IMG/VR virus record: IMGVR_UViG_3300029787_000012
Coordinates: 30,185-90,647 of that record
Strand: one strand, 5' to 3'
DNA length: 60,463 nucleotides
Source: a virus
Part shown: positions 1 through 60,463 of the stretch, piece by piece
Layout of the letters: each line of letters starts with the position of its first letter
Position numbering within the stretch: position 1 is the stretch's first letter
Notes under the pieces: model-generated
The model's input: only the letters and a program-made list of their open reading frames with translations
What the model was told of the DNA's origin: nothing
Databases searched by the model: none
Translations under genes and position numbers: made by a program

Positions 1-2136
1 CGCTACGTTTGATAAGTTAAAGTTTAATGTATCTCCAACACTTATAGTTACTCCTGCATTGTTACCACTAACATTACCATTTCTATCAGTTCCATTTAAT
101 GTGTAATATGAAGCACTAGGTGCGGTTACTGTTATATTGTAAGTGTTTGATACTGAACCACCAGATCCCGCTGTAGATCCAGTTGTTCTCAACTGACATT
201 TCTTACCAACATTTCCTAGGAAATGAGAAGAGTCAGCAGGGTTGAACTTTATCTCTAAGAAATTATTTCCTGCTAAAGTTACATATGGATTGTCTATTAA
301 TTTCTTATCTTCTATACTATTAGTTGGATAGTATGTGGATGAACCTTTTCTTATATCTCCAGTAGCATCAGTGGTTCTACAGAAAGTTTTAAATGTTCCT
401 GTTAAATTATTTGTAGTGAGTGTGTATCCATTTGCACCACACCACGCCAGAGCAATACCAGCAACTAAAGGTGCTGAGAATGATGTACCACTTATAACTG
501 TATAGTTACTTGCACTTGTCTGAGGTGTGTTTGCTAACCAATCATATTGTGGAACTAAGATTCTAGAACCTGGTGCTACTAATGTTACGCCAGCACCATA
601 GTTTGAGAAGTTTGCCCATCTATCATTATACTCAGTTGCACCAACAGATACTTTATTTTGATTTGCATCTACATTGTTTATACCACCATTGGTATTGTCA
701 GCATATCCTGCAGTCCTTGAACCAGCAATACACTTTGCTTGTATAGGTCCTGCAAAGGCATCCGCACTATTTTTAAATCCATTACCAGCTGACCTTACAA
801 TAATAATATTGTATGTGCTTGATATAGTTCCTTCAATGTCGTCTAATAACTCTTCATCAGTTCCACTGTCGGAACCAGCGTCATTTAATTCAACGTAAGG
901 ATAATTCTGTGTTGGTATAGTAGGACCAAAGGATGAGTTGATAACAGCTGGACGATTACTACCTTTATAATTTGCATTACCACTGGTGTTGTGATCTATA
1001 ACTGCCTGATAAGCACTAAGTATGTTCGTATAAGATGCTGATAATGTACTATCAAATGCCTTAAGTGCATATATCTTTGATCTCTTTGACACGCCAGCAG
1101 TTCTCCCAGCCGCCAAAATAGCACAGTGAGTACCATGTCCATTGTCATCTTCGTTATTAGATCCATAACCACCAGCATAATGTGATAACTGGAATACTCT
1201 ATAGTTCTGTTGTTCTGTAGTACCGTTTAAGTCAGATACAAAGTTTGGGTCATATAGTTCAGAATGTAATGCTGCGTTGTTACCTGTAGGTCTACTTGCT
1301 CCTCTTACACCAGTATCAATGACGTATAGGTCAGCACCTTCACCTTGCTGACTGTAACTAAATTGTCTGTTTAAATATTGCCTATCTTGTTTTGTAATTC
1401 TATCTAAATGCCAGTAGTCAAATATGTTTATGGTACCATATTTGTTTGGAGACGCACCATAACGTCCCATTCCAGCAGTAGTTACATTGTAAAAATATAG
1501 TATAGATGGTGTCGCAGAACTTACTACTAATTCTACTGATGCACCAGCTTGTCCTGCAGTTCCTGATGTAGTTACACCTGTATTGAAAGATACTCCCCCA
1601 GTAGTATGTGTGCCATCTGGAGTTATAGAGAATAACATTGGGTGACCAGCGTTAGATGAATCACTCTGATCAAAAGTATATGTTGCTCCGTCTAAGAAAC
1701 CAGTTTGGTTTGCGTATGTTGTATATGAACCACCTTGTGTCTGTGAAAATACGAACAAATCGTTTCCACTCGTAGAGTCTACTTTGACATATATTGTACC
1801 TGTTCCACTTCCTGTTAAGGATCTAGTATTACTAGTTGTATTGTTTTCTCCAGTAGAGTTTAGAGTGGTAGACCCACTAGTTACAGTTGTTAACTGAGAC
1901 TCTTGTATTGGATTACAAGAAATTCTATTCTCATCCCATGTTGCTTTCTTAACAACATTTAATGCTCTGAGTTGATCCAAGATAACGCTCTCATATCTCT
2001 CAGGACAATCAAACGATACTATGGAAAAAGTTTTAAAATATTCTACAAAGGTTAAGTAACCATATAATTTCAAGATTGCTGACGTTGCAGAATCTAGACT
2101 ATAGTTATCACTGACCCTTACTATTACCCTCTTCAT
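1..2136 (-). CDS. Subtilisin-like (S8) serine protease with inserted cupredoxin-like domain, partial
   Basis: The gene starts at ATG 2136 and is open for 712 codons to the window edge, so its C-terminus is missing. Residues 1-75 resemble an I9-type propeptide or inhibitor domain. Residues about 105-215 form a beta domain of the cupredoxin-like type seen in other phage fibres (TYTFDQSDSSNAGHPM ... LYFYNVTTAGMG). The S8 catalytic domain follows with all key residues: Asp274 in VIDTG, His334 in NGHGTHC, oxyanion Asn452 in SAGNG, and Ser552 in SGTSFSAP. After about residue 600 comes another beta-rich segment. The gene is last in the minus-strand structural block, after fibre genes, which suggests a virion or late protein that cleaves phage or host-surface proteins. 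The family assignment is sure from the triad; the biological substrate is inference. No signal peptide is evident. Confidence 0.93.
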   Translation of the reverse strand, partial: MKRVIVRVSDNYSLDSATSAILKLYGYLTFVEYFKTFSIVSFDCPERYESVILDQLRALNVVKKATWDENRISCNPIQESQLTTVTSGSTTLNSTGENNTTSNTRSLTGSGTGTIYVKVDSTSGNDLFVFSQTQGGSYTTYANQTGFLDGATYTFDQSDSSNAGHPMLFSITPDGTHTTGGVSFNTGVTTSGTAGQAGASVELVVSSATPSILYFYNVTTAGMGRYGASPNKYGTINIFDYWHLDRITKQDRQYLNRQFSYSQQGEGADLYVIDTGVRGASRPTGNNAALHSELYDPNFVSDLNGTTEQQNYRVFQLSHYAGGYGSNNEDDNGHGTHCAILAAGRTAGVSKRSKIYALKAFDSTLSASYTNILSAYQAVIDHNTSGNANYKGSNRPAVINSSFGPTIPTQNYPYVELNDAGSDSGTDEELLDDIEGTISSTYNIIIVRSAGNGFKNSADAFAGPIQAKCIAGSRTAGYADNTNGGINNVDANQNKVSVGATEYNDRWANFSNYGAGVTLVAPGSRILVPQYDWLANTPQTSASNYTVISGTSFSAPLVAGIALAWCGANGYTLTTNNLTGTFKTFCRTTDATGDIRKGSSTYYPTNSIEDKKLIDNPYVTLAGNNFLEIKFNPADSSHFLGNVGKKCQLRTTGSTAGSGGSVSNTYNITVTAPSASYYTLNGTDRNGNVSGNNAGVTISVGDTLNFNLSNVA

Positions 2137-2167
2137 TCTGTTGGTACAATAAGTCCTTCAGATATAT

Positions 2168-2509
2168 TTATGTACTACTGTCGTTTGCCTTTGCTAATAG
2201 TTTCTGAACCTCTGCTTCTCTTACAGATTCCATCATCGTTTCAACAGGTTTCACAAACTTTAAGTCGTGTTTTTCATCAAACTCAAATTTAGTCCTGAGA
2301 TGGGTTCTATTTCTTTCCACTATGATATGATAGTAATTACCATATACATTTTTGGTAAATCCTATTGATATTATTTCTCTACCATCGTAGAACTCCCCTA
2401 CTTTGTAGGGGCAGGTCTCCAACGTGCCATCAAACTTTGTTGCAGGTTGTCTTGATGCTACGTGTTCTAGTTTCCTAGCTTCACTCGACGGGAACGACTT
2501 CCTCTTCAT
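2168..2509 (-). CDS. Hypothetical protein, 113 aa
   Basis: I do not recognise this protein. It has a basic N-terminus, a central beta-rich segment (residues about 35-80, YKVGEFYDGREIISIGF and following, alternating hydrophobic pattern, possibly SH3/KOW-like) and an acidic, helical C-terminus. Its start overlaps the end of the preceding coiled-coil gene by 29 bases, so the two are probably translated together. It lies between the 2OG oxygenase and the subtilase and is read in the same direction. A small accessory role in the late cluster is possible, but no function can be given. Confidence 0.7.
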   Translation of the reverse strand: MKRKSFPSSEARKLEHVASRQPATKFDGTLETCPYKVGEFYDGREIISIGFTKNVYGNYYHIIVERNRTHLRTKFEFDEKHDLKFVKPVETMMESVREAEVQKLLAKANDSST

Positions 2510-2666
2510 CTGGTTTCTTTAGTGTCATTTGTAATGCTTCAACAGCACCTTCCAATCTCAATACTTGTTCTTTACGAGTTGCAAGTGCTTTTTCCATCTC
2601 AACGATTGTTGCTTTTTGTTCCTTAAGTTGATTGGTGAAGTCTTTCACCATTGTTTCAGCGTCCAT
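2481..2666 (-). CDS. Small coiled-coil protein, 61 aa
   Basis: Nearly the whole protein (residues 3-50) is a heptad-patterned helix (FTNQLKEQKATIVEMEKAL and on), ending in an acidic Pro/Glu/Val tail (DEEEVVPVE). Short coiled-coil proteins of this kind sit between tail genes in many T4-like marine phages, and two more occur in this window (27651-27872 and 30150-30359). It begins 24 bases downstream of the oxygenase stop and overlaps the next gene. The role is unknown; oligomerisation or assembly help is an inference. Confidence 0.72.
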   Translation of the reverse strand: MDAETMVKDFTNQLKEQKATIVEMEKALATRKEQVLRLEGAVEALQMTLKKPDEEEVVPVE

Positions 2667-2690
2667 AGTTTAAAATGATAAGTGTACTAT

Positions 2691-3401
2691 TTAGTGTAGA
2701 AATGCATTGAAGGTTAGGCGGTCTACATCCCATCCCTCTTGTCTAAAATATGGCGAGTGCCACATTCTACCTTCATAAACAAGGAGAGTATTGAATTCGT
2801 GTTTTTCAACATGGTACCTCTCCCAATGTTTAGTTTTGTATTTTGATGGATCAAAGTTAACATATGCATTTACTTTGTTAACTATCCGTTCTATCCGATA
2901 ATTTTTATCAGATGAAACAAACTCCTCATCATACTCAGCGTGTCTCCAAAATGCAGTACCGTTATCAGTATCTTCCATTTCTTCATCATAGTTTAATGCT
3001 AACACAGCAGCGTAGTGTGTGTCATCCGTATGAGGTGTAAGACTACACATTCTACATTTCTTTTCTACTTCGTAACTTTGAAATGTAAAATGAGAGAACT
3101 CTGGATCCTTCATTACCTTCTTAGATGCTTCAAAATAATTGTTTAAGATAAATCTAAACTGAGGTAATAATTGATTTGAAACATGTCCCAATCTAGAAAC
3201 ATAACCTGGCAAATTAGAAAACTCACCACCGACAGTAGATACATAATCTGCTGCCATAGCGTATGCCCTAACTTGCTCTGGGTTAACAAAGAAATTTTTT
3301 ATCTTAATAACTCTGTTCTTTGCTTTACCTATATGAAGTTGTTCTACTTCCCAATCTTTTGGGTGTAGGGAATTTAATATCTTTGGATCAATTATTTTCA
3401 T
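2691..3401 (-). CDS. 2-oxoglutarate/Fe(II)-dependent oxygenase-like protein
   Basis: The 236-residue protein carries the facial triad of 2OG-Fe(II) oxygenases: His124 and Asp126 in TPHTDDTHY, distal His215 in GRMWHSPYF, and a candidate 2OG-binding Arg228 in VDRLTFNAFL. The spacing and the C-terminal jelly-roll strand ending FNAFLH fit the DUF6445/prolyl-hydroxylase-like group common in marine T4-like phages. It should use 2OG, O2 and Fe(II) to hydroxylate a substrate. The substrate cannot be read from sequence. Its ATG overlaps the stop of the U32-methyltransferase gene in an ATGA arrangement, so the two enzymes are translationally coupled and may act on the same target. Family confidence is high; substrate is unknown. 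Confidence 0.85.
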   Translation of the reverse strand: MKIIDPKILNSLHPKDWEVEQLHIGKAKNRVIKIKNFFVNPEQVRAYAMAADYVSTVGGEFSNLPGYVSRLGHVSNQLLPQFRFILNNYFEASKKVMKDPEFSHFTFQSYEVEKKCRMCSLTPHTDDTHYAAVLALNYDEEMEDTDNGTAFWRHAEYDEEFVSSDKNYRIERIVNKVNAYVNFDPSKYKTKHWERYHVEKHEFNTLLVYEGRMWHSPYFRQEGWDVDRLTFNAFLH

Positions 3402-5182
3402 ACTGTTTCTAACTGAGATGCATTTCTGTCTTCACCAAAATAATCTTTAATCAATTTGTCTTTACGTAAAACAAGAACATGTAGTCCATTCCACCAGTGA
3501 GTAGGATTCTCTATGACTCCACTTAGTATCCTTCTTTCAAAAAATACTTCTAACTGGTTCTCTTGTATAAAAGTAACTGTACTCTCAACAACACCATCAA
3601 AGTTGGCATCATCTACTACGAGTATGAACTGATCATCTAAGAATGGAAGAACATGGTTCAAGTTGTTCATCTGTTCCATCATATCATGATTTGCATCATA
3701 AAACAATATGTTAGGTTTAACACCATCAAAGTCTTCTTCTGTTAGTTCATCAATAGATGCTTTGACAAATGCTGCATTACCATTCTCATACTTTTCCCAA
3801 TAGTTTACTAGAGTATCATATGGGTTCCCAACCTCTGTCCACCTTATATGGTCTGTCAGGGGTCTTACATTAGACTCTGAGAAGTCATCTACTCCAATAC
3901 ACTTAACATTATTATTCATAGTTGCAGCAAAGAATGTGCTTCCAACATGAGTTCCAAGTTCTAGATATACTGCATCCTCGTGAGAACATAGACTGTTAAG
4001 GAAATGTCTAACACGATTAGAAGTTAATCCCATCGGTTCAAATCCATCAGGATTGAAGTTAGAGTTCTCTTGCATACCGTCATCTATAGCATTCAATACT
4101 CTCTGTACATACTCATCCATATCTACAGGTCTATCTTGTTTTTTAAGATGTGCATTAACAACATTTTCACAGTAGTTGCAATCCCAACAATCAAATCCAC
4201 AAGTCTTTATCTTCTCTCTCCATAAAGCAATAGGACTATCTTTTACAAGAAGGTCATCCATATACTTATTAAACTCTGGAAACATTGTTTCTATTTTTTC
4301 ATTGCCCCAAGCAGAAATTATATCCATGGACTCTTTGAGTTTCATAGCATTTTCTCTACCGTGCATTTTAAATACATCAATACCAAGATCCAAAAATTCA
4401 TTCCAATCTGATTTCCAAGGAGGTAAATTAGCTGCTTTCAGTGCGTGAGAGTTATCTTCTATATCCCACTTAGCACAAGAGTTTGTACTGATAGGATCCA
4501 TAAAGTATTGTGGAGTATCTTTTGTTCTTGTGCTATTGAAATGATAGTGTTCGTCCATCATAGAACAACCACCCCAACAACCCTCGTTAGTTAAAATTGA
4601 TAACTCTACAGGTTTGCCAATAGATGCACAGTATTCTTTTGCTTTTTTTATTTTTAATAGAGCATTCTTATCTCTCATCAAATCTCTATCTAAATTGATG
4701 TAATGGAATCCTGCTTCCGCAAGAGACACAACTTCATTTGCTCTACTTACATTTCTAAGTATTGTATTCTTAATCTTTAATTCTGGAAATTCTTTTTGTA
4801 AGATTCCTGTAGCAACCCAACTAGTATGTGGTATAGTTACTATCTTGACACCCGCTTCATATAGTTGCCTAAAATTTTTGACAAACAAATCCAGATGTTC
4901 TAAGTCTGGTCTTACGTAGATATTATTGAACGTTGCTGATAATGGTATACCAGTCTCTTGATGAATAGCATATGCATTATAAAACAATTGAACTGGGTCA
5001 CCTTGAAATACATCACCCATAGCATCCTGATTAAAAGGAGGCATCCTACACGTGAAGTATAAGTCAACAATATATTCTTTATGTCTTTTCAACCAAGGTA
5101 TGAATACATCCTCAGCATATCTCGAATCAATCTTTGGGTTTATTGGAAGACTGAAGACGGATTTTTTCTTTGGGGATGTCAT
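3398..5182 (-). CDS. U32-like Fe-S-type domain fused to class I SAM methyltransferase
   Basis: The 594-residue protein has two parts. Residues about 15-365 form a TIM-barrel-like domain resembling U32-family proteins (LSATFNNIYV, AGVKIVTIP, AEAGFHYINLDRD). It has clustered cysteines that could hold an Fe-S cluster: C202 and C206 in NEGCWGGCSM, C236 in NSCAKW, and C328, C332, C335, C338 in TCGFDCWDCNYC. Residues about 385-575 are a class I SAM methyltransferase of the Methyltransf_24 type: motif I YLELGTHVGST at 406-416, acidic D431/D432, FYDANHD at 494-500, and DDAN at 524-527. The start overlaps the preceding gene by 56 bases and the end overlaps the 2OG oxygenase. The domain reading is from motifs; the combined reaction is unknown. 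The N-terminal part may not be a peptidase, since several U32 members (UbiU/UbiV, RlhA) act in O2-independent or RNA hydroxylation. Confidence 0.75.
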   Translation of the reverse strand: MTSPKKKSVFSLPINPKIDSRYAEDVFIPWLKRHKEYIVDLYFTCRMPPFNQDAMGDVFQGDPVQLFYNAYAIHQETGIPLSATFNNIYVRPDLEHLDLFVKNFRQLYEAGVKIVTIPHTSWVATGILQKEFPELKIKNTILRNVSRANEVVSLAEAGFHYINLDRDLMRDKNALLKIKKAKEYCASIGKPVELSILTNEGCWGGCSMMDEHYHFNSTRTKDTPQYFMDPISTNSCAKWDIEDNSHALKAANLPPWKSDWNEFLDLGIDVFKMHGRENAMKLKESMDIISAWGNEKIETMFPEFNKYMDDLLVKDSPIALWREKIKTCGFDCWDCNYCENVVNAHLKKQDRPVDMDEYVQRVLNAIDDGMQENSNFNPDGFEPMGLTSNRVRHFLNSLCSHEDAVYLELGTHVGSTFFAATMNNNVKCIGVDDFSESNVRPLTDHIRWTEVGNPYDTLVNYWEKYENGNAAFVKASIDELTEEDFDGVKPNILFYDANHDMMEQMNNLNHVLPFLDDQFILVVDDANFDGVVESTVTFIQENQLEVFFERRILSGVIENPTHWWNGLHVLVLRKDKLIKDYFGEDRNASQLETV

Positions 5183-5906
5183 GTTTCACTTCAGATAATT
5201 GAGGATTAGTTTCCTCAGGTGTTGTAATTTCAGAACCATTTATTTGCGGAGGAGTAAATTTACCACCCTCCATGATGTTAGCAACAGATCCACCCATTGC
5301 TTGTCTCATCTTTTCTACTCCTGCTCCAATAAGAGCAGAGTGGTGTACAGCTCCAGATAAGACTTGGACTTGATCATCAGGAGGTAGATTCATAATAGAA
5401 TCCATGTTACCAGTGCCAACGTGTCCAAAAGAAATCATATCGCAAGCAGCTTGTTTTGCCATACGACTGATCCAGTATTTCTTATCTTCCTCCTCATTGG
5501 TATCTAGATAATACTCTACTCCTTTAGATTTGTCTACCATCTCTTCCAACTGACCTGTAAAGTTAGCAATCTCTCGTTTACATACTAAAACTTTTTGCTC
5601 CCAGATAGTTCTATCGTAGTGAGCTTTCTCAATTTCAACTTCAACCATTTCCTTATCTAAAGGATCAGTCGCCAGTTTTAATTGTCTATTGAGTTTTTTA
5701 ATATCAATAGCGTTCTTGTCAAGACGATACTGTAACTCCACTCTAGTGTTGTCTCTAGACTGTAGTTCTAGCAATGCTTGCTGTACTTTTTTAAATGGTG
5801 TTATCTGTGTCCCAACTACAAAATTCTGGTTTTGATATTTAGTTTGTCCACCTTCTAATTTGTACGAATGTTCTATCCAACCCTTTTCAGAATCCGAAAG
5901 TTCCAT
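5127..5906 (-). CDS. Conserved T4-like marine phage protein with coiled coil, 259 aa
   Basis: This matches a protein type I associate with cyanomyovirus genomes, with a typical opening (SEKGWIEHSYKLEGGQTKYQN) and a conserved core (KYWISRMAKQAACDMISFG, GTGNMDSIMNL, DDQVQVL). Residues about 38-130 are strongly helical with heptad character; the C-terminal 50 residues are low-complexity, rich in Pro, Thr and Asn. It overlaps the upstream 315-residue gene by 20 bases and the downstream enzyme by 56 bases. No catalytic motif is visible. A structural or scaffold-like role is possible but unproven. Confidence 0.82.
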   Translation of the reverse strand: MELSDSEKGWIEHSYKLEGGQTKYQNQNFVVGTQITPFKKVQQALLELQSRDNTRVELQYRLDKNAIDIKKLNRQLKLATDPLDKEMVEVEIEKAHYDRTIWEQKVLVCKREIANFTGQLEEMVDKSKGVEYYLDTNEEEDKKYWISRMAKQAACDMISFGHVGTGNMDSIMNLPPDDQVQVLSGAVHHSALIGAGVEKMRQAMGGSVANIMEGGKFTPPQINGSEITTPEETNPQLSEVKHDIPKEKIRLQSSNKPKD

Positions 5907-6834
5907 AAGCTAGTTCTCCATCAAGTCGTTTTTGATTTTCATCAATACGTCCTAACTTCTGACCCTGCTTAATCGGCATTCCAACATTCAAGTAATCTTC
6001 GTACAAGATGTTCATATCCCACATATTATCACAGTTCCTGATCTGGGAACGTATTGCATGATATTTGCCTAATAATGAGGCGTAATCTATAAGGTATTTA
6101 TCATGGTTTTTGAGGACTCTTTTTACAAGTTCTCCTTTCTGCATTCCTCTCGTCATGCATAAGATATCTATAAAGGGAGTCTTCGAGTTCTCATCTTCGG
6201 TAAACCGTCTAGCTTCTTCAAGTTGATATAACCAACTCTCTGATTCTACATCACAACAATTTTTAAAGTTCTTAAATCTTAAATCAAACTCGTGTTCAAT
6301 AACTAAGATTGCTTGCTTCTTCATGTAAGAAAGAGCGAGTTGTATATTTTTAGATTCAACTTTTTTCTTTTTCTTAACATGTACCATCTCACCTTTGTCA
6401 TTCATTTCCATGACATAATCTTTATAGTGAGATCTCACCTCTCCTTGGAATCGTGGTGCGTTTAAAAATTCTTTCTCATCTAATTCGATATATCTCTTGA
6501 AGCAAGATTTAACTGTCTCAAAGACAAGTTTGTTCATCTTGACAGTAGTTACATTATGAAAATTAAATACAACTGAATATGTTGTAGAGTGTGGTTTTAT
6601 ATCTGCCATCCTCAATGTATCCTCGTGGATAAGCATATAGATATAACCTTCTTTAATTTTTTCTTTGTCCTTAATAAACTTCTTAGTCTCTAATTCTAGA
6701 GGATGCTGAGGTACATATTTTGGACGTAAGAATTCCTCATCTTGTATAAGATCAGCAGGGATTCTTTTTTTCCACGCAGTATCTTCCTTCTCCTTTAGGA
6801 AGTTTCTGTTGGTTACAAATCTATTATTCTCCAT
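5887..6834 (-). CDS. Conserved phage protein of unknown function, 315 aa
   Basis: This is a charged, mostly helical protein, with a Lys-rich stretch near residue 155 (HVKKKKKVESKN) and a C-terminal region (LLGKYHAIRSQIRNCDNMWD, DYLNVGMPIKQGQKLGRID) of the kind conserved in cyanomyoviruses. I see no nuclease, ATPase or transferase motif. It lies between a 53-residue protein (11-base overlap) and the 259-residue coiled-coil protein (20-base overlap), which implies one transcript and coupled translation. The position at the distal end of the tail-fibre block suggests a late function, perhaps assembly, but this is inference. Confidence 0.82.
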   Translation of the reverse strand: MENNRFVTNRNFLKEKEDTAWKKRIPADLIQDEEFLRPKYVPQHPLELETKKFIKDKEKIKEGYIYMLIHEDTLRMADIKPHSTTYSVVFNFHNVTTVKMNKLVFETVKSCFKRYIELDEKEFLNAPRFQGEVRSHYKDYVMEMNDKGEMVHVKKKKKVESKNIQLALSYMKKQAILVIEHEFDLRFKNFKNCCDVESESWLYQLEEARRFTEDENSKTPFIDILCMTRGMQKGELVKRVLKNHDKYLIDYASLLGKYHAIRSQIRNCDNMWDMNILYEDYLNVGMPIKQGQKLGRIDENQKRLDGELAYGTFGF

Positions 6835-6985
6835 TTACCTGTTTCTTCAATGCATCAAATTCCTTTCTCAAGTCTTCATGCTCTTTCTTTAAGATCATGA
6901 ATGCCTGATAACTTGCGAAATCTGGTTGATTAAAATACATCAACGCATCGCTTCCTGTTTTAATACTTACATTTCCTGTTGACAT
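6824..6985 (-). CDS. Small helical protein, 53 aa
   Basis: The reading frame is open up to 7030, but the start at 6985 (MSTGNVSIKTGSDALMYF) is chosen because its ATG overlaps the stop of the 459-residue fibre-like gene as TAATG. This coupling is used repeatedly in the window. The C-terminal half is a Lys/Glu-rich helix (LKKEHEDLRKEFDALKKQV) with coiled-coil character. It is probably an accessory to the fibre protein encoded just upstream; no function is known. Confidence 0.7.
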   Translation of the reverse strand: MSTGNVSIKTGSDALMYFNQPDFASYQAFMILKKEHEDLRKEFDALKKQVNGE

Positions 6986-8364
6986 TACTGATACCTCAAT
7001 CCTGTTACTGCAAATGCTCCAGTGAAACATGCACCAGAGGATTGTCCCTGATGACCTTTAGGTTCTGCTTTAAATCCTAAAACAACGTCTCCATCTGTAG
7101 CGTGGAATCTCTTCCAAGTTCTATTGTTCTGATAACCTCCACCACCTCCTGCGTAGTTACCCATACAGTAACCCCAGTCTTGACCCATACACATATTTTC
7201 TTCACCAGAAGATATATCTACTTGGTTGAATGCACTACCTATTGATGAAGTTGTGACATCGTTAAATTTGAGCCATGGTAGTGTAACATTATTACCGTTA
7301 CCATGATAGCAGAAACCCCACTTGGTTGACAAGTCTTTCTTCCAACCATCTCCACCCCATCCAGATAAACTGTAGGATGAAACAGACTCATTACTAAACT
7401 GTACATATCTTGCGTTACCAGTATCACCAAATAGATGACATCTAGTTTCACCTTCTGATCCAGTAGCACCACCATTACCAAAACCGTTACCTAGTCTTGT
7501 AGACATTTCAGTAACAAAGTTTAGTCTCTGGATAGAACCAGGACCTCCACCAGCAGTGTAACCTCTTTGTGTTTGTTGACCTGAGGCACAGCCAGGATCG
7601 TCTGTACTGTCCCAACTGTCTATTGATGCACCAATACTGTCTGGAGTAGAGTTATATGCATCGCCATGTCCGTATGTTCCATTAGGACCAAAAGATCTAT
7701 TAGTTCCAGTGTGTAGGTTAATACTACTTACCGCTTGTCCAGAACCACCGTATGAGTTCTGTGTACCGTAAACATATCCGTTAAAGTCACCGAAGTTTCC
7801 ATCAACATATGATGCTGCTCTGTCTAACTGGTCACCACGACAAATAGTTACGTCTGTTGCTTGATATATCTGATTAACTGTTCTCCATGGATTTGATCCT
7901 CTATAACCACCAACCAAATATCCATGTGTGAAAATACTTCTGTATAAGAATGAAGAACCAACTGTGATATTATATGTGCTTCCAGTATATGTGTACCATT
8001 GTCCTTCTCCACTATAAGGATTATAGTTTCCAGAACTTACAGATGGGTTCTGTGCGTTAGCAGATCCAGTATCTGTGTTGTAAGGACCGAAGTTATTAGT
8101 ACCATAACTTCCTTGAAATGCTGCTTGACTAGATTCTGATGCTGCTGCTGTTCCCCAGAAAGCATTTTTACCATCAGACATTAAAATACCACCCGCAGTC
8201 TTAGGACTTTGAGATGGTAGTGTTTCAAATAAAACACCGTTCTGTAATAAATCACCAGTAAAATTTATGTTACCAGTAACATCAATGTTCTTTGGTATAG
8301 CAACTGTACTACCACTAGAGGTAACAGTATTTACTTGTGTAGTAGCAGCATTTAACTGTGACAT
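6985..8364 (-). CDS. Fibre-like / repeat-propeller virion protein, 459 aa
   Basis: The N-terminus (IPKNIDVTGNINFTGDLLQNG, then a GGILMSDGKNAFW segment) is the beta-strand attachment type used by marine phage fibre proteins. The body has repeated Gly-, Asn-, Tyr- and Trp-rich blocks (SYGTNNFGPY, WRTVNQIYQATDVTICRGD, GYTAGGGPGSIQRLNF, KWGFCYHGNGN) at about 45-60 residue spacing. This suggests a kelch-like or similar propeller. It ends in a compact beta segment (CFTGAFAVTGLRYQ). It is flanked by a 116-residue accessory gene and a small helical gene. A distal fibre or host-recognition role is inferred from composition and position. Confidence 0.78.
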   Translation of the reverse strand: MSQLNAATTQVNTVTSSGSTVAIPKNIDVTGNINFTGDLLQNGVLFETLPSQSPKTAGGILMSDGKNAFWGTAAASESSQAAFQGSYGTNNFGPYNTDTGSANAQNPSVSSGNYNPYSGEGQWYTYTGSTYNITVGSSFLYRSIFTHGYLVGGYRGSNPWRTVNQIYQATDVTICRGDQLDRAASYVDGNFGDFNGYVYGTQNSYGGSGQAVSSINLHTGTNRSFGPNGTYGHGDAYNSTPDSIGASIDSWDSTDDPGCASGQQTQRGYTAGGGPGSIQRLNFVTEMSTRLGNGFGNGGATGSEGETRCHLFGDTGNARYVQFSNESVSSYSLSGWGGDGWKKDLSTKWGFCYHGNGNNVTLPWLKFNDVTTSSIGSAFNQVDISSGEENMCMGQDWGYCMGNYAGGGGGYQNNRTWKRFHATDGDVVLGFKAEPKGHQGQSSGACFTGAFAVTGLRYQ

Positions 8365-8367
8365 AAT

Positions 8368-8718
8368 TTACTCGGTATATTTCTCTTTAATTGCCTTAAT
8401 TGTTTTATACCAATTACCATCTTTACCAGGCATTAGTCCTGCATCCATATCTTTCCACAACAAATTTAATTGTTGTTCTACACTCAGTTCTTCATAGTCT
8501 AATCTTCTTAGAAAATGGTGATCTGGTTCTGAATATATTTTTGGAATTACACTCCCGTTTGATGGTTCATAGGTAAAATCAGGAGGTTGCATTCCCTCAA
8601 TAGTTTCATCAGGAATATCTTTCCAGAAGTAATCTTCGTGTGTTTCAAAACACTCGTCTTCAGTCATAACAAACTGACAAACGTTATTATTGCTTTTGTT
8701 AATTAATGCGAAACTCAT
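8368..8718 (-). CDS. Small tail-fibre-associated protein, 116 aa
   Basis: This is an acidic, soluble-looking protein between a glycine-rich adhesin-like gene and a fibre-like gene. It has an N-terminal beta hairpin (SFALINKSNNNVCQFVM), a Pro-rich middle and a helical C-terminus (LDYEELSVEQQLNLLWKDMD, then WYKTIKAIKEKY). Small proteins with this type of C-terminal W-x-x-I pattern commonly sit beside fibre genes in T4-like marine phages. A fibre chaperone or adaptor role is possible. I do not see a named tail-fibre-assembly motif, so function stays open. Confidence 0.72.
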   Translation of the reverse strand: MSFALINKSNNNVCQFVMTEDECFETHEDYFWKDIPDETIEGMQPPDFTYEPSNGSVIPKIYSEPDHHFLRRLDYEELSVEQQLNLLWKDMDAGLMPGKDGNWYKTIKAIKEKYTE

Positions 8719-8723
8719 AATCT

Positions 8724-9479
8724 TTATGTGTAATTGAATACGATAACGCAGCCTGCACCACCGTTTGAGTTATTGTATGCGAAACTGTTTTGTGAGTAGT
8801 AACCATAACCTCCACCAGATCCCCACTGACCATGAGTAATCTCTTCTTGGTCGTTTTGATAATGGTGTGAAGATCCTGCTTTATGCCAGAATGATGATCC
8901 ACCGCCACCTTCTCGGTTAGTACCGTGACACATTTCACCACCACCGCCAGGTAAGTTGATATCACCACCAGAGGCATTTCCACCAGGTCCTCCCTGATAT
9001 GGGTTATCGGTTTGTCCACCCTGACCGCCAGTAGCAGTTATATAAGAACCAAAGGATGAAGTTCCTCCAGTTGATCCTCTACCACCGTTACGAGCATATG
9101 CTCCTCCACCACCATAGGTGTAGTTTACAGTACTGACATTAGATACATCAATGTATCTGATAGCAGTGGCACCACCACCGCCTCCAGCACCACGATAAGC
9201 GTTGTCGTTAATTCTTGCTCCACCGCCACCACCAGTTGCATATACTAGAACGTGAGTACAACCAGATGGTTTACTCCACACTCCAGATCCACCAGAAGTT
9301 GACTTAGAGTTCCAAGTACCATTCTGTGAGGTGTATGTATTAATGCTAAGTAAAGCACCACTTACAGTGAATGCTTCGTATGAATTACCATCCCAAATTT
9401 TAAAAGTTCCTGAGGAAACGTCGATAACGTTTGATCCTGCAGTACTCTGTATTTGGTCTACTCTTAAAATTCCTGCCAT
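8724..9479 (-). CDS. Glycine-rich adhesin-like tail fibre tip protein, 251 aa
   Basis: The N-terminus (MAGILRVDQIQSTAGSNVID) is a short beta attachment segment also found at the start of other cyanophage fibre proteins. From about residue 60 the protein becomes extremely glycine-rich, with runs such as ATGGGGGARI, GAGGGGGATA, YGGGGAYARNGGRG and LPGGGGEMC separated by short variable loops rich in aromatics, His and Asn. This pattern matches polyglycine-sandwich tips of T4-type adhesins (gp38-like) and Gly_rich_2 proteins, where the loops between glycine helices contact the host receptor. It ends with a hydrophobic strand (GAGCVIVFNYT). It directly follows the 3459-residue fibre gene. A receptor-binding role is a strong inference. 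Confidence 0.75.
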   Translation of the reverse strand: MAGILRVDQIQSTAGSNVIDVSSGTFKIWDGNSYEAFTVSGALLSINTYTSQNGTWNSKSTSGGSGVWSKPSGCTHVLVYATGGGGGARINDNAYRGAGGGGGATAIRYIDVSNVSTVNYTYGGGGAYARNGGRGSTGGTSSFGSYITATGGQGGQTDNPYQGGPGGNASGGDINLPGGGGEMCHGTNREGGGGSSFWHKAGSSHHYQNDQEEITHGQWGSGGGYGYYSQNSFAYNNSNGGAGCVIVFNYT

Positions 9480-9486
9480 GATTAGT

Positions 9487-12400
9487 TTAAACTATGCTCC
9501 AGTATCCACCACTGTTTATGGTAACAGTTACACCGCTATTTATAGTAATAGGACCTGAACTTAAACAGTTGTCTCCACTATTAACAGATGTGCTCTCTCC
9601 AATAGAGTTTCTATTACGCTTCATTACACCATATCTATCTATCCATTGCTTGTCTCCATCAGCACGAAGAACAACGGATCTTTGTCCGCTAGATAGACCC
9701 ACAGATGATGTATTGATATTTAGACCGTTCGCTCCTCTAACTTCCATTCGGTAAGATGACTGTGTTTGGTCACCACCACCATAGATTGTCCAGTAACCAC
9801 CGTCACCATCAATAGAACCCATTCCAGTATTGTTATTAGATCTGAAGTAGAAGTTATCTCCAGTTCTAAGATATGTGTGTGAGTTGTTAGCAAAGTAGAA
9901 TCTTTCTTGTCCACCATCATCATTCAACCATGTGTTAACACTAGCACCTAAGTATGGAAGTGCTAATGCAGTATAACCATCAAGTAAGTCTGCGTTAAGA
10001 TTAGGACATACAGTTGTAGAACTAACAGAGATCGGTGCACTACCTTGTGCGACTGTAGATCTTATAGTATTTGTTGAACGAATGTCGCCCTTAACATCAA
10101 GTTTGTAAGATGGTGTACCACTACCAAAGTTACCCACACCTACATTACCACTTCTTGAGATTCTCATAGACTCGAAGAAGTCGCCAGAACCATCAGTTCC
10201 TTGTGTATAGAACGATAGACCTAGGTAATCACTATCTGTGTTTTCACAAACACCAGTAATCATTGCACGTCTACGACTTCCAGTTCTCCATACAAGAGAA
10301 CCTAAAGTATGACCCACAGTAAATGCTGTGTCAACTTGAATCAACATTGATTCTCCACCAGTTGCAGTCATAGATGCTGATCCATCACCGTCACCAGTGT
10401 TACCACCTTCGTCTACGTGGATACGTGCTGCAGGATTGGTTTCCCCAATACCTAAGCGACCACCACGGAAAGTGATATTGTTGTATGATAAGTAGGTTCC
10501 ATTCCAACCAAAGTCATTACTATCATTACCAAATCTTATTGAACCTACGTTAGAGTTTCCTCTACCACTAATCTTAAGAACGTTTGTTGCTGCCTTACCA
10601 ATATTAACACCATTAGATCCAGCAAGTTGTAATGAAGAAGCACCAGTATTATTGAAAGTACCTTGGTCAGCAGTTAAGTCATTAACTGTTAAGTGTCCAG
10701 AAGCATCTCTACGTGCAAGAGTATTTGCTGTTGCAGATGTTGACTGAGTATAACCATCAACATAGTGAGCGTCTAACTGTGATGATGCTCCATCGTTTCC
10801 TGCGTGCCACATGGTGTTACCATTGACAGTTAGGTCGTTTGCGTTAAATCTTAATGCACCATTACCATCACTTCCATTACCACCAGAGACGATCATTTGA
10901 ACGTCATAGTTTGGTGCTTGACCTGATGATCTAAAGTCTATTGTTGGTGTAGTAGATACCGCTGCTTTACCAATCTGTAACTTAGCACCGTTTGCATTAT
11001 CACGTAATCCAATAATTGTGCTAGATCCACTAGAAATTTTATTAGATGATGATACAGTCCATTTTGTGCCAGGATTAGGTCCGAAGACATATATGTTTGG
11101 ATTATTATTAGAACCAACAAATGCTATCGTTCCAGTTACAAGAGAGTATATTTCACCAGTTGTGTGTGTAAGTTCTTGAACACCGCCAGAACTATCAACT
11201 ACGATAGAACCAATGTTGTTTGTTGCCCCTATATCAGAGTAGATAGTATATGTTCCACCATTGTTGATGTTACCACCAACACCACTATTACAATGGAAAT
11301 TTGGAATGTATAGAGTATATTTTAGTCCTGTGTCATTAACATAGAAGTTCTCAAAGACCATCTTGTCTTGACCAAGAACCTCTGGTAAGAACATATCACC
11401 AATAGGTGATGTAACTCCACCACGTGTGTCACCTATGTTATAACCTGTCTGATACCAAAGTCCTTGTGATCCATCTAATTTGTCAGCATCTAGACCTGTT
11501 CCAGCACCATCGTTACCAGATGACCATATCTTCTCCCAGTTAGAGTAGACTGCATTTATTCCACCATTACCTCTGATGTATAGATTGTTATTATCTGTGA
11601 ATCCTAATTGAGTTGATGCAGTTCCAGTAGACTGTCTTCTGTAAGTTACAATACCGTGTGTAGTACCACCATCATTTAATGCTGTAGCAGAGTTGTTTCT
11701 TAATGCTGCAGCAACACCATTTGCTGCCTGAGCAGGAGATGGGTTTGATGTGAGTGATGCAGTCTCGTTAAATATTCTGTTTGCAGTATCAGCAGTACCA
11801 GATATAGAGATGTTGTATGTTACGTTTGCAAGTCTTGCAGGATCTAACGTACCAAAGATAATGTTGTTTGCAGTCTGATAGTAGATACCTTGGTTACCAT
11901 CTAGTCTGTCAGCGTTAAGTTCTGAACCAGGTCCTTGGTCAATTGAAACTTGACCATTATCATCAATAACAAATCCACCTTGATCTTGGTTAGCAACTGC
12001 TTGGTTAGCAACGTCCTTTCTAAATCTGAATACACCGTAGTTACCATATACACTAGCACTTGCAGTTAGTGCATTACCCTTTCTAATATCAATTTCAATG
12101 TTACCAAAGGCACGATTGATTGATCCTTTAACAGCACTCAATACTGCAGAACTACCAGAACCAAGTTCACTTGGTATAGTTACAGAGAATGTTCCAGTAT
12201 AACCAGTACCAGAGTCAGTAACCTGTGCGGATGTAATTGCACCACCTGATACAACATATGTTGCACGAGCAACGTCTTGACTGGTAACAGAAACGTTACC
12301 ACCTTCCATTGGTAAGTTCTGATAAGTTCCATCTGTATATCCAGTACCAGCGTTAGTAATAGTAATACTGTCAATGTATGAACTATCTGTTACTGATCCA

Positions 12401-15400
12401 CCAATTAATATCGCATCAGCAGTTGTAGGTCTAATTGATTGTAATGCATACTCCCATGATGAATCACCACGTAAGAATGTGAATGAGTTTGCAGTACCCT
12501 TTCCTGCCATTCTTTCTGGGTCAATTGTACCAGCAACAATATTAGAAGCATCAATATTTGTTGATGTCAACTGTGTCCAGTTACCAGCATTTTGTGCTGA
12601 TGTATTAACTACTCTTGAAAGGTCAACTATTCTCTTTCTAGCATAGTTACCAGATGTGGTTGCACTGTTAGGAGATGTAATAGAGAACTGACTAGAGTTC
12701 AATAATGTTATAGTGTAGAATCCATCAGGACCATCACCTGTAGTAAAGTCAAAGAATTGTAAAGCACCGTTAGCAAGACCGTGATTACTCTCAGTGAATG
12801 TTATTGTTGTTGTACCACTTTGAGAATAAGTTCCAGTTGCTAAGTTTGCTAATGCTTGGTCTACAATAAAGTCACCAGCGTCAAACTTAATATTGTTTGC
12901 AATCGCAATCGCAACTCTACCTTCTATCTGAGCAGAAACAACTGCATTGTTAGCAACACCACTAGGTGATGTCAATACCTGTACTGTTGGTTGCGAGTAG
13001 TAACCTTTACCAAGGTTTGTGATAGTAACACTAGTTACAACACCACTTGTTACATTACATGTTGCAGCAGCTTGAACTCCATTACTTGTGTCATCAGGTG
13101 CAGCGATTGTTAGGTTAAAGTTACCTGAGTATCCAGAACCACCGTTACTAATTACATAGTTAAATACAGCACCGTCATTGTATGATGAAACTGTACCACG
13201 AGCAGTTGTAGAACTACCAGTAATAATGTCTCCAGAAGTAAACTGATAAGCACTGTTTGGTGTAAATGCTAGGAATTGACTTTCTAAGTCATTTTCTAAG
13301 ATATAAGATATTGCTATACCAGCAGTTACAAATTGATGAGTACCAGAACCTTGATTAGTTAAAGTAATCTCAGAGTTTGCAGATGCATTAGATGAAGTCG
13401 CAGCAAGTTTGATTGTATTGTCATCAACTTTAATAACGTAGTAGACATTGTTTGTTGACAACCCACCAATTGCTGATGAACCTTCTGTATATGTTAACTG
13501 ATCTCCAGTTGATGTACCGTGACCTGTGATTGTAATAGTATCAGCACCTGTATTAACAGAAGATGATGCAACGTTGAATGTAGTTGCTGTTGTTTGTATC
13601 GCAATGTCACCAGCGTTTGCGTCTTCAATAGCAAGTCTTTCTGCTTGTGATGCAACAGATGTAATATTGAATGGACGTAATGCAGGGATTTGGTCAAGGT
13701 TAATCTTACCATTTGAAGTTAACTGAACTAGAGCAGATGGAACTGCGTTTGTTGAGAACGGTTGGTTTAGATATGGTCCTAAATTATTTGAAATATAATC
13801 TTTAACAGATGCCTGTGTAGGTAGTAAGGAGTCAGATGCGAATGTTCCACCTAAGTTATCATCTTGTGAGAATCCTGTAATTGTGATGTCACCACCAACA
13901 ATCTTAATAGATGTAAGTTCTGAGATTGCAACAGTACCAACAAAACTAATAGCACCAGTTCTGTTGAAGATCGTAACAAAGTTACCAACTTTAAAGTCAC
14001 CAAATTCGTTGGTTCCTGATGTATAAACCTGACCGAATAATTCTTCTGCTGCTTCGTATGCACTTCCTAATCCAACACCACCGTTTTGTGGTAAAGCAGC
14101 GTAGGTGTTACCTGATCCAGAGTATTCCCAAGTGTGTGATGATGAGTTACATACAGATGGTCTGTGGAATTTAATTGCTAAACCTACAAGGGTAGTTAAT
14201 GGTTGAGAACCAGCTACAAAACCAGCATCGTTAGAAGACTGATATCTAACATTAGTGCTAGTATTCTTATAGTCCATAGACCTGTTGGTCTTGATCTTAG
14301 CAACAATCTGTGTACCAGCAGAACCAGAAATAAGTTCTGTCTCTAGAATAATGTGCTCTACAGCAGGATCAGTTGGAGTATGTCCATCAATCTTGATAAT
14401 ATAATCTTCAATCGGAATGTTTGTTAGAGTTGTACCACTAACTTGGATTACCTGTCTACCAGTTGGTGTTCCATTTCCATCAGTGTCATCTACAATAGAA
14501 TCAATAACACCAATATCAAATGAATATGGTTCAGATCTAAATCCAGTAGCACGTAGAGAGTATGTACCAAAGTTAGACGCTGAGTTAGTAACAGATGCAT
14601 AACCACCAGACTGTACAAGAATACCATCTTGACAGAAGATAGCGAACACAGAAACTAACTGTGTATATCCATCATTACTAACGTTGTACGCAGTACCACC
14701 AAAACAAATGATGGTGAATGCGTTAGCAACCATCGACTTACCTTGTGGATCAAACTGTGCAACGGTGTTACCCTGTGAATTCTGTTTTAAACCTGGTCTA
14801 GGAACGTTAGGTGTAGCAACCTTAGCACCATCAATTTCACAACCAGAACCACCAAGGAATGATATAAGTGAAGAGTTCTGAATATAAGGAGATGCTTCAA
14901 TAACTGGAAGATCTAAGAATACATTTCCAAGTGGGAAATTGTAACTATTATTTGATTGTTCTTGAAGTAAAGGATCAGGGGTTGTTACTGTTCCACTGTA
15001 TGCTGTAGCACTTGATAATACGTTATCAAGAATACCCCAGTTTGTAGTCAATGCAGATACAACGTTTGCACATTCTGGTTTACTACTATCTACAGTAATA
15101 GAACCATTTGATACAGGAACAATCTGTGAGAATTGACCAGCTTCTAAATTATTTCTTATTGCGTCTATTGATAATTCTTTTGCTGCAGCAAACATTGCAC
15201 GACTGTACTGAACTTCATTGTTCAAGAATGCAATTGCACTACCACTAATGTATAGATTTGATGCTTCTACAATAGCAGAGTTACCACCATAACGTAAGTC
15301 ATACTGGAATGCTCTACATATTTTCATTACGTCATCAATACACTGTTGATCGCCAGGTGCAGATGTTCTTGTAACACTTGACACACTACCCGCAGTAGAA

Positions 15401-18400
15401 CCGCTTCCTAAGGCAGTTGTAACAGTATCAAAGAAGGTTGTAATAGAAGATATAACAGATGCACAAGAAGGAGCAGATGTAACAGTTCTAGTAGCGTGTG
15501 ACATGTTATCGTTAGCGATAGCAGTATCAAGGATTGTGAAGAATCCTTCAACTAGATTTTGTTCAACACTAGTTCCTTTGAGACCAGCGTTAGTTACTTG
15601 AGTAAATCCGTGATTACCTTCAATAGTGATTGTTTCACTAGCAGCTGCCTGTTTAGCAAGTCCTTTTGCTAATTGGAATACAGCACGGGACTCTGTTTCT
15701 TCCCCGTCTAGGAAAGTAGAGTTTGTGTATAGTTGTGCGTGATCATAAACTTGCTCGTTACCACCATGGTTTAAGTTCCATACGACAGCACGTAAGAAAT
15801 CACTAACGTCATCAATACAGTTCTGGTTTCCACCAGGCACATTGTGTGAAGGATTGTCTACGTTATATTGTTGAACTGATTCAAATGCAATTAAATCTAA
15901 GTTAGCAAGTATTAGAGTTGCAGCATAACCAGATACAGATTGTGATGCAGTATCTAAAGTGAGAGTATGATAATATTGTAATTTTGTAGAATATGGATTT
16001 CTGTATAATGGTAAATTTCTAGCTGCTTTAATACAAGCATCTTTTGCATTGTTGAATACTTCTACGTAACGATCTCTAGTTAATGAGAAACCAGGATCAA
16101 TGTAGAATTTTGCTTGATCATATACTCTATCGTTACCACCCCACTTAAGGTTATGTGCTACACACTTTTGTATAAAGTCTCTGACATCATCATAACACGC
16201 TGTACTTCCTGTAGGAATACTGTAACCACTATTGTTAGCAAGCATTTTATTGACTGACCAATCGGCAATCATATCTGCATTACCAAATAATAACTCAGCA
16301 GCATCAGCATACTTATTATCTGTTGGTATACTATTTGGAGTTCTAAATGGTTTTTGTAAATCTGTAAATGTTCCTACTGTTCCAGACTGTCCGTTAGCAG
16401 TGTTGTTAGCAAGGTCTAAGATGAATTTTCTATCATCTACAATATCTTTAATACCATGGACACCATTGACTGTTGAGTTACCAGAACTCGCAATAGTTAC
16501 TGTTGTTAATGCTTTCTTAACTGAGTTAGTTCCAGCACTTACAAATGTGTGAGTTGTAGTGTTAGAAGATACACCAACGTTAACAGTAAATGTATTTGTA
16601 TCCTTTGCAGTTATCTTTAACCACTTATCAAATGCAGGATCTCCACCTCTAGGATATGGGTGATCAGATGCACCGCTATCTTCAGCACACTGGAATACAA
16701 ATGCACCAGCATCAAACTTAACTAAGTCTCCAACACTAAATCCGTGGTTACTTACAGTTACTACAAACACACCTGTAGCTGGTGTGTACGCTGCAAGAGT
16801 AGGAGTGTGTTGACTAAAGTTAGGATATAAATTATGACCTCTCTGACATACAACTGTTAAATCATCTCCACTAACAGACCATGATGTAATACTTCTTGCT
16901 ATTGTGTCTGCGGCTTGTTGGAAGTTTGTTCCACCAATAGTAAGTGCACTACTACGAGTAGCGGATGATTCATAATAATATTTGACATATCCAACTGCCT
17001 CCTGAGCAATAAATTCTTGGTTAATTTTAATTGCTTCAGCACCATCTTTAAAACGGTCACTTTGACTAATCTTGTTGAATCCATAAGGAGAGTTCCTTAA
17101 GGATGATAAGACATAGTTGCAAGATGATATAACTGTTTGGTCACCAGTTGGGTTAATAGAAGCACCTATCTGACTGATATTACCACGAACAACAAACTGT
17201 AGTGAGTAACCATCTGCCCTTTCTATACGGTGAGTAACATATTTTCTTCCGTTTAAATCTGTTAAGTTATCAAGGATACTAACGTTAGAACCTGATGCAG
17301 TTGTTACGTCACTTGCAGTATCAATATTTGCTTGTTTTAGAACAAAGGTGATTGTTAGGTTAGAACTATTATATCTCGCAATACCAATACCTAGGTCAGT
17401 ATTACTTGCAAGAGTTGGAGTTCCAGATCCTGTACTAAAACCATCTATAGAATATGTCTTACTAAATCTTTCATAACCAGCAGGGAAGTTAAATGTAATA
17501 CCAGCTTCTGTAAGAGTTGCCCAGTTGGAGAATAATGTAGATGTTTTTGTGTTGTCTACACTTGATACAGTAACTGTAATTAATCCACCACTGATTGTAA
17601 ATGATGAGTTTGTACCAGTACCAAAATCTATAGCACTATTCTGGAAACCATATACTTGAATCTCTTGACCAACTTCATAATCATGGAAATCTGATGATGT
17701 ACTAGAACTCTGCAGAGTGAATACAGGACCATTATATGTTGCTACAGTATTCAAAGATGTATCAATCGTAGTAATTGATAATACTTTTTCCTGTATGTCA
17801 AATCTTTGGAATCCGTTTCCTGGTGTTGTTAGTGTTACTGTTACTGGGTTGTCAGCTCCAGAAGCATCTTTCTGTGTAGCGTCAGCAGCAGATGCAGCAA
17901 GTCTTATATAATCATCATTTTCTTTATAAACAAAATATGCAGTACCATCAACAAGTCCACCAATACCGCCCATTTTACTAGCACGATATATTATACCATC
18001 TCCAGTTATGAATTGATGTTTGTTAATATAGATGTTATTAACTTCTGGCATAACATTACCAGAGTCAAATGTATGGAATCTATCATCAGATGATACACCA
18101 GTAATATCTTTTCTACCCTGAGTTACAGATACATTAATAGCGTTGGCATAAGTGTCATATAATGCAACACTGTTAGCGTCAACACTTCTTATATAATAGA
18201 CTGTGCCATCAATTAAACCAGGTAATGCTGTAGCGTTTTCGTCTTTATGATATGCAACAGCTGCACCAGTTCTATATCTGTGAGCTGTTAGTGTAATTGT
18301 ATCATTTGCTGTATCAATATAATTACTGCTACCACGGAAAGAAACAAATTCTCTTTCACTATCAATAGTGTGCTGATAAATTTGATTAGATATAACTTCA

Positions 18401-19866
18401 AGTTCTGGTCTTAATGATTCAGCATCAACAACGTCAAATCTATCTGATACACTAGCATTGTTGAGGTCAGTAATTATATTTGCAGCAACATTATCATAGA
18501 ATACTTTTTCAGCGTCTTGGAATACATCATTAACACCTGAGGTAATCAATACCGTGATATCACCAGTAGAATATGGTGATGCAATAGGACCTGTGAAGTT
18601 GACAGTCTGGATTGTACCAAGTGTACCAGATGATCCACCTTGTACGAAATCTCCAACTTCTAGAGTTGCATTACTACCTGTGTGGTTGTTAAATGTAATC
18701 TTGAATATGTTATCACCACGGAACTTATCTCCAGCAACTGCAGGAATCTGTCTTAATTCTGGTTCATAGTATAATCTTTGCTTATCATCAAATACAAAGG
18801 CATACTTCCATGTATGGATTACTGTACTTTGTGGGTCTGATGAGTTTTGTAGTGCGTCTCTGAATACAACACCAAAGATATATGTTTCATTAGACGCCTT
18901 GATCATGTGACGATCCTGATTTGCAGGACGCATGATAACACGACGTAGGTTGTCACCAATTAGTGAACAGTTCCTAGGAAGTGAAATTGGGTTATCTTCT
19001 AGATACTCACCACCAGATACGATGATAGAAACGTATTCGTCAGTTGCTGTGGGCACAGCTTTCTGTAAACCGTAAGCAATCTGTGCTGCTTTCTTAACTG
19101 TTTTTACTGGTCTTGCAGCTGAACGACCATCGTTTAAATCACTACCAATAGTTTGTGATACATATACACGACCACCAGTGTCATTAGTAGCAACTTTATA
19201 TACAAAGTCAGTGGTAGCAACCCTTCTGGACTGATCACTTAGAGGAGGTGTATCAGCAGTTGGGAAGAATGTAGTTCCAAAAGTAGGACTTGTTACATCT
19301 GTATCTTCAAAGTTAACTAAGTTTGGAGCACGAAGATTCAACGCAGGGTTGATAATAGTACTGATATCAAGGTTTGTAACCTGTGCAGTATCAGAAATGA
19401 TAGAACGAGTCGTTCTAATCTGACCTTCTACATCAAGTTCATACTGAGGATCTTGAGTATTAACACCAACACGAATGTTTTCCTGTGCGTTTTTGTTTAT
19501 GAATATTGCGTCTTTCTCTAATGCACCTTGACCCACTGACATTTCAATGGATGTGTCTCCTTGTATACTTAAGGATCTTACTCTTTTATATGATACGCCA
19601 GCACCCGCTGTGATGATGCTTGCATTTGAACCTGTAAAACTTAAATTATCGTCATCTACTTTCGTTACTGTATACTGTCCGTCTACTTCTCCACCAGATG
19701 TGAAGTCAAGATATAAAGTTTCTTGTCCTATAAATCCGTGAGCAACCGAAACAATATTTCCCACACCAGCCGCACTTCGACTGTATGTGGCATTCGTCCA
19801 ATTTCCTGTCGCTTTTGAACCAGAGGCTTCAATCCTTTGCTGGTCTACATTAAACTTTAAACTCAT
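9487..19866 (-). CDS. Giant modular tail fibre protein, 3459 aa
   Basis: This is one uninterrupted frame. Visible parts: residues about 20-100, an HG...DFTSG...DG module; 230-330, a parallel beta-helix start of pectate-lyase type (VYVSQTIGSDLNDGRSA to NETYIFGVVF); 1070-1110, a C...YPR module; about 1220, 1350 and 1510, three Cys-initiated helical modules (CYDDVRDF, CIDDVSDF, CIDDVMKI) each followed by GGN and an acidic LY...EE...VF...A helix; 2100-2400 and 2560-2640, GSGY beta repeats; 2650-3300, phage tail repeats with DADKLDG, LDAHYVDG and NADLLDG; and a C-terminal beta domain. It is probably the main long tail fibre, placed between the 177-residue structural gene and the adhesin-like tip. 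Several modules recur in the 4261- and 2426-residue proteins. The exact attachment partner is unknown. Confidence 0.88.
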   Translation of the reverse strand: MSLKFNVDQQRIEASGSKATGNWTNATYSRSAAGVGNIVSVAHGFIGQETLYLDFTSGGEVDGQYTVTKVDDDNLSFTGSNASIITAGAGVSYKRVRSLSIQGDTSIEMSVGQGALEKDAIFINKNAQENIRVGVNTQDPQYELDVEGQIRTTRSIISDTAQVTNLDISTIINPALNLRAPNLVNFEDTDVTSPTFGTTFFPTADTPPLSDQSRRVATTDFVYKVATNDTGGRVYVSQTIGSDLNDGRSAARPVKTVKKAAQIAYGLQKAVPTATDEYVSIIVSGGEYLEDNPISLPRNCSLIGDNLRRVIMRPANQDRHMIKASNETYIFGVVFRDALQNSSDPQSTVIHTWKYAFVFDDKQRLYYEPELRQIPAVAGDKFRGDNIFKITFNNHTGSNATLEVGDFVQGGSSGTLGTIQTVNFTGPIASPYSTGDITVLITSGVNDVFQDAEKVFYDNVAANIITDLNNASVSDRFDVVDAESLRPELEVISNQIYQHTIDSEREFVSFRGSSNYIDTANDTITLTAHRYRTGAAVAYHKDENATALPGLIDGTVYYIRSVDANSVALYDTYANAINVSVTQGRKDITGVSSDDRFHTFDSGNVMPEVNNIYINKHQFITGDGIIYRASKMGGIGGLVDGTAYFVYKENDDYIRLAASAADATQKDASGADNPVTVTLTTPGNGFQRFDIQEKVLSITTIDTSLNTVATYNGPVFTLQSSSTSSDFHDYEVGQEIQVYGFQNSAIDFGTGTNSSFTISGGLITVTVSSVDNTKTSTLFSNWATLTEAGITFNFPAGYERFSKTYSIDGFSTGSGTPTLASNTDLGIGIARYNSSNLTITFVLKQANIDTASDVTTASGSNVSILDNLTDLNGRKYVTHRIERADGYSLQFVVRGNISQIGASINPTGDQTVISSCNYVLSSLRNSPYGFNKISQSDRFKDGAEAIKINQEFIAQEAVGYVKYYYESSATRSSALTIGGTNFQQAADTIARSITSWSVSGDDLTVVCQRGHNLYPNFSQHTPTLAAYTPATGVFVVTVSNHGFSVGDLVKFDAGAFVFQCAEDSGASDHPYPRGGDPAFDKWLKITAKDTNTFTVNVGVSSNTTTHTFVSAGTNSVKKALTTVTIASSGNSTVNGVHGIKDIVDDRKFILDLANNTANGQSGTVGTFTDLQKPFRTPNSIPTDNKYADAAELLFGNADMIADWSVNKMLANNSGYSIPTGSTACYDDVRDFIQKCVAHNLKWGGNDRVYDQAKFYIDPGFSLTRDRYVEVFNNAKDACIKAARNLPLYRNPYSTKLQYYHTLTLDTASQSVSGYAATLILANLDLIAFESVQQYNVDNPSHNVPGGNQNCIDDVSDFLRAVVWNLNHGGNEQVYDHAQLYTNSTFLDGEETESRAVFQLAKGLAKQAAASETITIEGNHGFTQVTNAGLKGTSVEQNLVEGFFTILDTAIANDNMSHATRTVTSAPSCASVISSITTFFDTVTTALGSGSTAGSVSSVTRTSAPGDQQCIDDVMKICRAFQYDLRYGGNSAIVEASNLYISGSAIAFLNNEVQYSRAMFAAAKELSIDAIRNNLEAGQFSQIVPVSNGSITVDSSKPECANVVSALTTNWGILDNVLSSATAYSGTVTTPDPLLQEQSNNSYNFPLGNVFLDLPVIEASPYIQNSSLISFLGGSGCEIDGAKVATPNVPRPGLKQNSQGNTVAQFDPQGKSMVANAFTIICFGGTAYNVSNDGYTQLVSVFAIFCQDGILVQSGGYASVTNSASNFGTYSLRATGFRSEPYSFDIGVIDSIVDDTDGNGTPTGRQVIQVSGTTLTNIPIEDYIIKIDGHTPTDPAVEHIILETELISGSAGTQIVAKIKTNRSMDYKNTSTNVRYQSSNDAGFVAGSQPLTTLVGLAIKFHRPSVCNSSSHTWEYSGSGNTYAALPQNGGVGLGSAYEAAEELFGQVYTSGTNEFGDFKVGNFVTIFNRTGAISFVGTVAISELTSIKIVGGDITITGFSQDDNLGGTFASDSLLPTQASVKDYISNNLGPYLNQPFSTNAVPSALVQLTSNGKINLDQIPALRPFNITSVASQAERLAIEDANAGDIAIQTTATTFNVASSSVNTGADTITITGHGTSTGDQLTYTEGSSAIGGLSTNNVYYVIKVDDNTIKLAATSSNASANSEITLTNQGSGTHQFVTAGIAISYILENDLESQFLAFTPNSAYQFTSGDIITGSSTTARGTVSSYNDGAVFNYVISNGGSGYSGNFNLTIAAPDDTSNGVQAAATCNVTSGVVTSVTITNLGKGYYSQPTVQVLTSPSGVANNAVVSAQIEGRVAIAIANNIKFDAGDFIVDQALANLATGTYSQSGTTTITFTESNHGLANGALQFFDFTTGDGPDGFYTITLLNSSQFSITSPNSATTSGNYARKRIVDLSRVVNTSAQNAGNWTQLTSTNIDASNIVAGTIDPERMAGKGTANSFTFLRGDSSWEYALQSIRPTTADAILIGGSVTDSSYIDSITITNAGTGYTDGTYQNLPMEGGNVSVTSQDVARATYVVSGGAITSAQVTDSGTGYTGTFSVTIPSELGSGSSAVLSAVKGSINRAFGNIEIDIRKGNALTASASVYGNYGVFRFRKDVANQAVANQDQGGFVIDDNGQVSIDQGPGSELNADRLDGNQGIYYQTANNIIFGTLDPARLANVTYNISISGTADTANRIFNETASLTSNPSPAQAANGVAAALRNNSATALNDGGTTHGIVTYRRQSTGTASTQLGFTDNNNLYIRGNGGINAVYSNWEKIWSSGNDGAGTGLDADKLDGSQGLWYQTGYNIGDTRGGVTSPIGDMFLPEVLGQDKMVFENFYVNDTGLKYTLYIPNFHCNSGVGGNINNGGTYTIYSDIGATNNIGSIVVDSSGGVQELTHTTGEIYSLVTGTIAFVGSNNNPNIYVFGPNPGTKWTVSSSNKISSGSSTIIGLRDNANGAKLQIGKAAVSTTPTIDFRSSGQAPNYDVQMIVSGGNGSDGNGALRFNANDLTVNGNTMWHAGNDGASSQLDAHYVDGYTQSTSATANTLARRDASGHLTVNDLTADQGTFNNTGASSLQLAGSNGVNIGKAATNVLKISGRGNSNVGSIRFGNDSNDFGWNGTYLSYNNITFRGGRLGIGETNPAARIHVDEGGNTGDGDGSASMTATGGESMLIQVDTAFTVGHTLGSLVWRTGSRRRAMITGVCENTDSDYLGLSFYTQGTDGSGDFFESMRISRSGNVGVGNFGSGTPSYKLDVKGDIRSTNTIRSTVAQGSAPISVSSTTVCPNLNADLLDGYTALALPYLGASVNTWLNDDGGQERFYFANNSHTYLRTGDNFYFRSNNNTGMGSIDGDGGYWTIYGGGDQTQSSYRMEVRGANGLNINTSSVGLSSGQRSVVLRADGDKQWIDRYGVMKRNRNSIGESTSVNSGDNCLSSGPITINSGVTVTINSGGYWSIV
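9537..9544 (-). promoter_or_regulatory. Possible late promoter before glycine-rich adhesin gene
   Basis: The minus strand reads TATAAATA, 58 bases before the 251-residue gene, inside the last codons of the 3459-residue fibre gene. Spacing is longer than for the other late promoters. Confidence 0.5.
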
Positions 19867-19882
19867 TTTGTTCCTATAGGAG

Positions 19883-20416
19883 TTATGATACGACTGTTAT
19901 ATCTAGATTACCAACCCATTTCACTGTAGAGCTGGATGTCACACTTGATACTTGGAATGTAAAATAAGGTGCTGAACCGATTTGAATCGCTGCTGGCACT
20001 ACGTTCCATGTTTCTTGACCTGGCGGATTGTTTCTTATGACTGTTTCATCAGTAACAGCTACAGTTGGAACTCCGCTAGAGTTTGTTGTAATGATAAGAT
20101 CAAATTTTGCTGCGTACACATAAGTGTTTGTGGTAGTCTCTTGTCCAAATACAGTTGCTTTTGCAAAAGAAACAGAATCATTTGCTAGTGGAGGAGTATT
20201 TGTTGTTATGGGTGTATTACCATCCAAAGATAATTGCATCGTATTATTAGATGCATCTGTCTGTCTCTTAAGAATAAAGATGTCTTTGTTTGCATCAGTG
20301 AAGTGAGCACTGACCATATGCATCGCAGAAATATTTTTCAGAGCTCTAGAAGTATTTAATACTTCAGTTGCAGCAACTGAGTATCCCCCTATTGATGAAA
20401 AATTCTTAATTGACAT
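19883..20416 (-). CDS. Conserved virion structural protein, 177 aa
   Basis: This small beta-rich protein (MSIKNFSSIGGYSVAATEVL, KDIFILKRQTDASNN, FTFQVSSVTSSSTVKW) has no catalytic motif. It is of the type found next to giant fibre genes in cyanomyoviruses. A T4-like late promoter motif lies 22 bases upstream of its start, inside the end of the preceding fibre gene, so it can be transcribed as a late gene independently of readthrough. It is likely a fibre collar, connector or decoration protein. The role is inferred only from composition, promoter and position between two giant fibres. Confidence 0.78.
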   Translation of the reverse strand: MSIKNFSSIGGYSVAATEVLNTSRALKNISAMHMVSAHFTDANKDIFILKRQTDASNNTMQLSLDGNTPITTNTPPLANDSVSFAKATVFGQETTTNTYVYAAKFDLIITTNSSGVPTVAVTDETVIRNNPPGQETWNVVPAAIQIGSAPYFTFQVSSVTSSSTVKWVGNLDITVVS

Positions 20417-20437
20417 GGTTTACGATTACCTATGGTT

Positions 20438-20445
20438 TATTTATA
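20438..20445 (-). promoter_or_regulatory. T4-like late promoter before 177-aa gene
   Basis: The minus strand reads TATAAATA, 22 bases before the start of the 177-residue structural gene, at the end of the 2426-residue fibre gene. Confidence 0.72.
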
Positions 20446-23400
20446 CCTTAACTTTTGTAGTTGTGAATCTACCAGTAAAGGATGTTGATGAACTAGCAGC
20501 ACTAGATTTTGCTAGTGAGATGTTAACGTTGCTACCAGCAACAGCAATAGTTGCATCTACAAGGTCATTATCTGATGTTACTGAGTTTGTAACTGTGGCG
20601 TGTGCAGTGGTTCCTGCTGCAGCACATATAGTTGTGACTTCTAACATGTGAACTTTACCATCGTTACTTTCAATGGTAATTAATGTCTTAGCACCCTTAT
20701 ATGATGTCTTATCAAATTGTGTTATCGCTGCGTTAGCAGTAAAGGATGTTAATTGTCCACCTTCTACTCTACAGTCATCTAGTTCGACAAAATCACCTGT
20801 AGAATCAAAGACAGTTAGATATGATGTTGTTCCACCATTCCAACCTCTGTTAATTTTCCATGCACACTCAGATCCATTTGCATCTAAAGATATGAATGCT
20901 TTAGAATCTAGTCTTGTAACAAAGTCTTGTTGAATTACATCAGTACGAGCAAATGGTGATTTAGTATTTGATAGAGTTGTAACTGGGAATGTTACATCAT
21001 TTGCGGGAGTAGCACCACCAAGTAGATCACCAGTTATTGTTATAACTTCTTGAGCTTCATAGAAATCACCACCAGTTGCAATGTTTATCTGATCTATATT
21101 TCCACTACCATTAGTTGTAACATTGAATGTTGCTCCTGTACCTTCAAACTGAGCTACTGATACCACACCACTATATGATTGAGATACACCATAAGCACCA
21201 GTGCTTGCTGTCTCAGTTCCAATAGCGGATATTGTACCTTGTGTAGGAACTCCTCTAAATCTTAATCCATTAGAAATTTCAAAATCTTTCTTTGATCTAA
21301 AGGATGCTATATTAGCACCAGAAAATGTAACTGAGAATGGGTCACCAGCTGAAGTTCCGTTAAAGATTGCTGTGCCAGGTACGTCAAATTGTTTTGCGTT
21401 CTTAAGAACAAATTTATCTTTATCAAGTGATAAACAATTAACACCAGCTGCATAGAACTCAAATGTGTCTTCATCAGAACTAGGTGATACCTCAGTTAAG
21501 ATGTAAGTATCTTGGTCAACGTCACGAACACCACCAAGAGAAACAAAGTCGTTTCCATTGAAACCTTCAAACTGTAACTGTGTAGAGTTAAATCTAATTG
21601 CACCAGCTAATCTATCTGAAGTGCCAGGTCTTTGGTTTGTTGTACCAGATGGAATTACAAATGCACCTGTACTGTTTACCCAAACACTCTTACCACCACC
21701 AGGTTTCAATACAAGACCTTGACCTTGTGTATCACTTACAGTAACTGTGTTTCCAGTTCCAGAACCTATGGTTGTAGGATTTAAAGTTATATTATCACCA
21801 ATGTAATAGTTGTAACCTCTTGTTGCTGCTGTTGGAGTTACCGATGTAATTGCACCTCCAGAAACGACAACTGTAAATGTTGCTCCAGTTCCAAGTCCAG
21901 ATGTTCCAGTAGATGTAACCGCATTGTAACTACCATCAGTATATCCAGATCCAGTTCCAGTAACAGTACATGCTACAAGTTCACCGAATGATGCAGTTCC
22001 ACCAATATCAGCGTTATTGATTGTAGATCTCTTTATCTCTAATGCAGTATCAACTTTCAAATTACCTTTGATATCGGTATCACCAGTAATAGAGTCTATA
22101 GTAAACTGTGCTGTAGTACCGTCATTAACTTCAAATTGTACGTCTGTACCACCTTTAAGGATAAGATTTCCAGTTCCTTTTGGAGTAATGGTAACAGGAA
22201 TATTTGCATCTATACCAGCAGCAGTTATCTCAGCAGCATTATTAATTTGTAATCCAGATTGTACTGTACCAATGGTTGTTGTCTCAGCAGTAGGATCAAC
22301 TTTAAAGTATGGATTTGCTGCACCAAGCACAGAATCGACTATTAAATTATTTGCAGTCTCAAGTACAGTGTCACTCATCTTGATTTTCTGCACTCCTGCA
22401 CCAGAGTAACTTAACTCATTAGCAGCAGATCTATAGAAACCACTTCCAGTATCCGCAGCTAGTTGAATAGCTGGGGCAGCAGCAGTTCCTGCTTGTATTT
22501 TTAATTTAGCATTATCAACAAAGTTATCTGTGCCATTAGCAACTAGGTTTCCTGTAAGTGTTGATATCCCATTAACACCAAGAGTTGTTCCTATACTTAC
22601 TGCTGCTTGAGCTGTGATGTCTCCTCTGGTTGCTATAGTACCAGTGGTTATTGCGTCATTAGATACTGTACTGGTATTTCCAGTAGAACCCATTGTTAAT
22701 ATACCAGAAGCTGATATATTATACTCTGCAGATTTAAGAGCACCAGATGAAGCAATTGTTGTAACTTCACTAGTATCAATAGTTGCAGCTGTCAGTGCAA
22801 AGTTAGATCCATTATCACCCAAACCAGCAAAGTTTGTGGTGTCAAATACAACTGTTTGACCTGTAAAGAATGCGTTACCACCATCTGATAATACAACAGA
22901 ACTTGCATATCCAACTTTAGTAACAGTGAATTGGAATCCTGATCCACCACCAGCTCCAACATCAGCATCATCACAACTAAGAACATTTCCTATGTTGTAA
23001 CCAGAACCTGATGATACGATATCAGTTAATGAACTAATGCTTGTATCATTAGAGTTAATAGTATATGTGAAGTTATTTGTGTTACCAATTAAAGATGGGC
23101 TAGCAACTCTAACAACGTCTCCTGCTTTCCAACCAGTTCCTTGTCCACCTGTTGAGAATGCAACAGCAGTAACTGCACCACTAGCACCAACAGTAACATC
23201 TATCTGACCACCATCACCATAAACTCCTGCAGTTCCAGTTGTAATTGCGATGAAAGAACTCTCAGACATAGATTGTCCATGTTGAGTACAAGTATAGAAA
23301 ACTGTATTTGTGCTTGGAGTTGCGTTTTGTTTGATTACAAAATCAACAAAAGATCCAGCAGTACCAGGTGAACCATAAGTTCTAACACCAAAGTTTACGG

Positions 23401-26400
23401 TATCTGCTAATGATGTTCCATCTAATGATAATGGATGGTTAGTATTAGTGGTGTCAGACATATCAAAACGATATGTGTTACCTCTAACCATGGTTAAATT
23501 AGGTGCTTCAACTGCACCAGATCCTGTGTCTATAAAATATCTGTATGTCTCAATAGGTGCTGTATCTAAAACTCCACTACCGCCTGATGTAAAGGTTACA
23601 GTCTCACCTTGTTGGAAAGGTCCGTTAGCAATTGTTGCTAGATCATAGTAAGCAAAGTTACTGCCAGAATCAACATATGAGACAGTTGCAGTAGCACCAG
23701 AGGTTCCACCAGTTGCTGTATTACCTACGTTTACAGTTCCTGTAAATCCACCCCCCGCTACGAACTCAAATAATCCACGGTTCGCAACAGTTACTGTGTA
23801 AGTTGCAGCAGGAGCATTTGCATATATGTCAATTTGTTGATATGAAGATTCAGTACCACCAGTACCAGCATTGCTGATAGTTCCTGTTAGTCCAGCTACA
23901 GTTAGGGTTGCAGTAGCACCAGTTCCATCTCCACCAGTTAGACTTACGTTTTGATAAGTTCCTACAGCATATCCAGAACCACCAGATAAAATATTACCAC
24001 CAAAAGGTAATACAGTAATACTTGCTTGTGCTCCAGATCCAGAACCACCATTGATTAGAACTGTTGGTGCTGATGTATATCCGTCACCTCCAGAAGTTAA
24101 AGTTAATCCTGATACTTGACCTAATTCTGTGTCTAAAATAGCAGATGCAATAGCAGTAGTTTGACTAGTTCCTACGAATGATACTAATGGAATCTCTGAG
24201 TATCCATAACCACCACCATTCAAAGTAAGACTAGCGACTTGGTAAGTCATGTTTGCAACTGACAATGTTGCTCCAGAACCAGTTGGATCGTTAGTATTTG
24301 CAGTGACAGTTAAAGTTGGTGTAGTAGTGTAGACTGCGTTTCCAGTTGTGGATACAGTTGCAACTTGAGATCCAAGATTAACAGTAAGAGATGCGTCTGT
24401 AATTCCTGCACCTGTTTCACTGATAGTAAGAGATGGTGCAGCACCAGTTACATATCCAGATCCCGCATTATTAATCGTGATTGCTGAAATTGCTCCTGCA
24501 GAAACCGTTGCAGTAGCAGTAGCAGTTATACCTTGAAAGTTGTGTAATTCATTTGGAGTTGCAGCAGCAGTCAATGATATTGGAGATCCACCAGAAGTTG
24601 CTGACAACTGGATAGTGTTGTTGACTGTATCTGCATTTACAACATAATAAGAAGTTCCATTACTCAATCCATTTAAGTCTGAGTTACCATTATTATCATA
24701 AGTTACTTGATCACCATTATTAACCCAACTTGATGTAAATGTGATTGTATTTCCAGATGTAGATATAGCAGAGTTCGCATCAAATGCATTTGTTGGAGGA
24801 GCAGATAATGTTAGGTTAGGTGAAGTATATCCTGAACCACCACTTGTAATTGCAATCTGAGCAACTCGTGCAGCTGTGCTAAGACTAACTAAAAAACTTA
24901 TACTACCACTTACAGGAGTTAAGTTTGCTGATATATCAGGAGTTTGCTGGTATAGTCCATTACCTCCACTGCTAACAGTGATGTCTCCAATAGAACCATT
25001 GGTTGCTAGGGTTGCAGTTGCTGTGGCAACTTGATCTGGGTTTGATAGTAAAGGTGCTTGATATTGTCCTGCATCGTATCCTGTACCTTCATTAGAAATG
25101 GTAAGTCCAGTTGTAAGGTTTAATGCCTTTTTGTTGATAGCAAAATTTTTGTTGGAGAAAATACCATAAGAGGAGAAACCCGCTTGTGTGTAAGAACCAA
25201 CAGTAAACGCACAAGAAGAGTTACCAGTACCGATGATAGATGCTAATCTATTAGAAGCAAAGTAAATATTTTCTGGAGCAATAACCTGACCATTCAAAGT
25301 TATGTCTTCATCTCCAGCAGGGTCGAGGATTATCTTACCTGATGTGGATGTAACACTGTTACCCGCTAGTCGTAAGTTACCTGTTTCAACGTATGCAGGA
25401 TATATGTTTGTAGTACCAGTTGAGTCACTTAAAGTAATATTGGCAGCTGACTGAGCTGAAGATGTTGCAGCAAACTGTACGTTACCAGTAGAGGCATCAA
25501 CTGTAAGTGCATCACCAACTCTAAAGTCACCTTCGTGGTCTGTAGATGAATATAATACTTTACCACTATTAAGTTCTTCTACTTCATTTGCTTGAATAGC
25601 AAGTGAGGGGTCATTGGTATAGTCAGCACCAGAACCAACATAACCAAAGTTATGTCCAGAAAGAATAAGTTTTACACCAGCACCGTCTGCCTGTACACCT
25701 TTAGTACCGTATACACATGCAGATGCAGCTGAACGTAATTCAGCACCAAACTGAGCATAGTCAGCAGTTGTTACGACAGTAGCAGAATCACCACCGCTTG
25801 ATCTGATATCTGAAGTTCCACCAGAACTGTCAGTGAATGTTGTAGTTGCATCATTACCACCACCATGTAGTAATAATACAGTAAAGAGGTCTGATGAGAA
25901 CTCTCCAGTTGTAGGTGTAAAGTTACCAGAGTATGAACCTTGTGCTTTCTTAATTCTTATTTCATCAATATTTCCTGCAAATGCTTCTGTAGGAGATGAT
26001 GTGTCATAGTTAGAACCGACGACTACAGGTTTTGATGAACCATAGTCATTAGTGTCAGTGTAACTAGAACCTAATTCTGTTCCATCTAAGAATAGTCTTG
26101 TTGTTCCAGCACTTCTAGAAACAGCAACATGATACCAAGTATTGATTGCAAGAGTTCCACCAGAAATTTGAGATGAGTTACCTACTGCATAATGTAATGT
26201 AGTTCCATTCATATACACAGTGGGTGCTGTGTCCGTCGCAGAGGCGTTTCTTAGGTCAAAGATACGTTGTATACCAGAAACACTAGTAGGGCGTATAAAC
26301 GCTTCTAGAGTCCAGTTAGCAGTACCAAATCCAAAGTCACCATCAGCAGGAACTTGTAAGTTATCCTGAGTACCGTCAAATAGTATTGATCCACCACTGA

Positions 26401-27721
26401 ACTTACTCTGTGCAGTGTCAATTTGTGTATCACCAAATCTACTTAATATCTTTGCTGGTTTTGTTGTAGTTACAAATTCACCAGTTCCTTTACCATTGAT
26501 ATAGATGTAAGTTCCATCATTAGATGCAACAACACCACGACCAACTGCCTTCTTATAAGTTACATTACTAGAAGATATAGTACCAGAACCTGATGTAAAG
26601 GTTACGGTATTATTATCTACTTTAGTTACTTGGTAGAATCCATCTGTAGCACCACCACTAATAAAGTCTGCGTAGATATAATCATTAGATACTAGACCAT
26701 GTGCTGTTCTTGTTAAAGTAACAGTGGTTCCAGATCTTGTATATGTTCCTGACTGGAATCCATCTTCCAACTGGTATGCAACTTCACTTGTGTTGAATGT
26801 ACCAGCAGTACCACCTAATTTTAATCTTGTTTGTCCTGTGCCATATTTACCTGTAGCACCTTGAATACCTTGTACACCAATAGATGCAAAATAGTTGAAG
26901 CAATTTAACCACTCGACTCTAATACCATTAGTTGCAATTAAACCAATATTACCAGGTGTAATAAATGTACATTCGTTGAATAGTACAGAAGCATGTTGTG
27001 AGGATGAAGATATGTTGGCACCATCAAGCTTAGCACCACGTCCTGCATCTCCTTGTGCAAATCCATAAGGATCTGAACCAGATACTACACTACCTTTAGT
27101 TGTTACTGTAACTCTCTCAACATAAGGACTTGTAGTTGAATCTACTGATGTTCCTAATACAAAACCGTACCCAGTATCACCACTACTATCATATAAAAAA
27201 TCTTTAATTGTCAAATCAGATACTTGACAATCACCATTTAGAACTATTGCGTTATTGCTCTGCGTTGCATTCGTTGGTTTTATCTTTGTCGCACGTAAGT
27301 TTGTACCACGTACTGTAACACCATCAGGAATTGTTAGTGGAAATACTTCTTGGAATTCACCTGGTGCAATCATGATGCAGTCACCAGATGTTGCTTTGGT
27401 AAGTGCCTTTGTTATTGTAAGGAATGGAGTGTCTGGATGTTTACCATTAGCACTACCATGACCTAGCAAATCATTATCTGATCCTACTGATGCGACATAA
27501 TAAGTATTACCCTGACCATTCGTGATGTCAGCATTAAGCATCGCAGTGGTGATTTCACCAGTTGCAGGTTCAGCGTTTGCTACCTCGACTATATTAGAGC
27601 CGTCTCTGACGTAGATCTTTTTATCAGCGGTGTTTACCGCAACTTCACCATCAAGGAGTGTGGAAGTCGTCGGAGCCGCTGCTGCTGTGCTCGATCTCTT
27701 TAGCTTGATTCTCGTTGCCAT
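20441..27721 (-). CDS. Giant modular tail fibre with beta-helix, LamG and cupredoxin-like domains, 2426 aa
   Basis: Residues 1-55 (MATRIKLKRSSTAAAAPTTS, GEVAVNTADKKIYVRDG) resemble the Mtd N-terminal attachment domain. Residues about 75-300 are a right-handed beta-helix (YYVASVGSDND, GVTVRGTNLRATKI). About 310-370 is an HG...DFISGGATDG module. About 440-610 is a LamG-like jelly roll (FDGTQDNLQV, WTLEAFIRP, TWYHVAVSRS, IDEIRIKKA). From about 850 to 1400 there is a long array of GSGY beta repeats. About 1410-1505 is a cupredoxin-like domain with a full type-1 copper ligand set (NHPLSL plus FYTCTQHGQSM). Further GSGY repeats and a conserved C-terminal domain follow. The polysaccharide-binding look of LamG and the beta-helix suggests host-surface contact. 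It overlaps the preceding coiled-coil gene by 71 bases. Confidence 0.87.
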   Translation of the reverse strand: MATRIKLKRSSTAAAAPTTSTLLDGEVAVNTADKKIYVRDGSNIVEVANAEPATGEITTAMLNADITNGQGNTYYVASVGSDNDLLGHGSANGKHPDTPFLTITKALTKATSGDCIMIAPGEFQEVFPLTIPDGVTVRGTNLRATKIKPTNATQSNNAIVLNGDCQVSDLTIKDFLYDSSGDTGYGFVLGTSVDSTTSPYVERVTVTTKGSVVSGSDPYGFAQGDAGRGAKLDGANISSSSQHASVLFNECTFITPGNIGLIATNGIRVEWLNCFNYFASIGVQGIQGATGKYGTGQTRLKLGGTAGTFNTSEVAYQLEDGFQSGTYTRSGTTVTLTRTAHGLVSNDYIYADFISGGATDGFYQVTKVDNNTVTFTSGSGTISSSNVTYKKAVGRGVVASNDGTYIYINGKGTGEFVTTTKPAKILSRFGDTQIDTAQSKFSGGSILFDGTQDNLQVPADGDFGFGTANWTLEAFIRPTSVSGIQRIFDLRNASATDTAPTVYMNGTTLHYAVGNSSQISGGTLAINTWYHVAVSRSAGTTRLFLDGTELGSSYTDTNDYGSSKPVVVGSNYDTSSPTEAFAGNIDEIRIKKAQGSYSGNFTPTTGEFSSDLFTVLLLHGGGNDATTTFTDSSGGTSDIRSSGGDSATVVTTADYAQFGAELRSAASACVYGTKGVQADGAGVKLILSGHNFGYVGSGADYTNDPSLAIQANEVEELNSGKVLYSSTDHEGDFRVGDALTVDASTGNVQFAATSSAQSAANITLSDSTGTTNIYPAYVETGNLRLAGNSVTSTSGKIILDPAGDEDITLNGQVIAPENIYFASNRLASIIGTGNSSCAFTVGSYTQAGFSSYGIFSNKNFAINKKALNLTTGLTISNEGTGYDAGQYQAPLLSNPDQVATATATLATNGSIGDITVSSGGNGLYQQTPDISANLTPVSGSISFLVSLSTAARVAQIAITSGGSGYTSPNLTLSAPPTNAFDANSAISTSGNTITFTSSWVNNGDQVTYDNNGNSDLNGLSNGTSYYVVNADTVNNTIQLSATSGGSPISLTAAATPNELHNFQGITATATATVSAGAISAITINNAGSGYVTGAAPSLTISETGAGITDASLTVNLGSQVATVSTTGNAVYTTTPTLTVTANTNDPTGSGATLSVANMTYQVASLTLNGGGYGYSEIPLVSFVGTSQTTAIASAILDTELGQVSGLTLTSGGDGYTSAPTVLINGGSGSGAQASITVLPFGGNILSGGSGYAVGTYQNVSLTGGDGTGATATLTVAGLTGTISNAGTGGTESSYQQIDIYANAPAATYTVTVANRGLFEFVAGGGFTGTVNVGNTATGGTSGATATVSYVDSGSNFAYYDLATIANGPFQQGETVTFTSGGSGVLDTAPIETYRYFIDTGSGAVEAPNLTMVRGNTYRFDMSDTTNTNHPLSLDGTSLADTVNFGVRTYGSPGTAGSFVDFVIKQNATPSTNTVFYTCTQHGQSMSESSFIAITTGTAGVYGDGGQIDVTVGASGAVTAVAFSTGGQGTGWKAGDVVRVASPSLIGNTNNFTYTINSNDTSISSLTDIVSSGSGYNIGNVLSCDDADVGAGGGSGFQFTVTKVGYASSVVLSDGGNAFFTGQTVVFDTTNFAGLGDNGSNFALTAATIDTSEVTTIASSGALKSAEYNISASGILTMGSTGNTSTVSNDAITTGTIATRGDITAQAAVSIGTTLGVNGISTLTGNLVANGTDNFVDNAKLKIQAGTAAAPAIQLAADTGSGFYRSAANELSYSGAGVQKIKMSDTVLETANNLIVDSVLGAANPYFKVDPTAETTTIGTVQSGLQINNAAEITAAGIDANIPVTITPKGTGNLILKGGTDVQFEVNDGTTAQFTIDSITGDTDIKGNLKVDTALEIKRSTINNADIGGTASFGELVACTVTGTGSGYTDGSYNAVTSTGTSGLGTGATFTVVVSGGAITSVTPTAATRGYNYYIGDNITLNPTTIGSGTGNTVTVSDTQGQGLVLKPGGGKSVWVNSTGAFVIPSGTTNQRPGTSDRLAGAIRFNSTQLQFEGFNGNDFVSLGGVRDVDQDTYILTEVSPSSDEDTFEFYAAGVNCLSLDKDKFVLKNAKQFDVPGTAIFNGTSAGDPFSVTFSGANIASFRSKKDFEISNGLRFRGVPTQGTISAIGTETASTGAYGVSQSYSGVVSVAQFEGTGATFNVTTNGSGNIDQINIATGGDFYEAQEVITITGDLLGGATPANDVTFPVTTLSNTKSPFARTDVIQQDFVTRLDSKAFISLDANGSECAWKINRGWNGGTTSYLTVFDSTGDFVELDDCRVEGGQLTSFTANAAITQFDKTSYKGAKTLITIESNDGKVHMLEVTTICAAAGTTAHATVTNSVTSDNDLVDATIAVAGSNVNISLAKSSAASSSTSFTGRFTTTKVKV

Positions 27722-27872
27722 CTAAAGCATTCTCATTAGAATTTTGTTCGGTTATAGTATTTAACTGAGTTTGCAAATCAGCGATTTGTGCCTCCAGCAT
27801 CACATTTGTTAAAGTCAGTTCAGAAATTTTCTTTTGTAATGTGTTAATAACAATTTGTACGTTCATGTTCAT
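27651..27872 (-). CDS. Coiled-coil protein, 73 aa
   Basis: The frame is open to 27911, but the ATG at 27872 is preferred because it lies five bases beyond the stop of the 558-residue gene; a second ATG follows two codons later. Residues 5-45 form a clear coiled coil (IVINTLQKKISELTLTNVML, then AQIADLQTQLNTI), followed by an Asn/Glu/Ser-rich disordered tail. The tail overlaps the first 71 bases of the giant 2426-residue fibre in another frame. It is possibly a trimeric bundle or connector protein; the function is unknown. Confidence 0.68.
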   Translation of the reverse strand: MNMNVQIVINTLQKKISELTLTNVMLEAQIADLQTQLNTITEQNSNENALDGNENQAKEIEHSSSGSDDFHTP

Positions 27873-27877
27873 GTAGT

Positions 27878-29554
27878 TCAGAAAGTTCCACCATCGAGGG
27901 TATTTGTCCATACAGGAACGCCACCAGAAGTGACTGTTAGTACCTGATAGGAAGTTGTGGCATCGTCACCTGTGCCAGGTGATGCCATGTTAGCAGCTGA
28001 GGTTACTTGTAATGCTCCAGTATTGTTACCGTAAGGTATACCATTTGCAACAAATTGACTTACACCAGTACCACCGTACTGTACTTCTAAGTCTGTATCT
28101 AATTCTAGGTCTCCTAGTACAACTGTACCACGATTACCTGTTACACCAAATACAGTTCCTGTATCCGTTGCATCTTCAATAAATGTCCATGCACCGTTTC
28201 CATCAGCACCACCTGTACGGTCATAACCGAAGAAACCAAATTTAGCAGCTGCACCAGTGTAGTAGTGTACTTTAACACCACGGTCTAATGCATCATTACT
28301 AGATCTAGTAACGGTTAATGTAGTACCAGATGCAATGATAGCATTGGTTGCTTGAGACAATGTAAGAGTCTTAGTTCCAGTATTGATACTAGAAATTGTT
28401 GTTGAACTAGGTATTCCAGATGCAGCAGTGATTGCGTCTCCTGCAGCAATTCCAGTTACTTTATCAACCACAATTGTAGTTGCTCCTGAGGCAGTAGAGC
28501 CTTGAGAGGTCAATACAGATGTTGGGTCTCCCAACTCAATAGTAGGATCATTAACAGACATTGAAGCACTATTAACAGTTGTTGTAGTACCATCAATTTG
28601 TAAGTCACCTTTAATAATAACTAAACCTTCAGCGTCACCACCAGCTGGAAACGGGTCAAGAATCATCTCAGTACCAGAGGTAGTAGAGATAACATTGCCA
28701 TCCATCTTCAGACTGTCGATTGTGAACTGTCCTGTTTGCGATATATCAGCGTTTATACTTGTTGTTCCGTTGAAGGTAACGCCATTCGCAAAAACCGTAG
28801 TGGAGTTAACAGTCAGATTATCGCCAGAGGCATCTCCTACTGTAGCATCCCCTTCAACGAGGAGAGACCCTACAGAGGCTTTACCAGCGATACCCGCTCC
28901 ACCAGCGACTTGGAAGGCACCAGTTGTACTTGAAGTAGATGCAGTTACATCAGAAACTTTAATGGCAACGCCATTATCGTATTCCCAATCAGCACCATCT
29001 ACTCTTACTTTATCAAGAGTTGTTTCATCATATCGGATTCCACCGTCTTTATTAGTACCGAAGTACAGACGCATATCATCCTGTATACGTAAATCAGGAG
29101 AACCAGCAGCTCTCTTGATATCTAATGCTGCATCTCCATCTGTAAAGACGAGTTCTACATCACCAGTTGTTCCGAATTCTAATTCTTGCCCGTCTTCGAT
29201 GACGAGTTTACCCGTACCATTGGCACGGAAAATTAAATCTGCATCAGTGGTTGATGTTGTAATGACATTTGCATTAAGAGTAATGTCGTCAACATTCCAT
29301 TGATCTATTTTTGAGTTACTATCTACTAAGACAGATGAACTCGCTGTAAGTGTACCATGGACATGATCTAACATATCCATAAAATATCTACCACCTACAA
29401 CCTGAGCAGCACCGTTATTGTCTCCGACAAATACACGGTCTCCTGCGTTTGCTTGTGTACCGTTAGCACCTGTTGTTACTGCTAGTTCACCGAACGTAAT
29501 AGTACCTGGTGCAACTGATCCAGTACTCCTTTTAATTAGGATATTTGATGCCAT
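27878..29554 (-). CDS. Fibre-like structural protein, 558 aa
   Basis: It begins with the short beta attachment segment shared by marine phage fibres (MASNILIKRSTGSVAPGTIT FGELAVTT). Residues 70-300 hold hexapeptide-like and beta-repeat blocks (NADITL-type NANVITTS, DADLIFRANGTGKLVIEDGQ, DVELVFTDGDAALDIKR). Later come INADISQ, SVNDPTIELGD and a segment with DRGVKVHYYTG and AKFGFFGYDRTG. Such repeats build elongated fibre shafts. The start overlaps the stop of the 73-residue gene as TAATG. It lies between small structural genes and the coiled-coil gene. A virion fibre or whisker-like role is inferred. Confidence 0.8.
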   Translation of the reverse strand: MASNILIKRSTGSVAPGTITFGELAVTTGANGTQANAGDRVFVGDNNGAAQVVGGRYFMDMLDHVHGTLTASSSVLVDSNSKIDQWNVDDITLNANVITTSTTDADLIFRANGTGKLVIEDGQELEFGTTGDVELVFTDGDAALDIKRAAGSPDLRIQDDMRLYFGTNKDGGIRYDETTLDKVRVDGADWEYDNGVAIKVSDVTASTSSTTGAFQVAGGAGIAGKASVGSLLVEGDATVGDASGDNLTVNSTTVFANGVTFNGTTSINADISQTGQFTIDSLKMDGNVISTTSGTEMILDPFPAGGDAEGLVIIKGDLQIDGTTTTVNSASMSVNDPTIELGDPTSVLTSQGSTASGATTIVVDKVTGIAAGDAITAASGIPSSTTISSINTGTKTLTLSQATNAIIASGTTLTVTRSSNDALDRGVKVHYYTGAAAKFGFFGYDRTGGADGNGAWTFIEDATDTGTVFGVTGNRGTVVLGDLELDTDLEVQYGGTGVSQFVANGIPYGNNTGALQVTSAANMASPGTGDDATTSYQVLTVTSGGVPVWTNTLDGGTF

Positions 29555-29775
29555 TAGAAGCTACCTCCATTGATTGTCACGTTACTTAAGACATTTGTTG
29601 CTACAAATTTTGTTTGTGCTTGATCGTAGACAAGCATTGATCCGTTTGCTAATCCACCTTGAGATGTGTCTGTCAAATCTACATCAGACAGTCCACCAAG
29701 TGAACCACCACCGCCACCAGCAGCGACACGTGTTACCTTTGGAATTGATTGATCACCAAATCTTAGTCTTGCCAT
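29554..29775 (-). CDS. Small conserved structural protein, 73 aa
   Basis: The opening MARLRFGDQSIPKVTRV followed by a glycine linker (AAGGGGGSLGGLSDVDLTD) and a C-terminal beta segment (NGSMLVYDQAQTKFVATNVL) is a form I associate with small proteins in cyanomyovirus tail operons. The pattern LSDVDLT...NGSMLVYD resembles the short repeat found in many phage fibre N-termini. It is coupled at both ends by TAATG overlaps with the 112-residue and 558-residue genes. It probably links to the fibre protein encoded next; the role is inferred. Confidence 0.78.
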   Translation of the reverse strand: MARLRFGDQSIPKVTRVAAGGGGGSLGGLSDVDLTDTSQGGLANGSMLVYDQAQTKFVATNVLSNVTINGGSF

Positions 29776-30113
29776 TAGAGTGTTACTCCCTCAAGTACGC
29801 TTACAGAACCTTCTAACACTCGCGTCTTTTGCCCAGTGGTCGAAGTAATAACTACATCATATACATATCTCCCCGCCTTCATTGCGGTAGTGACAGCGTT
29901 GCCAAGAGATAATTGAACCTGTCCAGCAGTTGCAGGAGTCAGTATTGCTCCAGTCACAGTAGTGGACGTACTACTAGTATAGTGCTTCTTTATTTGACAT
30001 GCTACTGAATATCCAGTTAAGTCGAACAGAGTTCCATTATCATTCTCGATAGTGAAATCGGTGATAAAATCAGCACCCTGATAGATTATGAGGTTGGATA
30101 CAGCAGAAGCCAT
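29775..30113 (-). CDS. Ig-like/BppU-like small structural protein, 112 aa
   Basis: This is an all-beta protein: LIIYQGADFITDFTIEN, LTGYSVACQIKKHY, GAILTPATAGQVQLSLG, AGRYVYDVVITSTTG, VLEGSVSVLEGVTL. The pattern of an N-terminal GADF strand, an LTGxxxxxQI strand, and a C-terminal RYVYDVxxT strand is that of BppU-like baseplate beta-sandwich proteins of tailed phages and of short proteins conserved in cyanomyoviruses. Two NATAAATA late promoter motifs lie 19-45 bases upstream. It probably forms part of the tail or fibre attachment. The fold call is from pattern only. Confidence 0.78.
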   Translation of the reverse strand: MASAVSNLIIYQGADFITDFTIENDNGTLFDLTGYSVACQIKKHYTSSTSTTVTGAILTPATAGQVQLSLGNAVTTAMKAGRYVYDVVITSTTGQKTRVLEGSVSVLEGVTL

Positions 30114-30131
30114 AGTTCAAAGAATTTCCTA

Positions 30132-30158
30132 TATTTATTTAGCTCCTGATTATTTATC
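30132..30158 (-). promoter_or_regulatory. Tandem late promoter motifs before 112-aa gene
   Basis: Two NATAAATA motifs lie on the minus strand: AATAAATA at 30132-30139 and GATAAATA at 30151-30158, 19 and 38 bases upstream of the 112-residue gene. Confidence 0.6.
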
Positions 30159-30359
30159 CTCTTTTATAACTAAACCTTTTACTATTTCTTTTAGTTCCGC
30201 AACTTCTGCCTGTAAATCAGTCAAAGTTTTGTCTTTTTTCTTTGCGTTCTCTCTTGCTTTTAAATAAGCATCATACCCAGAAACATCTGTATTTAGAATC
30301 GCATTTGACTCTGGATCTCTGCCCAATGATGTATGTCCTTCAACTGGCATTAATTCCAT
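30150..30359 (-). CDS. Small protein with C-terminal coiled coil, 69 aa
   Basis: The ATG overlaps the stop of the 2227-residue gene as TAATG. The N-terminus (MELMPVEGHTSLGRDPESNA) is a short extended segment that recurs in small cyanophage tail-operon proteins. The C-terminal half (KKKDKTLTDLQAEVAELKEI) is a Lys/Glu helix with heptad pattern ending in VKGLVIKEDK. It is likely an assembly accessory. No enzyme motif is seen. Confidence 0.75.
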   Translation of the reverse strand: MELMPVEGHTSLGRDPESNAILNTDVSGYDAYLKARENAKKKDKTLTDLQAEVAELKEIVKGLVIKEDK

Positions 30360-33300
30360 TATGCTAACGCGATACCTCTGAAATCTTTAACTCTAGGTAT
30401 GTATGGTTGATTGTAACTGAGTAAACTGATCTTGACTTGGAAAGCATCAAACTCATCTGTGTCTTCTATAGAATACTCATAATCTGTAAATGTAGTCAAA
30501 TCGTTTTGTGGAACTAAAGAACCGTTATCTGGTACACCTGTACTATTGAAGAATCTAAATTCTAGTTCATCTAAGTTACCTGTATATCCAACTGGGACTA
30601 ACTTATACATAACAACTATCTTAGATTGTGTAAATGTATTAGCAGCAAGCATAACTTTTAGTCCAGTAGCACTCTTCTCTAGTCTTGCAACTTTAGTGAT
30701 GTAGTTTCCTGCACACTCTCCACCGATACCAGTAGTAGGTTCAATATTGTTATATTGGTTAGCGTGTGTAATAACTGAGCATCTAGTTAAGTCAACTACA
30801 GGAGATAAGTGTGAAACTTCAGAACTTAGGTTCAACTCCATAGTTAATGACTTTGTACTATTCATTCTATTAATTTCATTTAGTTCATTTGCAACAACCT
30901 TAGTAGCACCAAAGTAGTTCTCCTCACCAACAGTAACGTCAATGTAAGTAGTATCTTTTGTAAATGATGTCTCAGCACTAGCACCAGATGGGAAAGGACC
31001 ACAAGATGTTCCACTTGTTCCTAATAATCTAGTGACCATACTGGTCTTAGGTTCTAATTGACTCTGGATCTGAGGTGTAATTGCATCCCATGGAACGTTC
31101 TGAGATACAGTTATGTTAGATCCACCACCAGTAATACCAGTAGTAGCAGTCTTATTTGTAATTTTAAGATGATAACTATGAGGACTATTAATTGATATAA
31201 GTCCACCTGTAGTAGAATTGTGTGTAGTATTAACCAATGTTAGGGGTATACCATCAAAGTTGTAGCACTGTACCACTGCATTGTCTGCGTGTGCTAGTCC
31301 AGTTCCAGAACCTGATGTACCATTATGGTTTCTACCAGCAGAGTTAATAGTAATATCATTACCAGATATTCCTTCGTATGCAAGAATTTCATCACCACTA
31401 CCATCTTCAGCAGTTCCAAGTATCTTAATAAATCCAAGATTAGATGAACTAACAGCAGATCCACCTATTGTTGTATGGAACTGAGAAGCATCTGCAACTG
31501 TCAAAGTTGTTCCAGTGGTTGTAAAATTACCACTCATATTGATAGAAGTATCTGCTACCTCTGAAGTTACTCCTGTTACCTTAACATAGTTCAATGCAGA
31601 TTGCATACCATGATTACCGTGGAATACTCTAATCTCATCACTACCAGATGTAGTCTTGAGTGTATTCGTTGCAAGGTTTAGATAACCACCATTCTGTTCT
31701 CCTAACTGTGCATTCTCTAGTATAAGTTTACTAGGTGCTGCTGTTGTTGGAAGTGTAAACTCTGCTCTGTACATCTTAAACATTAGATCTTCAAACTGAG
31801 AAGGAGTCCAAGTAGATGCGTTTTGTGACTTGAATAGAACACCGATATATGGTTGCTCAGATATTTTCTCACCTTGATGTGCTGCATCAATCGCATCCTT
31901 ACCAAGAAGTGAAATGAATACCTTGAACTGATTAGAGTCAGATGTAACCACCATAGAATGCTCAGACCTATATGGAATGAATACAGGTGCTTTGAATGTA
32001 AATGTTGTTGGCACTGAAGCATCAGTAGATGTAAATACATCAGCTGCTTGCTTAACTACCTTAGAGAATGGTAATACTGTTTGTGTAGGAGTACCATTTT
32101 CTACAGTTCTAATATCAATCGCTACAGGAATCTCAGCATCTTTCTGTTGGAAGAATAAGTCAATCTTAGTTAAGAATACTCCACCTTCTAAATTAGAATC
32201 TTCAATCAAGAATGTTTGTGCAAGTGGGTCAGTCCATCTTGTCTCTTCTGCAGATGTCTCAGTAACACTAGTTAATGTTCTGGAATCATACTGATCCTCA
32301 GATGTAATCTTAGCATTTCTAACAGAGATGATTGTCTCTTGTGTAGTCTGTAATATACCAGATGACTCAAATTCTGCCTCACCGTTAGAATCAGATATAC
32401 CAACAACCTTACTATTAGAGGCAGAGTCACTAAGTCTGAATAGTTTTGTACCTGTCTTAAACTTAAGATTACCCGCAGTATTGGGTGCATCAATAAAGAA
32501 TGAACCTCTAAGATTACCTTGTTTGTCAGTAACCATATCTTTATTAGATACTTTTGCAACAGCACCACTAGTCTCACCAACTAAGTAATCATTTAGTTTT
32601 GGTGATCCGTAGTAAGTTCCTTTTGCTTGATCTGCAAGAGATTTAGTATCAACATTAATAAATGCTAGGTTAGAAGTATAGTCTGCAGTAGCACTGATAT
32701 CTGTACCATCAAGAGGGTTAATTGAGAATACATCATTAGGTGATGATACTCTTGCCTTGAATCTAAATTTACCATTTCCTTTTTTAACATGTACAGTTTC
32801 ACCAATCTGGAATGGAATATTATTTGTCTGTGCATCAGTAGATGGATCTTTAATAACACCCATAATTTTTGGTGTTACCAACTTCTTAGGTAATGCAATA
32901 CCATCAAAGAATGCAAAGAACTTTGTCCTTGGTTTTAGTTTCTGACATGTAAATTCAATATTTCTAGAACGCATAAATTGAATATGCTCAACAGATACAA
33001 CTCTACTACCAAGAGACTGTTGTTCAACTACAGGTGTAACTCTGTATCTAATACCAGTTCTAGTTTGCTTGGTGGTTGTTGTAGCAGTTGTAGTAACAGT
33101 TCTACGTTGCTGTTGTCTACCTTTACCACCGCCACCTCTCCATGCACCAACATTCTGAGTTGTGGATGTTCCTGTCCAAGTTGTTTTCCAAGAGTTCCAT
33201 TGTATTGGAGAAAATCCATTCTGATCAGCGTTAAATTCTCTAACTGTAGTTAAGAAATTACCCTCTGTGACAGGTCCTTGGATAGGATTTAATGATGTTG

Positions 33301-36300
33301 TATCTACCCAATTATCTGATTCTGGATATAACTCTATGTCACCAACATATGTAAACACGTTGAATGGGTTGACGTTTTCCACAGCTGATGCATATGGTTG
33401 GTCAATTAATACAGAAGATGTATATGGAAGTGTTATGATATCATCTGTCTGTGTAACGTTTTGCGAAGCTGTACTGTATGTAAGAGGTACTTGAGTTGTG
33501 TAGTGTGCTGGTCTAACATAACCCTGTTCAAAATCAGTTGATACTCTATAGTCAGGATGTAATGTATCTGCAGTAGCAAGACTTGCAAAGTTATCAACTA
33601 TAAAACCATTTTTAAATCTGCTAAGACCACTAACATCTCTAATCTCCATACTTGCAGTTTCACTTTCAAGTAAAGATAATTGAGTGTAATACTCCAGAGT
33701 TTTAATTCTGTCTTCTAGATATTGAATATCTCTAAATGTATATCTCTTATAGTTTGTTTCTTCTATAGTTACATCTTCATCAATATCAAACACGTATGCA
33801 CTGTATTGTACAGTTGCTAATAACATGGCGTCTTCAACATCCTCAGGTGCTTGAGGTCTTGTGCTAGGTGCACCTTTAACTATTTGAATAACACTATCTT
33901 TACTCATGTATACCTTATCAACACGTGGTAAGTAATATTGTAAACTTAAGATAGTAGTATCGCCTATGCCAGGTAATCCAGTTAAGTTACCAGTAAACGC
34001 CCTATTTGCAAAGTCAAAGAATTTTGTTTGACTTAATGTATATGGAGATGCCTGACTACCAGTTCCTGTTAACTTCTCAGGAACGATTGGTCTGTAGTCG
34101 ATCATGTCTCTCAACTTATCAGACTCATATTTTGGAATAATTTTATACTCAGATGTAGGATATGAATCTACTGTGTATGGACTTGATCCATTAGTGGTAA
34201 GGAATCTATCAAAGATAATAAGTATTTTATGTGTGGGTGCAGCAAAACCTGGTTTTCTTACAATCCTAGAGTAATCATAATATTGATCTCTCTGTCCATC
34301 GTCTAGATCATATGTACTAGTAATGTTTGTTGAACCACTATCTACACTACCTGTAATTTTAAGGGTTGCAGTAGGTGCAGTTATTGTTTCTCCAGCAGTA
34401 AATACGTCATCCTCAACAGGTACATAGTAAATGTAATTACTTGTAGTAGATACTATTCTTGCTCTAGATCCAGAACTATCACCTTCAATTACATCATCTA
34501 TAGCAAGAGTTCCAAGTAAGTTTGTATATTGGAAATTAGGTATTACTGGATCACTTCCATTCTTAGACTCAAATACTGCTTTGACTTTAAATACATCAGC
34601 AGTACCAAGAGATATACTAGAGTCGTCTACTCTACTACCAAAACCACCAGCTACAGTTGTTAAATTATTTACAGCACTACCAGTTGTATCATCAATCTTA
34701 AGAACCTTCATACGTTCTGTGGTCTTTGCTTTTGCTGACCTGTCAGATGAATAGACAGTTCCAGTAATTGTTATATTTCCACCACCATTAGATAAACCAG
34801 TCAACGCAATAGTCTGTGTATTAGCACTTGTACCACTTATACTAAATCCATTACCAGATGATAATATATCACCATCTCCAGTTCCTGATGTGATGATAAC
34901 TTGGAAGTCATCATTATCACCACCATTCTTCCATAGTAATCCTGCTCCTGCGTTTGCAGATGCTTCACCGCTACCATTAACAGTTGTGCTAACACTGATT
35001 CTATAGTAACCAGCAGGGTTTTGTGTGTTGTTATTATTTGTATTCTTAACCGCAGCAAACCCTAGTGGTGTTAAGAGTTTCTTTTTATTTGCTTCCTTAA
35101 TTTCTGGACGAGTTCTTATAATAGGACTTGTAAGTGCACTATTAGTTAATGCACCAGCACCAGCTTCAACTTTTTGAATAGTAAATGTGAAATTATTAGT
35201 GACTGCAGTAACTTTACATTTATGTGCTAAGTTAGCATTTGAAAATTCTATTACGTCTCCTATTCTCAATTGAGACGCAAAATTAGACAATGTGGATGTG
35301 ATAGTTGCAGTTTGAGATGCACCAGATCCACTTATACCTGAGACAATAGGACCTGAGCCAGGTAATGCTACCTTGACATCTAATACTGCATCAGCAGTTC
35401 CACCACCACTATTAAAAGCATAAGATTTTACATCACCAAAACCATATTTTCTAACACCACCAGATGCAATGGTTGCAAATGTGCTACCTTGTGCATTGTT
35501 TGTTTTTAAAACTTCTCCTGCTACAAACTCACCATTAGTCTCATAGAGATATCCAGTAGTACCACTACCAGATACAACAAAACCTACAGCACCACTAGTA
35601 GCACCATATAAAAGATTTCCAGCTGTCCATGTAACACTACCTGTCGCTACTATTTTAACGTAGAACTGTGTGTCTATGACATTTGTACGGTAAACCGAAC
35701 TTTGATTATTAATTGCTCCAGATTCATAAGAGAAGTTTATTGCTCTTGCTTGACCAATGACTGTACCAGCTGGTGTGCCAGGTGTAGCAGTCAGTGCATC
35801 CCTAAGTTCTATAGTTTCATATAGTGTAGGTGCTTGATGCTGATTAGTAGTGAGAATATAGTTACCAAAATCAGATGTAAGAGATTGATTTAATTCTGTC
35901 TCAAATGTACGTGGTTTATCTATTTCTTTATATGTTGTTGATATCCTCTCAGTTCTGTAACCCTGAACATATGCACAACCTGAAGATAATTGAATAGCAA
36001 CATTCTCTTCACTAGGGGTAGTGCCAGCAGATGTTGTATCTGTTGCAGCATATACACCATTGTTAAATCCATCATCTAAACTTTCTCTAGCATCGAGTTT
36101 AAATTTCTTGACGTAATAGTTTCCAGACTCTTCTTTAGTTCTAGTGGCAAGAATATCATTGATAAAACTTAGATCACTACGTTCTACCTTCTTTTCAATC
36201 TTACCAATATTAGTTCTAAGTAACTCAATAAAGTCAGCAGAGTTAGGTGCTGAAACGACTTTTTTAACTAATGTTAAGTTGATCTTAAATCTATCTGCAC

Positions 36301-37042
36301 CAGGTGCTGAGAAATTTGTGCTTCCTATAGCATTATCATATAACGTTGCGTCTTCATCAGCAGTTATAATTCTTTCTTCTACCTTTAAACCAACTTTGTA
36401 AGATGGACTTGTACCATACTGATCTAATATAAGAGTTTGTTCTGCAACTGTTACAAAGTAACCTCTAACAAAATAAACACCATTACCAATATTAGCAGTA
36501 GAACCTCTAGAGTTTGAACTAGAATTTAACAACTGTGCCATGGGTGTTCCAGCAGCAATAGTTGTAGTGGAATATGTTATATCCTCTTCACATGTAAATG
36601 TCTCTCCATCAGTAAATGTACTTGTTACATTGTCTGATGCTTTTTCTAAGTAATTAACATAGAAAGTAATATTATTTCTAGTAGATGTTGTCGCACTAAT
36701 TGAAAATAGAATACGTGCACGTACACCTGATGTAGAACCTTTTATAATTTTACCATCAAGAGCAGTACGATAATTTTCTACATCAAGGTTAAGATAACTG
36801 TTCTGGATAAGAAGACAAGGAACATCATTGTTCAATGTAATTCCACCAGGCACCACCATGGAACCTTCTTTGTATACTCCTTGACCAAACGTGTCAATTT
36901 GATTCTGCAGCAAACTCTGCAAAGTAGTTAGTTCTCTTGCCTGTACTGGATAACCAGGTTTGAACAATACTTTTAGGAACCCTTTTGCCGAATCAAAGTC
37001 GTCATAATAGGGAGCTATATTCAGATTAGTATTCTGTGCCAT
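30359..37042 (-). CDS. DUF4815-type baseplate/tail structural protein, 2227 aa
   Basis: The first 130 residues match the DUF4815 pattern: NLNIAPYYDDFDSAKGFLKV, FKPGYPVQARELTTLQSLLQ, FGQGVYKEGSMVVPGGI. Later landmarks are FVRGYFVTV near residue 190, a Thr/Arg-rich linker with KGRQQQRRTVTTT near 1310, the conserved RSRNIEFTCQKLKPRTKFFA followed by FFDGIALPKK near 1365, DPLAQTFLIEDSNLEGGVFL near 1610, and a C-terminal beta domain. It follows gp8 with no gap (stop and start are adjacent). In T4 this slot holds gp9/gp10, which join fibres and pins to the baseplate, so a similar baseplate-periphery role is likely. The length is unusual; I infer expansion by inserted beta modules. Confidence 0.85.
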   Translation of the reverse strand: MAQNTNLNIAPYYDDFDSAKGFLKVLFKPGYPVQARELTTLQSLLQNQIDTFGQGVYKEGSMVVPGGITLNNDVPCLLIQNSYLNLDVENYRTALDGKIIKGSTSGVRARILFSISATTSTRNNITFYVNYLEKASDNVTSTFTDGETFTCEEDITYSTTTIAAGTPMAQLLNSSSNSRGSTANIGNGVYFVRGYFVTVAEQTLILDQYGTSPSYKVGLKVEERIITADEDATLYDNAIGSTNFSAPGADRFKINLTLVKKVVSAPNSADFIELLRTNIGKIEKKVERSDLSFINDILATRTKEESGNYYVKKFKLDARESLDDGFNNGVYAATDTTSAGTTPSEENVAIQLSSGCAYVQGYRTERISTTYKEIDKPRTFETELNQSLTSDFGNYILTTNQHQAPTLYETIELRDALTATPGTPAGTVIGQARAINFSYESGAINNQSSVYRTNVIDTQFYVKIVATGSVTWTAGNLLYGATSGAVGFVVSGSGTTGYLYETNGEFVAGEVLKTNNAQGSTFATIASGGVRKYGFGDVKSYAFNSGGGTADAVLDVKVALPGSGPIVSGISGSGASQTATITSTLSNFASQLRIGDVIEFSNANLAHKCKVTAVTNNFTFTIQKVEAGAGALTNSALTSPIIRTRPEIKEANKKKLLTPLGFAAVKNTNNNNTQNPAGYYRISVSTTVNGSGEASANAGAGLLWKNGGDNDDFQVIITSGTGDGDILSSGNGFSISGTSANTQTIALTGLSNGGGNITITGTVYSSDRSAKAKTTERMKVLKIDDTTGSAVNNLTTVAGGFGSRVDDSSISLGTADVFKVKAVFESKNGSDPVIPNFQYTNLLGTLAIDDVIEGDSSGSRARIVSTTSNYIYYVPVEDDVFTAGETITAPTATLKITGSVDSGSTNITSTYDLDDGQRDQYYDYSRIVRKPGFAAPTHKILIIFDRFLTTNGSSPYTVDSYPTSEYKIIPKYESDKLRDMIDYRPIVPEKLTGTGSQASPYTLSQTKFFDFANRAFTGNLTGLPGIGDTTILSLQYYLPRVDKVYMSKDSVIQIVKGAPSTRPQAPEDVEDAMLLATVQYSAYVFDIDEDVTIEETNYKRYTFRDIQYLEDRIKTLEYYTQLSLLESETASMEIRDVSGLSRFKNGFIVDNFASLATADTLHPDYRVSTDFEQGYVRPAHYTTQVPLTYSTASQNVTQTDDIITLPYTSSVLIDQPYASAVENVNPFNVFTYVGDIELYPESDNWVDTTSLNPIQGPVTEGNFLTTVREFNADQNGFSPIQWNSWKTTWTGTSTTQNVGAWRGGGGKGRQQQRRTVTTTATTTTKQTRTGIRYRVTPVVEQQSLGSRVVSVEHIQFMRSRNIEFTCQKLKPRTKFFAFFDGIALPKKLVTPKIMGVIKDPSTDAQTNNIPFQIGETVHVKKGNGKFRFKARVSSPNDVFSINPLDGTDISATADYTSNLAFINVDTKSLADQAKGTYYGSPKLNDYLVGETSGAVAKVSNKDMVTDKQGNLRGSFFIDAPNTAGNLKFKTGTKLFRLSDSASNSKVVGISDSNGEAEFESSGILQTTQETIISVRNAKITSEDQYDSRTLTSVTETSAEETRWTDPLAQTFLIEDSNLEGGVFLTKIDLFFQQKDAEIPVAIDIRTVENGTPTQTVLPFSKVVKQAADVFTSTDASVPTTFTFKAPVFIPYRSEHSMVVTSDSNQFKVFISLLGKDAIDAAHQGEKISEQPYIGVLFKSQNASTWTPSQFEDLMFKMYRAEFTLPTTAAPSKLILENAQLGEQNGGYLNLATNTLKTTSGSDEIRVFHGNHGMQSALNYVKVTGVTSEVADTSINMSGNFTTTGTTLTVADASQFHTTIGGSAVSSSNLGFIKILGTAEDGSGDEILAYEGISGNDITINSAGRNHNGTSGSGTGLAHADNAVVQCYNFDGIPLTLVNTTHNSTTGGLISINSPHSYHLKITNKTATTGITGGGSNITVSQNVPWDAITPQIQSQLEPKTSMVTRLLGTSGTSCGPFPSGASAETSFTKDTTYIDVTVGEENYFGATKVVANELNEINRMNSTKSLTMELNLSSEVSHLSPVVDLTRCSVITHANQYNNIEPTTGIGGECAGNYITKVARLEKSATGLKVMLAANTFTQSKIVVMYKLVPVGYTGNLDELEFRFFNSTGVPDNGSLVPQNDLTTFTDYEYSIEDTDEFDAFQVKISLLSYNQPYIPRVKDFRGIALA

Positions 37043-38557
37043 TTAGAATTCAATTACTACTTTGAGCTCTTCGTTTTGGTCTGCCGAACGAGTGATCGGG
37101 ATACGATTATCTATGTAAAGTATTTCACCTGAGTTTAACTCAACTTCTTCGTTGGCATAACCAGCGACGAATGATAAACCTAATTCATAAACAGATACAC
37201 CTATAGTTATCTGTGATAATGGAACGGATGATGTTCCAAATGTTGAATCTGGAGTTGCTGTATAGTTATTTGTTCCTGATGTAATTTGATAATTACCAGA
37301 GAACGCTATAACGTTTCCATTTACAGTACCATCAGTAACATCCTGATAATACTTCAATACTTTAGTTATGGAGTCATAAGAAACTACGAATCCTTTTGCA
37401 CCAGTGGTTGCTTGTGTGATAGTTTCGCCAGTTGCAAAATTACCACTAGGTGCTCCAGAACCTGTTTGTGGGAATATCAATGCTTTAACAGCAGATCTAG
37501 TATTCTGACTACAAACAGTTGTAGTGTTGTAATCAGTTGGATTTAATACAAGACCAACTCTTCTATAAGTTAAATCATTAGGAAAATCAACGAATGCACT
37601 AGTTGTTTCTAACTTACTGGCAAACATTAAACGATATGCACCTAATTCTCTTACAGCATCATAACCATGTCCATTGTTAGGAGGAAGTACAACATCAAGA
37701 TCTGCACCAGTACCATTACCAATATTAGGAATAAGACTAACATCAATAGATGCAAAACTATATCCAGATCCTGCCTGTGTAATGGTTACTGTAGAAACAG
37801 AACCAGAAACAACAGTTATAGTACATAGTGCCTGTGTACCACCATTTATTTCATAATCACCACGGATAGGAACATTGGTATAAGTACCATTGTTATATCC
37901 AGCACCAGCATTCTCAACAACAACAGTATCAATAGATCCTGCGTTTGCAGCAGACTGTACAAGACTGTTTGATAACACTGGAATAAACTCAGATGTAACA
38001 AACTTTAGAATGTTATCAGCGTCAATAGTATAAAGATACTTCCAACGATAAGAGTAAACGCCAGGACTATCAGATGTTTCAATAATAGTGCTTGAAGTTC
38101 CAGTGGGTTCTACCAAAGAGGGACGTCCTCTTGGGTATGTTGGTGTCTGCCCATTATAAAGACACTTATAAACATTGAAACTACTATTCATTACATAGAA
38201 GTTACTATCATATAATCTAGATGCACCATTAGCAGTTGTTTTTGTTGGTGCATAATCTGGTTTGTACATTGAATATGTACGTCCTATTCCACCAGTTGTG
38301 TTAGTAGGATCTATCCAATCAACTCTAGGAACTACTAATGCAGTATCAGATACATCAACACGTTTAAAAGCAACAGAGTCACCATAAGATGTTCTTGCAT
38401 ACTCAAAACTATCAATAGGTTCTCCTGTAGGAGGTACGTCTGAACTACCCCAAGATTTTGCTCTACCTACAAACATGTAAACTTTATTTGTCGCAGTTAA
38501 AGTATTCCTAAAGCTCTCTGCAGCGTATATTCTAAATTTGTCTGTAACTAATGCCAT
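37043..38557 (-). CDS. 8: Baseplate wedge protein gp8-like, 504 aa
   Basis: It resembles T4-type gp8 in the first 200 residues: DKFRIYAAESFRNTLTATNK, YMFVGRAKSWGSSDVPPTGE, SSFNVYKCLYNGQTPTYPRG, YSYRWKYLYTIDADNILKFV. It ends with a conserved strand (ILYIDNRIPITRSADQNEEL). T4 gp8 is about 334 residues; the extra length is largely a GSGY-type beta insertion at about 205-275 (VENAGAGYNNGTY, TITQAGSGYSFAS), the same repeat as in the giant proteins. A TATAAATA late promoter lies 22 bases upstream. Position between the 4261-residue gene and the DUF4815 gene matches T4 order 7-8-9/10. gp8 dimers form part of the baseplate wedge. Confidence 0.88.
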   Translation of the reverse strand: MALVTDKFRIYAAESFRNTLTATNKVYMFVGRAKSWGSSDVPPTGEPIDSFEYARTSYGDSVAFKRVDVSDTALVVPRVDWIDPTNTTGGIGRTYSMYKPDYAPTKTTANGASRLYDSNFYVMNSSFNVYKCLYNGQTPTYPRGRPSLVEPTGTSSTIIETSDSPGVYSYRWKYLYTIDADNILKFVTSEFIPVLSNSLVQSAANAGSIDTVVVENAGAGYNNGTYTNVPIRGDYEINGGTQALCTITVVSGSVSTVTITQAGSGYSFASIDVSLIPNIGNGTGADLDVVLPPNNGHGYDAVRELGAYRLMFASKLETTSAFVDFPNDLTYRRVGLVLNPTDYNTTTVCSQNTRSAVKALIFPQTGSGAPSGNFATGETITQATTGAKGFVVSYDSITKVLKYYQDVTDGTVNGNVIAFSGNYQITSGTNNYTATPDSTFGTSSVPLSQITIGVSVYELGLSFVAGYANEEVELNSGEILYIDNRIPITRSADQNEELKVVIEF

Positions 38558-38578
38558 CGCAATATAAGCTTTATTGGT

Positions 38579-38586
38579 TATTTATA
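38579..38586 (-). promoter_or_regulatory. T4-like late promoter before gp8
   Basis: The minus strand reads TATAAATA, 22 bases upstream of the gp8 start; it overlaps the end of the 4261-residue gene. Confidence 0.75.
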
Positions 38587-41500
38587 AGGATCTTAGACGA
38601 ACTTCTGGGAGAAGACTCACGTTTCCGCTTGTTGTCCTAGAGAATGGGAACTCAACTGTAAATGTAGTCGCTCCTGTGACGGTAACTATGTAGGTTCCGT
38701 CAAAACCTGTTCCACTTGTAAAGTCTAGATAAATTGTCTGACCTGTAGAGAAGAAATGATTACTTGATGTTGTTACTGTACACGCAGTTCCACTAGAACT
38801 ATAAGTTCCTGTTATCACAGCATGTTCTGCAGCAGTTGTTCCTAGATAACCCCTACCACCAGTTGCAACTGTTAAGGTATTACCAGAAACATCTTTTGCA
38901 CCAAATAAAATTCTTTCCGCATTCCATCTGTTTGGAGTAACAGTTGTATCATAGAATGGTATTAATACCTCACCCTCATCTGGGAAACCATTCTTCTGTG
39001 AGGAATTGTACCAAACATTTTTAAGATTGATAGTAGTTCCAGATTGAGAAAGTGTTGAGGTTAAGTAAGAGTTGGCAAGATTCTTAGAATTAGAAATAAT
39101 TCTATTTCTTTGTTTTCTTTCAATCGCCATAGGATGAGTTGGATTTACTGTAGGAGTTCCTTGAGTATATCCTGCACCACCATTCAAATTGATAACGTCA
39201 AGAACTTTACCACTACCTTGCTCAATAACAGTTTCTGCAAATGCACCTTCACCTCCACCACCTGTAAATACAAGGATTGGTGGAACTTCATAGTTTGAAC
39301 CAGGATCAGTGATATTAACCTGAGTTACCACACCATTTACAACTGTTGCAACAAATACTGCAGTTGTTGGTTTCAAACCAGTATATTCATAACTATCAAT
39401 CGTGATAGAACTAGAAATTTTAGCGATTGATCTATCAGAACCTTCACTTGCAATTTGCAATCTATCTCCTATATCAAGAGCATTGAATGTATTACTAATT
39501 AATACGTCAGCAGAAGAACCTGTGAAGATAAACATATTACATGTTGACCCTGCTCTAGGTGCTTCACTAAACTCGATAATAGAACCAGTTAATGAATATG
39601 CAACGCCAGGTTCCTGATATATTCCATTAAGGAATATTAGTAGATTGTTCTGTGCCTCTACTGATGGATTATCCGATTCTAATGAGAATGGTTCTGTCTC
39701 ACTCTTCATAACAAAAGTTTTCTTAGAACTATCAAAGAATGGTGCAATCTCATCAAGTAAAGTTAACTTACCAAGATAGAATCCATAGAAGTCCATACCT
39801 GGTACTGGTGGTTCATTAAAGGTTAATGTGCTTCCTGTGTATGTGTATGACTCTGTTGTACCTTTAACTTGGAAAGTACTATTCAAGAATATTAAGAAGT
39901 TATCACTTGCTGGTAGTACTTGTGTACTACCGCCTACCTGTGCAGTAAATGTTGTATCAGTACCGTCAAATGTTACTGTATCAACTCCAATTTGGAAGTA
40001 TGGTTGAGATGCAGAAGTCCTAGTAATACCAGATAAATCCCCAGTCGTACCAACGTTCATAGTTATTGTTGTCGTATCTACAGAAGTTAGATTTATTGCA
40101 GTGTCATAGAATGGGTCAGTTGATCTTGGATATGTATGGTTAGTAGCATAGTTGTCACGTGCACATGTAAATGTCAATGAGTTAGCAGCGATCTTAATAC
40201 TTGTTCCTGCAGTCAAACCGTGACCAGAACCAATAGTTAATACTAGTACACCTGTACTAGGTACATAACTCGCATCAGTCACATTATGATTGACTATAGG
40301 TGATGCTCCAACGTTGACTGTGATAGTATTAGTGGATGTGTTTGTAATAGTAATAGTTTGTCCAGATACAGGGTCAGTAGATCTTGGATAAGTCTTCGTT
40401 GCTGTATTTCCGTCCATAGCACATGTAAAGGACAGTGCATTGTCAGCTATGGTGAGTGTGTTAGATGTTGATAGACCGTGACCATTAGAGGTAATTACCA
40501 TATTACCTGATGATGGAGTATATGCTACGTTTGTTACTGGATTTGGTAAGTTACCAACGTTACTTGTAACACCGTTTGCTACAGCAGATACGAATGTATG
40601 TGCATAGTTACCACCTGACTGGACTGCATTACTTGCTGTACCGCCCGCCCATTGGTGAGTTCCAGAACCAACAGCTGTAGTAACTATATTCCATAGAGTG
40701 CTTATAGTGGATGCTACGTCTATACAACACGCAGTTGAGTATGATGTGCTTCCAGAGTCGTTACTGATTGTATTGTCTTTTATTTGTGTACCGACTGTGT
40801 AACTATTTGTAGTAACAGTAAGGTTACGCATAACCTCACGACATATATCTCTAGCGTGATTGAATACTTGTATAGACTCTGCTTCTTCATCTGCTAGGTG
40901 AACTGTAGAAACATAGAGACTTGCTGCATCATATGTTGCATCGTTTCCACCAAACTCTACGTTGTCAGAAACAGCATCAATAAGGATCTTAGTATCACGA
41001 ATACACTTAACTTGATAACTGCTAGAGAATCCCGCATTGTTTGCCATCATTCTGCCATATGCAGTAGTAGCAATGAATTCCTGATTAGTTCTCATTAATG
41101 ATGCAGCGTCAGCACCTTTGCTATATGCATAGACACCGTATGATACAACTGCTCTTGTGACAGCTGTAGAAGTGGCACTCACAAAAGTATGAGTTGATGT
41201 ATCAGATGATACACCGACATAAACAGTGAATGTATCATTTGTTACTTCATCAATTGTTAACCAAGCACCCTCTGCTGGATCTCCAACTCTAGGATAGGTA
41301 TGGTTTGTAGAATTATTATCTAAACCACAGGTAAATGTAAGAGAGTTATTTGCAAACTGTATTCTATCACCTTTAATCATTCCGTGAGAAGTTTTAGTCA
41401 ATACCATCTTCCCATCAACAGGTGTGTAAGTGATACCAGTTGGTTGGAACTGATAAGTTGATAACCCAACCCATGTATGTGCGTCTGTGTTGGTAGGAGC

Positions 41501-44500
41501 AGTTCCGTTTAATGCATTGACTTCAATAGTAGTAGTTGCAATTGCCTCAACAGGTATATCTCTCATCTTACCTTGTGTACCCAGTGGGTCAGTAGCACGA
41601 GGATATGATGCAGTACCACCACCGTTGTAACCACAACTAAACTGTAATGATTCGTTTGCAATTCTAACTGTAGATACTGCCTTCTTAATACCGTTTGATA
41701 CTGCTGATACAAATGTATGTGGATCAACGTTAGTGGAAGGGATAGTATCAAGAATCTGTACAGTGAATGTATTTGCAGTTACGTCAAATACTTGCAACCA
41801 TCTATCAGAAGCGTAGTCAGTAGAACGAGGATATGCCTTCTCTGCAGCAGCACCAGTAGCACCACCAAATCCACAACTGAATGTTATAGAACTATCTGCA
41901 AATTTAACTTGATCGCCATTTACAAACCCATGACTGTTAATAGTTACTACCATCAAACCTGTATTAGGATCGTATGTTGCTGTGGATGCTGTGTGAGTTG
42001 TTGGTGCCAATAAACCGTGACCAGAACCAATAGTCAATACCATGGATCCTGTAGCAGGATCATATGTTCCATTTGTAGGAATGAAATGCTTGACTAATTG
42101 TTCTCCAACACGAGCATCGGAAATACCAAGTACATCATTAGATGTGTATCCATTTCCTGCAGCATTTAGTACAACGTTACTAACCGAACCATTAGTGACT
42201 GTAATATCAGCAGTACCACCTGTACCACTTCCAAGATTGTTCTTGAGTGGTACATTTGTATAAGTTCCATCGCTATATCCAGAACCAGGTGTCAATCCAT
42301 TAGTTACATCAAATGCTTTGAGTTCATCTCCTATCTGATCTAACTGGAAACTACCTGAGTAAGTCTGACGATCATAGTACATCGCTAAAACTTCAGTTCC
42401 GTCTAGAGGAGGTGTAAGGAACGTTATTGAATTATTAGCAAATGTATAAGTTGCTGGATTTGTAACTAAACCATTAGTTATTACAAGTAATTGTGACTTT
42501 GCAGCAGTCTTACCAATCTGAGTACCAATAGCAATACCATTTGTTCTGAGTAAGAATGTATCGTTAACACCATCAATATACATTCTGATTGTGTGTCCAA
42601 CACCAGTTCCTACTGCAGTCAGATCAATAGCATTTCCTCCCTCAGTTGTTGCAAGTTCTATATTATTTGCATCAACATATTTCACATAATATGTTCCGTT
42701 GTTTGATATTCCACCTATTGCAGTTCCAGTTCTATTATTTGGATAATTTCCTGTGTTTGAGGTAGGAAGAGTTGATGGATTGTCAATACCGTTTGTAATA
42801 ATACCAGATAATGTGGTTATTGCAGATTTAACGTCTGTACACCCTCCAGAATCGGTTGTAATGCTTAAATCAGTTGTTGGGACTATGGTTGTATATGTAC
42901 CAGCTGGTAAACTGTTTGTTACTGCTAGATTACATAAGTCTCTTGCCTTATTAAATGCAAATATTGTCTCAGTCTCTTCACCAGCAATGTGTGCAATGTA
43001 GTTTGCTGGATTTGTCCTTGTGACAGTTGATAAACTGTCTGAGCTTATCGCAGTTGTCACGATATTGAACAAAGTATCCATAGCACTATCTACAGTTGCA
43101 CATATCGCTGCATCAAACGTTACACCAGTGTTCTTAACTTGAGTGTATCCATGGTTTCCTGTGATTGTAATATCTTGATTGATTATAATAGATGCTGCTA
43201 GTTCTTTTGCTTTATTAAACGCCCATATTGCCTGTGTCTCTTCATTGTCTAGGTGTACAGTGTTAACGTATAAATTTGCTGCATCCCATACCTCACTATT
43301 TGCACCATATGTTAAATTGTATGCGATTGCTTCAACAACATCTACAATATCGTCAATACAGTTCTGATCACCGCCAGGTACACCAGCAAAACCTGATGGA
43401 ATACCAACTGTTCCATCTTGTAACATTTGATACACTGCTTCAGCAGCAATTAGATTCTTATTATCTTTAAGTAAATTTCCAGCATCAATATATGCGTTAC
43501 CTTGACTAACAACACCACCAACATATGAGTTAGTTGCTGCTAGTGTAAAGTAATTACCACCATACTTGAGATCGTTTGCCCAAGCAGCGATTACAAGTCT
43601 AGTATCTCTAGCACATGTCGCTCCACTGTAATTAAGTGATGGATACGCTGCATTTAAAGCTCCGATAGTCTCTTCAACAATATGATCAATGTTAGCAATG
43701 ATCAAATCTCTAGCATCTTGGAATCTATCTCCACCAGCTTTGTAAGTTACACGTTGACCTTCAAGTAAACCGTGGTTTGTAAGTGTAAGTCTATTATTTG
43801 ATACATCTACAATGCTAGAGGATGACGCATCAAAAGTAATTGATCTATCACTAATGTCATCAATCTTATAAACGATACATGATAGGATTTTTTGAATATC
43901 TAATAGTTGTCTACCAAATACTGATACCTCTGTAGGAACTGCTGCAGTGTAATCTGGTTTTGCTAGTGCAAAGTTATTGATTACAGATAACTTACCAGTA
44001 TTCCTTGCAGATGGTTTGGGCGTAACAAATGTTGTACCATTAAATGTAGTTCCTATACTATTTGTTGTTGATTGCCACCAGTCAGTATCATTACCAGCAC
44101 TTAAATTAAGGTTTGGTCTAGATCTATAGTCCTTCTTGACTGATTGTGATAGTACTTGTGTACCAACTACCTTAAATCCTGCAGGATGTGCAGCAAACTT
44201 AAGTGGATTCTTCCAATCGTTGATGTTTATTGAAGATGATACGTCATATGAGAATTCTTGGAATCTATTACTGTCATAAACACGTTGTTCATTAAGATCA
44301 AGGAATCCAGTGGTTCTTTCCCAACCAGACGCACTAATACTGATAGGAGAAACGTCAAAGACTGCATCTGCTCTGGTAAATGTATGAATTTGACCAAATG
44401 CTGCAGTCTCTTCACCAAATACAGGTTCACCAATCTTAAACTCACCTTCTATAATCTCTACACTAACAACACGACCAGAGGCATCCCAGTTCTTAACAAA

Positions 44501-47500
44501 TCCATATGCAGTAAAGGAAGATGTTGATGCACCTTGATAAATTCTTTCTCCGATAGAGAAAGTTGCTGGTTTCATATATGCATTGATAACATCACCAAGG
44601 TCAATAGTTTCTAAAGTGAAAGCAGTCTGCCCTGTTGATATATCTCCTACAGGAGCACTAGTAAAGTTAATGAATGTTTCTGTATTTGCATTTGCAAGAG
44701 ATGATGCTAATCTAATTTGGTTATCTGCTAATCCATTTGCTGTAGTTGCTGCAATGGCATAGTAAACAGTATTAGTTGCTAATGGTTCTGGGAACTGTCC
44801 AGTAGTCTCTATAAGAGTTACTTGTGTACCTGAGGGTATCTTTGCATTATATGGGAAGTTCAATGTGCTGCTAGATTGTAATCCAACAAAACTATGACTC
44901 ACTTTTGCAGTTACAGTAGGTGCAGATGTAAATCCTCTACCAGGATTCTCAACAGTTACTGCCTGTATTACTTCATTCTCAATAATAGGTTTTAATGCAA
45001 ATAAAGAACCTTGTCCACCAGTAAGTACGATTTCTGGTTGAGATACAAAGTTTGAACCACCATTCACAACGTCAATGTAATCAATAACCTGAGTTCTAAT
45101 CAACTGTAAGTTATATGTTGTGTTTAGCGATGGTTTAAGTGTTCTATCATGTGAATAGTTGTATGTGATATTATCACCACTAATCTTAAGTATTTTTCCA
45201 AGGTCTGAAGATTTAAGTAATATAGATGCACCAGTTCCAGTTTTTTGTTCAATGTTGATAACAGGAGCACTTTGATATTGTATACCAGCTGCTTCTATAC
45301 CAATAGATGTAACACTCTGGTTTTGTATTGTTGCATTCAATACAGCATTAATTCCATTACCACCACTTACTGATATTGTTGGAGCAGATAAAAATCCAGA
45401 ACCTCCATTAGTAACTGTTACGGTGTCAATAGATGCATTGATAATAGTTGATATGGTTGCAGGATCAGCATGTGATAGTGTTTGAATTGTTATAGTAAAG
45501 TCTTCTGTACTATCACCGCCTGGTAACTTTGTACCATCAAAAGTAATTACATCACCTAGTGAATATGTACTACCGCCACCAGTAACAGATACTGTGTCTA
45601 TTCTTCCATTACCATCTGTTGTAAATGTAAATGTTGCTCCAGATCCACCAACGGGTGAAACAGTGGACTGTGTTACTCCAGTGGTTGTTGTAGTTGCAGT
45701 AAATGTTCCGTTACCCGCAGGTTGAGACGTAAGTGAGACAGTTGCGACAGATCCATAGTAAGGATCGTCAAATACGACACTTGGTGCGGATCTGTAATTA
45801 CTACCCGCATTTGTAACTGTCACAGAACTTAATTTACCACCCCCGCTTACAGCAGTGGCAACGATTGCTTGAGTTCCACTTATCGCTTGTATAGAACCTT
45901 GAGAGTCAGAACTGTATACATTATTGGTTGCAGCAGTTCCAGTACTGAACATGATGTAACCTTTATTACCAGCACCAGTTCTAGTGTTCTGTAATGGTTT
46001 TATTCTTAATACAGAGTTAACTGGGTTCCATGATATTACTTGAGCTCTTGCAGTTTGATTTCCTTGAGTTTCTTGAGATATAACGATCTCATTAGGTACG
46101 AATGAACCAAATACGTTTTGAAGCGTTAAATCAACAAAATCAGGTAACGTTACAACACCGTTAGGTAAAGATGAAGGATTATAACCAGATCCATCATTTG
46201 TAATTGATACACTAGATAATATTCCAGATATAGTTGCTACAGCAGTAGCACCAGAACCAGATCTTGTAGTTCCGTTGAATTTAGGTAAAGATGAGTAGTT
46301 TCTGCCAGGATCACCAACTGTAATTGTTTTTATACCACCTGTAGCATATATTGAGTTTGAAGCATATGATACGCCAACAGTATACCCTGCTTCTGGTTCT
46401 AGAGCAGTAATGTACTTAAACGTGGTATCTGTCTTTTCTGTAACCGTGTTTGTTCCAATTACAGGATCATTAATAGTTGTAAAGTAACTACCAGTTATTG
46501 CTCCCTGTAAATCGAAATAATAGAAAATACCAGGCAATCCTGTTATCTTAATCGTAATAGAGTTCTGTTCACTGGTTACAGAGTCTAATACTTCACTAGT
46601 AACGTTTTTATAAGTGAATATGTCTGTATTTGCTGGATCAAAGGTAAATGCTAACTTTTTACCCGCATTACTACTATCTGTAGTATCAAAGGTGTATGAG
46701 TGACCATCTATCAACTGTAACTTAGCTTCTTGAACATAAACTTCCGCAGTTGTGACATTTGCAGCTGCAGGAGTTGCAAAATTACTCTTTATCGTAAATC
46801 TACGTAAAGTTTCTGTTCTAATAACTGTATAGTCTGTCTTATTGTAAGACGTAGGTGAGACACCTGAGATATTGACTGTATCACCGATATTGACTTGATG
46901 TGCAAGATTCGTATGACATACTGCTTCTCTTTGTGTTTGTGTAAGTGTAATACTGAAACTAGAACCTCCTGCATTACCAAGGTTGATGTCTGCAGCAGAT
47001 ATTGTATCTCCTACGTTATATCCAGTTCCTGTTGAAGTAATCGTTACTGCAGTTACCGCATTTCCAGAAACAACAATAGTTGCTTGTCCACCAATACCAG
47101 ATCCACTAGTTGTTATAGGTACGTTGACATATGTGCCATTTGCGTAACCAGATCCACCAGTAATACTATTCCAACCACCTTGATATAGATTTCCATCTGT
47201 ACGTGTTCTTACATACGTCCATGTTAAGGTTCCGTCTGTTACAGTTCCAGAAGTGTGTGTAGGTGCATTTCCAGAACTAGAATCCGATGTTCCTGTATCT
47301 GCTGCTTTATAAACTCTGTTATCTACGTAAACAAGATCCTCTTTGTTGTACGCAGTACTCATTGTCCACGCAGAAAGAAGTTTTAAGCTCTGTAAGTCGA
47401 AATATTTGAAATGATACTTATTACTGATAATCTTACTGAATAGAGTTCTGGTATTTGCGTTATCAGTCACATCAACTGTAACTTGATCACCCACAAGTAA

Positions 47501-50500
47501 ATAATGGTTTGTAGATGTGTTTATTGTAGTAGTGTAGATGTCATCATACGCAGAAACCGCATTTGTAAGACTGGAGACAGTTACACCCTCAACTGTAGAC
47601 ACAGTTCCGCTAACTCCGTCTCCTCCAGTTCCTGTATTGTCAAATAACAGTCTATCGTTTACTTTATATTCTTTACCGCCACCTTCTACAAGATATTGAT
47701 CTATTCCCGCTGATGAGTATTTGTTTGTTGCAGATACAACAAGAGAATCTGCTAAACCACCTCTAATAGTAGGATAGTAACTATAGTATCCAATACCATC
47801 TTCAAGATACGCTAGATTCTCTCCAGTCTCCATAACAATTAATGTTGTAGTATCTTCCATGGATAAGAAGAAGTCAACTTTGTTATCAAGTTCCTTTCTC
47901 TTCGCTACAATATTATCCACACCTATAAATGGTTCTCTGTAACGTATAGCGTCTTCTGTGAAGTTTTTCTGCAAACCATTTCCGTTCCAGTTTACAGCAG
48001 CTGCTTCTCCGTAGAAATTAGGTCCTACAAAGTATGGAAACGCTGGTTCCCCTGCGGAACCTTTAATTGTAGCAAAATATGCATACACTCCATTTGGAAA
48101 CTCTGGAGTGACGCAGAATCTACCATTATATTCATCTAAATCACCTAAACCTTGTACATATTCATAATCTTCAATATAAGTCCCTAGAGGGTCGTTGAGA
48201 CCGCTTAGAAGGGCACTTCTACCATTCTTTACTCTATAACTACTAACTATCTGTTTATATGAGTTATATGGTGCTGCGTTCTCTGGATCAACGTAACCAT
48301 AAGGTCCGTATATTGGGTGTCCATCAAATGCCCATCCAATAATAGGAGAGTGTGCTGTAGGGTTAAGTTCCGTAAGAGCAGAGCTGATATTATCCTTTGT
48401 AAGGAACCTAAGCTTCTTAGGGTTGTGCATATATCCATATTCCCCGCCATATATCAAATAGTTTTCACCTTGTATTGACGCACCACCCGCAGTATCCGTA
48501 ACTTTACGCTCTGTGAATGATGAACTTCCCAATTCTGCTTGTGTTGCAGCTTCATTAAATGATAATTCCGTAAGGTTGGTTTGGAATGTTGCACCAGAAC
48601 CAGGATAAACAATAGTCACTGTAGTAGCACCAGCTGTATATCCCGCACCTTTGTTCGTAACATTAACAGAAGTAACAATATTTGTACCACTATCAACAAC
48701 AGCAAACGCGGTAGCACCAACTCCATCACCTGTAATGATGACATCAGGTGCACCATAATATCCAGTACCACCAAATGTGACGATTATACTTTCTATCTTT
48801 CCATTTAATATTGATGGATACGCAACAGCACCGCTACCAGTAATCAAATCAATAGTTGGTTCAAATGTATATTGACTTCCTGCATCAGTAATTGTGATTG
48901 TATCTACAGGTCCTCTACAGATTGCTGTAGCAGTAGCACCGCTTCCTCCTCCACCAGTCAGTGTGACAGTTGGAATACTTGTATATCCAGAACCACCTTG
49001 CACCACATTAATACCAGTAACTGCACCATCAGTGATTTGTGCTGTAGCAGATGCTTGATTATCTGATGTAGCTCCACCACCAGTAATAGAAACAACTGGT
49101 TGAGTTATGTATCCTGTACCACCGTCAGTAACGTTGACTGCTGTTACGGATCCTGTAACAGTTACAGTCGCTGCAGCGGACTCACCTTCATATGTCCAGT
49201 TAACAGTTCCGAGTGTCACTGTACCAAGTGTATGAGTAGGATGTGTTGTGGTAGAAGTTACACCAGCAGTATCCGCAACGTATCTGTTTCCATTATATTT
49301 TACTCTAGTTGATGATGCATATGTTGCACCTAATTTATGATCTGCTTCAAATTGTACTGTGGGTGGGTTTGTAATGTCGTATCCTTCACCACCAGTGGTC
49401 TTAGTAATTGATAATAGACCACCATACTTCTTAATACCCTCTCCTTTGTATGAAAAGAAAGGAACTCCGTTTACACCAAGACCAACTTGTCCTACAGGAG
49501 TTGCAGTCTTTGTACTTTTGACTGAGGGTGTGATTGGAATGCGTTTTAAGTACCTTTGGTTGCCTGGCACTAAATCAGTGGAAGCAAAAGGTCCTATCTT
49601 ATGAGTTGGTATACCTGTACTAGCAACAATGACGTCTGATGCGGATTTGTAAGTATTTTGTACGTCTCCTGTGAATTTATTGACTGCATTGTCGATTGAA
49701 CCATAATCACTCTTTCCAAATGCAAATTCTCTTGCAATATAAAACTCATAACCACTTATGCCATTAGCAGGGGTTGTAGTAAAGTTGAATTCAAAAGTAA
49801 AGTCATCAACAATACCTACAACATCGTGATTATTGTTATAGATGTCCTCAGGTGCATTTAGGATTCTAATTACGTCATCTCTGACCAATCTATGCTTCTC
49901 TTTAGTAGTTACGGTACATTTTACCGAACCATCAGCATTGATGCTTCCTAGGGTCGCTGAGTCGCCTCTGAGAGCACGTCTGACATTATAGATGAAGCTA
50001 TCATATATTGGATCAAGACTATCGAAGCCAGGTGCAGTGGGTGTGGTGACTTTTGAGTCTGGTAAGTAATATCTTCCACCATCATTAAGTGTAACCCCTC
50101 TAGTTCCACCAAATACCTTTAATTGTATCTCTGATCCGTCTATATTAGAATTACCGTAGATTTTAAACGCAGCAAACACTTCTTGTCCTGCATCATGGGC
50201 AACATTGACTGTATTTTCCCTAGCACGACTACATCCTAAGAATTGAGTAACAGTTTTGTCGGTATAAGTGATTATTTCGTCTTCTAATCTAAATCTACCG
50301 TTTTGTTGTGGCCATCCTAGTGTAGAATCAACTGTTACTACATCATCTATTAAATTAGCACCTAAATCCGAAGATAATACAGTTTTATACGGTGTAACAA
50401 ATGCACCAGATGAATTATTAGTATCTACGTCAATTTCAAAGATAGATCCTTGAGGAGTAAAGACTTCTACAACTCCTTTTACGTAAATACGTGCTGCTTC

Positions 50501-51367
50501 AACATCAGAGTCTGTTGCATCTGCTTCTTGATACAATACTTGACCTACAAGTGCAATAGGATCTCCAGAAACAGGAACTGCACGAATTACTTCTCTAGAA
50601 GTGAAGTATGCATCGGATGGTTTGAATATTCTGTCTCGTGGATAAGACACTTGAGAATCAACGCCAAAAAGTGACCTCAATACAAATTGGAAAGACCTTG
50701 TAGAACCCTTAGAAGCGTAAAAATCTTTAATTCTCTTAATTATTGTACTTTCTGTAACTCCAGTTGCAAAATTCTTTGGATATGTTGATAAAAACTGCTC
50801 TTTGAACTTCCCTAACATGTAAAGTGGGAAAATATTGTTCAAATTGACAACTGTAGCACCAATTGCGTGACTTGCAGCTACTGTAGACTCAAATTTATAC
50901 TCATTTTCCAATCCAACTGCCTTTACAGCGTTAAATCCGCGTGCACATGTTTGAAATAGTGTAGATCCTTTACTTTGGTAGTAAATTATCTCATCACCAA
51001 TCAATAAAAGTCCTTCACTAGGAAAATCACGTGTAGATTCGACGTCAATTGTTGTAGAAGACGTTGTGACAGCAGAAATTAGCGTTGTTTCAGTTACAAG
51101 TTCTCCATATTGGTCAATATTATAGTAATCACCCCAGTTTTGGATGATGTCAATGCAATATCCTTTTAATTCTTGTGATTTATAGTACTCTTTTACAAAT
51201 TCTATGAATGTGGGGAAGTTTTCCTGTATGAAACTAGGAAACTGTGCTTGTATGTTCGTAGATATCTTCGATCTCGACTCAGGACTAACCTCCGACGGTA
51301 CAGGCGTTGCTGTAACCGTGGTGGTCGGGGTAGTCCACGACCCAACTTTCCAACTACTATTTGTCAT
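38582..51367 (-). CDS. Giant baseplate-associated protein in gp7 position, YHYH domain, 4261 aa
   Basis: The N-terminal 200 residues (IQAQFPSFIQENFPTFIEFV, YKSQELKGYCIDIIQNWGDY, TLFQTCARGFNAV) are of the kind found in very large baseplate proteins of marine T4-like phages. Residues about 980-1120 are a YHYH domain (IIGWAFDGHPIYGPYGYVDP). About 700-900 and 1450-2100 are GSGY beta repeats. About 1540-1620 is a degenerate cupredoxin-like domain (YTFDTTDSSNAGKKLAF). Cys-initiated helical modules start near 2585, 2670 and 3450. C...YPR modules lie near 3165, 3245, 3350, 3650 and 3740. The C-terminus is an HG...DFTSG...DG module. It sits between gp6 and gp8, where T4 has gp7 (about 1030 residues). 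I infer a wedge-derived role with fibre-like extensions. Confidence 0.85.
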   Translation of the reverse strand: MTNSSWKVGSWTTPTTTVTATPVPSEVSPESRSKISTNIQAQFPSFIQENFPTFIEFVKEYYKSQELKGYCIDIIQNWGDYYNIDQYGELVTETTLISAVTTSSTTIDVESTRDFPSEGLLLIGDEIIYYQSKGSTLFQTCARGFNAVKAVGLENEYKFESTVAASHAIGATVVNLNNIFPLYMLGKFKEQFLSTYPKNFATGVTESTIIKRIKDFYASKGSTRSFQFVLRSLFGVDSQVSYPRDRIFKPSDAYFTSREVIRAVPVSGDPIALVGQVLYQEADATDSDVEAARIYVKGVVEVFTPQGSIFEIDVDTNNSSGAFVTPYKTVLSSDLGANLIDDVVTVDSTLGWPQQNGRFRLEDEIITYTDKTVTQFLGCSRARENTVNVAHDAGQEVFAAFKIYGNSNIDGSEIQLKVFGGTRGVTLNDGGRYYLPDSKVTTPTAPGFDSLDPIYDSFIYNVRRALRGDSATLGSINADGSVKCTVTTKEKHRLVRDDVIRILNAPEDIYNNNHDVVGIVDDFTFEFNFTTTPANGISGYEFYIAREFAFGKSDYGSIDNAVNKFTGDVQNTYKSASDVIVASTGIPTHKIGPFASTDLVPGNQRYLKRIPITPSVKSTKTATPVGQVGLGVNGVPFFSYKGEGIKKYGGLLSITKTTGGEGYDITNPPTVQFEADHKLGATYASSTRVKYNGNRYVADTAGVTSTTTHPTHTLGTVTLGTVNWTYEGESAAATVTVTGSVTAVNVTDGGTGYITQPVVSITGGGATSDNQASATAQITDGAVTGINVVQGGSGYTSIPTVTLTGGGGSGATATAICRGPVDTITITDAGSQYTFEPTIDLITGSGAVAYPSILNGKIESIIVTFGGTGYYGAPDVIITGDGVGATAFAVVDSGTNIVTSVNVTNKGAGYTAGATTVTIVYPGSGATFQTNLTELSFNEAATQAELGSSSFTERKVTDTAGGASIQGENYLIYGGEYGYMHNPKKLRFLTKDNISSALTELNPTAHSPIIGWAFDGHPIYGPYGYVDPENAAPYNSYKQIVSSYRVKNGRSALLSGLNDPLGTYIEDYEYVQGLGDLDEYNGRFCVTPEFPNGVYAYFATIKGSAGEPAFPYFVGPNFYGEAAAVNWNGNGLQKNFTEDAIRYREPFIGVDNIVAKRKELDNKVDFFLSMEDTTTLIVMETGENLAYLEDGIGYYSYYPTIRGGLADSLVVSATNKYSSAGIDQYLVEGGGKEYKVNDRLLFDNTGTGGDGVSGTVSTVEGVTVSSLTNAVSAYDDIYTTTINTSTNHYLLVGDQVTVDVTDNANTRTLFSKIISNKYHFKYFDLQSLKLLSAWTMSTAYNKEDLVYVDNRVYKAADTGTSDSSSGNAPTHTSGTVTDGTLTWTYVRTRTDGNLYQGGWNSITGGSGYANGTYVNVPITTSGSGIGGQATIVVSGNAVTAVTITSTGTGYNVGDTISAADINLGNAGGSSFSITLTQTQREAVCHTNLAHQVNIGDTVNISGVSPTSYNKTDYTVIRTETLRRFTIKSNFATPAAANVTTAEVYVQEAKLQLIDGHSYTFDTTDSSNAGKKLAFTFDPANTDIFTYKNVTSEVLDSVTSEQNSITIKITGLPGIFYYFDLQGAITGSYFTTINDPVIGTNTVTEKTDTTFKYITALEPEAGYTVGVSYASNSIYATGGIKTITVGDPGRNYSSLPKFNGTTRSGSGATAVATISGILSSVSITNDGSGYNPSSLPNGVVTLPDFVDLTLQNVFGSFVPNEIVISQETQGNQTARAQVISWNPVNSVLRIKPLQNTRTGAGNKGYIMFSTGTAATNNVYSSDSQGSIQAISGTQAIVATAVSGGGKLSSVTVTNAGSNYRSAPSVVFDDPYYGSVATVSLTSQPAGNGTFTATTTTTGVTQSTVSPVGGSGATFTFTTDGNGRIDTVSVTGGGSTYSLGDVITFDGTKLPGGDSTEDFTITIQTLSHADPATISTIINASIDTVTVTNGGSGFLSAPTISVSGGNGINAVLNATIQNQSVTSIGIEAAGIQYQSAPVINIEQKTGTGASILLKSSDLGKILKISGDNITYNYSHDRTLKPSLNTTYNLQLIRTQVIDYIDVVNGGSNFVSQPEIVLTGGQGSLFALKPIIENEVIQAVTVENPGRGFTSAPTVTAKVSHSFVGLQSSSTLNFPYNAKIPSGTQVTLIETTGQFPEPLATNTVYYAIAATTANGLADNQIRLASSLANANTETFINFTSAPVGDISTGQTAFTLETIDLGDVINAYMKPATFSIGERIYQGASTSSFTAYGFVKNWDASGRVVSVEIIEGEFKIGEPVFGEETAAFGQIHTFTRADAVFDVSPISISASGWERTTGFLDLNEQRVYDSNRFQEFSYDVSSSININDWKNPLKFAAHPAGFKVVGTQVLSQSVKKDYRSRPNLNLSAGNDTDWWQSTTNSIGTTFNGTTFVTPKPSARNTGKLSVINNFALAKPDYTAAVPTEVSVFGRQLLDIQKILSCIVYKIDDISDRSITFDASSSSIVDVSNNRLTLTNHGLLEGQRVTYKAGGDRFQDARDLIIANIDHIVEETIGALNAAYPSLNYSGATCARDTRLVIAAWANDLKYGGNYFTLAATNSYVGGVVSQGNAYIDAGNLLKDNKNLIAAEAVYQMLQDGTVGIPSGFAGVPGGDQNCIDDIVDVVEAIAYNLTYGANSEVWDAANLYVNTVHLDNEETQAIWAFNKAKELAASIIINQDITITGNHGYTQVKNTGVTFDAAICATVDSAMDTLFNIVTTAISSDSLSTVTRTNPANYIAHIAGEETETIFAFNKARDLCNLAVTNSLPAGTYTTIVPTTDLSITTDSGGCTDVKSAITTLSGIITNGIDNPSTLPTSNTGNYPNNRTGTAIGGISNNGTYYVKYVDANNIELATTEGGNAIDLTAVGTGVGHTIRMYIDGVNDTFLLRTNGIAIGTQIGKTAAKSQLLVITNGLVTNPATYTFANNSITFLTPPLDGTEVLAMYYDRQTYSGSFQLDQIGDELKAFDVTNGLTPGSGYSDGTYTNVPLKNNLGSGTGGTADITVTNGSVSNVVLNAAGNGYTSNDVLGISDARVGEQLVKHFIPTNGTYDPATGSMVLTIGSGHGLLAPTTHTASTATYDPNTGLMVVTINSHGFVNGDQVKFADSSITFSCGFGGATGAAAEKAYPRSTDYASDRWLQVFDVTANTFTVQILDTIPSTNVDPHTFVSAVSNGIKKAVSTVRIANESLQFSCGYNGGGTASYPRATDPLGTQGKMRDIPVEAIATTTIEVNALNGTAPTNTDAHTWVGLSTYQFQPTGITYTPVDGKMVLTKTSHGMIKGDRIQFANNSLTFTCGLDNNSTNHTYPRVGDPAEGAWLTIDEVTNDTFTVYVGVSSDTSTHTFVSATSTAVTRAVVSYGVYAYSKGADAASLMRTNQEFIATTAYGRMMANNAGFSSSYQVKCIRDTKILIDAVSDNVEFGGNDATYDAASLYVSTVHLADEEAESIQVFNHARDICREVMRNLTVTTNSYTVGTQIKDNTISNDSGSTSYSTACCIDVASTISTLWNIVTTAVGSGTHQWAGGTASNAVQSGGNYAHTFVSAVANGVTSNVGNLPNPVTNVAYTPSSGNMVITSNGHGLSTSNTLTIADNALSFTCAMDGNTATKTYPRSTDPVSGQTITITNTSTNTITVNVGASPIVNHNVTDASYVPSTGVLVLTIGSGHGLTAGTSIKIAANSLTFTCARDNYATNHTYPRSTDPFYDTAINLTSVDTTTITMNVGTTGDLSGITRTSASQPYFQIGVDTVTFDGTDTTFTAQVGGSTQVLPASDNFLIFLNSTFQVKGTTESYTYTGSTLTFNEPPVPGMDFYGFYLGKLTLLDEIAPFFDSSKKTFVMKSETEPFSLESDNPSVEAQNNLLIFLNGIYQEPGVAYSLTGSIIEFSEAPRAGSTCNMFIFTGSSADVLISNTFNALDIGDRLQIASEGSDRSIAKISSSITIDSYEYTGLKPTTAVFVATVVNGVVTQVNITDPGSNYEVPPILVFTGGGGEGAFAETVIEQGSGKVLDVINLNGGAGYTQGTPTVNPTHPMAIERKQRNRIISNSKNLANSYLTSTLSQSGTTINLKNVWYNSSQKNGFPDEGEVLIPFYDTTVTPNRWNAERILFGAKDVSGNTLTVATGGRGYLGTTAAEHAVITGTYSSSGTACTVTTSSNHFFSTGQTIYLDFTSGTGFDGTYIVTVTGATTFTVEFPFSRTTSGNVSLLPEVRLRSL

Positions 51368-51369
51368 TC

Positions 51370-53226
51370 TTAGTATTGATAGCTAGATTCTGGAAGCACT
51401 CCTGTTCCAGAAAGATTTGATCCACTACTGATAGTATCTTCTAATACACTAACAGTCGTATTATCTATACCTAGTGTCAGATAGGTTTCTCGTAAAGAAA
51501 TCAAATCGTTCGACTTGGGGCATGCAGATATTTGTAATTGATTATTAGTAACAGATGTAGACTGAATAATCAAGTCATTAATTACAATTTCACCCATGTC
51601 ATAGTCTATGGTTCCCCATAGTCCATCCACATACTCAAACTCACCAGTTCCTTTTACATAATACAAGCGTAATGTACCCGCACCATCATCATTTAGATAA
51701 TACGTATTAATGTCATCGCCCACAATCTTGAAACCAGACGAAGAAACTGAAGGTTTCGTTGATGTTTGCTGATTGATTCTGTTTCCATAACATATTTTGT
51801 AGTTAACACGAGCGTTGAGTTCGACTGTTACGTTCTTTCTCATCTTTACACGTGTTATATTAGATGTTATTGATGTCTCTGCATCATCAATTATCTTTTG
51901 TAACTTGGAAAACTTGAACTTTCCACCAAATTTGTTAAATTCTGCACTCGCATTAAGTGTAGTTAACGCTGCAATGATGATATTCTTAACCTCTGATGGT
52001 TCTCTACGTGTAACATTAGGGTTGAAGTAAGCAAAAGTGGTCAAATCAATGTAAAGTATGCTCGGATCAATGATAGTAGGTTGAATTGCAGCTACAGAAT
52101 ACTCTCTCAACTTCTTCAAAATGGCATTTTTCTCAGAAAGTGATAATTTATCAGCATTTTTTGGTTTGATTGCCAAAAATACCTTACCATACTCAGGTGG
52201 TTCTGCTTCTTCACCACCATAACATGCTATAGAACTTACGTTTGCGTAAATTTGAGGCACTATCGCTTCATAATCACGTGTAGAAACTGCTCTACCGAAC
52301 GCAGAATAGAATTTAGGAGCAGCAAACTTGATAGATTCTGTACTTTCTGCAGATGCACCTCCATCTGGGAAGCTTGTAACTGAAATTGTGATGCCAGAAG
52401 TGATCGCATTTAGATTATTATCTCTAAACGTACCAATATTATTAAAAACTTTCAGTCCATTTGCACCTGTTCCTGTTGAAGTTGCGTATTTTACGTCAAC
52501 AACATCACCATTAGCAAGGTTTTTACCAATAATACCGTCACCAAATAGAACTTCGGGTATCTCATACTCACTTTCCTCCAAGAAGAATACCTTAGAGTTA
52601 GCATCTATCTTTGTAATATCAGTCGCTTGTAAATATTTCTCTGTAATTGTACCAGAAGTCACCTCTACTATCATGGAGGAGGTGTCTGCATTTTCATTAG
52701 TTAATATAAATCTCTGTCTCTGACTAGTGTTCTTAACAAAAGTGTCTGTAAGGAACAGTCCTTCACTCAAAACTATATTAGAAAACGTTGCGATACCTGT
52801 TAAACTGTCTACAGATACTGTATTATCAGTCGGAAGAGAGAAAACAAAGTTGTTATTATCCAATCCTGTGAAGTTTAGTACCAATCCTGCTGCCATTGTG
52901 ACAGTTATAGGGTATGGAAACACTGTTTGAATCGAAATATCGACTGTACATGTTGCACTTCTTGCACTTTTTGGTGTATAACCAAGCATACGAGCAAGTT
53001 TTACAACATTTTCACGTAAAACTGCCGTTTCAAGGAACCCTTCGTTGACAGCAAGGTTCGCATTGACTGCTGTATAGTACGTATTATACGCAAGCGAGTC
53101 TAAAAGTACTGTAAGAGATGATCCTTCAAAGTCATAATCACTAAATTGTGACTGAGATCGTAAATATTCTTTAATTTGTGCCTTGATCTCGTTAAATTCA
53201 AGAGCATTAACTTGGTTGAATGCCAT
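51370..53226 (-). CDS. 6: Baseplate wedge protein gp6 (baseplate J-like), 618 aa
   Basis: It resembles gp6 of T4-type phages across its length (T4 gp6 is about 660 residues). Landmarks are the N-terminal LEFNEIKAQIKEYLRSQSQF, DYDFEGSSLTVLLDSLAYNT, VVKLARMLGYTPKSARSATC, the central EVLFGDGIIGKNLANGDVVD, the gpJ-type motif PKFYSAFGRAVSTRDYEAIV and the KNIIIAALTTLNASAEFNKF segment. gp6 forms the inner iris of the baseplate and joins wedges to each other. The ATG overlaps the stop of gp25 as TAATG, and the next gene begins three bases after the stop, so the gp25-gp6-giant order is a tight operon. Confidence 0.94.
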   Translation of the reverse strand: MAFNQVNALEFNEIKAQIKEYLRSQSQFSDYDFEGSSLTVLLDSLAYNTYYTAVNANLAVNEGFLETAVLRENVVKLARMLGYTPKSARSATCTVDISIQTVFPYPITVTMAAGLVLNFTGLDNNNFVFSLPTDNTVSVDSLTGIATFSNIVLSEGLFLTDTFVKNTSQRQRFILTNENADTSSMIVEVTSGTITEKYLQATDITKIDANSKVFFLEESEYEIPEVLFGDGIIGKNLANGDVVDVKYATSTGTGANGLKVFNNIGTFRDNNLNAITSGITISVTSFPDGGASAESTESIKFAAPKFYSAFGRAVSTRDYEAIVPQIYANVSSIACYGGEEAEPPEYGKVFLAIKPKNADKLSLSEKNAILKKLREYSVAAIQPTIIDPSILYIDLTTFAYFNPNVTRREPSEVKNIIIAALTTLNASAEFNKFGGKFKFSKLQKIIDDAETSITSNITRVKMRKNVTVELNARVNYKICYGNRINQQTSTKPSVSSSGFKIVGDDINTYYLNDDGAGTLRLYYVKGTGEFEYVDGLWGTIDYDMGEIVINDLIIQSTSVTNNQLQISACPKSNDLISLRETYLTLGIDNTTVSVLEDTISSGSNLSGTGVLPESSYQY

Positions 53227-53615
53227 TATGGTTTAAATGCAATACTAACATCATCAATTTTAGGAGCAAGTCCTAAGATAAGATATGATACACTAACGTT
53301 TAGTTCATTGCGATTCTCTTCCCAGTCTGCTATAACTTCGTAGACTGCAACCCTTGGTTCATGTATTTGTATAGCTTCAGTGATTCTTTCTTCAATCTCT
53401 GTTGCTAGACCGTTTGTGTAATTCTCAAATAAGAGTCCAATGATATTACCACCAAAGGTAGGATCAAAAGGTTTCTCATAAAAGTTATATAATACTATAT
53501 TCTTGACTGCTGCTTTGATGGCTGCTTCATTCTTGAGTGACAAAACATCGTTTGTAACTGCATTCTTTTCAAATGTTAAAGAGAAGTCTCTAAATGACTT
53601 CGATACCAATGCCAC
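53226..53615 (-). CDS. 25: Baseplate wedge protein gp25, 129 aa
   Basis: This is a GPW/gp25 family protein of typical size (T4 gp25 is 132 residues): SKSFRDFSLTFEKNAVTNDV, NEAAIKAAVKNIVLYNFYEK, FDPTFGGNIIGLLFENYTNG, and the signature EAIQIHEPRVAV. gp25 interacts with gp6 and starts sheath polymerisation in contractile tails. The start codon is GTG at 53615. A TATAAATA late promoter lies 28 bases upstream. It overlaps gp6 by TAATG. Confidence 0.95.
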   Translation of the reverse strand: MALVSKSFRDFSLTFEKNAVTNDVLSLKNEAAIKAAVKNIVLYNFYEKPFDPTFGGNIIGLLFENYTNGLATEIEERITEAIQIHEPRVAVYEVIADWEENRNELNVSVSYLILGLAPKIDDVSIAFKP

Positions 53616-53642
53616 TTTTGTGTCAATATAGTGCTATCAATA

Positions 53643-53650
53643 TATTTATA
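53643..53650 (-). promoter_or_regulatory. T4-like late promoter before gp25
   Basis: The minus strand reads TATAAATA, 28 bases before the GTG start of gp25. This is the canonical T4 late -10 sequence. Confidence 0.75.
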
Positions 53651-53738
53651 CTCGTTTTTTTGGTTTTCTATCAGAACGTGGGTCTGTGATTAGATATCTG
53701 CAATATTCATTCCCATTATCGTAGAAATCATCTGACAT
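53646..53738 (-). CDS. Small basic-tailed protein, 30 aa (frame open to 53885)
   Basis: A 79-codon frame reaches 53885, but its first part overlaps the 45-residue gene in another frame. The ATG at 53738 (MSDDFYDNGNEYCRYLITDP, then RSDRKPKKRV) gives a compact acidic-to-basic peptide and is the cautious choice. No clear Shine-Dalgarno sequence precedes this ATG. The C-terminal end contains the late promoter of gp25. It may be a real small protein or the tail of a product made by frameshifting from the 45-residue gene. Confidence 0.45.
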   Translation of the reverse strand: MSDDFYDNGNEYCRYLITDPRSDRKPKKRV

Positions 53739-53778
53739 ATCTACGGGAATATTTGCATTTCTACAACCATCTACGATT

Positions 53779-53916
53779 CTATTTGCCTTGGCCACGATAC
53801 CTCTTCTTTGCTTTGTTTCTTGATGTAGCACTATACTTCGTGTGTTGTCCACGACCTTGTGCTGATTTCTTTGGTTTCGATTCAATACTGTTTCCAGTGT
53901 TCCATGTCATTGCCAT
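53779..53916 (-). CDS. Conserved very basic small protein, 45 aa
   Basis: The frame starts at ATG 53916 (MAMTWNTGNSIESKPKKSAQ) and runs RGRG-like GRGQHTKYSATSRNKAKKRY RGQGK to a TAG at 53779. It begins two bases after the PAAR gene stop. The highly basic composition and the block HTKYSATSRNKAKKRYRGQG are of a type I have seen conserved in cyanomyoviruses, which supports a real gene despite the short length. It could bind nucleic acid or act in tail assembly; no function is established. Confidence 0.75.
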   Translation of the reverse strand: MAMTWNTGNSIESKPKKSAQGRGQHTKYSATSRNKAKKRYRGQGK

Positions 53917-53918
53917 AA

Positions 53919-54224
53919 TTAATTGTTGTTTGCGAATACTGTTGGACTTCCCCCAGTCATTGCTCCTGCATCGGCACTATCGCCAATACGAGCAACTTTA
54001 ACTCCTGCCACATATACATTGGGGGATCCTGCATTTACTGTAGCAACATGTGGAGCACACGCTGGTACAGGTGGAAAGGGGTGTGATACAGTCGGGTCTC
54101 CTACTCTTGCGATAAGGATGCCATCTGCATAGACAGTTGACTGAGAAGGGGTAGAGAGCGTGGTCGATCCTGCACAAGCGTGACCTGTGGAAAGACTATC
54201 TCCCTTTCTTGATACTGCTGCCAT
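53919..54224 (-). CDS. PAAR-repeat spike tip protein (gp5.4-like), 101 aa
   Basis: The protein has the PAAR pattern: repeated beta units VYADGILIARVGDP and VYVAGVKVARIGDS, the STGHACAGS opening, and metal-ligand candidates His15, His48, Cys56 and His59. PAAR proteins form the sharp conical tip on the central spike of contractile tails and bind a metal ion near the apex. T4 gp5.4 is of similar size (97 residues) and also lies just before the wedge genes. A GATAAATA late promoter lies about 83 bases upstream. Membrane puncture during infection is the expected role. Confidence 0.92.
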   Translation of the reverse strand: MAAVSRKGDSLSTGHACAGSTTLSTPSQSTVYADGILIARVGDPTVSHPFPPVPACAPHVATVNAGSPNVYVAGVKVARIGDSADAGAMTGGSPTVFANNN

Positions 54225-54306
54225 AATGGTTGCGATGTGTGCGAAAGGTCTGCTAACTTGCGTGCTAACGCAGACATATAAGTAACAGGTTTATGTTCCA
54301 TTCTCC

Positions 54307-54314
54307 TATTTATC
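54307..54314 (-). promoter_or_regulatory. T4-like late promoter before PAAR gene
   Basis: The minus strand reads GATAAATA, matching NATAAATA, 83 bases before the PAAR start and directly after the membrane-protein gene. Confidence 0.55.
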
Positions 54315-54492
54315 CTTTGAGACCAACGCGGGGTTTACGGGGTTTTTTCCTACGTCGTTTACCAAATAACTTTTGATAGATCGGTCTGACTAAAAACAAA
54401 TCTAATATCTCAAACAAGAATACAAGCCCTAGAAAGGTTACTACCCCTGCTAGAATCGTATACTCAAATAGTTTACCAATTAGTATCTTCAC
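54310..54492 (-). CDS. Small membrane protein with basic tail, 60 aa
   Basis: Residues about 10-33 form one strong transmembrane helix (EYTILAGVVTFLGLVFLFEI), followed by LDLFLVRPIYQKLFG and a very basic C-terminus (KRRRKKPRKPR). The positive charge distribution favours the C-terminus staying in the cytoplasm. The start overlaps the end of the 75-residue gene by 20 bases. Its position just before the PAAR gene suggests late expression. It might be a holin- or spanin-like accessory, but size and charge alone cannot prove it. Confidence 0.72.
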   Translation of the reverse strand: MKILIGKLFEYTILAGVVTFLGLVFLFEILDLFLVRPIYQKLFGKRRRKKPRKPRVGLKG

Positions 54493-54700
54493 TTTCAGTC
54501 AAAGTCCCGACAGTATGTTCTACTATCTCAGTAATGGTCTTATCATGTTCAACTACAACATCGACAAGTCTCTCATAGTCGCCATCCATAGTTCTCTTCA
54601 TCATAAGTTTAGAGTTTGCTACCTTTCTCTCTAATACATCTAACCTCTCCAATATCTCATCATACCTTCTATCTGTATGTGTGAAGTAATCGCCTGACAT
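54473..54700 (-). CDS. Small coiled-coil protein, 75 aa
   Basis: This is a largely helical, charged protein with a heptad-like N-terminal half (RRYDEILERLDVLERKVANS) and a second helix (YERLVDVVVEHDKTITEIVE). It overlaps the small membrane protein gene by 20 bases, which suggests coupled translation. It may partner with that membrane protein. No known motif is seen. Confidence 0.7.
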   Translation of the reverse strand: MSGDYFTHTDRRYDEILERLDVLERKVANSKLMMKRTMDGDYERLVDVVVEHDKTITEIVEHTVGTLTESEDTNW

Positions 54701-54708
54701 GAATCCTC

Positions 54709-54885
54709 CTAATCTTGTTTTATGTCAAAGTGCCATCTGATATGTTTAATGTAATCAAATGTATCTCCTATGTCCTTATCGCAGTCTATGTCGTACTTTC
54801 TATCGCAGAGATACTTACGTAAATCGTAGATACTGTCATATGTACCTACTTCGTCGAAAGAATCGTCATACAGAACGTAACGCAT
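54709..54885 (-). CDS. Hypothetical protein, 58 aa
   Basis: This short frame begins at ATG 54885 (MRYVLYDDSFDEVGTYDSIY) and ends in WHFDIKQD. It has a beta-alpha start (RYVLYDD, DLRKYLCD) and many Asp and Tyr. A combined AATAAATA/TATAAT promoter region lies 22 bases upstream, a spacing shared with other late genes in the window. The stop is followed eight bases later by the next gene. The function is unknown. Confidence 0.62.
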   Translation of the reverse strand: MRYVLYDDSFDEVGTYDSIYDLRKYLCDRKYDIDCDKDIGDTFDYIKHIRWHFDIKQD

Positions 54886-54906
54886 AAGAGAGAAAGAGAT
54901 GTGTAT

Positions 54907-54917
54907 TATTTATTATA
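54907..54917 (-). promoter_or_regulatory. Late (NATAAATA) / TATAAT promoter before 58-aa gene
   Basis: The minus strand reads TATAATAAATA here, containing both a TATAAT box and an AATAAATA late motif. It is 22 bases upstream of the 58-residue gene. Confidence 0.5.
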
Positions 54918-54936
54918 TATGGAAACCAACACAATG

Positions 54937-55404
54937 TCAAGTACAAACATATCCTACAACATTGTCTGGTAGACCATCTAATCTTACCATGTCTTCTATC
55001 TTATCTGCATACATCAATACCTTATCAATACGCTCTTGCATATTCACTGCTATCTTCTCTTTCTTCCACTTAGTGTATGCTTCCTTCTGACACCAGAGAC
55101 TATAGAAGGTCTCTTTGTTGTCTGTAACTTCGTGAATGTCAAAGTATCTCTTAGTTATCTTCTCAAAAGGACGTTCTTTCATATATTCAATATCTACACC
55201 AACGTTCTTTGTGGATACTGCAACTACTGTATGACTATCAGTGTCTGACTTGTTCCAATATATCTGTACAGGTTTCTTACAGTTCAAAGTATAGTTCGGT
55301 AAGAAATCTTTGATGGCGGTTTTGACTAGGTTATCAGTAGACGCAATCGTATTACTGTAAAGGTATACTGAGGTGGTTTTGTTGGAAAAAATCTTAGAGG
55401 GCAT
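54937..55404 (-). CDS. 4'-phosphopantetheinyl transferase (Sfp/AcpS superfamily), 155 aa
   Basis: The protein shows the core PPTase signature: VGVDIE (Asp71 and Glu73, Mg and CoA ligands) and, 31 residues later, LWCQKEAYTKW with Glu108 (third Mg ligand) and Lys107/Lys112. A preceding strand (SDTDSHTVVAVS) matches the SHS-type segment of Sfp. Such enzymes move phosphopantetheine from CoA to a conserved Ser of carrier proteins (ACP, PCP). At 155 residues it lies between AcpS (about 120) and Sfp (about 225), suggesting a reduced N-terminal half. The frame is open to GTG 55434; ATG 55404 is preferred because it starts at the first beta strand and skips a Phe/Lys-rich tract. A structured 210-base leader precedes it. 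No carrier protein gene is in the window, so a host ACP is the likely target. Confidence 0.83.
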   Translation of the reverse strand: MPSKIFSNKTTSVYLYSNTIASTDNLVKTAIKDFLPNYTLNCKKPVQIYWNKSDTDSHTVVAVSTKNVGVDIEYMKERPFEKITKRYFDIHEVTDNKETFYSLWCQKEAYTKWKKEKIAVNMQERIDKVLMYADKIEDMVRLDGLPDNVVGYVCT

Positions 55405-55434
55405 TTTTTGGAAAAAAAATATTTTTAATATCAC

Positions 55435-55646
55435 GCTCGCGGATGCAAGACTTTATAGATTAGCTGCTCTGGGACTCCTTAAACGGCATACGGGGGGGCG
55501 ACGCTGTTTTAAGAGTGGTGATGCAAGAGGTTCGACTTAAAAGCGATTAGTGAACGCTACCCTTGCCTTGCATCGGTGTGTGGTCTTACATAGATTGATA
55601 TCCTTTAACGCATGGACTCTCACCATGCCCAATCAATGCCACGTTA
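55435..55646 (-). promoter_or_regulatory. Structured intergenic leader before the PPTase gene
   Basis: These 212 bases contain no credible gene. On the minus strand, two structured elements stand out. One has an outer stem GATTG/CAATC (55593-55597 with 55630-55634) around a GCATGG/CCATGC hairpin (55610-55628). The other has an 8-bp stem GATGCAAG/CTTGCATC (55520-55527 with 55567-55574) enclosing AGCG/CGCT. A third copy of GATGCAAGA lies at 55442-55450, which could compete for the same partner. A run of seven C's on the minus strand (55492-55498) and an eight-T run just before the coding start are also unusual. A possible -10 (TATAAA) lies near 55454-55459. It may be a regulatory RNA or attenuator; no known class is recognised. 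Confidence 0.45.
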
Positions 55647-55850
55647 TCAGAATGGACAGTCTTCGGGGACTGTGTACTGTGGACTGTCCCCACTCATCCA
55701 CGCTGCTCGCTGGTCGTCTTGCCACTCAAGGTGAGCAACACGCTTGAGCATCTCATCTACGTGAACACGCTCTAGCATCTGTGTGTATGTTAGGTCATGT
55801 TCTAGCATATACTCAGTATATACTATATCTCTATACAGTGCGGTGTTCAT
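55647..55850 (-). CDS. Hypothetical early protein, 67 aa
   Basis: The frame is open to 55889, but the ATG at 55850 (MNTALYRDIVYTEYMLEHDL) overlaps the stop of the preceding 61-residue gene as ATGA and is preferred. The protein is helical and charged (ERVHVDEMLKRVAHLEWQDD), with a Pro-rich C-terminal end. It is the third gene of a coupled mini-operon. No family recognised. Confidence 0.65.
   Translation of the reverse strand: MNTALYRDIVYTEYMLEHDLTYTQMLERVHVDEMLKRVAHLEWQDDQRAAWMSGDSPQYTVPEDCPF
55654..55689 (-). terminator. Possible stem-loop at end of early mini-operon
   Basis: The inverted repeat GGACAGTC/GACTGTCC (55654-55661 with 55682-55689) has a 20-base loop and falls within the last codons of the 67-residue gene. 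It could act as a stem-loop terminator or processing site. There is no strong U-run, so this is weak. Confidence 0.3.
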
Positions 55851-56032
55851 ACGAAGAGGGGTCGCATATAGTCTTTGAACTCTTCGCACCTGTGCTTTGC
55901 CAGCACTTGCATCTCTTTCTCTGTGATGACGATATCATATCCGTCTGCTTTCATCTCATCATAGCACGCCTGTGTAACACCCTTGTCGGTTAGGTCGTAC
56001 TTATGTAATTGAACGTGTTTAAAAAATGACAT
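55847..56032 (-). CDS. Hypothetical early protein, 61 aa
   Basis: This is a small soluble protein (MSFFKHVQLHKYDLTDKGVT, then YDEMKADGYDIVITEKEMQV) with a mixed alpha/beta pattern. Its ATG overlaps the upstream stop as TAATG, and its stop overlaps the next ATG as ATGA. This shows a translationally coupled three-gene unit. Function unknown. Confidence 0.68.
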   Translation of the reverse strand: MSFFKHVQLHKYDLTDKGVTQACYDEMKADGYDIVITEKEMQVLAKHRCEEFKDYMRPLFV

Positions 56033-56232
56033 TATACAACCCCCACTAGAGCAGGGTTGCCATAAGAACCTTCGACAACGCGAGTGCCATTAAGTGCGTA
56101 CCATACGACCTCGGCATATCCGTAGTCTTCGCTTATGCTTAAGCAAAGTTCGTCTGCAAATTGACTTGCTAGTACTGGTTCCTGTATGTTTGTATTTGGA
56201 ACTTCGATGAATCTTTCGATTAATGGGAACAT
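56032..56232 (-). CDS. Hypothetical early protein, 66 aa
   Basis: This is the first gene of a three-gene unit (MFPLIERFIEVPNTNIQEPV, then YAEVVWYALNGTRVVEGSYG). It is preceded by a promoter/stem-loop cassette. The beta-rich C-terminal half suggests a small compact domain. No known family was recognised. Confidence 0.68.
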   Translation of the reverse strand: MFPLIERFIEVPNTNIQEPVLASQFADELCLSISEDYGYAEVVWYALNGTRVVEGSYGNPALVGVV

Positions 56233-56262
56233 AGATTTGAATCTCGTTTTGTTTATACTATT

Positions 56263-56288
56263 ATTATACTAGGTCATAAGTGCCTAGT
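56263..56288 (-). promoter_or_regulatory. PeSL-like cassette: inverted repeat then TATAAT
   Basis: On the minus strand the inverted repeat ACTAGG/CCTAGT (56268-56273 with 56283-56288) is directly followed by TATAAT (56263-56268). The 15 bases from the -10 (TATAATAATAGTATA) are identical to the plus-strand cassette at 59180-59194. Confidence 0.65.
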
Positions 56289-56325
56289 GTGGATATATCA
56301 GGGAATTGATATATTTCGTTACACT

Positions 56326-56517
56326 TCATTTTTGTGGGGTATAGTCCCACGGTGCGGGTTCGCAGACTTTCTCAACTAGAGAGTCAAATGCTGCTTCGGT
56401 GTCGTGGACTACCCACCCATTGTCTATAAAGAATTGCGTCATAGTGACTAGCACCTCTTCTTCAACTTCGGTAATTACGAGAGTGCGAAACCACTCTGTG
56501 TCTTTTGCCTGTGTCAT
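56326..56517 (-). CDS. Hypothetical early protein, 63 aa
   Basis: This is an acidic protein (MTQAKDTEWFRTLVITEVEE, then FFIDNGWVVHDTEAAFDSLV) ending EPAPWDYTPQK. Its ATG overlaps the stop of the 62-residue gene as TAATG, so the two form a coupled pair. No catalytic motif is visible and no family recognised. Confidence 0.66.
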   Translation of the reverse strand: MTQAKDTEWFRTLVITEVEEEVLVTMTQFFIDNGWVVHDTEAAFDSLVEKVCEPAPWDYTPQK

Positions 56518-56705
56518 TACTTAACCTCCATCCATTTGAACTCGGAGATGCTACCGCATTTCCAGATTGTGACAGGTTCGCCAAGCAATTCTGCCTGTCT
56601 CTCTGCGTGACGCTTTGCGTCTGCAAATAGTGATCCGTCGAACACGTCTGCCCAGATCTTAACTTCGTTTCCGTAGTGTGAAGGTTGGATTGCCCAAGTA
56701 GTCAT
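56517..56705 (-). CDS. Hypothetical early protein, 62 aa
   Basis: The frame extends to 56801, but that extension contains the TATAAT box, so the ATG at 56705 (MTTWAIQPSHYGNEVKIWAD) is chosen. The remaining sequence (SLFADAKRHAERQAELLGEP, VTIWKCGS) has a beta-alpha-beta look. It is the first gene of a two-gene coupled unit. Function unknown. Confidence 0.68.
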   Translation of the reverse strand: MTTWAIQPSHYGNEVKIWADVFDGSLFADAKRHAERQAELLGEPVTIWKCGSISEFKWMEVK

Positions 56706-56739
56706 AATGCTTTGAGGTCTGAATGATTTGTATATACTT

Positions 56740-56762
56740 ATTATAGCGTCATCAAGGACGTT
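56740..56762 (-). promoter_or_regulatory. PeSL-like cassette before 62-aa gene
   Basis: TATAAT on the minus strand (56740-56745) directly follows an imperfect inverted repeat AGCGTC/GACGTT (56745-56750 with 56757-56762), which pairs fully as RNA if G-U is allowed. It lies 35 bases before the chosen ATG. Confidence 0.5.
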
Positions 56763-56800
56763 AATAAGTGATTGTTTGTAAATGGATATATTTCGTAACA

Positions 56801-56968
56801 TTAGTGCCTATCGCTAATGTACCAGATTCCGTATCTGTTAATCTCTTGAGGTTCAAAGTTCCTCTTACTCATAGCGTGCAATGCTGCCTTAACTGCAGGG
56901 TCATTCATTGCTGATTGATTGACTAAAACCTTTCCGTCGTAGATTGGTTGGAGTTTGTCGTTGAACAT
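56801..56968 (-). CDS. Hypothetical early protein, 55 aa
   Basis: ATG 56968 opens MFNDKLQPIYDGKVLVNQSA, continues with a helix (DPAVKAALHAMSKRNF) and ends INRYGIWYISDRH. A PeSL-like promoter lies 41 bases upstream, and an AAGG Shine-Dalgarno-like element precedes the start. Its 17-base leader CAAACAAGGTTTTAAAA is identical to that of the plus-strand gene at 59215. The function is unknown. Confidence 0.65.
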   Translation of the reverse strand: MFNDKLQPIYDGKVLVNQSAMNDPAVKAALHAMSKRNFEPQEINRYGIWYISDRH

Positions 56969-57003
56969 AAGTTTTAAAACCTTGTTTGTTGTCTATACCA
57001 TGT

Positions 57004-57039
57004 ATTATAGAGCATAGGCATCTATATGGAAATGCCTAT
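57004..57039 (-). promoter_or_regulatory. PeSL-like cassette before 55-aa gene
   Basis: The minus strand carries the inverted repeat ATAGGCAT/ATGCCTAT (57014-57021 with 57032-57039, 10-base loop) followed by TATAAT (57004-57009). No TTGACA-like -35 is present; the repeat occupies that place. Confidence 0.65.
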
Positions 57040-57099
57040 TGTGCCACTAATATTACTGGCACACTGGCAGCTGGAATCGTAGGACCTATGGACTACAAT
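57040..57099 (+). promoter_or_regulatory. Stem-loop and -10 like box of plus-strand early unit
   Basis: The inverted repeat TGTGCCA/TGGCACA (57040-57046 with 57057-57063) abuts the divergent minus-strand cassette. A TACAAT box follows at 57094-57099, 27 bases before the 99-residue gene. It divides divergent transcription units; the wider spacing makes it less typical than the other cassettes. Confidence 0.45.
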
Positions 57100-57125
57100 T
57101 AAGAGGTACTGAAGATTACTGCTTT

Positions 57126-57425
57126 ATGCAAACTCATAGCATCACCCTTGGACTTAATATCGGATCAGAGGGACAAGTCACCCGTCAAATGTGGGATGAC
57201 TTCGTTTTAAAGACTGTATGCACCAAACTTGAATACGCAACTATTCAAGATTGTCAAGGCATATATCAAGGCACCGTGGAATCTAGCAAGGTTATCTCTG
57301 TTAACACTGATTCACCCGCTATTGTAGAGACACTTCTAGAAGTGGGACAGATCTACAAAAATGCATTTCGTCAGGATGCTATAATGTATACAGCGGTAAC
57401 GCTTCCAAATTTGGTATTCAAATGA
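57126..57425 (+). CDS. Hypothetical protein, 99 aa
   Basis: This is a compact alpha/beta protein (SITLGLNIGSEGQVTRQMWD, then GIYQGTVESSKVISVNTDSP, IYKNAFRQDAIMYTAVTLP). The pattern of an opening strand ITLGLNIG, a helix, a strand and a second helix resembles small ferredoxin-like folds. It is the first gene of a plus-strand unit and its stop overlaps a 22-residue gene as ATGA. No known family was recognised. Confidence 0.75.
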   Translation: MQTHSITLGLNIGSEGQVTRQMWDDFVLKTVCTKLEYATIQDCQGIYQGTVESSKVISVNTDSPAIVETLLEVGQIYKNAFRQDAIMYTAVTLPNLVFK

Positions 57426-57490
57426 CCCGCAAACTCACAGAGGTTTTTTACATTTTCTTTCTTACTATTCTCAGGATCTTTGACTTATGA
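57422..57490 (+). CDS. 22-residue hydrophobic microprotein
   Basis: The frame (MTRKLTEVFYIFFLTILRIF, then DL) starts at ATGA overlapping the 99-residue gene stop and ends at ATGA overlapping the 89-residue gene start. The precise coupling on both sides argues for a translated product. It has a short basic start then a hydrophobic stretch long enough to lie in or cross a membrane. It may also serve only as a coupling link for ribosomes. Confidence 0.5.
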   Translation: MTRKLTEVFYIFFLTILRIFDL

Positions 57491-57756
57491 ACACATCGTT
57501 TAACGACTTCATTAATTACTGTTTATCCTTTTACGGATCAGGTGGACTATATGACCAAGGACGCACAAAGGAACAAATCGCATACGCGACAACTTTATAC
57601 CTTGATGCCATAGCACATTATGACAGCGACGTATACACATGGGGGGACGGTGACAGTCTAGACCGTGAGCGTGTAAGAGATGTCATGAATCAAATCTACG
57701 ACGGTGAACCCGCTCATGATGACTTCAAAGCAGCATTTACCTACGTAACCAGTTAA
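57487..57756 (+). CDS. Hypothetical protein, 89 aa
   Basis: This is a small acidic protein rich in Asp and Tyr (NDFINYCLSFYGSGGLYDQG, LYLDAIAHYDSDVYTWGDGD, RVRDVMNQIYDGE). It looks helical with aromatic packing. It is the third gene of the plus-strand coupled unit. No motif is recognised. Confidence 0.72.
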   Translation: MNTSFNDFINYCLSFYGSGGLYDQGRTKEQIAYATTLYLDAIAHYDSDVYTWGDGDSLDRERVRDVMNQIYDGEPAHDDFKAAFTYVTS

Positions 57757-57764
57757 CAAACTGG
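57749..57764 (+). repeat. Hairpin CCAGTT-AACA-AACTGG
   Basis: This short perfect inverted repeat overlaps the stop codon of the 89-residue gene. Related sequences (with ACAAACTGTCACA) recur at 59131-59150 and near 60417-60433. Confidence 0.5.
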
Positions 57765-57773
57765 CACACTCAT

Positions 57774-57804
57774 GCATGGATCACGTAGATCCATGCCTTA
57801 TAAT
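57774..57804 (+). promoter_or_regulatory. PeSL-like cassette before 85-aa gene
   Basis: The perfect inverted repeat GCATGGATC/GATCCATGC (57774-57782 with 57788-57796) is followed two bases later by TATAAT (57799-57804). It lies 31 bases before the ATG at 57835. Confidence 0.7.
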
Positions 57805-57834
57805 AAAGTATAACCAAACAAAGGACATTTTAAA

Positions 57835-58092
57835 ATGATTCTCAGACAATTAGGTTCTAACCAAACAGAACTCAGTCTTAATAATGGTGATTCCATTTTC
57901 TTTTCATATGAAACACCTGTTGCTGGATTTGCATCAGGTGTTGGACACTTCAAAACATCTACATGGTACAGTTCAACTACTAGTAGACACATCAACAAGT
58001 ATTTCAAACACATAGACAGCAACAACATCACAACAGTTGATGACGCTTTCATAGTGTCCAGATGCAATTACGATTTACAGGGGGTGGGTTAA
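57835..58092 (+). CDS. Hypothetical protein, 85 aa
   Basis: This is a beta-rich protein (MILRQLGSNQTELSLNNGDS, IFFSYETPVAGFASGVG, FKTSTWYSSTTSRHINKYF) ending in a helical and basic segment (VDDAFIVSRCNYDL). Its stop overlaps the start of the next gene as TAATG. An AAAGGA-type ribosome site precedes the start. It is likely an early host-takeover protein by position only; the function is unknown. Confidence 0.75.
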   Translation: MILRQLGSNQTELSLNNGDSIFFSYETPVAGFASGVGHFKTSTWYSSTTSRHINKYFKHIDSNNITTVDDAFIVSRCNYDLQGVG

Positions 58093-58604
58093 TGCCAAAC
58101 CATTGCCATAATCGAGTTACTTTTTATAGTGACGATACAACAGCGATCCTAAAACTACATAACATATTTAAAAAAGGATTGCCGAATGACGACAACACAG
58201 AGCAACGAGATTCCGTGTTCGGATCATTCATCCCCGAACCTGATTGGACTAAAGTTCCACTTGCTGAGAGTCAATTGAAAGAGTATTCATTTTCAGATCC
58301 ACGTGGCGACGTTGGTGAACTGCCTGTAATGTCAGATGACAAATTTAAAGGTTTACATTTTCCGTCCACTGGTAAACAAGACGATAGATGGTATAACTGG
58401 AGATGCCAAAACTGGGGGACTAAATGGGATTGTTATTCCTTAGAGATTGACGATTCAGAGATGCCACACGGATTCGAGGTCAATTTTGAGACCGCATGGA
58501 GTCCACCCGAAGAAATACACTCAGCCATTTCTGAACAATTCGACGACCTGTCCATGTCATGGTTCTATGATGAACCAGGATGTGAGATTGCTGGATATCT
58601 GTAA
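58092..58604 (+). CDS. Api92/YubB-like (DUF1281-type) protein, 170 aa
   Basis: The frame reaches 58062, but the ATG at 58092 is chosen because it overlaps the upstream stop as TAATG. The opening MPNHCHNRVTFYSDD, the middle WRCQNWGTKWDC and the end VNFETAWSPPEE match the pattern of Api92/YubB-like proteins found on phages and plasmids, which carry a ferredoxin-like domain. The molecular role of this family is not known. It is the second gene of a two-gene early unit. Confidence 0.8.
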   Translation: MPNHCHNRVTFYSDDTTAILKLHNIFKKGLPNDDNTEQRDSVFGSFIPEPDWTKVPLAESQLKEYSFSDPRGDVGELPVMSDDKFKGLHFPSTGKQDDRWYNWRCQNWGTKWDCYSLEIDDSEMPHGFEVNFETAWSPPEEIHSAISEQFDDLSMSWFYDEPGCEIAGYL

Positions 58605-58633
58605 TGTGTAGACAGTTCACAGAGTGTCCAAAA

Positions 58634-58666
58634 GACCCTAGATATCGTAACTCTAGGGTCTATAAT
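58634..58666 (+). promoter_or_regulatory. PeSL-like cassette before 147-aa gene
   Basis: The perfect inverted repeat GACCCTAGA/TCTAGGGTC (58634-58642 with 58652-58660) directly abuts TATAAT (58661-58666). It lies 29 bases before the ATG at 58695. Confidence 0.7.
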
Positions 58667-58694
58667 ATAAAAGTAAACAACTTCATAGTAAACT

Positions 58695-59138
58695 ATGTCA
58701 ACTCGCTCAAGAATAGGTTATGTATTATCCGATGATTCCATTGTTAGTGTTTATCACCATTGGGATGGTTATCCCGAATGGTTGGGTGTAACCCTTAACC
58801 AACAATACAACACCGACGAAAAGGTCCGCGAACTCATCGACGGTGGCAATATGTCTTCATGTTGGTCTGATTCTGATTTCGATTATGAGAAACAAGAATT
58901 CATTAAAAAGGATCCCGAACCAAATTACTATGGGGGTGATGATGAAGCACCGAAGCATTTCCAAACGTTAACAGACTTAACTGATTATGACGCGGGCGAA
59001 GAGTTTCTCTACCTGTGGTTCATGAATGAATGGAATTGCTATGCATACAAAAAGACATATGATAAAGAATATAACTGCACATCAACGACCCTTTCGCCTG
59101 TCATTATTCCAAACGCTGAGACAGCGGATGCCAGTTGA
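58695..59138 (+). CDS. Conserved phage protein, MSTRSRIG family, 147 aa
   Basis: The opening MSTRSRIGYVLSDDSIVSVY followed by HHWDGYPEWLG is a widely shared start of a small phage protein family of unknown function, often present in T4-like and other phages. The middle is acidic (SDSDFDYEKQEF, PEPNYYGGDDEAPKHF) and a later strand (EEFLYLWFMNEWNCYAYKKT) completes the domain. It is transcribed alone from its own cassette. The role is unknown. Confidence 0.82.
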   Translation: MSTRSRIGYVLSDDSIVSVYHHWDGYPEWLGVTLNQQYNTDEKVRELIDGGNMSSCWSDSDFDYEKQEFIKKDPEPNYYGGDDEAPKHFQTLTDLTDYDAGEEFLYLWFMNEWNCYAYKKTYDKEYNCTSTTLSPVIIPNAETADAS

Positions 59139-59150
59139 CAAACTGTCACA
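59131..59150 (+). repeat. Imperfect hairpin CCAGTT-GACA-AACTGT
   Basis: This is a variant of the hairpin at 57749-57764, again beside a stop codon. It shares ACAAACTGTCACA with the sequence near 60417-60433. The TTGACA in it is about 40 bases from the next TATAAT, too far for a normal -35. Confidence 0.45.
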
Positions 59151-59185
59151 AGGGGGGTTTAAATACCCCTCTTATCGACTATAAT
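59151..59185 (+). promoter_or_regulatory. PeSL-like cassette before three-gene unit
   Basis: The inverted repeat AGGGG/CCCCT (59151-59155 with 59166-59170) is followed by TATAAT (59180-59185). The leader CAAACAAGGTTTTAAAA (59195-59211) matches exactly the minus-strand leader at 56972-56988. Confidence 0.62.
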
Positions 59186-59214
59186 AATAGTATACAAACA
59201 AGGTTTTAAAATCT

Positions 59215-59391
59215 ATGTCAACTCTACATCACGAATCCATTCTTGAAGATTGCTATGAACAAGCAATAACAGAATTCTGTGAAGCAAACAAACTTACACC
59301 TGAGATGTTCAATCTTATAGCAGATCATCTAGGTGTTCAAATAGCACTCGACAAAAAAGCAAATGTTATATTCGAGGGGAGGTGTCAGTAA
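59215..59391 (+). CDS. Hypothetical protein, 58 aa
   Basis: This is a helical protein (MSTLHHESILEDCYEQAITE, then MFNLIADHLGVQIALDKKAN) starting 30 bases after the -10 box. An AAGG-type ribosome site is present. Its stop overlaps the next start as TAATG. First gene of a coupled three-gene unit; function unknown. Confidence 0.68.
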   Translation: MSTLHHESILEDCYEQAITEFCEANKLTPEMFNLIADHLGVQIALDKKANVIFEGRCQ

Positions 59392-59561
59392 TGGACTACA
59401 CACCAAACGAACTAGCACTGCTAGACCTCATCTCAAACGTCAACAACATATTTTCTTTTGTTGGTAACGATGACGAACCCCGTATATGTGACGGGGACAT
59501 ACGCCAACTAGACAAGGCAGTTAAATCATTTAAAACACAAGTATGGGAGAATCAACTCTAA
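59391..59561 (+). CDS. Hypothetical protein, 56 aa
   Basis: This is an acidic protein (MDYTPNELALLDLISNVNNI, then GNDDEPRICDGDIRQLDKAV) whose start and stop both overlap neighbours as TAATG, with a GAGGGGAGG ribosome site shortly upstream of the start. The coupling supports translation. Function unknown. Confidence 0.68.
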   Translation: MDYTPNELALLDLISNVNNIFSFVGNDDEPRICDGDIRQLDKAVKSFKTQVWENQL

Positions 59562-59758
59562 TGCAGAAATCAAAAAGTCAAATCAAACTATCCGTGCTAA
59601 TGGATAAACTATGTGACCTCGGATGGGAATATACTTGTAATACTATGACTCGCTCAGGTATGCAAACCTATGATGAAATTATGCAATACCTAGGGGCATT
59701 GGATCCTAATGAGCATTGGAACGAGGATGCCTATCAAGACAAGAGGTGTGATCATTAA
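59561..59758 (+). CDS. Hypothetical protein, 65 aa
   Basis: ATG 59561 (MQKSKSQIKLSVLMDKLCDL) is preferred over an in-frame ATG at 59543 because it overlaps the upstream stop as TAATG. The protein has a helical, basic start and an acidic end (ALDPNEHWNEDAYQDKRCDH). The last gene of the unit; a strong terminator follows 26 bases later. Confidence 0.68.
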   Translation: MQKSKSQIKLSVLMDKLCDLGWEYTCNTMTRSGMQTYDEIMQYLGALDPNEHWNEDAYQDKRCDH

Positions 59759-59922
59759 ATAATATATCCAACGTCATAACAGCAACCCTCTAGCAACATG
59801 TAGTTGCAGAGGGTTTTATACTGGGGCAGCACCTGGTCAGTGTCCAAGAGGTACTGGCACAGGGCTATTGCTGTCTCTAATGTCTTATGCGTCTCATATG
59901 TCTCAACATAAGTCTTAATCAT
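59755..59922 (-). CDS. Possible small protein, 55 aa
   Basis: This frame (MIKTYVETYETHKTLETAIA, then YLLDTDQVLPQYKTLCNYML) begins inside the stop of the 51-residue gene (ATGATTAA, 8-base overlap) and ends four bases inside the opposite-strand 65-residue gene. The composition is protein-like, but its coding region contains the plus-strand terminator hairpin, so it may be spurious. Confidence 0.4.
   Translation of the reverse strand: MIKTYVETYETHKTLETAIALCQYLLDTDQVLPQYKTLCNYMLLEGCCYDVGYII
59784..59817 (+). terminator. Rho-independent terminator of plus-strand early unit
   Basis: A long hairpin (AACCCTCT-A-GCAAC / GTTGC-AGAGGGTT) with a five-base loop ends in a short T-run (TTTTAT). It lies 26 bases after the last plus-strand gene and is the clearest terminator in the window. 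Confidence 0.8.
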
Positions 59923-60070
59923 AGAATGCCTCCATGTCCTTAGAGTATAATTTCTGTCTATTAGATAACATGTCTAATAGTCCACTTTCTTCTAATTCTT
60001 CAATTTCTGCCAGTTTCTTCTTTTTTTGTGAAAAGCTGCCACTTTTGCGAGAAGTGTAAGATTTAGCCAT
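59915..60070 (-). CDS. Small basic/acidic helical protein, 51 aa
   Basis: ATG 60070 opens MAKSYTSRKSGSFSQKKKKL, followed by an acidic helix (AEIEELEESGLLDMLSNRQK). The basic N-terminus with an acidic helix looks like a small nucleic-acid or protein-binding factor. It follows the 83-residue gene by 28 bases with the same direction. Function unknown. Confidence 0.62.
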   Translation of the reverse strand: MAKSYTSRKSGSFSQKKKKLAEIEELEESGLLDMLSNRQKLYSKDMEAFYD

Positions 60071-60098
60071 TTTTGATACCTTTTGTAGTAAGTGTGTA

Positions 60099-60350
60099 CT
60101 ATACTGATAATTGGATCAAATCACCATTTTTGAGTGAATCATTATAAAAACGTCCAAGTGATAAACTTTCTGGGTCTTTGACAAAACCTTCAAGTTTCTC
60201 TAAAAGTATGCGGTTTGCAGGTTTCCAAGAATACTCGTAGGTTTTCTCATTTCCTGAGAAATTAATGAAAACCTTGGAACCCTGCACGTTTATTTGATCT
60301 ATAGCAGAACTCAAAGTTCCTATATCAAATGAATGTTTCTTTGCGGGCAT
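60099..60350 (-). CDS. Hypothetical early protein, 83 aa
   Basis: This is a soluble alpha/beta protein (MPAKKHSFDIGTLSSAIDQI, then SKVFINFSGNEKTYEYSW, ILLEKLEGFVKDPESLSLGR). It is driven by a near-consensus sigma-70 promoter just upstream, so it is probably expressed immediately on infection. No family was recognised. Confidence 0.72.
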   Translation of the reverse strand: MPAKKHSFDIGTLSSAIDQINVQGSKVFINFSGNEKTYEYSWKPANRILLEKLEGFVKDPESLSLGRFYNDSLKNGDLIQLSV

Positions 60351-60372
60351 AAAATTTTGTTTTCTTACACTA

Positions 60373-60402
60373 ATTATAAGGGAAACTGAGCACTTTTGTC
60401 AA
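60373..60402 (-). promoter_or_regulatory. Near-consensus sigma-70 promoter
   Basis: On the minus strand TTGACA (60397-60402) and TATAAT (60373-60378) are separated by 18 bases, 23 bases before the start of the 83-residue gene. Unlike the stem-loop cassettes it has a perfect -35 box. Confidence 0.82.
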
Positions 60403-60463
60403 TACATGGTGGACACTAAACAAACTGTCACAGTCCTCCTTGACATCTCGTAGTCCGTTCGCT

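Follow-up and report, generated by a model that had tools for sequence, protein, structure and literature searches.

What is a subtilisin-type protease doing in a phage protein that shares modules with tail fibres, and on what might it act? The stretch of DNA that we analysed (60,463 nucleotides, hereafter the window) spans 30185-90647 of the virus record IMGVR_UViG_3300029787_000012, which is 90,647 bases long, and at its edge an ORF on the minus strand (1-2136) encodes 712 residues and runs open. In the parent record the frame continues to a stop across a run of 10 Ns, which ends one base before the window start and thus just outside it, for a total of 1,961 residues. The window therefore holds the N-terminal 712 of the 1,961 residues (1..2136, minus strand) and the remainder lies beyond the gap (G000:C1:26435-30174). 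Two contigs, L010 and L011, have 100% identity to the window part and carry the ORF unbroken at 1,962 residues, so the gap looks like a matter of assembly and not a broken gene. The C-terminus, which had been missing when the locus was first read from its sequence, was obtained in this way. From the N- to the C-terminus, the complete protein consists of a propeptide, a first cupredoxin-like domain, the S8 protease core, a second cupredoxin-like domain, a beta-rich and Ig-like stalk, a third cupredoxin-like domain and a C-terminal region.

The identity of the protease was clear. The Pfam family PF00082 matched residues 272-573 with 93.4 bits (E 2e-26) against a cut-off of 21.8, and the S8 catalytic domain was delimited at residues 240-590 (367..1419, minus strand) by this match, a profile search of the PDB and VIA. 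The sequence-only reading had named a triad of Asp274, His334 and Ser552 with Asn452 as the oxyanion residue, and its numbering was exact. The respective codons lie on the minus strand at 1315..1317 (Asp274), 1135..1137 (His334), 781..783 (Asn452) and 481..483 (Ser552, the nucleophile), and no change at any of the four positions was found in 84 of 84 relatives. These relatives were the best 80 of 461 IMG/VR stretches and the loci of four isolates (P-HM1, P-HM2, MED4-213 and S-BM3), after a duplicate S-BM3 locus (L008) had been dropped. In each of the 461 stretches some part of the query has an encoded relative; because one of the scan patterns was taken from the cupredoxin-like domain, some of the stretches may be fibres without a protease.

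A profile of 45 family sequences matched aqualysin I best among the solved chains (E 1.2e-22), and keratinase and proteinase K as well. In the printed alignment with aqualysin, the motif blocks of Asp, His and Ser line up in order. The window protein thus has its catalytic domain and the order of its motifs in common with proteinase K and aqualysin I, but these are small secreted enzymes, whereas the phage ORF is giant and carries fibre modules. The serine-protease matches of NCBIfam to the window protein were weak and far under their cut-offs. The AlphaFold model of the 712 residues, built on 39 rows that were 67-93% identical to the window, reached a mean pLDDT of 55, with most of the catalytic part below 60. 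The geometry of the triad is therefore unreadable from this model; its low-confidence catalytic part was aligned by VIA with proteinase-K-like chains at a Z of about 15 and an rmsd of 3.5-3.7.

The S8 domain is under purifying selection, with dN/dS of 0.084-0.124 in all eight pairs compared; the pairs have shared sequences, dS was above 1 or saturated in some and two cells were without a value. Elsewhere in the protein the ratio ranged from 0.1 to 0.517 in the second cupredoxin-like domain and reached 0.511 in the propeptide, where dS was tiny. The median identity of the S8 region to the window was 75.7% (75 relatives), and only the C-terminal region ranks beside it in conservation. It might be argued that the protein is an adhesin that has kept the protease fold and is enzymatically dead, and we found no report of measured activity in the literature that would contradict this. 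However, the catalytic residues were invariant in every relative, including the S-BM3 protein that is only 37-42% identical, and we regard a dead enzyme as highly improbable.

Ahead of the core, residues 1-75 (1912..2136, minus strand) form a putative Inhibitor-I9-like propeptide. The likeness is weak: in Foldseek, residues 1-70 resembled the solved prodomains of Tk-subtilisin and PC1/3 (2z56_B, TMt 0.63; 9fid_E, TMt 0.68) at an E of about 0.035, and Pfam listed no I9 propeptide match in the window protein. AlphaFold modelled residues 1-70 with pLDDT of 68-85 in blocks. The propeptide that had been proposed in front of the core is thus a candidate zymogen-like prodomain with a weak match. Such a domain could mean that the S8 unit makes a single cut in its own chain and acts on nothing else. 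Autocleaving subtilases, however, usually remain active after the cleavage, and the invariance of the residues in 84 of 84 relatives, together with the constraint on the catalytic domain, exceeds what a single cut in cis would seem to need; we consider self-processing as the sole role to be quite unlikely.

A domain homologous to a cupredoxin-like domain of fibres had been suggested to be inserted between the propeptide and the core, and the comparison within the window agrees with this. The inserted domain (residues 108-228; 1453..1815, minus strand) matched two of the window's fibre ORFs, 20441-27721 with E 2.3e-9 and 38582-51367 with E 4.5e-7, when a set of 81 ORFs was searched by hmmsearch with --max; both were missed with the default filters. 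The matching part of the first giant ORF is a cupredoxin-like domain at residues 1407-1483 (23273..23503, minus strand) with the His, Cys and His ligands kept and a Met nearby, and that of the second is a degenerate cupredoxin-like domain at residues 1549-1628 (46484..46723, minus strand) with the ligands lost. Domain 2 of the subtilase-fibre ORF extends over residues 655-775. Its first half (residues 655-712; 1..174, minus strand; E 2.8e-26 with the domain 2 profile, A2) ends the window part, and the remainder lies outside the window, as does domain 3, which was found further on in the parent record at about residues 1395-1515. Domain 1 aligned closely with domain 3 (hhalign 99.4%, 1.9e-21) and more weakly with domain 2 (hhalign 46%, E 2e-4).

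The assignment of these domains to the cupredoxins leans on profiles and ligands. The A2 profile matched nitrite reductase (8.8e-5), plastocyanin (1.3e-4) and amicyanin. With a profile of 54 domains (A7), all 24 PDB sequences at E≤0.1 were copper proteins, the best at 8.5e-6. The profile of domain 1 alone (A1) gave a best E of 0.064 in the PDB, to a protein that is not a copper protein. Pfam Copper-bind was reported for 9 of the 54 A7 members (best 3.4e-4) and had no match to the window's own domain 1. The structure prediction proposed for the inserted domain produced a confident stand-alone model (pLDDT 87.9, pTM 0.82), and its top rows in VIA, which reached Z of only 5-6, were a mixture of SO1698 with cupredoxins of nitrite reductase and laccase. 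Foldseek of this model against the PDB found nothing at E≤0.001, and its best rows were SO1698, which is described as an aspartic peptidase. It is for this reason that structure carries little of the assignment, and the cupredoxin fold of domain 1 is only moderately supported by the model. When predicted viral proteins were searched with the same model, 35 entries of the library matched at E≤0.001. Eleven of these are named, and seven of the eleven are cyanophage virion, fibre, structural or baseplate proteins; a lower-ranked match (E 0.007) was an S8/S53 protein of Synechococcus phage ACG-2014h. The inserted domain recurs in proteins annotated as virion structural or tail fibre.

The conservation of the putative type-1 copper ligands was high in the 54 A7 domains: His165 in 54, Cys217 in 53, His220 in 53 and Met223 in 51, with Gln at position 223 in the other three. 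Eight positions were conserved at 90% or above, namely the four ligands, Gly150, Thr152, Phe155 and Gly192. These counts come from rows picked from profile hits in the subtilase-fibre family, in other subtilases on viral contigs and in ORFs that adjoin them, and the choice favours ligand-bearing rows; it omits the ligand-less domain of ORF 38582-51367, the truncated domain of L152, the first domain of L168 and the near-duplicates L128, L133, L175, L229, L239 and L242. In the 24 rows other than domain 1, His, Cys, His and Met were counted 24, 24, 24 and 21 times; eight of these rows are domains 2 and 3 of the subtilase-fibre family, and all four ligands were present in the 16 of 16 rows from other ORFs. 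Full ligand sets were also found in a virion structural protein of S-TIM5 and a tail fibre of pelagiphage Baldr.

The only A7 row without the Cys and the second His is that of the window itself. Its domain 1 keeps H165 and M223 and has Asn and Thr in place of C217 and H220, and the same incomplete set (N217/T220) occurs in eight near relatives (L010-L016 and L022). These eight are the exceptions among the 83 relatives having domain 1, of which 75 keep the full set. The S-BM3 protein is the one of the 84 relatives that has no domain 1 at the junction of propeptide and core. In domain 2, Cys760, His763 and Met766 were present in 65 of the 65 rows with letters, the other 19 being gapped because the domain is absent or the contig cut. 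The last ligand position of domain 3 was Met in 6 of 19 and Gln in 13 of 19. Within the window clade, dN/dS of domain 1 was 0.107 and 0.113 (two pairs, with L014 in both). Since the site is lost there and the domain is still constrained, copper is evidently not essential in domain 1 of this clade.

The phage domains have in common with plastocyanin, amicyanin and the nitrite-reductase cupredoxins both the profile matches and the H...C-x2-H-x2-M pattern. They differ from these proteins in that they are repeated modules in structural proteins, and their copper site is predicted from sequence. On this pattern, the cupredoxin modules look like metal-binding modules of fibres. A bolder idea is that marine T4-like virions carry working type-1 copper centres, repeated on their fibres and on a fibre-borne subtilase, and that copper acquired after release would, at the host surface, stabilise or trigger either the fibre or the zymogen; we offer this as a speculation that is rather doubtful at present. 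The ligand pattern nevertheless poses a testable question, whether fibre proteins of phages bind copper. Prochlorococcus, one of the main phototrophs of the ocean, is described as copper-sensitive, and if phage fibres do bind copper, the metals of the virion would matter in a new way for such a host.

The part of the protein behind the core resembles a structural protein. The middle part that follows domain 2 (655-775) appeared beta-rich by eye, Ig-like repeats were detected with Ig_3 at E 8.8e-5, which is under Pfam's cut-off, and parts of the stalk matched PHROGs named head protein, virion structural protein, tail protein and Hoc-like. Conservation is highest in the roughly 200 residues at the C-terminus, where the median identity to the window is 80.1% (50 relatives). 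A tblastn search with this region found 7 of 50,697 phage records, consisting of three phages with two records each and S-BM3. Fifty-four of the closed ORFs have 1,650 residues or more, and in these the number of cupredoxin-like domains followed the length of the protein. There was one domain in 13 of 13 ORFs of 1,700-1,799 residues, two in 23 of 24 ORFs of 1,800-1,899 residues (the other has three) and three in 16 of 16 ORFs of 1,900-1,999 residues; S-BM3 has two. It thus appears that within the family the protein grows in cupredoxin steps.

The position of the gene points in the same direction. The sequence-only reading had assigned it to a virion cluster, and gp8- and gp6-like genes lie in the same window, while gp13 is directly downstream of the subtilase-fibre ORF in the parent record. 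Fifty-five of the 84 relatives (the best 80 of 461 and the four isolates) have a closed ORF, and gp13 starts within 5 bp of it in 51 of these. The four exceptions are S-BM3, whose gp13 is 19.3 kb away and which shows that the slot is not a strict one; L052, where an ORF of 1,030 residues is followed by gp13 after 2.0 kb; and two loci, L055 and L064, whose contigs end 65 and 5 bases after the ORF. In T4, the slot before gene 13 is that of wac, the fibritin of the neck whisker. The likeness of fibritin to the subtilase-fibre protein is one of position alone, and wac is not known to be a protease. In phage S-SM1, for which 41 virion proteins by mass spectrometry are given in the accessible part of PMC3037559, the gene in the slot before gp13 is annotated as 'structural protein'.

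Two further explanations have to be weighed against this background. A protease that is not part of the virion could act late in infection, for example in lysis or in the degradation of host proteins. The Ig-like and cupredoxin modules that the protein has in common with annotated tail fibres speak against such a role, as does the location of 51 of the 55 closed ORFs directly ahead of gp13, and we think it improbable. Alternatively, the protein could be an assembly protease that cleaves tail or fibre proteins of the phage in the infected cell. The giant ORFs of 2,227-4,261 residues would then be processed, with the fibre-like domains docking the substrates. The homologous cupredoxin-like domain common to two giant ORFs fits this proposal, and so does the location of the gene on the same strand and in the same structural block as these ORFs. 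However, a scaffold of 1,700-1,970 residues would be unusual for a pure processing enzyme, the conserved C-terminus and the Ig-like stalk fit a structural protein better, and no sites of processing came to light. We therefore consider the assembly role rather unlikely.

The explanation that we lean towards, with slightly more confidence than doubt, is that the protein is a structural fibre of the whisker slot in a Prochlorococcus T4-like (Eurybiavirus-like) myovirus, bearing a zymogen protease that acts on proteins of the host surface and modules of the blue-copper type. In its favour, the maturation of the head has an enzyme of its own in the parent record, a gp21-type prohead protease (PF03420, E 7.6e-32). 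We infer from the modules and the gene position that the protein is incorporated into the virion, and its orientation, activity, substrate and copper binding would be as follows. The conserved C-terminus would attach the protein to the particle, and the Ig-like stalk would carry the protease outward, at the free end. The propeptide would keep the protease inactive until it cleaves itself during or after assembly. Once exposed, the protease may cut surface proteins of the cyanobacterial host at adsorption or entry. The cupredoxin modules would serve as building blocks of the fibre, with a predicted type-1 site that is complete in most of the relatives examined. Enzymes on phage fibres are known mostly as sugar- or cell-wall-degrading. 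If a proteinase-K-like enzyme does sit in a whisker-slot fibre of Prochlorococcus phages, this would point to a barrier or receptor made of protein that has to be cleaved.

The closest isolates are the Prochlorococcus phages P-HM1, P-HM2 and MED4-213, whose full-length homologues (1,827-1,840 residues, annotated as 'hypothetical protein') are 66-68% identical to the window over the 712 residues; PHROG 27200 was likewise matched across all 712. These genes (PHM1_104, PHM2_106 and CPMG_00018) are the same gene as the window ORF and occupy the same place before gp13. They differ from it in that all four ligand positions of domain 1 are kept, whereas the window form has lost two, and in their length, since the window ORF of 1,961 residues has a third cupredoxin. 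According to the accessible part of Sullivan et al. 2010 (PMC3037559), an S8 peptidase is among the 70 genes common to P-HM1 and P-HM2 and absent from the other cyanophages of that study. The three genes are probably the S8 peptidase mentioned there, and the presence of such a peptidase in these phages, in print since 2010, is therefore not new. The T4-GC number differs between sources, being T4-GC518 in the accessible text of PMC3037559 and 519 in the P-HM1 and P-HM2 records.

Virion proteomics for P-HM1, P-HM2 or MED4-213 did not come up among the literature matches listed; that of PMC3037559, in the part accessible, covers S-SM1, S-PM2 and Syn9. Expression classes of P-HM2 are given in PMC5082946, the main text of which, as far as it was accessible, has no mention of peptidase, protease or PHM2_. 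Both the S8 peptidase and its phage family already exist as annotations. Among the matches listed, the open-access literature on phage and cyanophage subtilases contained no description of the subtilase-fibre protein, and none of those listed dealt with structural proteins of phages that have domains of the cupredoxin or blue-copper kind. Nor did an earlier account of the architecture, the slot, the step-wise number of cupredoxins or the conservation of the copper ligands appear among the matches listed from one open-access library.

The protein of S-BM3 (SBM3_00202, 'peptidase S8', 2,648 residues) is a more distant relative. Its match is shorter, with 38% identity in the catalytic region by tblastn and 42% over the aligned columns, and its C-terminus is homologous to that of the window protein at about 46%. 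Unlike the window protein, which has the insertion at the propeptide junction, the S-BM3 translation as we read it lacks a cupredoxin there; instead it has one within the catalytic region and a second behind that region. It also has a YHYH domain, and its gene lies away from gp13. The insertion in its core has a His...Cys-x2-His-x2-Met pattern of its own, to which Pfam Copper-bind responded only at E 0.32. Neither Pfam nor NCBIfam listed an S8 match in this homologue, so that its assignment as a protease is based on family similarity and the annotation of the record. A bacterial origin of the family was considered as well, and the scan of genome contigs gave a single relative, L126, whose 7-kb contig belongs to a Dehalococcoidia MAG. 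This relative is 73% identical and was taken as a mis-binned phage contig and not counted; the patterns of that scan were residues just before the core, which distant bacterial relatives could escape.

Cupredoxin-like domains also occur with other viral subtilases. Four subtilases on viral contigs (L203, L214, L145 and L229) have one at the C-terminus, L152 being a cut copy, and for some others an ORF of its own, with the same orientation as the subtilase, encodes the domain, 12 bases away in one group. Such domains were found at 21 of 120 viral-subtilase loci and at 2 of 120 terminase control loci (Fisher 3e-5, with kinship ignored), both scans having at least 120 loci that were not random samples. 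When 107 S8 ORFs were clustered at 50% identity, only 2 of 18 clusters carried a cupredoxin. The excess therefore belongs mostly to one phage family, and we make no claim that subtilases and cupredoxins are linked as a rule. A match among the terminase controls, L351, turned out to be itself a relative of the subtilase-fibre protein.

The large proteins encoded before gp13 differ among T4-like phages, as found when the loci L382-L383, L386 and L009 (Synechococcus phage S-BM3) were set against L005. In T4 this gene position is held by wac, in S-SM1 by a structural protein of 1,988 aa, in S-BM3 by a virion gene of 6.3 kb, and in the parent record of the window by the subtilase. The slot before gp13 may be a place where appendages of the neck or tail are exchanged. 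Close to the protease in the window, and on the same strand, lie the genes for a DUF6445 protein (2691-3401) and for a 594-aa protein whose C-terminal part is a methyltransferase domain (3398-5182).

In the S-BM3 protease (L009:20316-28262), the part of the catalytic region that separates the His motif from the Asn motif appears to contain a cupredoxin-like domain; farther along the protein there is a YHYH domain (PF14240, E 2.7e-37). Another, different viral subtilase, of 1,034 aa, was seen on viral contig L203; it has a cupredoxin-like domain close to its end, and a further such domain forms the end of the fibre-like ORF immediately upstream.

A 73% identical relative of the cyanophage subtilase-fibre protein is encoded on a Dehalococcoidia MAG contig (L126, PBPE01000110.1); this contig probably comes from a phage and was wrongly binned with the bacterium. 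In the parent record, a second run of Ns falls within the DNA polymerase gene (L003:2285-4820), and the reading frame shifts there; this looks like an assembly join rather than a split gene.

Follow-up and report, generated by a model that had tools for sequence, protein, structure and literature searches.

The petE gene of cyanophages is usually viewed as a host-derived metabolic gene and not as a part of the virion. According to one genome comparison, it is found in 10 of the 16 cyanophage genomes compared, where it codes for a blue copper protein (PMC3037559). A tail-fibre metal site has likewise been proposed for T4 gp37 and for the fibres of Alteromonas phage R22Y, where it is made of HxH iron pairs, whereas the protein studied here presents a His, a Cys, a His and a Met (PMC11705849).

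This protein is encoded in the window, i.e. the whole stretch of 60,463 nucleotides that was analysed, taken from the IMG/VR record IMGVR_UViG_3300029787_000012. Our best reading is that it carries a divergent cupredoxin module, whose type-1-like site is predicted to be intact. A type-1-copper-like site had been proposed by a sequence-only reading of the window and is supported, as far as sequence and fold prediction go, by the order and spacing of the ligands, their conservation, the joint presence or absence of first His and Cys, the plastocyanin profile match and the prominence of copper proteins among the neighbours of the better structural model.

Candidate ligands and the protein that carries them

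The ligand pattern of type-1 cupredoxins (His, Cys, His and usually Met in this order, with the Cys and the second His in one loop) is found here with a C-x2-H-x3-M loop spacing (Table 1). Both motifs on which the proposal was built, NHPLSL (residues 1428-1433, 23423-23440) and FYTCTQHGQSM (residues 1475-1485, 23267-23299), are present on the minus strand, and the location initially given to the site, 23260-23440, is accurate to within three residues. The quartet does lie in one domain of about 110 residues, but this domain starts nearer to residue 1391 than to residue 1410, from which it had been thought to extend to about residue 1505. No plus-strand ORF of at least 100 aa was found over the stretch of the two motifs.

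Among 19 scanned minus-strand proteins, the single occurrence of the C-x2-6-H-x2-4-M pattern is the one in this domain, and composition would lead one to expect only about 0.006 instances of C-x2-H-x2-4-M in the 2426-aa protein. Moreover, no Cys other than Cys1478 lies between residues 837 and 1583, and no His other than His1429 and His1481 between residues 1060 and 2358. A chance motif was set aside on the basis of motif rarity and of the invariance observed in orthologues.

The 2426-aa protein matches phrog_32294 ('baseplate wedge subunit') over its full length, databases name its family 'baseplate wedge subunit' or 'gp7', and PHM2_094 ('gp7') of phage P-HM2 has an equivalent position in a similar gene order. 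Its initial description as a tail fibre is in agreement with its LamG domain and with an Mtd_N match that stays below threshold (20.5 bits vs a cut-off of 26.3), but not with the database names; the label is reasonable but not certain. The LamG domain, which suggests a glycan-binding fibre, would also fit a metal-free beta-sandwich, Ig-like or carbohydrate-binding, in which the quartet is kept for packing or for binding host glycans. We consider such a module rather unlikely in the light of the conservation, profile and structural results given below.

Table 1. Position of the domain, its candidate ligands, its carrier protein and its paralogous copies in the window
Feature	Position	Strand	Basis
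2426-aa tail fibre/baseplate-associated protein, domain carrier	20441..27721	minus	ORF; full-length phrog_32294 match
Mtd_N-like N-terminal segment, residues 5-42	27596..27709	minus	Pfam E 4.7e-4
Laminin_G_3 (concanavalin-like) domain, residues 449-590	25952..26377	minus	Pfam E 1.7e-17
Cupredoxin-like domain, residues 1391-1499	23225..23551	minus	Profile match E 1.7e-30 (profile already includes the window sequence); model pLDDT 87.8
His1429, candidate first His ligand, directly before a strand	23435..23437	minus	Invariant, 18 orthologue rows
Cys1478, candidate Cys ligand, ends long penultimate strand	23288..23290	minus	Invariant, 18 orthologue rows; model strand 85-93 ends here
His1481, candidate second His ligand, loop after Cys	23279..23281	minus	Invariant, 18 orthologue rows
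Met1485, candidate Met ligand, helical turn before last strand	23267..23269	minus	Invariant, 18 orthologue rows
Degenerate copy in subtilase, first His and Met kept	1459..1707	minus	Match to A2 profile without this copy, E 9.4e-22; alignment
Ligand-free copy in 4261-aa baseplate protein, residues 1545-1621	46505..46735	minus	A2 and iterated profile matches

Conservation and loss of the quartet

Across the orthologues, whose identity goes down to 35%, the four ligands are all among the 17 invariant columns out of 101, an outcome that would have a probability of about 8e-4 for four named columns if columns were independent. The first His and C-x2-H-x2-3-M are also kept in the 12 named-phage copies that were read, out of 123 matching phage records (E <= 1, duplicate GenBank/RefSeq entries being counted). 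When loci were sampled with the ligand-free seed GNTYRFD, all four ligands were kept in 47 of 48 distinct contexts, a count that leaves out the ligand-free 4261-aa copy and the second copies of loci L130, L118, L102 and L116. Fibre and baseplate proteins of marine phages commonly contain this domain family, which carries no annotation. A scan of bacterial and archaeal genomes with the A1 profile gave no match, the subtilase copy retrieved seven loci, and no report of this domain was found in the literature searched.

The ligands can nevertheless be lost in paralogous copies of the same record, as had been noticed from the letters alone. In the subtilase copy, the Cys and the second His are indeed replaced, by an Asn and a Thr in the alignment. 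The corresponding ORF (1..2136), in which a Peptidase_S8 domain is found (E 2e-26), is open at the window edge and extends to 1968 aa as an open frame of the full record; beyond the window, the complete subtilase contains another copy of the domain, in which His, Cys, His and Gln occupy the ligand positions (L063). In the 4261-aa protein, the absence of ligands holds too: a Lys replaces the first His and the Cys/His loop is missing. This last copy is matched by A2 with an E of 3.4e-6 (residues 1545-1582) and, over its whole length, with an E of 1.9e-10 by an iterated profile whose iterations may have taken it in. The existence of two homologous paralogues without the full ligand set is an argument for a module that holds no metal.

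This argument is countered by two features of the relatives. Firstly, the ligand loop varies while its Cys, His and Met stay fixed. Secondly, in the second copies of related proteins that are split by an insert, the first His and the Cys, distant in sequence, are present or absent jointly: of the 14 pairs that have the first His, 13 also have the Cys, which is absent from all 15 pairs lacking this His (Fisher 2e-7; 35 copies collapsed to 29 distinct pairs, the same four second copies being left out). This pattern amounts to three changes on a tree that was built with the ligand columns kept in.

The fourth ligand is less stable, as some split copies have a C-x5/6-H spacing and lack the Met. 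This drift, together with the Gln of the second subtilase copy, would be compatible with a similarly shaped site that naturally holds zinc, iron or another ion as a structural staple, the more so as the identity of a metal cannot be read from a sequence. However, blue copper proteins with a Gln in place of the Met are known as well, and a His, a Cys, a His and a Met in this order and spacing are the type-1 copper arrangement; a metal other than copper seems to us distinctly unlikely. Iron could have been suspected, since marine phage fibres have already been discussed as iron ligands via HxH motifs (PMC11705849), but this kind of site was rejected, as the 2426-aa protein has 14 His, whose positions were checked, and no HxH motif among them.

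Profile comparisons and predicted fold

When compared by hhalign to 28 Copper-bind proteins, the family reaches 94.5% with a score of 44.4, and its quartet is aligned onto the plastocyanin quartet, which argues against a metal-free module; the reversed control scores 15.0, and none of 30 column shuffles exceeds 19.8. The nine orthologues alone give 71% and the twelve cyanophage-type rows alone 36%. In the family set used for hhalign, and likewise in A2, the first His and the Cys are invariant by construction, because only copies having both were taken; A2 also leaves out two of the 76 listed copies (one each from L107 and L065, with an unusual loop). Masking His, Cys and His lowers the hhalign value to 16%, and masking the Met region too lowers it to 1.6%, with a score of 15.9 vs a masked-shuffle maximum of 14.4. 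As the match collapses on masking, the plastocyanin signal comes mostly from the ligands themselves. The recent capture of a host plastocyanin was set aside, since masked profiles barely match the Copper-bind set.

Plastocyanin, pseudoazurin or copper oxidase make up 8 of the 13 PDB sequences listed for A2 at E <= 10 (E 0.28-0.6). The top of this list, a SUMO row at E 0.0022, was taken as noise because its two stretches alone give E 16 and 5.1, and so were the ubiquitin-like and Ig rows of the A1 PDB sequence search. Scans of the window domain itself gave no Pfam or NCBIfam family at E <= 1, the curated cut-off of PF00127 (Copper-bind) not being reached. Copper-bind is matched by more A2 members than any other Pfam family (9/75 at E <= 1, best E 0.0047), and plastocyanin (4/75) and amicyanin (2/75) lead in NCBIfam, all these matches being weak. 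CBM_4_9 is weakly matched by 6/75 members, in line with a carbohydrate-binding module devoid of metal, and other unrelated families match a few members too. A different domain of the L065 subtilase scores 19.0 of the 21.2 bits needed for Copper-bind.

The better of two structural models, model 2, has nine strands and a pTM of 0.80; in it, the second His and the Met share the loop that follows the Cys, before the last strand. Its top VIA row is a copper nitrite reductase (Z 6.9, 98 residues, 3.4 A), and 12 of its first 15 rows are copper nitrite reductase, laccase, CueO (six rows) or factor VIII, copper proteins thereby heading the list, which does not favour a metal-free sandwich. For model 1, the first rows are tied between Shewanella SO1698 protein (Z 7.2) and nitrite reductase (6.8), and Z is below 8 in every row of both models. 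Foldseek retrieved no PDB chain at E <= 0.001 with either model, and its best rows for model 2 are Ig-like and cohesin domains (E about 0.3), as would be expected of an Ig-like module without metal. Overall, the order of the strands and the placing of the ligands in the confident model 2 are those of the cupredoxin Greek-key beta-sandwich, in which the Cys ends the penultimate strand and the ligand loop precedes the last one, but the structural matches are only middling.

A putative metal-locked module and its comparison with described proteins

The divergent cupredoxin remains our preferred explanation, and we find it probable in its complete form, in which the domain binds one copper, is a fibre/baseplate module, is loaded after release and forms a metal-locked knob. 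The ion would sit in an all-beta domain, between the His before the fifth strand of the model and the Cys-x2-His-x3-Met loop, which would join the last two strands in the manner of plastocyanin and amicyanin. The domain would be a module of the virion fibre/baseplate network of a T4-like phage akin to the Prochlorococcus phage P-HM2. Phage tails are assembled in the cytoplasm, which contains little free copper, and this counts against copper; the metal would most likely be acquired after release into seawater. By fixing the loops on one side of the domain's length, it could produce a rigid knob carried by a long fibre. What we observed are the residues, their conservation, the coupled presence or absence of first His and Cys in split copies, a distant plastocyanin profile match and a confidently predicted fold; we infer from them that the metal is copper, that the virion exposes the domain, that loading follows lysis and that the metal has a locking role.

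The same copper site could alternatively have another role, as type-1 sites are mostly electron carriers: it might be a redox centre for electron transfer or sensing at the virion surface, for instance exchanging electrons with the host envelope to trigger attachment. The two roles are not mutually exclusive. Many cyanophages have plastocyanin genes, according to the petE comparison (PMC3037559), but the site can vanish in paralogous copies while the domain persists, and we hold a redox role to be very unlikely.

On a broader scale, many marine tailed phage virions might bear blue-copper-type centres on their fibres and baseplates, the site being kept or dropped as a unit in each domain, and could represent a copper-binding, possibly redox-active component of seawater; we put this forward tentatively, at somewhat less than even chances. 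If the site does bind copper, it would be a tail-protein metal centre of another kind than the HxH iron sites, belonging to a family that matches the 123 phage records. Marine phages would then take part in copper chemistry, and attachment could be approached through a testable feature. Annotators gain a domain that Pfam and NCBIfam did not name in our scans.

Among described proteins, PHM2_094 of P-HM2 and PHM1_095 of P-HM1 are of similar length and contain the domain with all four ligands (48% and 42% identity, respectively), their annotation as baseplate wedge initiator making no mention of it. The best structural row, residues 35-137 of the Hyphomicrobium denitrificans copper nitrite reductase (2dv6, 6tfd), is 20% identical; this stretch, which we take to be the blue copper domain, belongs to an enzyme, and a Z under 8 is only middling. 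The plastocyanin/azurin family (PF00127; plastocyanin, amicyanin) shares with the phage domain the order His, Cys, His, Met, the Cys-x2-His spacing and a G-[DN]-T strand that precedes the first His, and its quartet is aligned with that of the phage domain by hhalign. The phage domain is nevertheless below the curated cut-offs of this family or unmatched, and has C-x2-H-x3-M where the plastocyanins of the hhalign set have C-x2-H-x4-M. Finally, plastocyanin is a small electron carrier, whereas the phage domain is built into a 2426-aa structural protein.

The candidate ligand quartet and its conservation

The motifs NHPLSL and FYTCTQHGQSM lie in the 2426-aa protein where the sequence-only reading had placed them. 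This protein is poor in Cys and His, and the four candidate ligands, His1429, Cys1478, His1481 and Met1485, are nearly isolated in it; the pattern C-x2-6-H-x2-4-M occurs a single time among the 19 window proteins scanned.

An alignment across marine phages, proposed in that reading, bears out the quartet: in 18 distinct orthologue rows (29 minus identical ones, including P-HM1, P-HM2 and MED4-213; lowest pairwise identity, 35%), 17 of the 101 core columns show no variation, the four ligand columns included. The chance that four named columns are all invariant is about 8e-4, assuming independent columns. The window and the related locus L001 share one domain sequence, differing only at its ends. 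When 12 copies are picked for spread from 123 matching records, the His and C-x2-H-x2-3-M are kept in every one. The ligand-free seed GNTYRFD was also used alone, which avoids ligand-based selection; among the best 80 loci listed, ranked against the intact query, 47 of the 48 distinct contexts have all four ligands; in the lone exception (L107), Cys and His are further apart and Met is missing. For unsplit copies among the matches listed, the count is 100/106 distinct contexts, leaving out the ligand-free copy of the 4261-aa protein and split copies filed as unsplit. In Prochlorococcus phage MED4-213, gene annotation is interrupted near the domain, which itself reads through with all four ligands.

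Homologous copies had also been reported in the subtilase at the window edge and in the 4261-aa baseplate protein, and both are recovered by the A2 profile (75 family members, including neither copy), with E values of 9.4e-22 and 3.4e-6, respectively. As described, the former has Asn for Cys and Thr for the second His, with the first His and Met retained, and the latter is ligand-free. The window subtilase copy has probably lost its site, since a 62%-identical relative on a MAG contig (L064) has an intact CTAHSNM loop; in another relative, L065, the site is likewise lost (YNVSNSDYG). The full subtilase carries a second copy beyond the window, with His, Cys, His and Gln (L063). L065, a subtilase-like protein whose contig is titled Prochlorococcus, has more copper-protein-like stretches at open-frame residues 738-825, 883-963 and 971-1040, of which the second holds the full quartet and reaches 19.0 bits with Copper-bind, against a cut-off of 21.2.

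Likely relation to cupredoxins

Compared by hhalign, the family (166 sequences, filtered for the first His and Cys) aligns with a Copper-bind set at a probability of 94.5% and a score of 44.4, pairing the quartets His/His, Cys/Cys, His/His and Met/Met. The Copper-bind set comprises 28 proteins: 27 come from genomes in the same phylum as L065's genome, and one from that of L066's. The reversed control scores 15.0 and the highest of 30 column shuffles 19.8. The probability is 71% with nine orthologues alone and 36% with twelve cyanophage-type rows alone; it is 16% when His, Cys and His are masked, and 1.6% when the Met region is masked too, with a score of 15.9 vs up to 14.4 for masked shuffles. 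The main evidence for a relation is the quartet shared in its sequence context, and common descent with cupredoxins is likely, though the rest of the sequence does not secure it. Against PDB sequences, copper proteins make up 8/13 of those listed for A2, none individually significant. Over the 75 members, weak matches are led by Copper-bind (9/75) and then CBM_4_9 (6/75) in Pfam, and by plastocyanin (4/75) and amicyanin (2/75), equally weak, in NCBIfam.

Two structures were predicted, from 34 sequences (model 1, pLDDT 82.7) and from 75 (model 2, pLDDT 87.8, pTM 0.80). In model 2, a strand (46-50) directly follows His1429, another (85-93) ends at Cys1478, a loop with a helical turn holds His1481 and Met1485, and a final strand spans 105-109, a layout like that of cupredoxins. 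Foldseek against the PDB gave no match at E <= 0.001 for either model. By VIA-align, the first row for model 2 is copper nitrite reductase residues 35-137 (Z 6.9, 98 residues, 3.4 A), and copper nitrite reductase, laccase, CueO (six rows) and factor VIII account for 12 of the top 15 rows. The A domains of factor VIII are cupredoxin-like. Every Z is below 8, a middling level by the tool's scale. For model 1, first place is shared by an unrelated Shewanella protein. Against predicted viral proteins, this model gives 30 matches at E <= 0.001, including cyanophage fibre and structural proteins.

Possible metal site and proposed working

Many relatives have a second, split copy, with an inserted stretch between its halves. 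When each first-His context is paired with its Cys loop, the 35 copies reduce to 29 distinct pairs: the first His is present in 14, 13 of them with Cys, and absent in 15, none with Cys (Fisher 2.1e-7, a value overstated because the sequences are related and the 'no site' label requires three changes on the tree of 33 rows, that is, few independent events). His-less pairs also lack the second His in the loops displayed. L120 is the exception, with His retained and Cys gone. Beyond the split copies the pattern holds less strictly, the subtilase copies L062 and L065 having the first His without Cys. It is possible that the domain holds no metal. That His and Cys occur together or are missing together speaks for a metal site as such. 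Some Cys-bearing split-copy loops have a longer variant, C-x5/6-H with no Met nearby (L046, L052, L057, L059, L113, L127 and L141).

By inference, the domain most likely acts as a copper-locked knob within a modular fibre, the ion tying loops at one end and being met by the protein mainly after lysis. A metal other than copper is possible in the site, as is a redox role. Iron at HxH motifs of phage tail fibres is described in PMC11705849, and frequent petE in cyanophages in PMC3037559; the consulted portion of PMC10665884 does not mention plastocyanin, its sole copper hit being a microscope grid. No report of a cupredoxin-like or copper domain in phage tail or structural proteins was found by title and abstract, in a search covering few subscription journals.

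Distribution and genomic setting

By tblastn, 123 phage records (duplicates counted) match the domain at E <= 1, and 26 of them cover >=80% of it. By name, the 123 are Synechococcus (83), Prochlorococcus (15) and 'Cyanophage' (15) records, plus small numbers from Methylophilales, Pelagibacter and other marine phages. Three viral-contig scans gave 60, at least 490 and at least 583 confirmed relatives; the loci kept from them number 60, 80 and 80, respectively. Seven relatives are on genome contigs whose titles name Dehalococcoidia, Prochlorococcus, SAR86, marine archaea and Pelagibacteraceae. A viral origin is likely for some of them, as the contig of one (L070) equals a virus contig (L150) in length and matches it identically. 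The PHROG families most often matched by the 75 members are 'tail fiber protein' (75), an unnamed family (68), 'baseplate wedge tail fiber protein connector' (66), 'baseplate wedge subunit' (60) and another 'tail fiber protein' (60).

Features of the window and of its domain-bearing proteins
Feature	Position	Strand	Match or setting
gp25-like and gp6-like proteins		minus	structural module
4261-aa protein		minus	PHROG baseplate wedge family matches
504-aa protein		minus	Pfam Phage-Gp8 match
2227-aa, 177-aa and 3459-aa proteins		minus	further members of structural module with 2426-aa protein
2426-aa protein	20441-27721	minus	
LamG domain of 2426-aa protein	residues 449-590		
Cupredoxin-like domain of 2426-aa protein	residues 1391-1499		profile matches
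YHYH domain of 4261-aa protein	residues 974-1102 (48062-48448)	minus	Pfam E 1.1e-30
Small protein	54937-55434	minus	Pfam 4'-phosphopantetheinyl transferase (ACPS), E 2e-7, above cut-off
DUF6445 protein and 594-aa protein together	2691-5182	minus	DUF6445 E 3e-18; adjacent to each other, both beside tail genes

The virus record comprises 90,647 bases, and the module on the window's minus strand is T4-like. The 4261-aa protein has both a YHYH domain and a ligand-free cupredoxin-like stretch. The small ACPS-matching protein is possibly a phage-encoded carrier-protein activator, and the 594-aa protein has a C-terminal Methyltransf_24 domain (E 5.8e-6).

A phrog_32294 'baseplate wedge subunit' match spans the entire 2426-aa protein, and an Mtd_N match below threshold lies at its N-terminal start; the most fitting description is a fibre- or baseplate-associated adhesin-like protein. 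The gene order of the module is similar to that of Prochlorococcus phage P-HM2, in which gp8 is followed by a 6669-base gene, small genes, 'gp7' PHM2_094 (7272 bases), a 534-base virion structural gene and a very long gene.

Follow-up and report, generated by a model that had tools for sequence, protein, structure and literature searches.

A probable short Sfp-type phosphopantetheinyl transferase in a cyanophage lineage, and its likely acyl carrier protein partner

Introduction

Sullivan et al. 2010 (PMC3037559) described an acyl carrier protein (ACP; T4-GC457) and its synthetase (T4-GC500) that are common to the Prochlorococcus phages P-HM1 and P-HM2 and absent from the other cyanophages in their comparison, and a 2023 review counted ACP in two of 153 cyanophages (PMC10452541). 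GenBank lists the T4-GC500 proteins of the two phages as 4'-P-pantetheinyl transferase. We found no functional study of the ACP and phosphopantetheinyl transferase (PPTase) pair in the open-access literature searched, and the main text of the P-HM2 transcriptome paper makes no mention of acyl or pantetheinyl genes.

PPTases of the group I, AcpS type are about 120 aa long, carry the catalytic Asp near the N-terminus and form trimers, whereas the Sfp fold is a pseudo-dimer of two similar halves. The SH motif (NISHSG in Sfp), which precedes the catalytic strand, has a role in CoA binding; it is a common motif that supplies none of the Mg2+ ligands. In group II enzymes the Mg2+ triad is Asp-Glu-Glu or Asp-Xxx-Glu (Asp107, Glu109 and Glu151 in Sfp), and in those enzymes that have been examined, mutation of the first or third ligand removes activity or reduces it strongly (PMC4103896).

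Here, we describe a gene of this kind in a 60,463 nt stretch of the virus record IMGVR_UViG_3300029787_000012, referred to below as the window.

Results

A PPTase gene with intact signature motifs

The features discussed are collected in Table 1. An in-frame GTG lies 30 nt upstream of the ATG, and its use would add 10 residues to give a 165-aa form. The earlier note had read the frame as a PPTase from the motifs VGVDIE and WCQKEAYTK in a 155-residue frame, and both motifs were confirmed at the positions given in the table. Across all six frames of the window the spaced motif G.D[IV]E...W..KE[AS]..K has a single match, and 100 mononucleotide shuffles yielded none.

Table 1. Positions of the PPTase gene, its motifs and nearby features in the window
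Feature	Position	Strand	Remarks
Sfp-type PPTase, probable	54937..55404	minus	155 codons, ATG at 55404 to TGA at 54937; T4-GC500 orthologue (P-HM2 PHM2_076)
VGVDIE	55186..55203	minus	residues 68-73; predicted Mg2+ ligands D71 and E73
WCQKEAYTK	55069..55095	minus	residues 104-112; predicted third Mg2+ ligand E108, plus K112
NKSDT	55240..55254	minus	residues 51-55; occupies the position of Sfp NISHSG
Noncoding stretch ahead of the PPTase	55405-55646	minus	core at 55434-55458, CTATAAAGTCTTGCATCCGCGAGCG
Sigma-70 consensus	54912-54940	minus	TTGACA, 17 nt, TATAAT; perfect match
PAAR-motif protein	53919-54224	minus	PF05488, E=5e-12; same order in P-HM2 and MED4-213
gp25	53226-53615	minus	syntenic neighbour; same order in P-HM2 and MED4-213
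4261-residue ORF	38582-51367	minus	at the P-HM2 gp7 position; many repeated glycine-rich segments

All 17 aligned sequences have a similar version of the core of the noncoding stretch, among them that of contig G031 (L130), which itself has no PPTase. The stretch had no Rfam match, and no tRNA or Rfam family was found anywhere in the window; the core may serve as promoter, RNA element or recombination site. The sigma-70 consensus at the other end of the gene overlaps the PPTase stop codon and points towards the small genes and the PAAR gene.

Family assignment and selection

A profile search against the ACPS family (PF01648), as the earlier note had suggested, gave a match above the curated cut-off (E=1.8e-7, 31.6 bits against 25), and the genome-level search agreed. 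Over its full length the protein matched PHROG 23098, which is annotated as of unknown function (E=3e-47). Two NCBIfam models matched over the core below threshold, AusB (NF047349; E=1.6e-10, 40.7 bits) and HetI (NF042922; E=9e-6, 25.1 bits), with scores far under their equivalog cut-offs of 225 and 370. Among PDB sequences, Sfp ranked first, weakly, in a phmmer search with the single protein (E=0.024); a profile built from 18 phage sequences found Sfp at E=2e-5 and no other entry below E=1, and a profile containing more phage sequences and three bacterial relatives found Sfp at 1e-8 and, weakly, human AASDHPPT.

Compared pairwise with its two nearest divergent relatives, the gene has a dN/dS of 0.18, dS being saturated in the distant pairs; with a ratio of about 0.2 it is under purifying selection. 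The profile matches, the conserved metal-ligand residues, the selection estimate and the fold search described below all support the initial reading as a PPTase. The catalytic Asp is residue 71, and the solved PPTases that the sequence and fold searches found were of group II, which is not the pattern of an AcpS-type enzyme. A short group II (Sfp-type) PPTase is very probably the correct class.

The predicted active site

In the phmmer and profile searches VGVDIE aligned with Sfp GIDIE, and WCQKEAYTK with Sfp WSMKESFIK, the DIE and KE..K residues being in register in the profile alignments. D71, E73 and E108 thus fall on Sfp Asp107, Glu109 and Glu151, and all three are invariant in 25 aligned relatives. 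Because they correspond to the Sfp ligands, the enzyme appears to be of group II with three metal ligands. The sole invariant residues in the 25-sequence alignment were G69, D71, I72, E73, R78, F100, W104, E108, A109 and K112. The SH motif is different: NISHS of Sfp is replaced by NKSDT or NKSNT in the phage lineage, with the His changed to Asp, or to Asn in one sequence (NKSNT in L088), whilst three bacterial relatives retain SISH or SITH.

Of two AlphaFold models, the first (pLDDT 58.9) was too poor and was discarded. The better model, made from an alignment that included three bacterial PPTase-like proteins, had a mean pLDDT of 75.6 and a pTM of 0.66; confidence was around or above 80 for residues 1-100 and below 50 for residues 119-136. 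In the structural comparison with Sfp proposed in the earlier note, Foldseek placed Sfp (1qr0) first in the PDB (E=3e-3, probability 0.99), and ranks 1-31 were all occupied by PPTases. The TM-score to Sfp, however, was only 0.42, a weak whole-fold superposition in a model whose C-terminal part is of low confidence. The ranking supports the predicted fold class, and speaks by itself to the fold rather than to the geometry of the metal site. In the viral library the top Foldseek match was the MED4-213 orthologue, which is already named a 4'-phosphopantetheinyl transferase domain protein.

Relatives and a fixed genomic site

By tblastn against 50,697 phage records, full-length orthologues were found only in the Prochlorococcus phages P-HM1, P-HM2 and MED4-213, at 48-50% identity over 100% of the length. 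The order PPTase, small genes, PAAR, gp25, gp6, gp7 is common to the window, P-HM2 and MED4-213, and the gp6 gene of the window has 78-79% DNA identity to that of the sister Prochlorococcus phages. IMG/VR contigs found through gp25, a partly redundant set, were also compared: of the 47 with 1.5 kb or more of upstream sequence, 35 had the PPTase upstream of gp25, and of the 26 close relatives with 3 kb or more, 23 had it at the same site. The statement that PPTases are not standard phage genes is fair for phages at large, but does not extend to this cyanophage clade, where the gene is ordinary.

As regards a possible host origin of the gene, bacterial relatives were limited to three partial matches from one genome scan. 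In one of them, a rumen metagenome-assembled genome (MAG; L058, 4809-6188), the short PPTase runs in frame and with no stop into sequence that by eye resembles lipoyl synthase, which is either a fusion or an assembly error.

An acyl carrier protein in the sister phages

The earlier note had proposed that a carrier domain with a DSL motif might lie elsewhere in the phage genome. This was borne out in the three complete sister genomes and not in the truncated record that holds the window. P-HM1, P-HM2 and MED4-213 each encode one PF00550 carrier domain (E values from 3e-8 to 3e-10) in a protein of 155-164 aa. The serine of its DSL motif is intact and its proline-rich tail, QTPVPHPxSPxMSKxP, is conserved; its core resembles bacterial fatty acid synthesis (FAS) ACPs, which were also the best PDB matches. 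Among the 50,697 phage records, full-length PPTase relatives and ACP relatives occurred in exactly the same six records, which represent these three phages. The three genomes belong to one genus and amount to one phylogenetic sample, so the co-occurrence may reflect shared ancestry.

In the sister phages the ACP gene is about 22 kb from the PPTase gene; in P-HM2, where it is PHM2_029, it lies about 22.5 kb upstream (18917 against 41648). A baseplate-hub gene was upstream of ACP in all 27 loci examined (23 from IMG/VR and four others), and cpeT was downstream in all but two, both of which end before it. Neither PF00550 nor a phage-ACP profile detected a carrier domain in the window's own record. 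That record stops at the right edge of the window, a point that, judged by gene order and distances, corresponds to about 36.6 kb in P-HM2; as it ends short of the syntenic ACP position, the absence is uninformative, and this phage probably carries the gene too.

Among environmental contigs, 22 that bear the ACP, none longer than about 30 kb, were searched and had no PPTase; the PPTase-bearing contigs searched had no ACP but end before its expected site. The one metagenomic fragment that bears on the pair is therefore the relative G031, whose ACP is 51% identical and whose sequenced part, 87 kb, has no PPTase. A host PPTase may therefore suffice. Between the noncoding core and the PAAR gene of G031 (L130, 1430-3160), where the PPTase would sit, are several small ORFs, and the one that was tested had no Pfam match.

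A separate observation concerns the annotation of P-HM2 PHM2_030 (NC_015284.1 19368-19865; also L030 1832-2329) as 'DNA endonuclease V', a label also attached to its relatives in several cyanophages. Its best Pfam match, to the 2OG-Fe(II) oxygenase family PF13640 (E=1e-5), narrowly misses the cut-off of 27 bits with a score of 26.8, and the label is possibly a widespread mis-annotation.

Discussion

Our data are consistent with a model in which the gene encodes a competent short Sfp-type PPTase whose main substrate is most likely the phage ACP, and in which the holo-ACP draws on host acyl chains; we give this reading a probability of roughly 0.6. D71, E73 and E108 would bind Mg2+ and the pyrophosphate of CoA; the 4'-phosphopantetheine arm would pass from CoA to the serine of the DSL motif. 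The FAS-type apo-ACP of the phage, encoded in the sister phages between the baseplate-hub gene and cpeT, would become holo-ACP and could then take acyl chains from the type II fatty acid synthesis of the host. We hold the phage ACP to be the main substrate with moderate confidence. A more far-reaching reading, which we offer tentatively and consider rather doubtful, is that the clade runs its own carrier module, comprising the altered-site PPTase and the tailed ACP, for some purpose peculiar to the phage, for example the acylation of a virion protein or the diversion of acyl chains, and not as a supplement to host FAS.

An active enzyme might instead act mainly on host AcpP, keeping it in the holo form as host expression shuts down and so sustaining FAS. 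Because the core of the phage ACP is FAS-like, host AcpP is a plausible substrate for any enzyme that works on the phage protein, and these phages often carry genes of host metabolism (PMC3037559). However, this would leave the ACP encoded in the same genomes unexplained; 157 of 185 cyanobacterial genomes have their own PPTase (PMC8600333), and the Synechocystis enzyme, Sppt, acts on FAS ACPs (PMC4103896); we regard host AcpP as an unlikely main target.

It is less probable still that the protein derives from a PPTase, has no transferase activity, and binds CoA or ACP, for example to sequester host AcpP. The unusual shortness of the protein and the Asp or Asn in place of the SH-motif His throughout the phage lineage would fit such a role, but the three Mg2+ ligand residues and K112 are invariant, a constraint that one would expect to weaken in an inactive protein. 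Lastly, it is highly improbable that the ACP-PPTase pair works with a neighbouring 2OG-Fe(II) oxygenase on a carrier-bound substrate. The oxygenase gene adjoins or overlaps the ACP gene in P-HM2, in G031 and at roughly half of the ACP loci from IMG/VR, but does not adjoin it in P-HM1, MED4-213 and many contigs. Its family occurs in 196 phage records, very few of which have this ACP, and on this distribution we reject a specific link between the two.

Carrier-protein priming is seldom considered in phage biology. The joint retention of an ACP and a PPTase by ocean cyanophages hints at a step in infection that involves lipids or acyl transfer, and P-HM1 and P-HM2 with Prochlorococcus MED4 represent a cultured system in which that step could be tested.

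With respect to known enzymes, the phage PPTase shares with Bacillus subtilis Sfp (1qr0) an Asp-x-Glu ... Lys-Glu ... Lys core in register, but is shorter (155 aa against 228 in the solved chain), with a shorter stretch before the catalytic GxDIE strand and Asp where the NISHSG motif of Sfp has His. The short PPTase-like proteins of rumen and metagenome MAGs (L057-L059) have 33-53% core identity and the GxDIEYMK(E/K)R segment in common with it; they differ in keeping the SH motif, in replacing the Lys before the catalytic Glu and in having a longer N-terminal part. The closest described relatives are T4-GC500 of P-HM1 and P-HM2, CPMG_00044 of MED4-213 and PHROG 23098, which have the same motifs and the same place upstream of PAAR, gp25, gp6 and gp7. 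Sequence divergence is the only difference in the enzyme itself, and the 'toxin' gene found between PPTase and PAAR in P-HM2 and MED4-213 is absent from the ORFs of the window there. The gene is a new orthologue of an annotated, published gene whose identification is already in the literature; modestly new here are the lineage-wide change in the SH motif, the fixed genomic site and the single contig, G031, with the ACP and without the enzyme.
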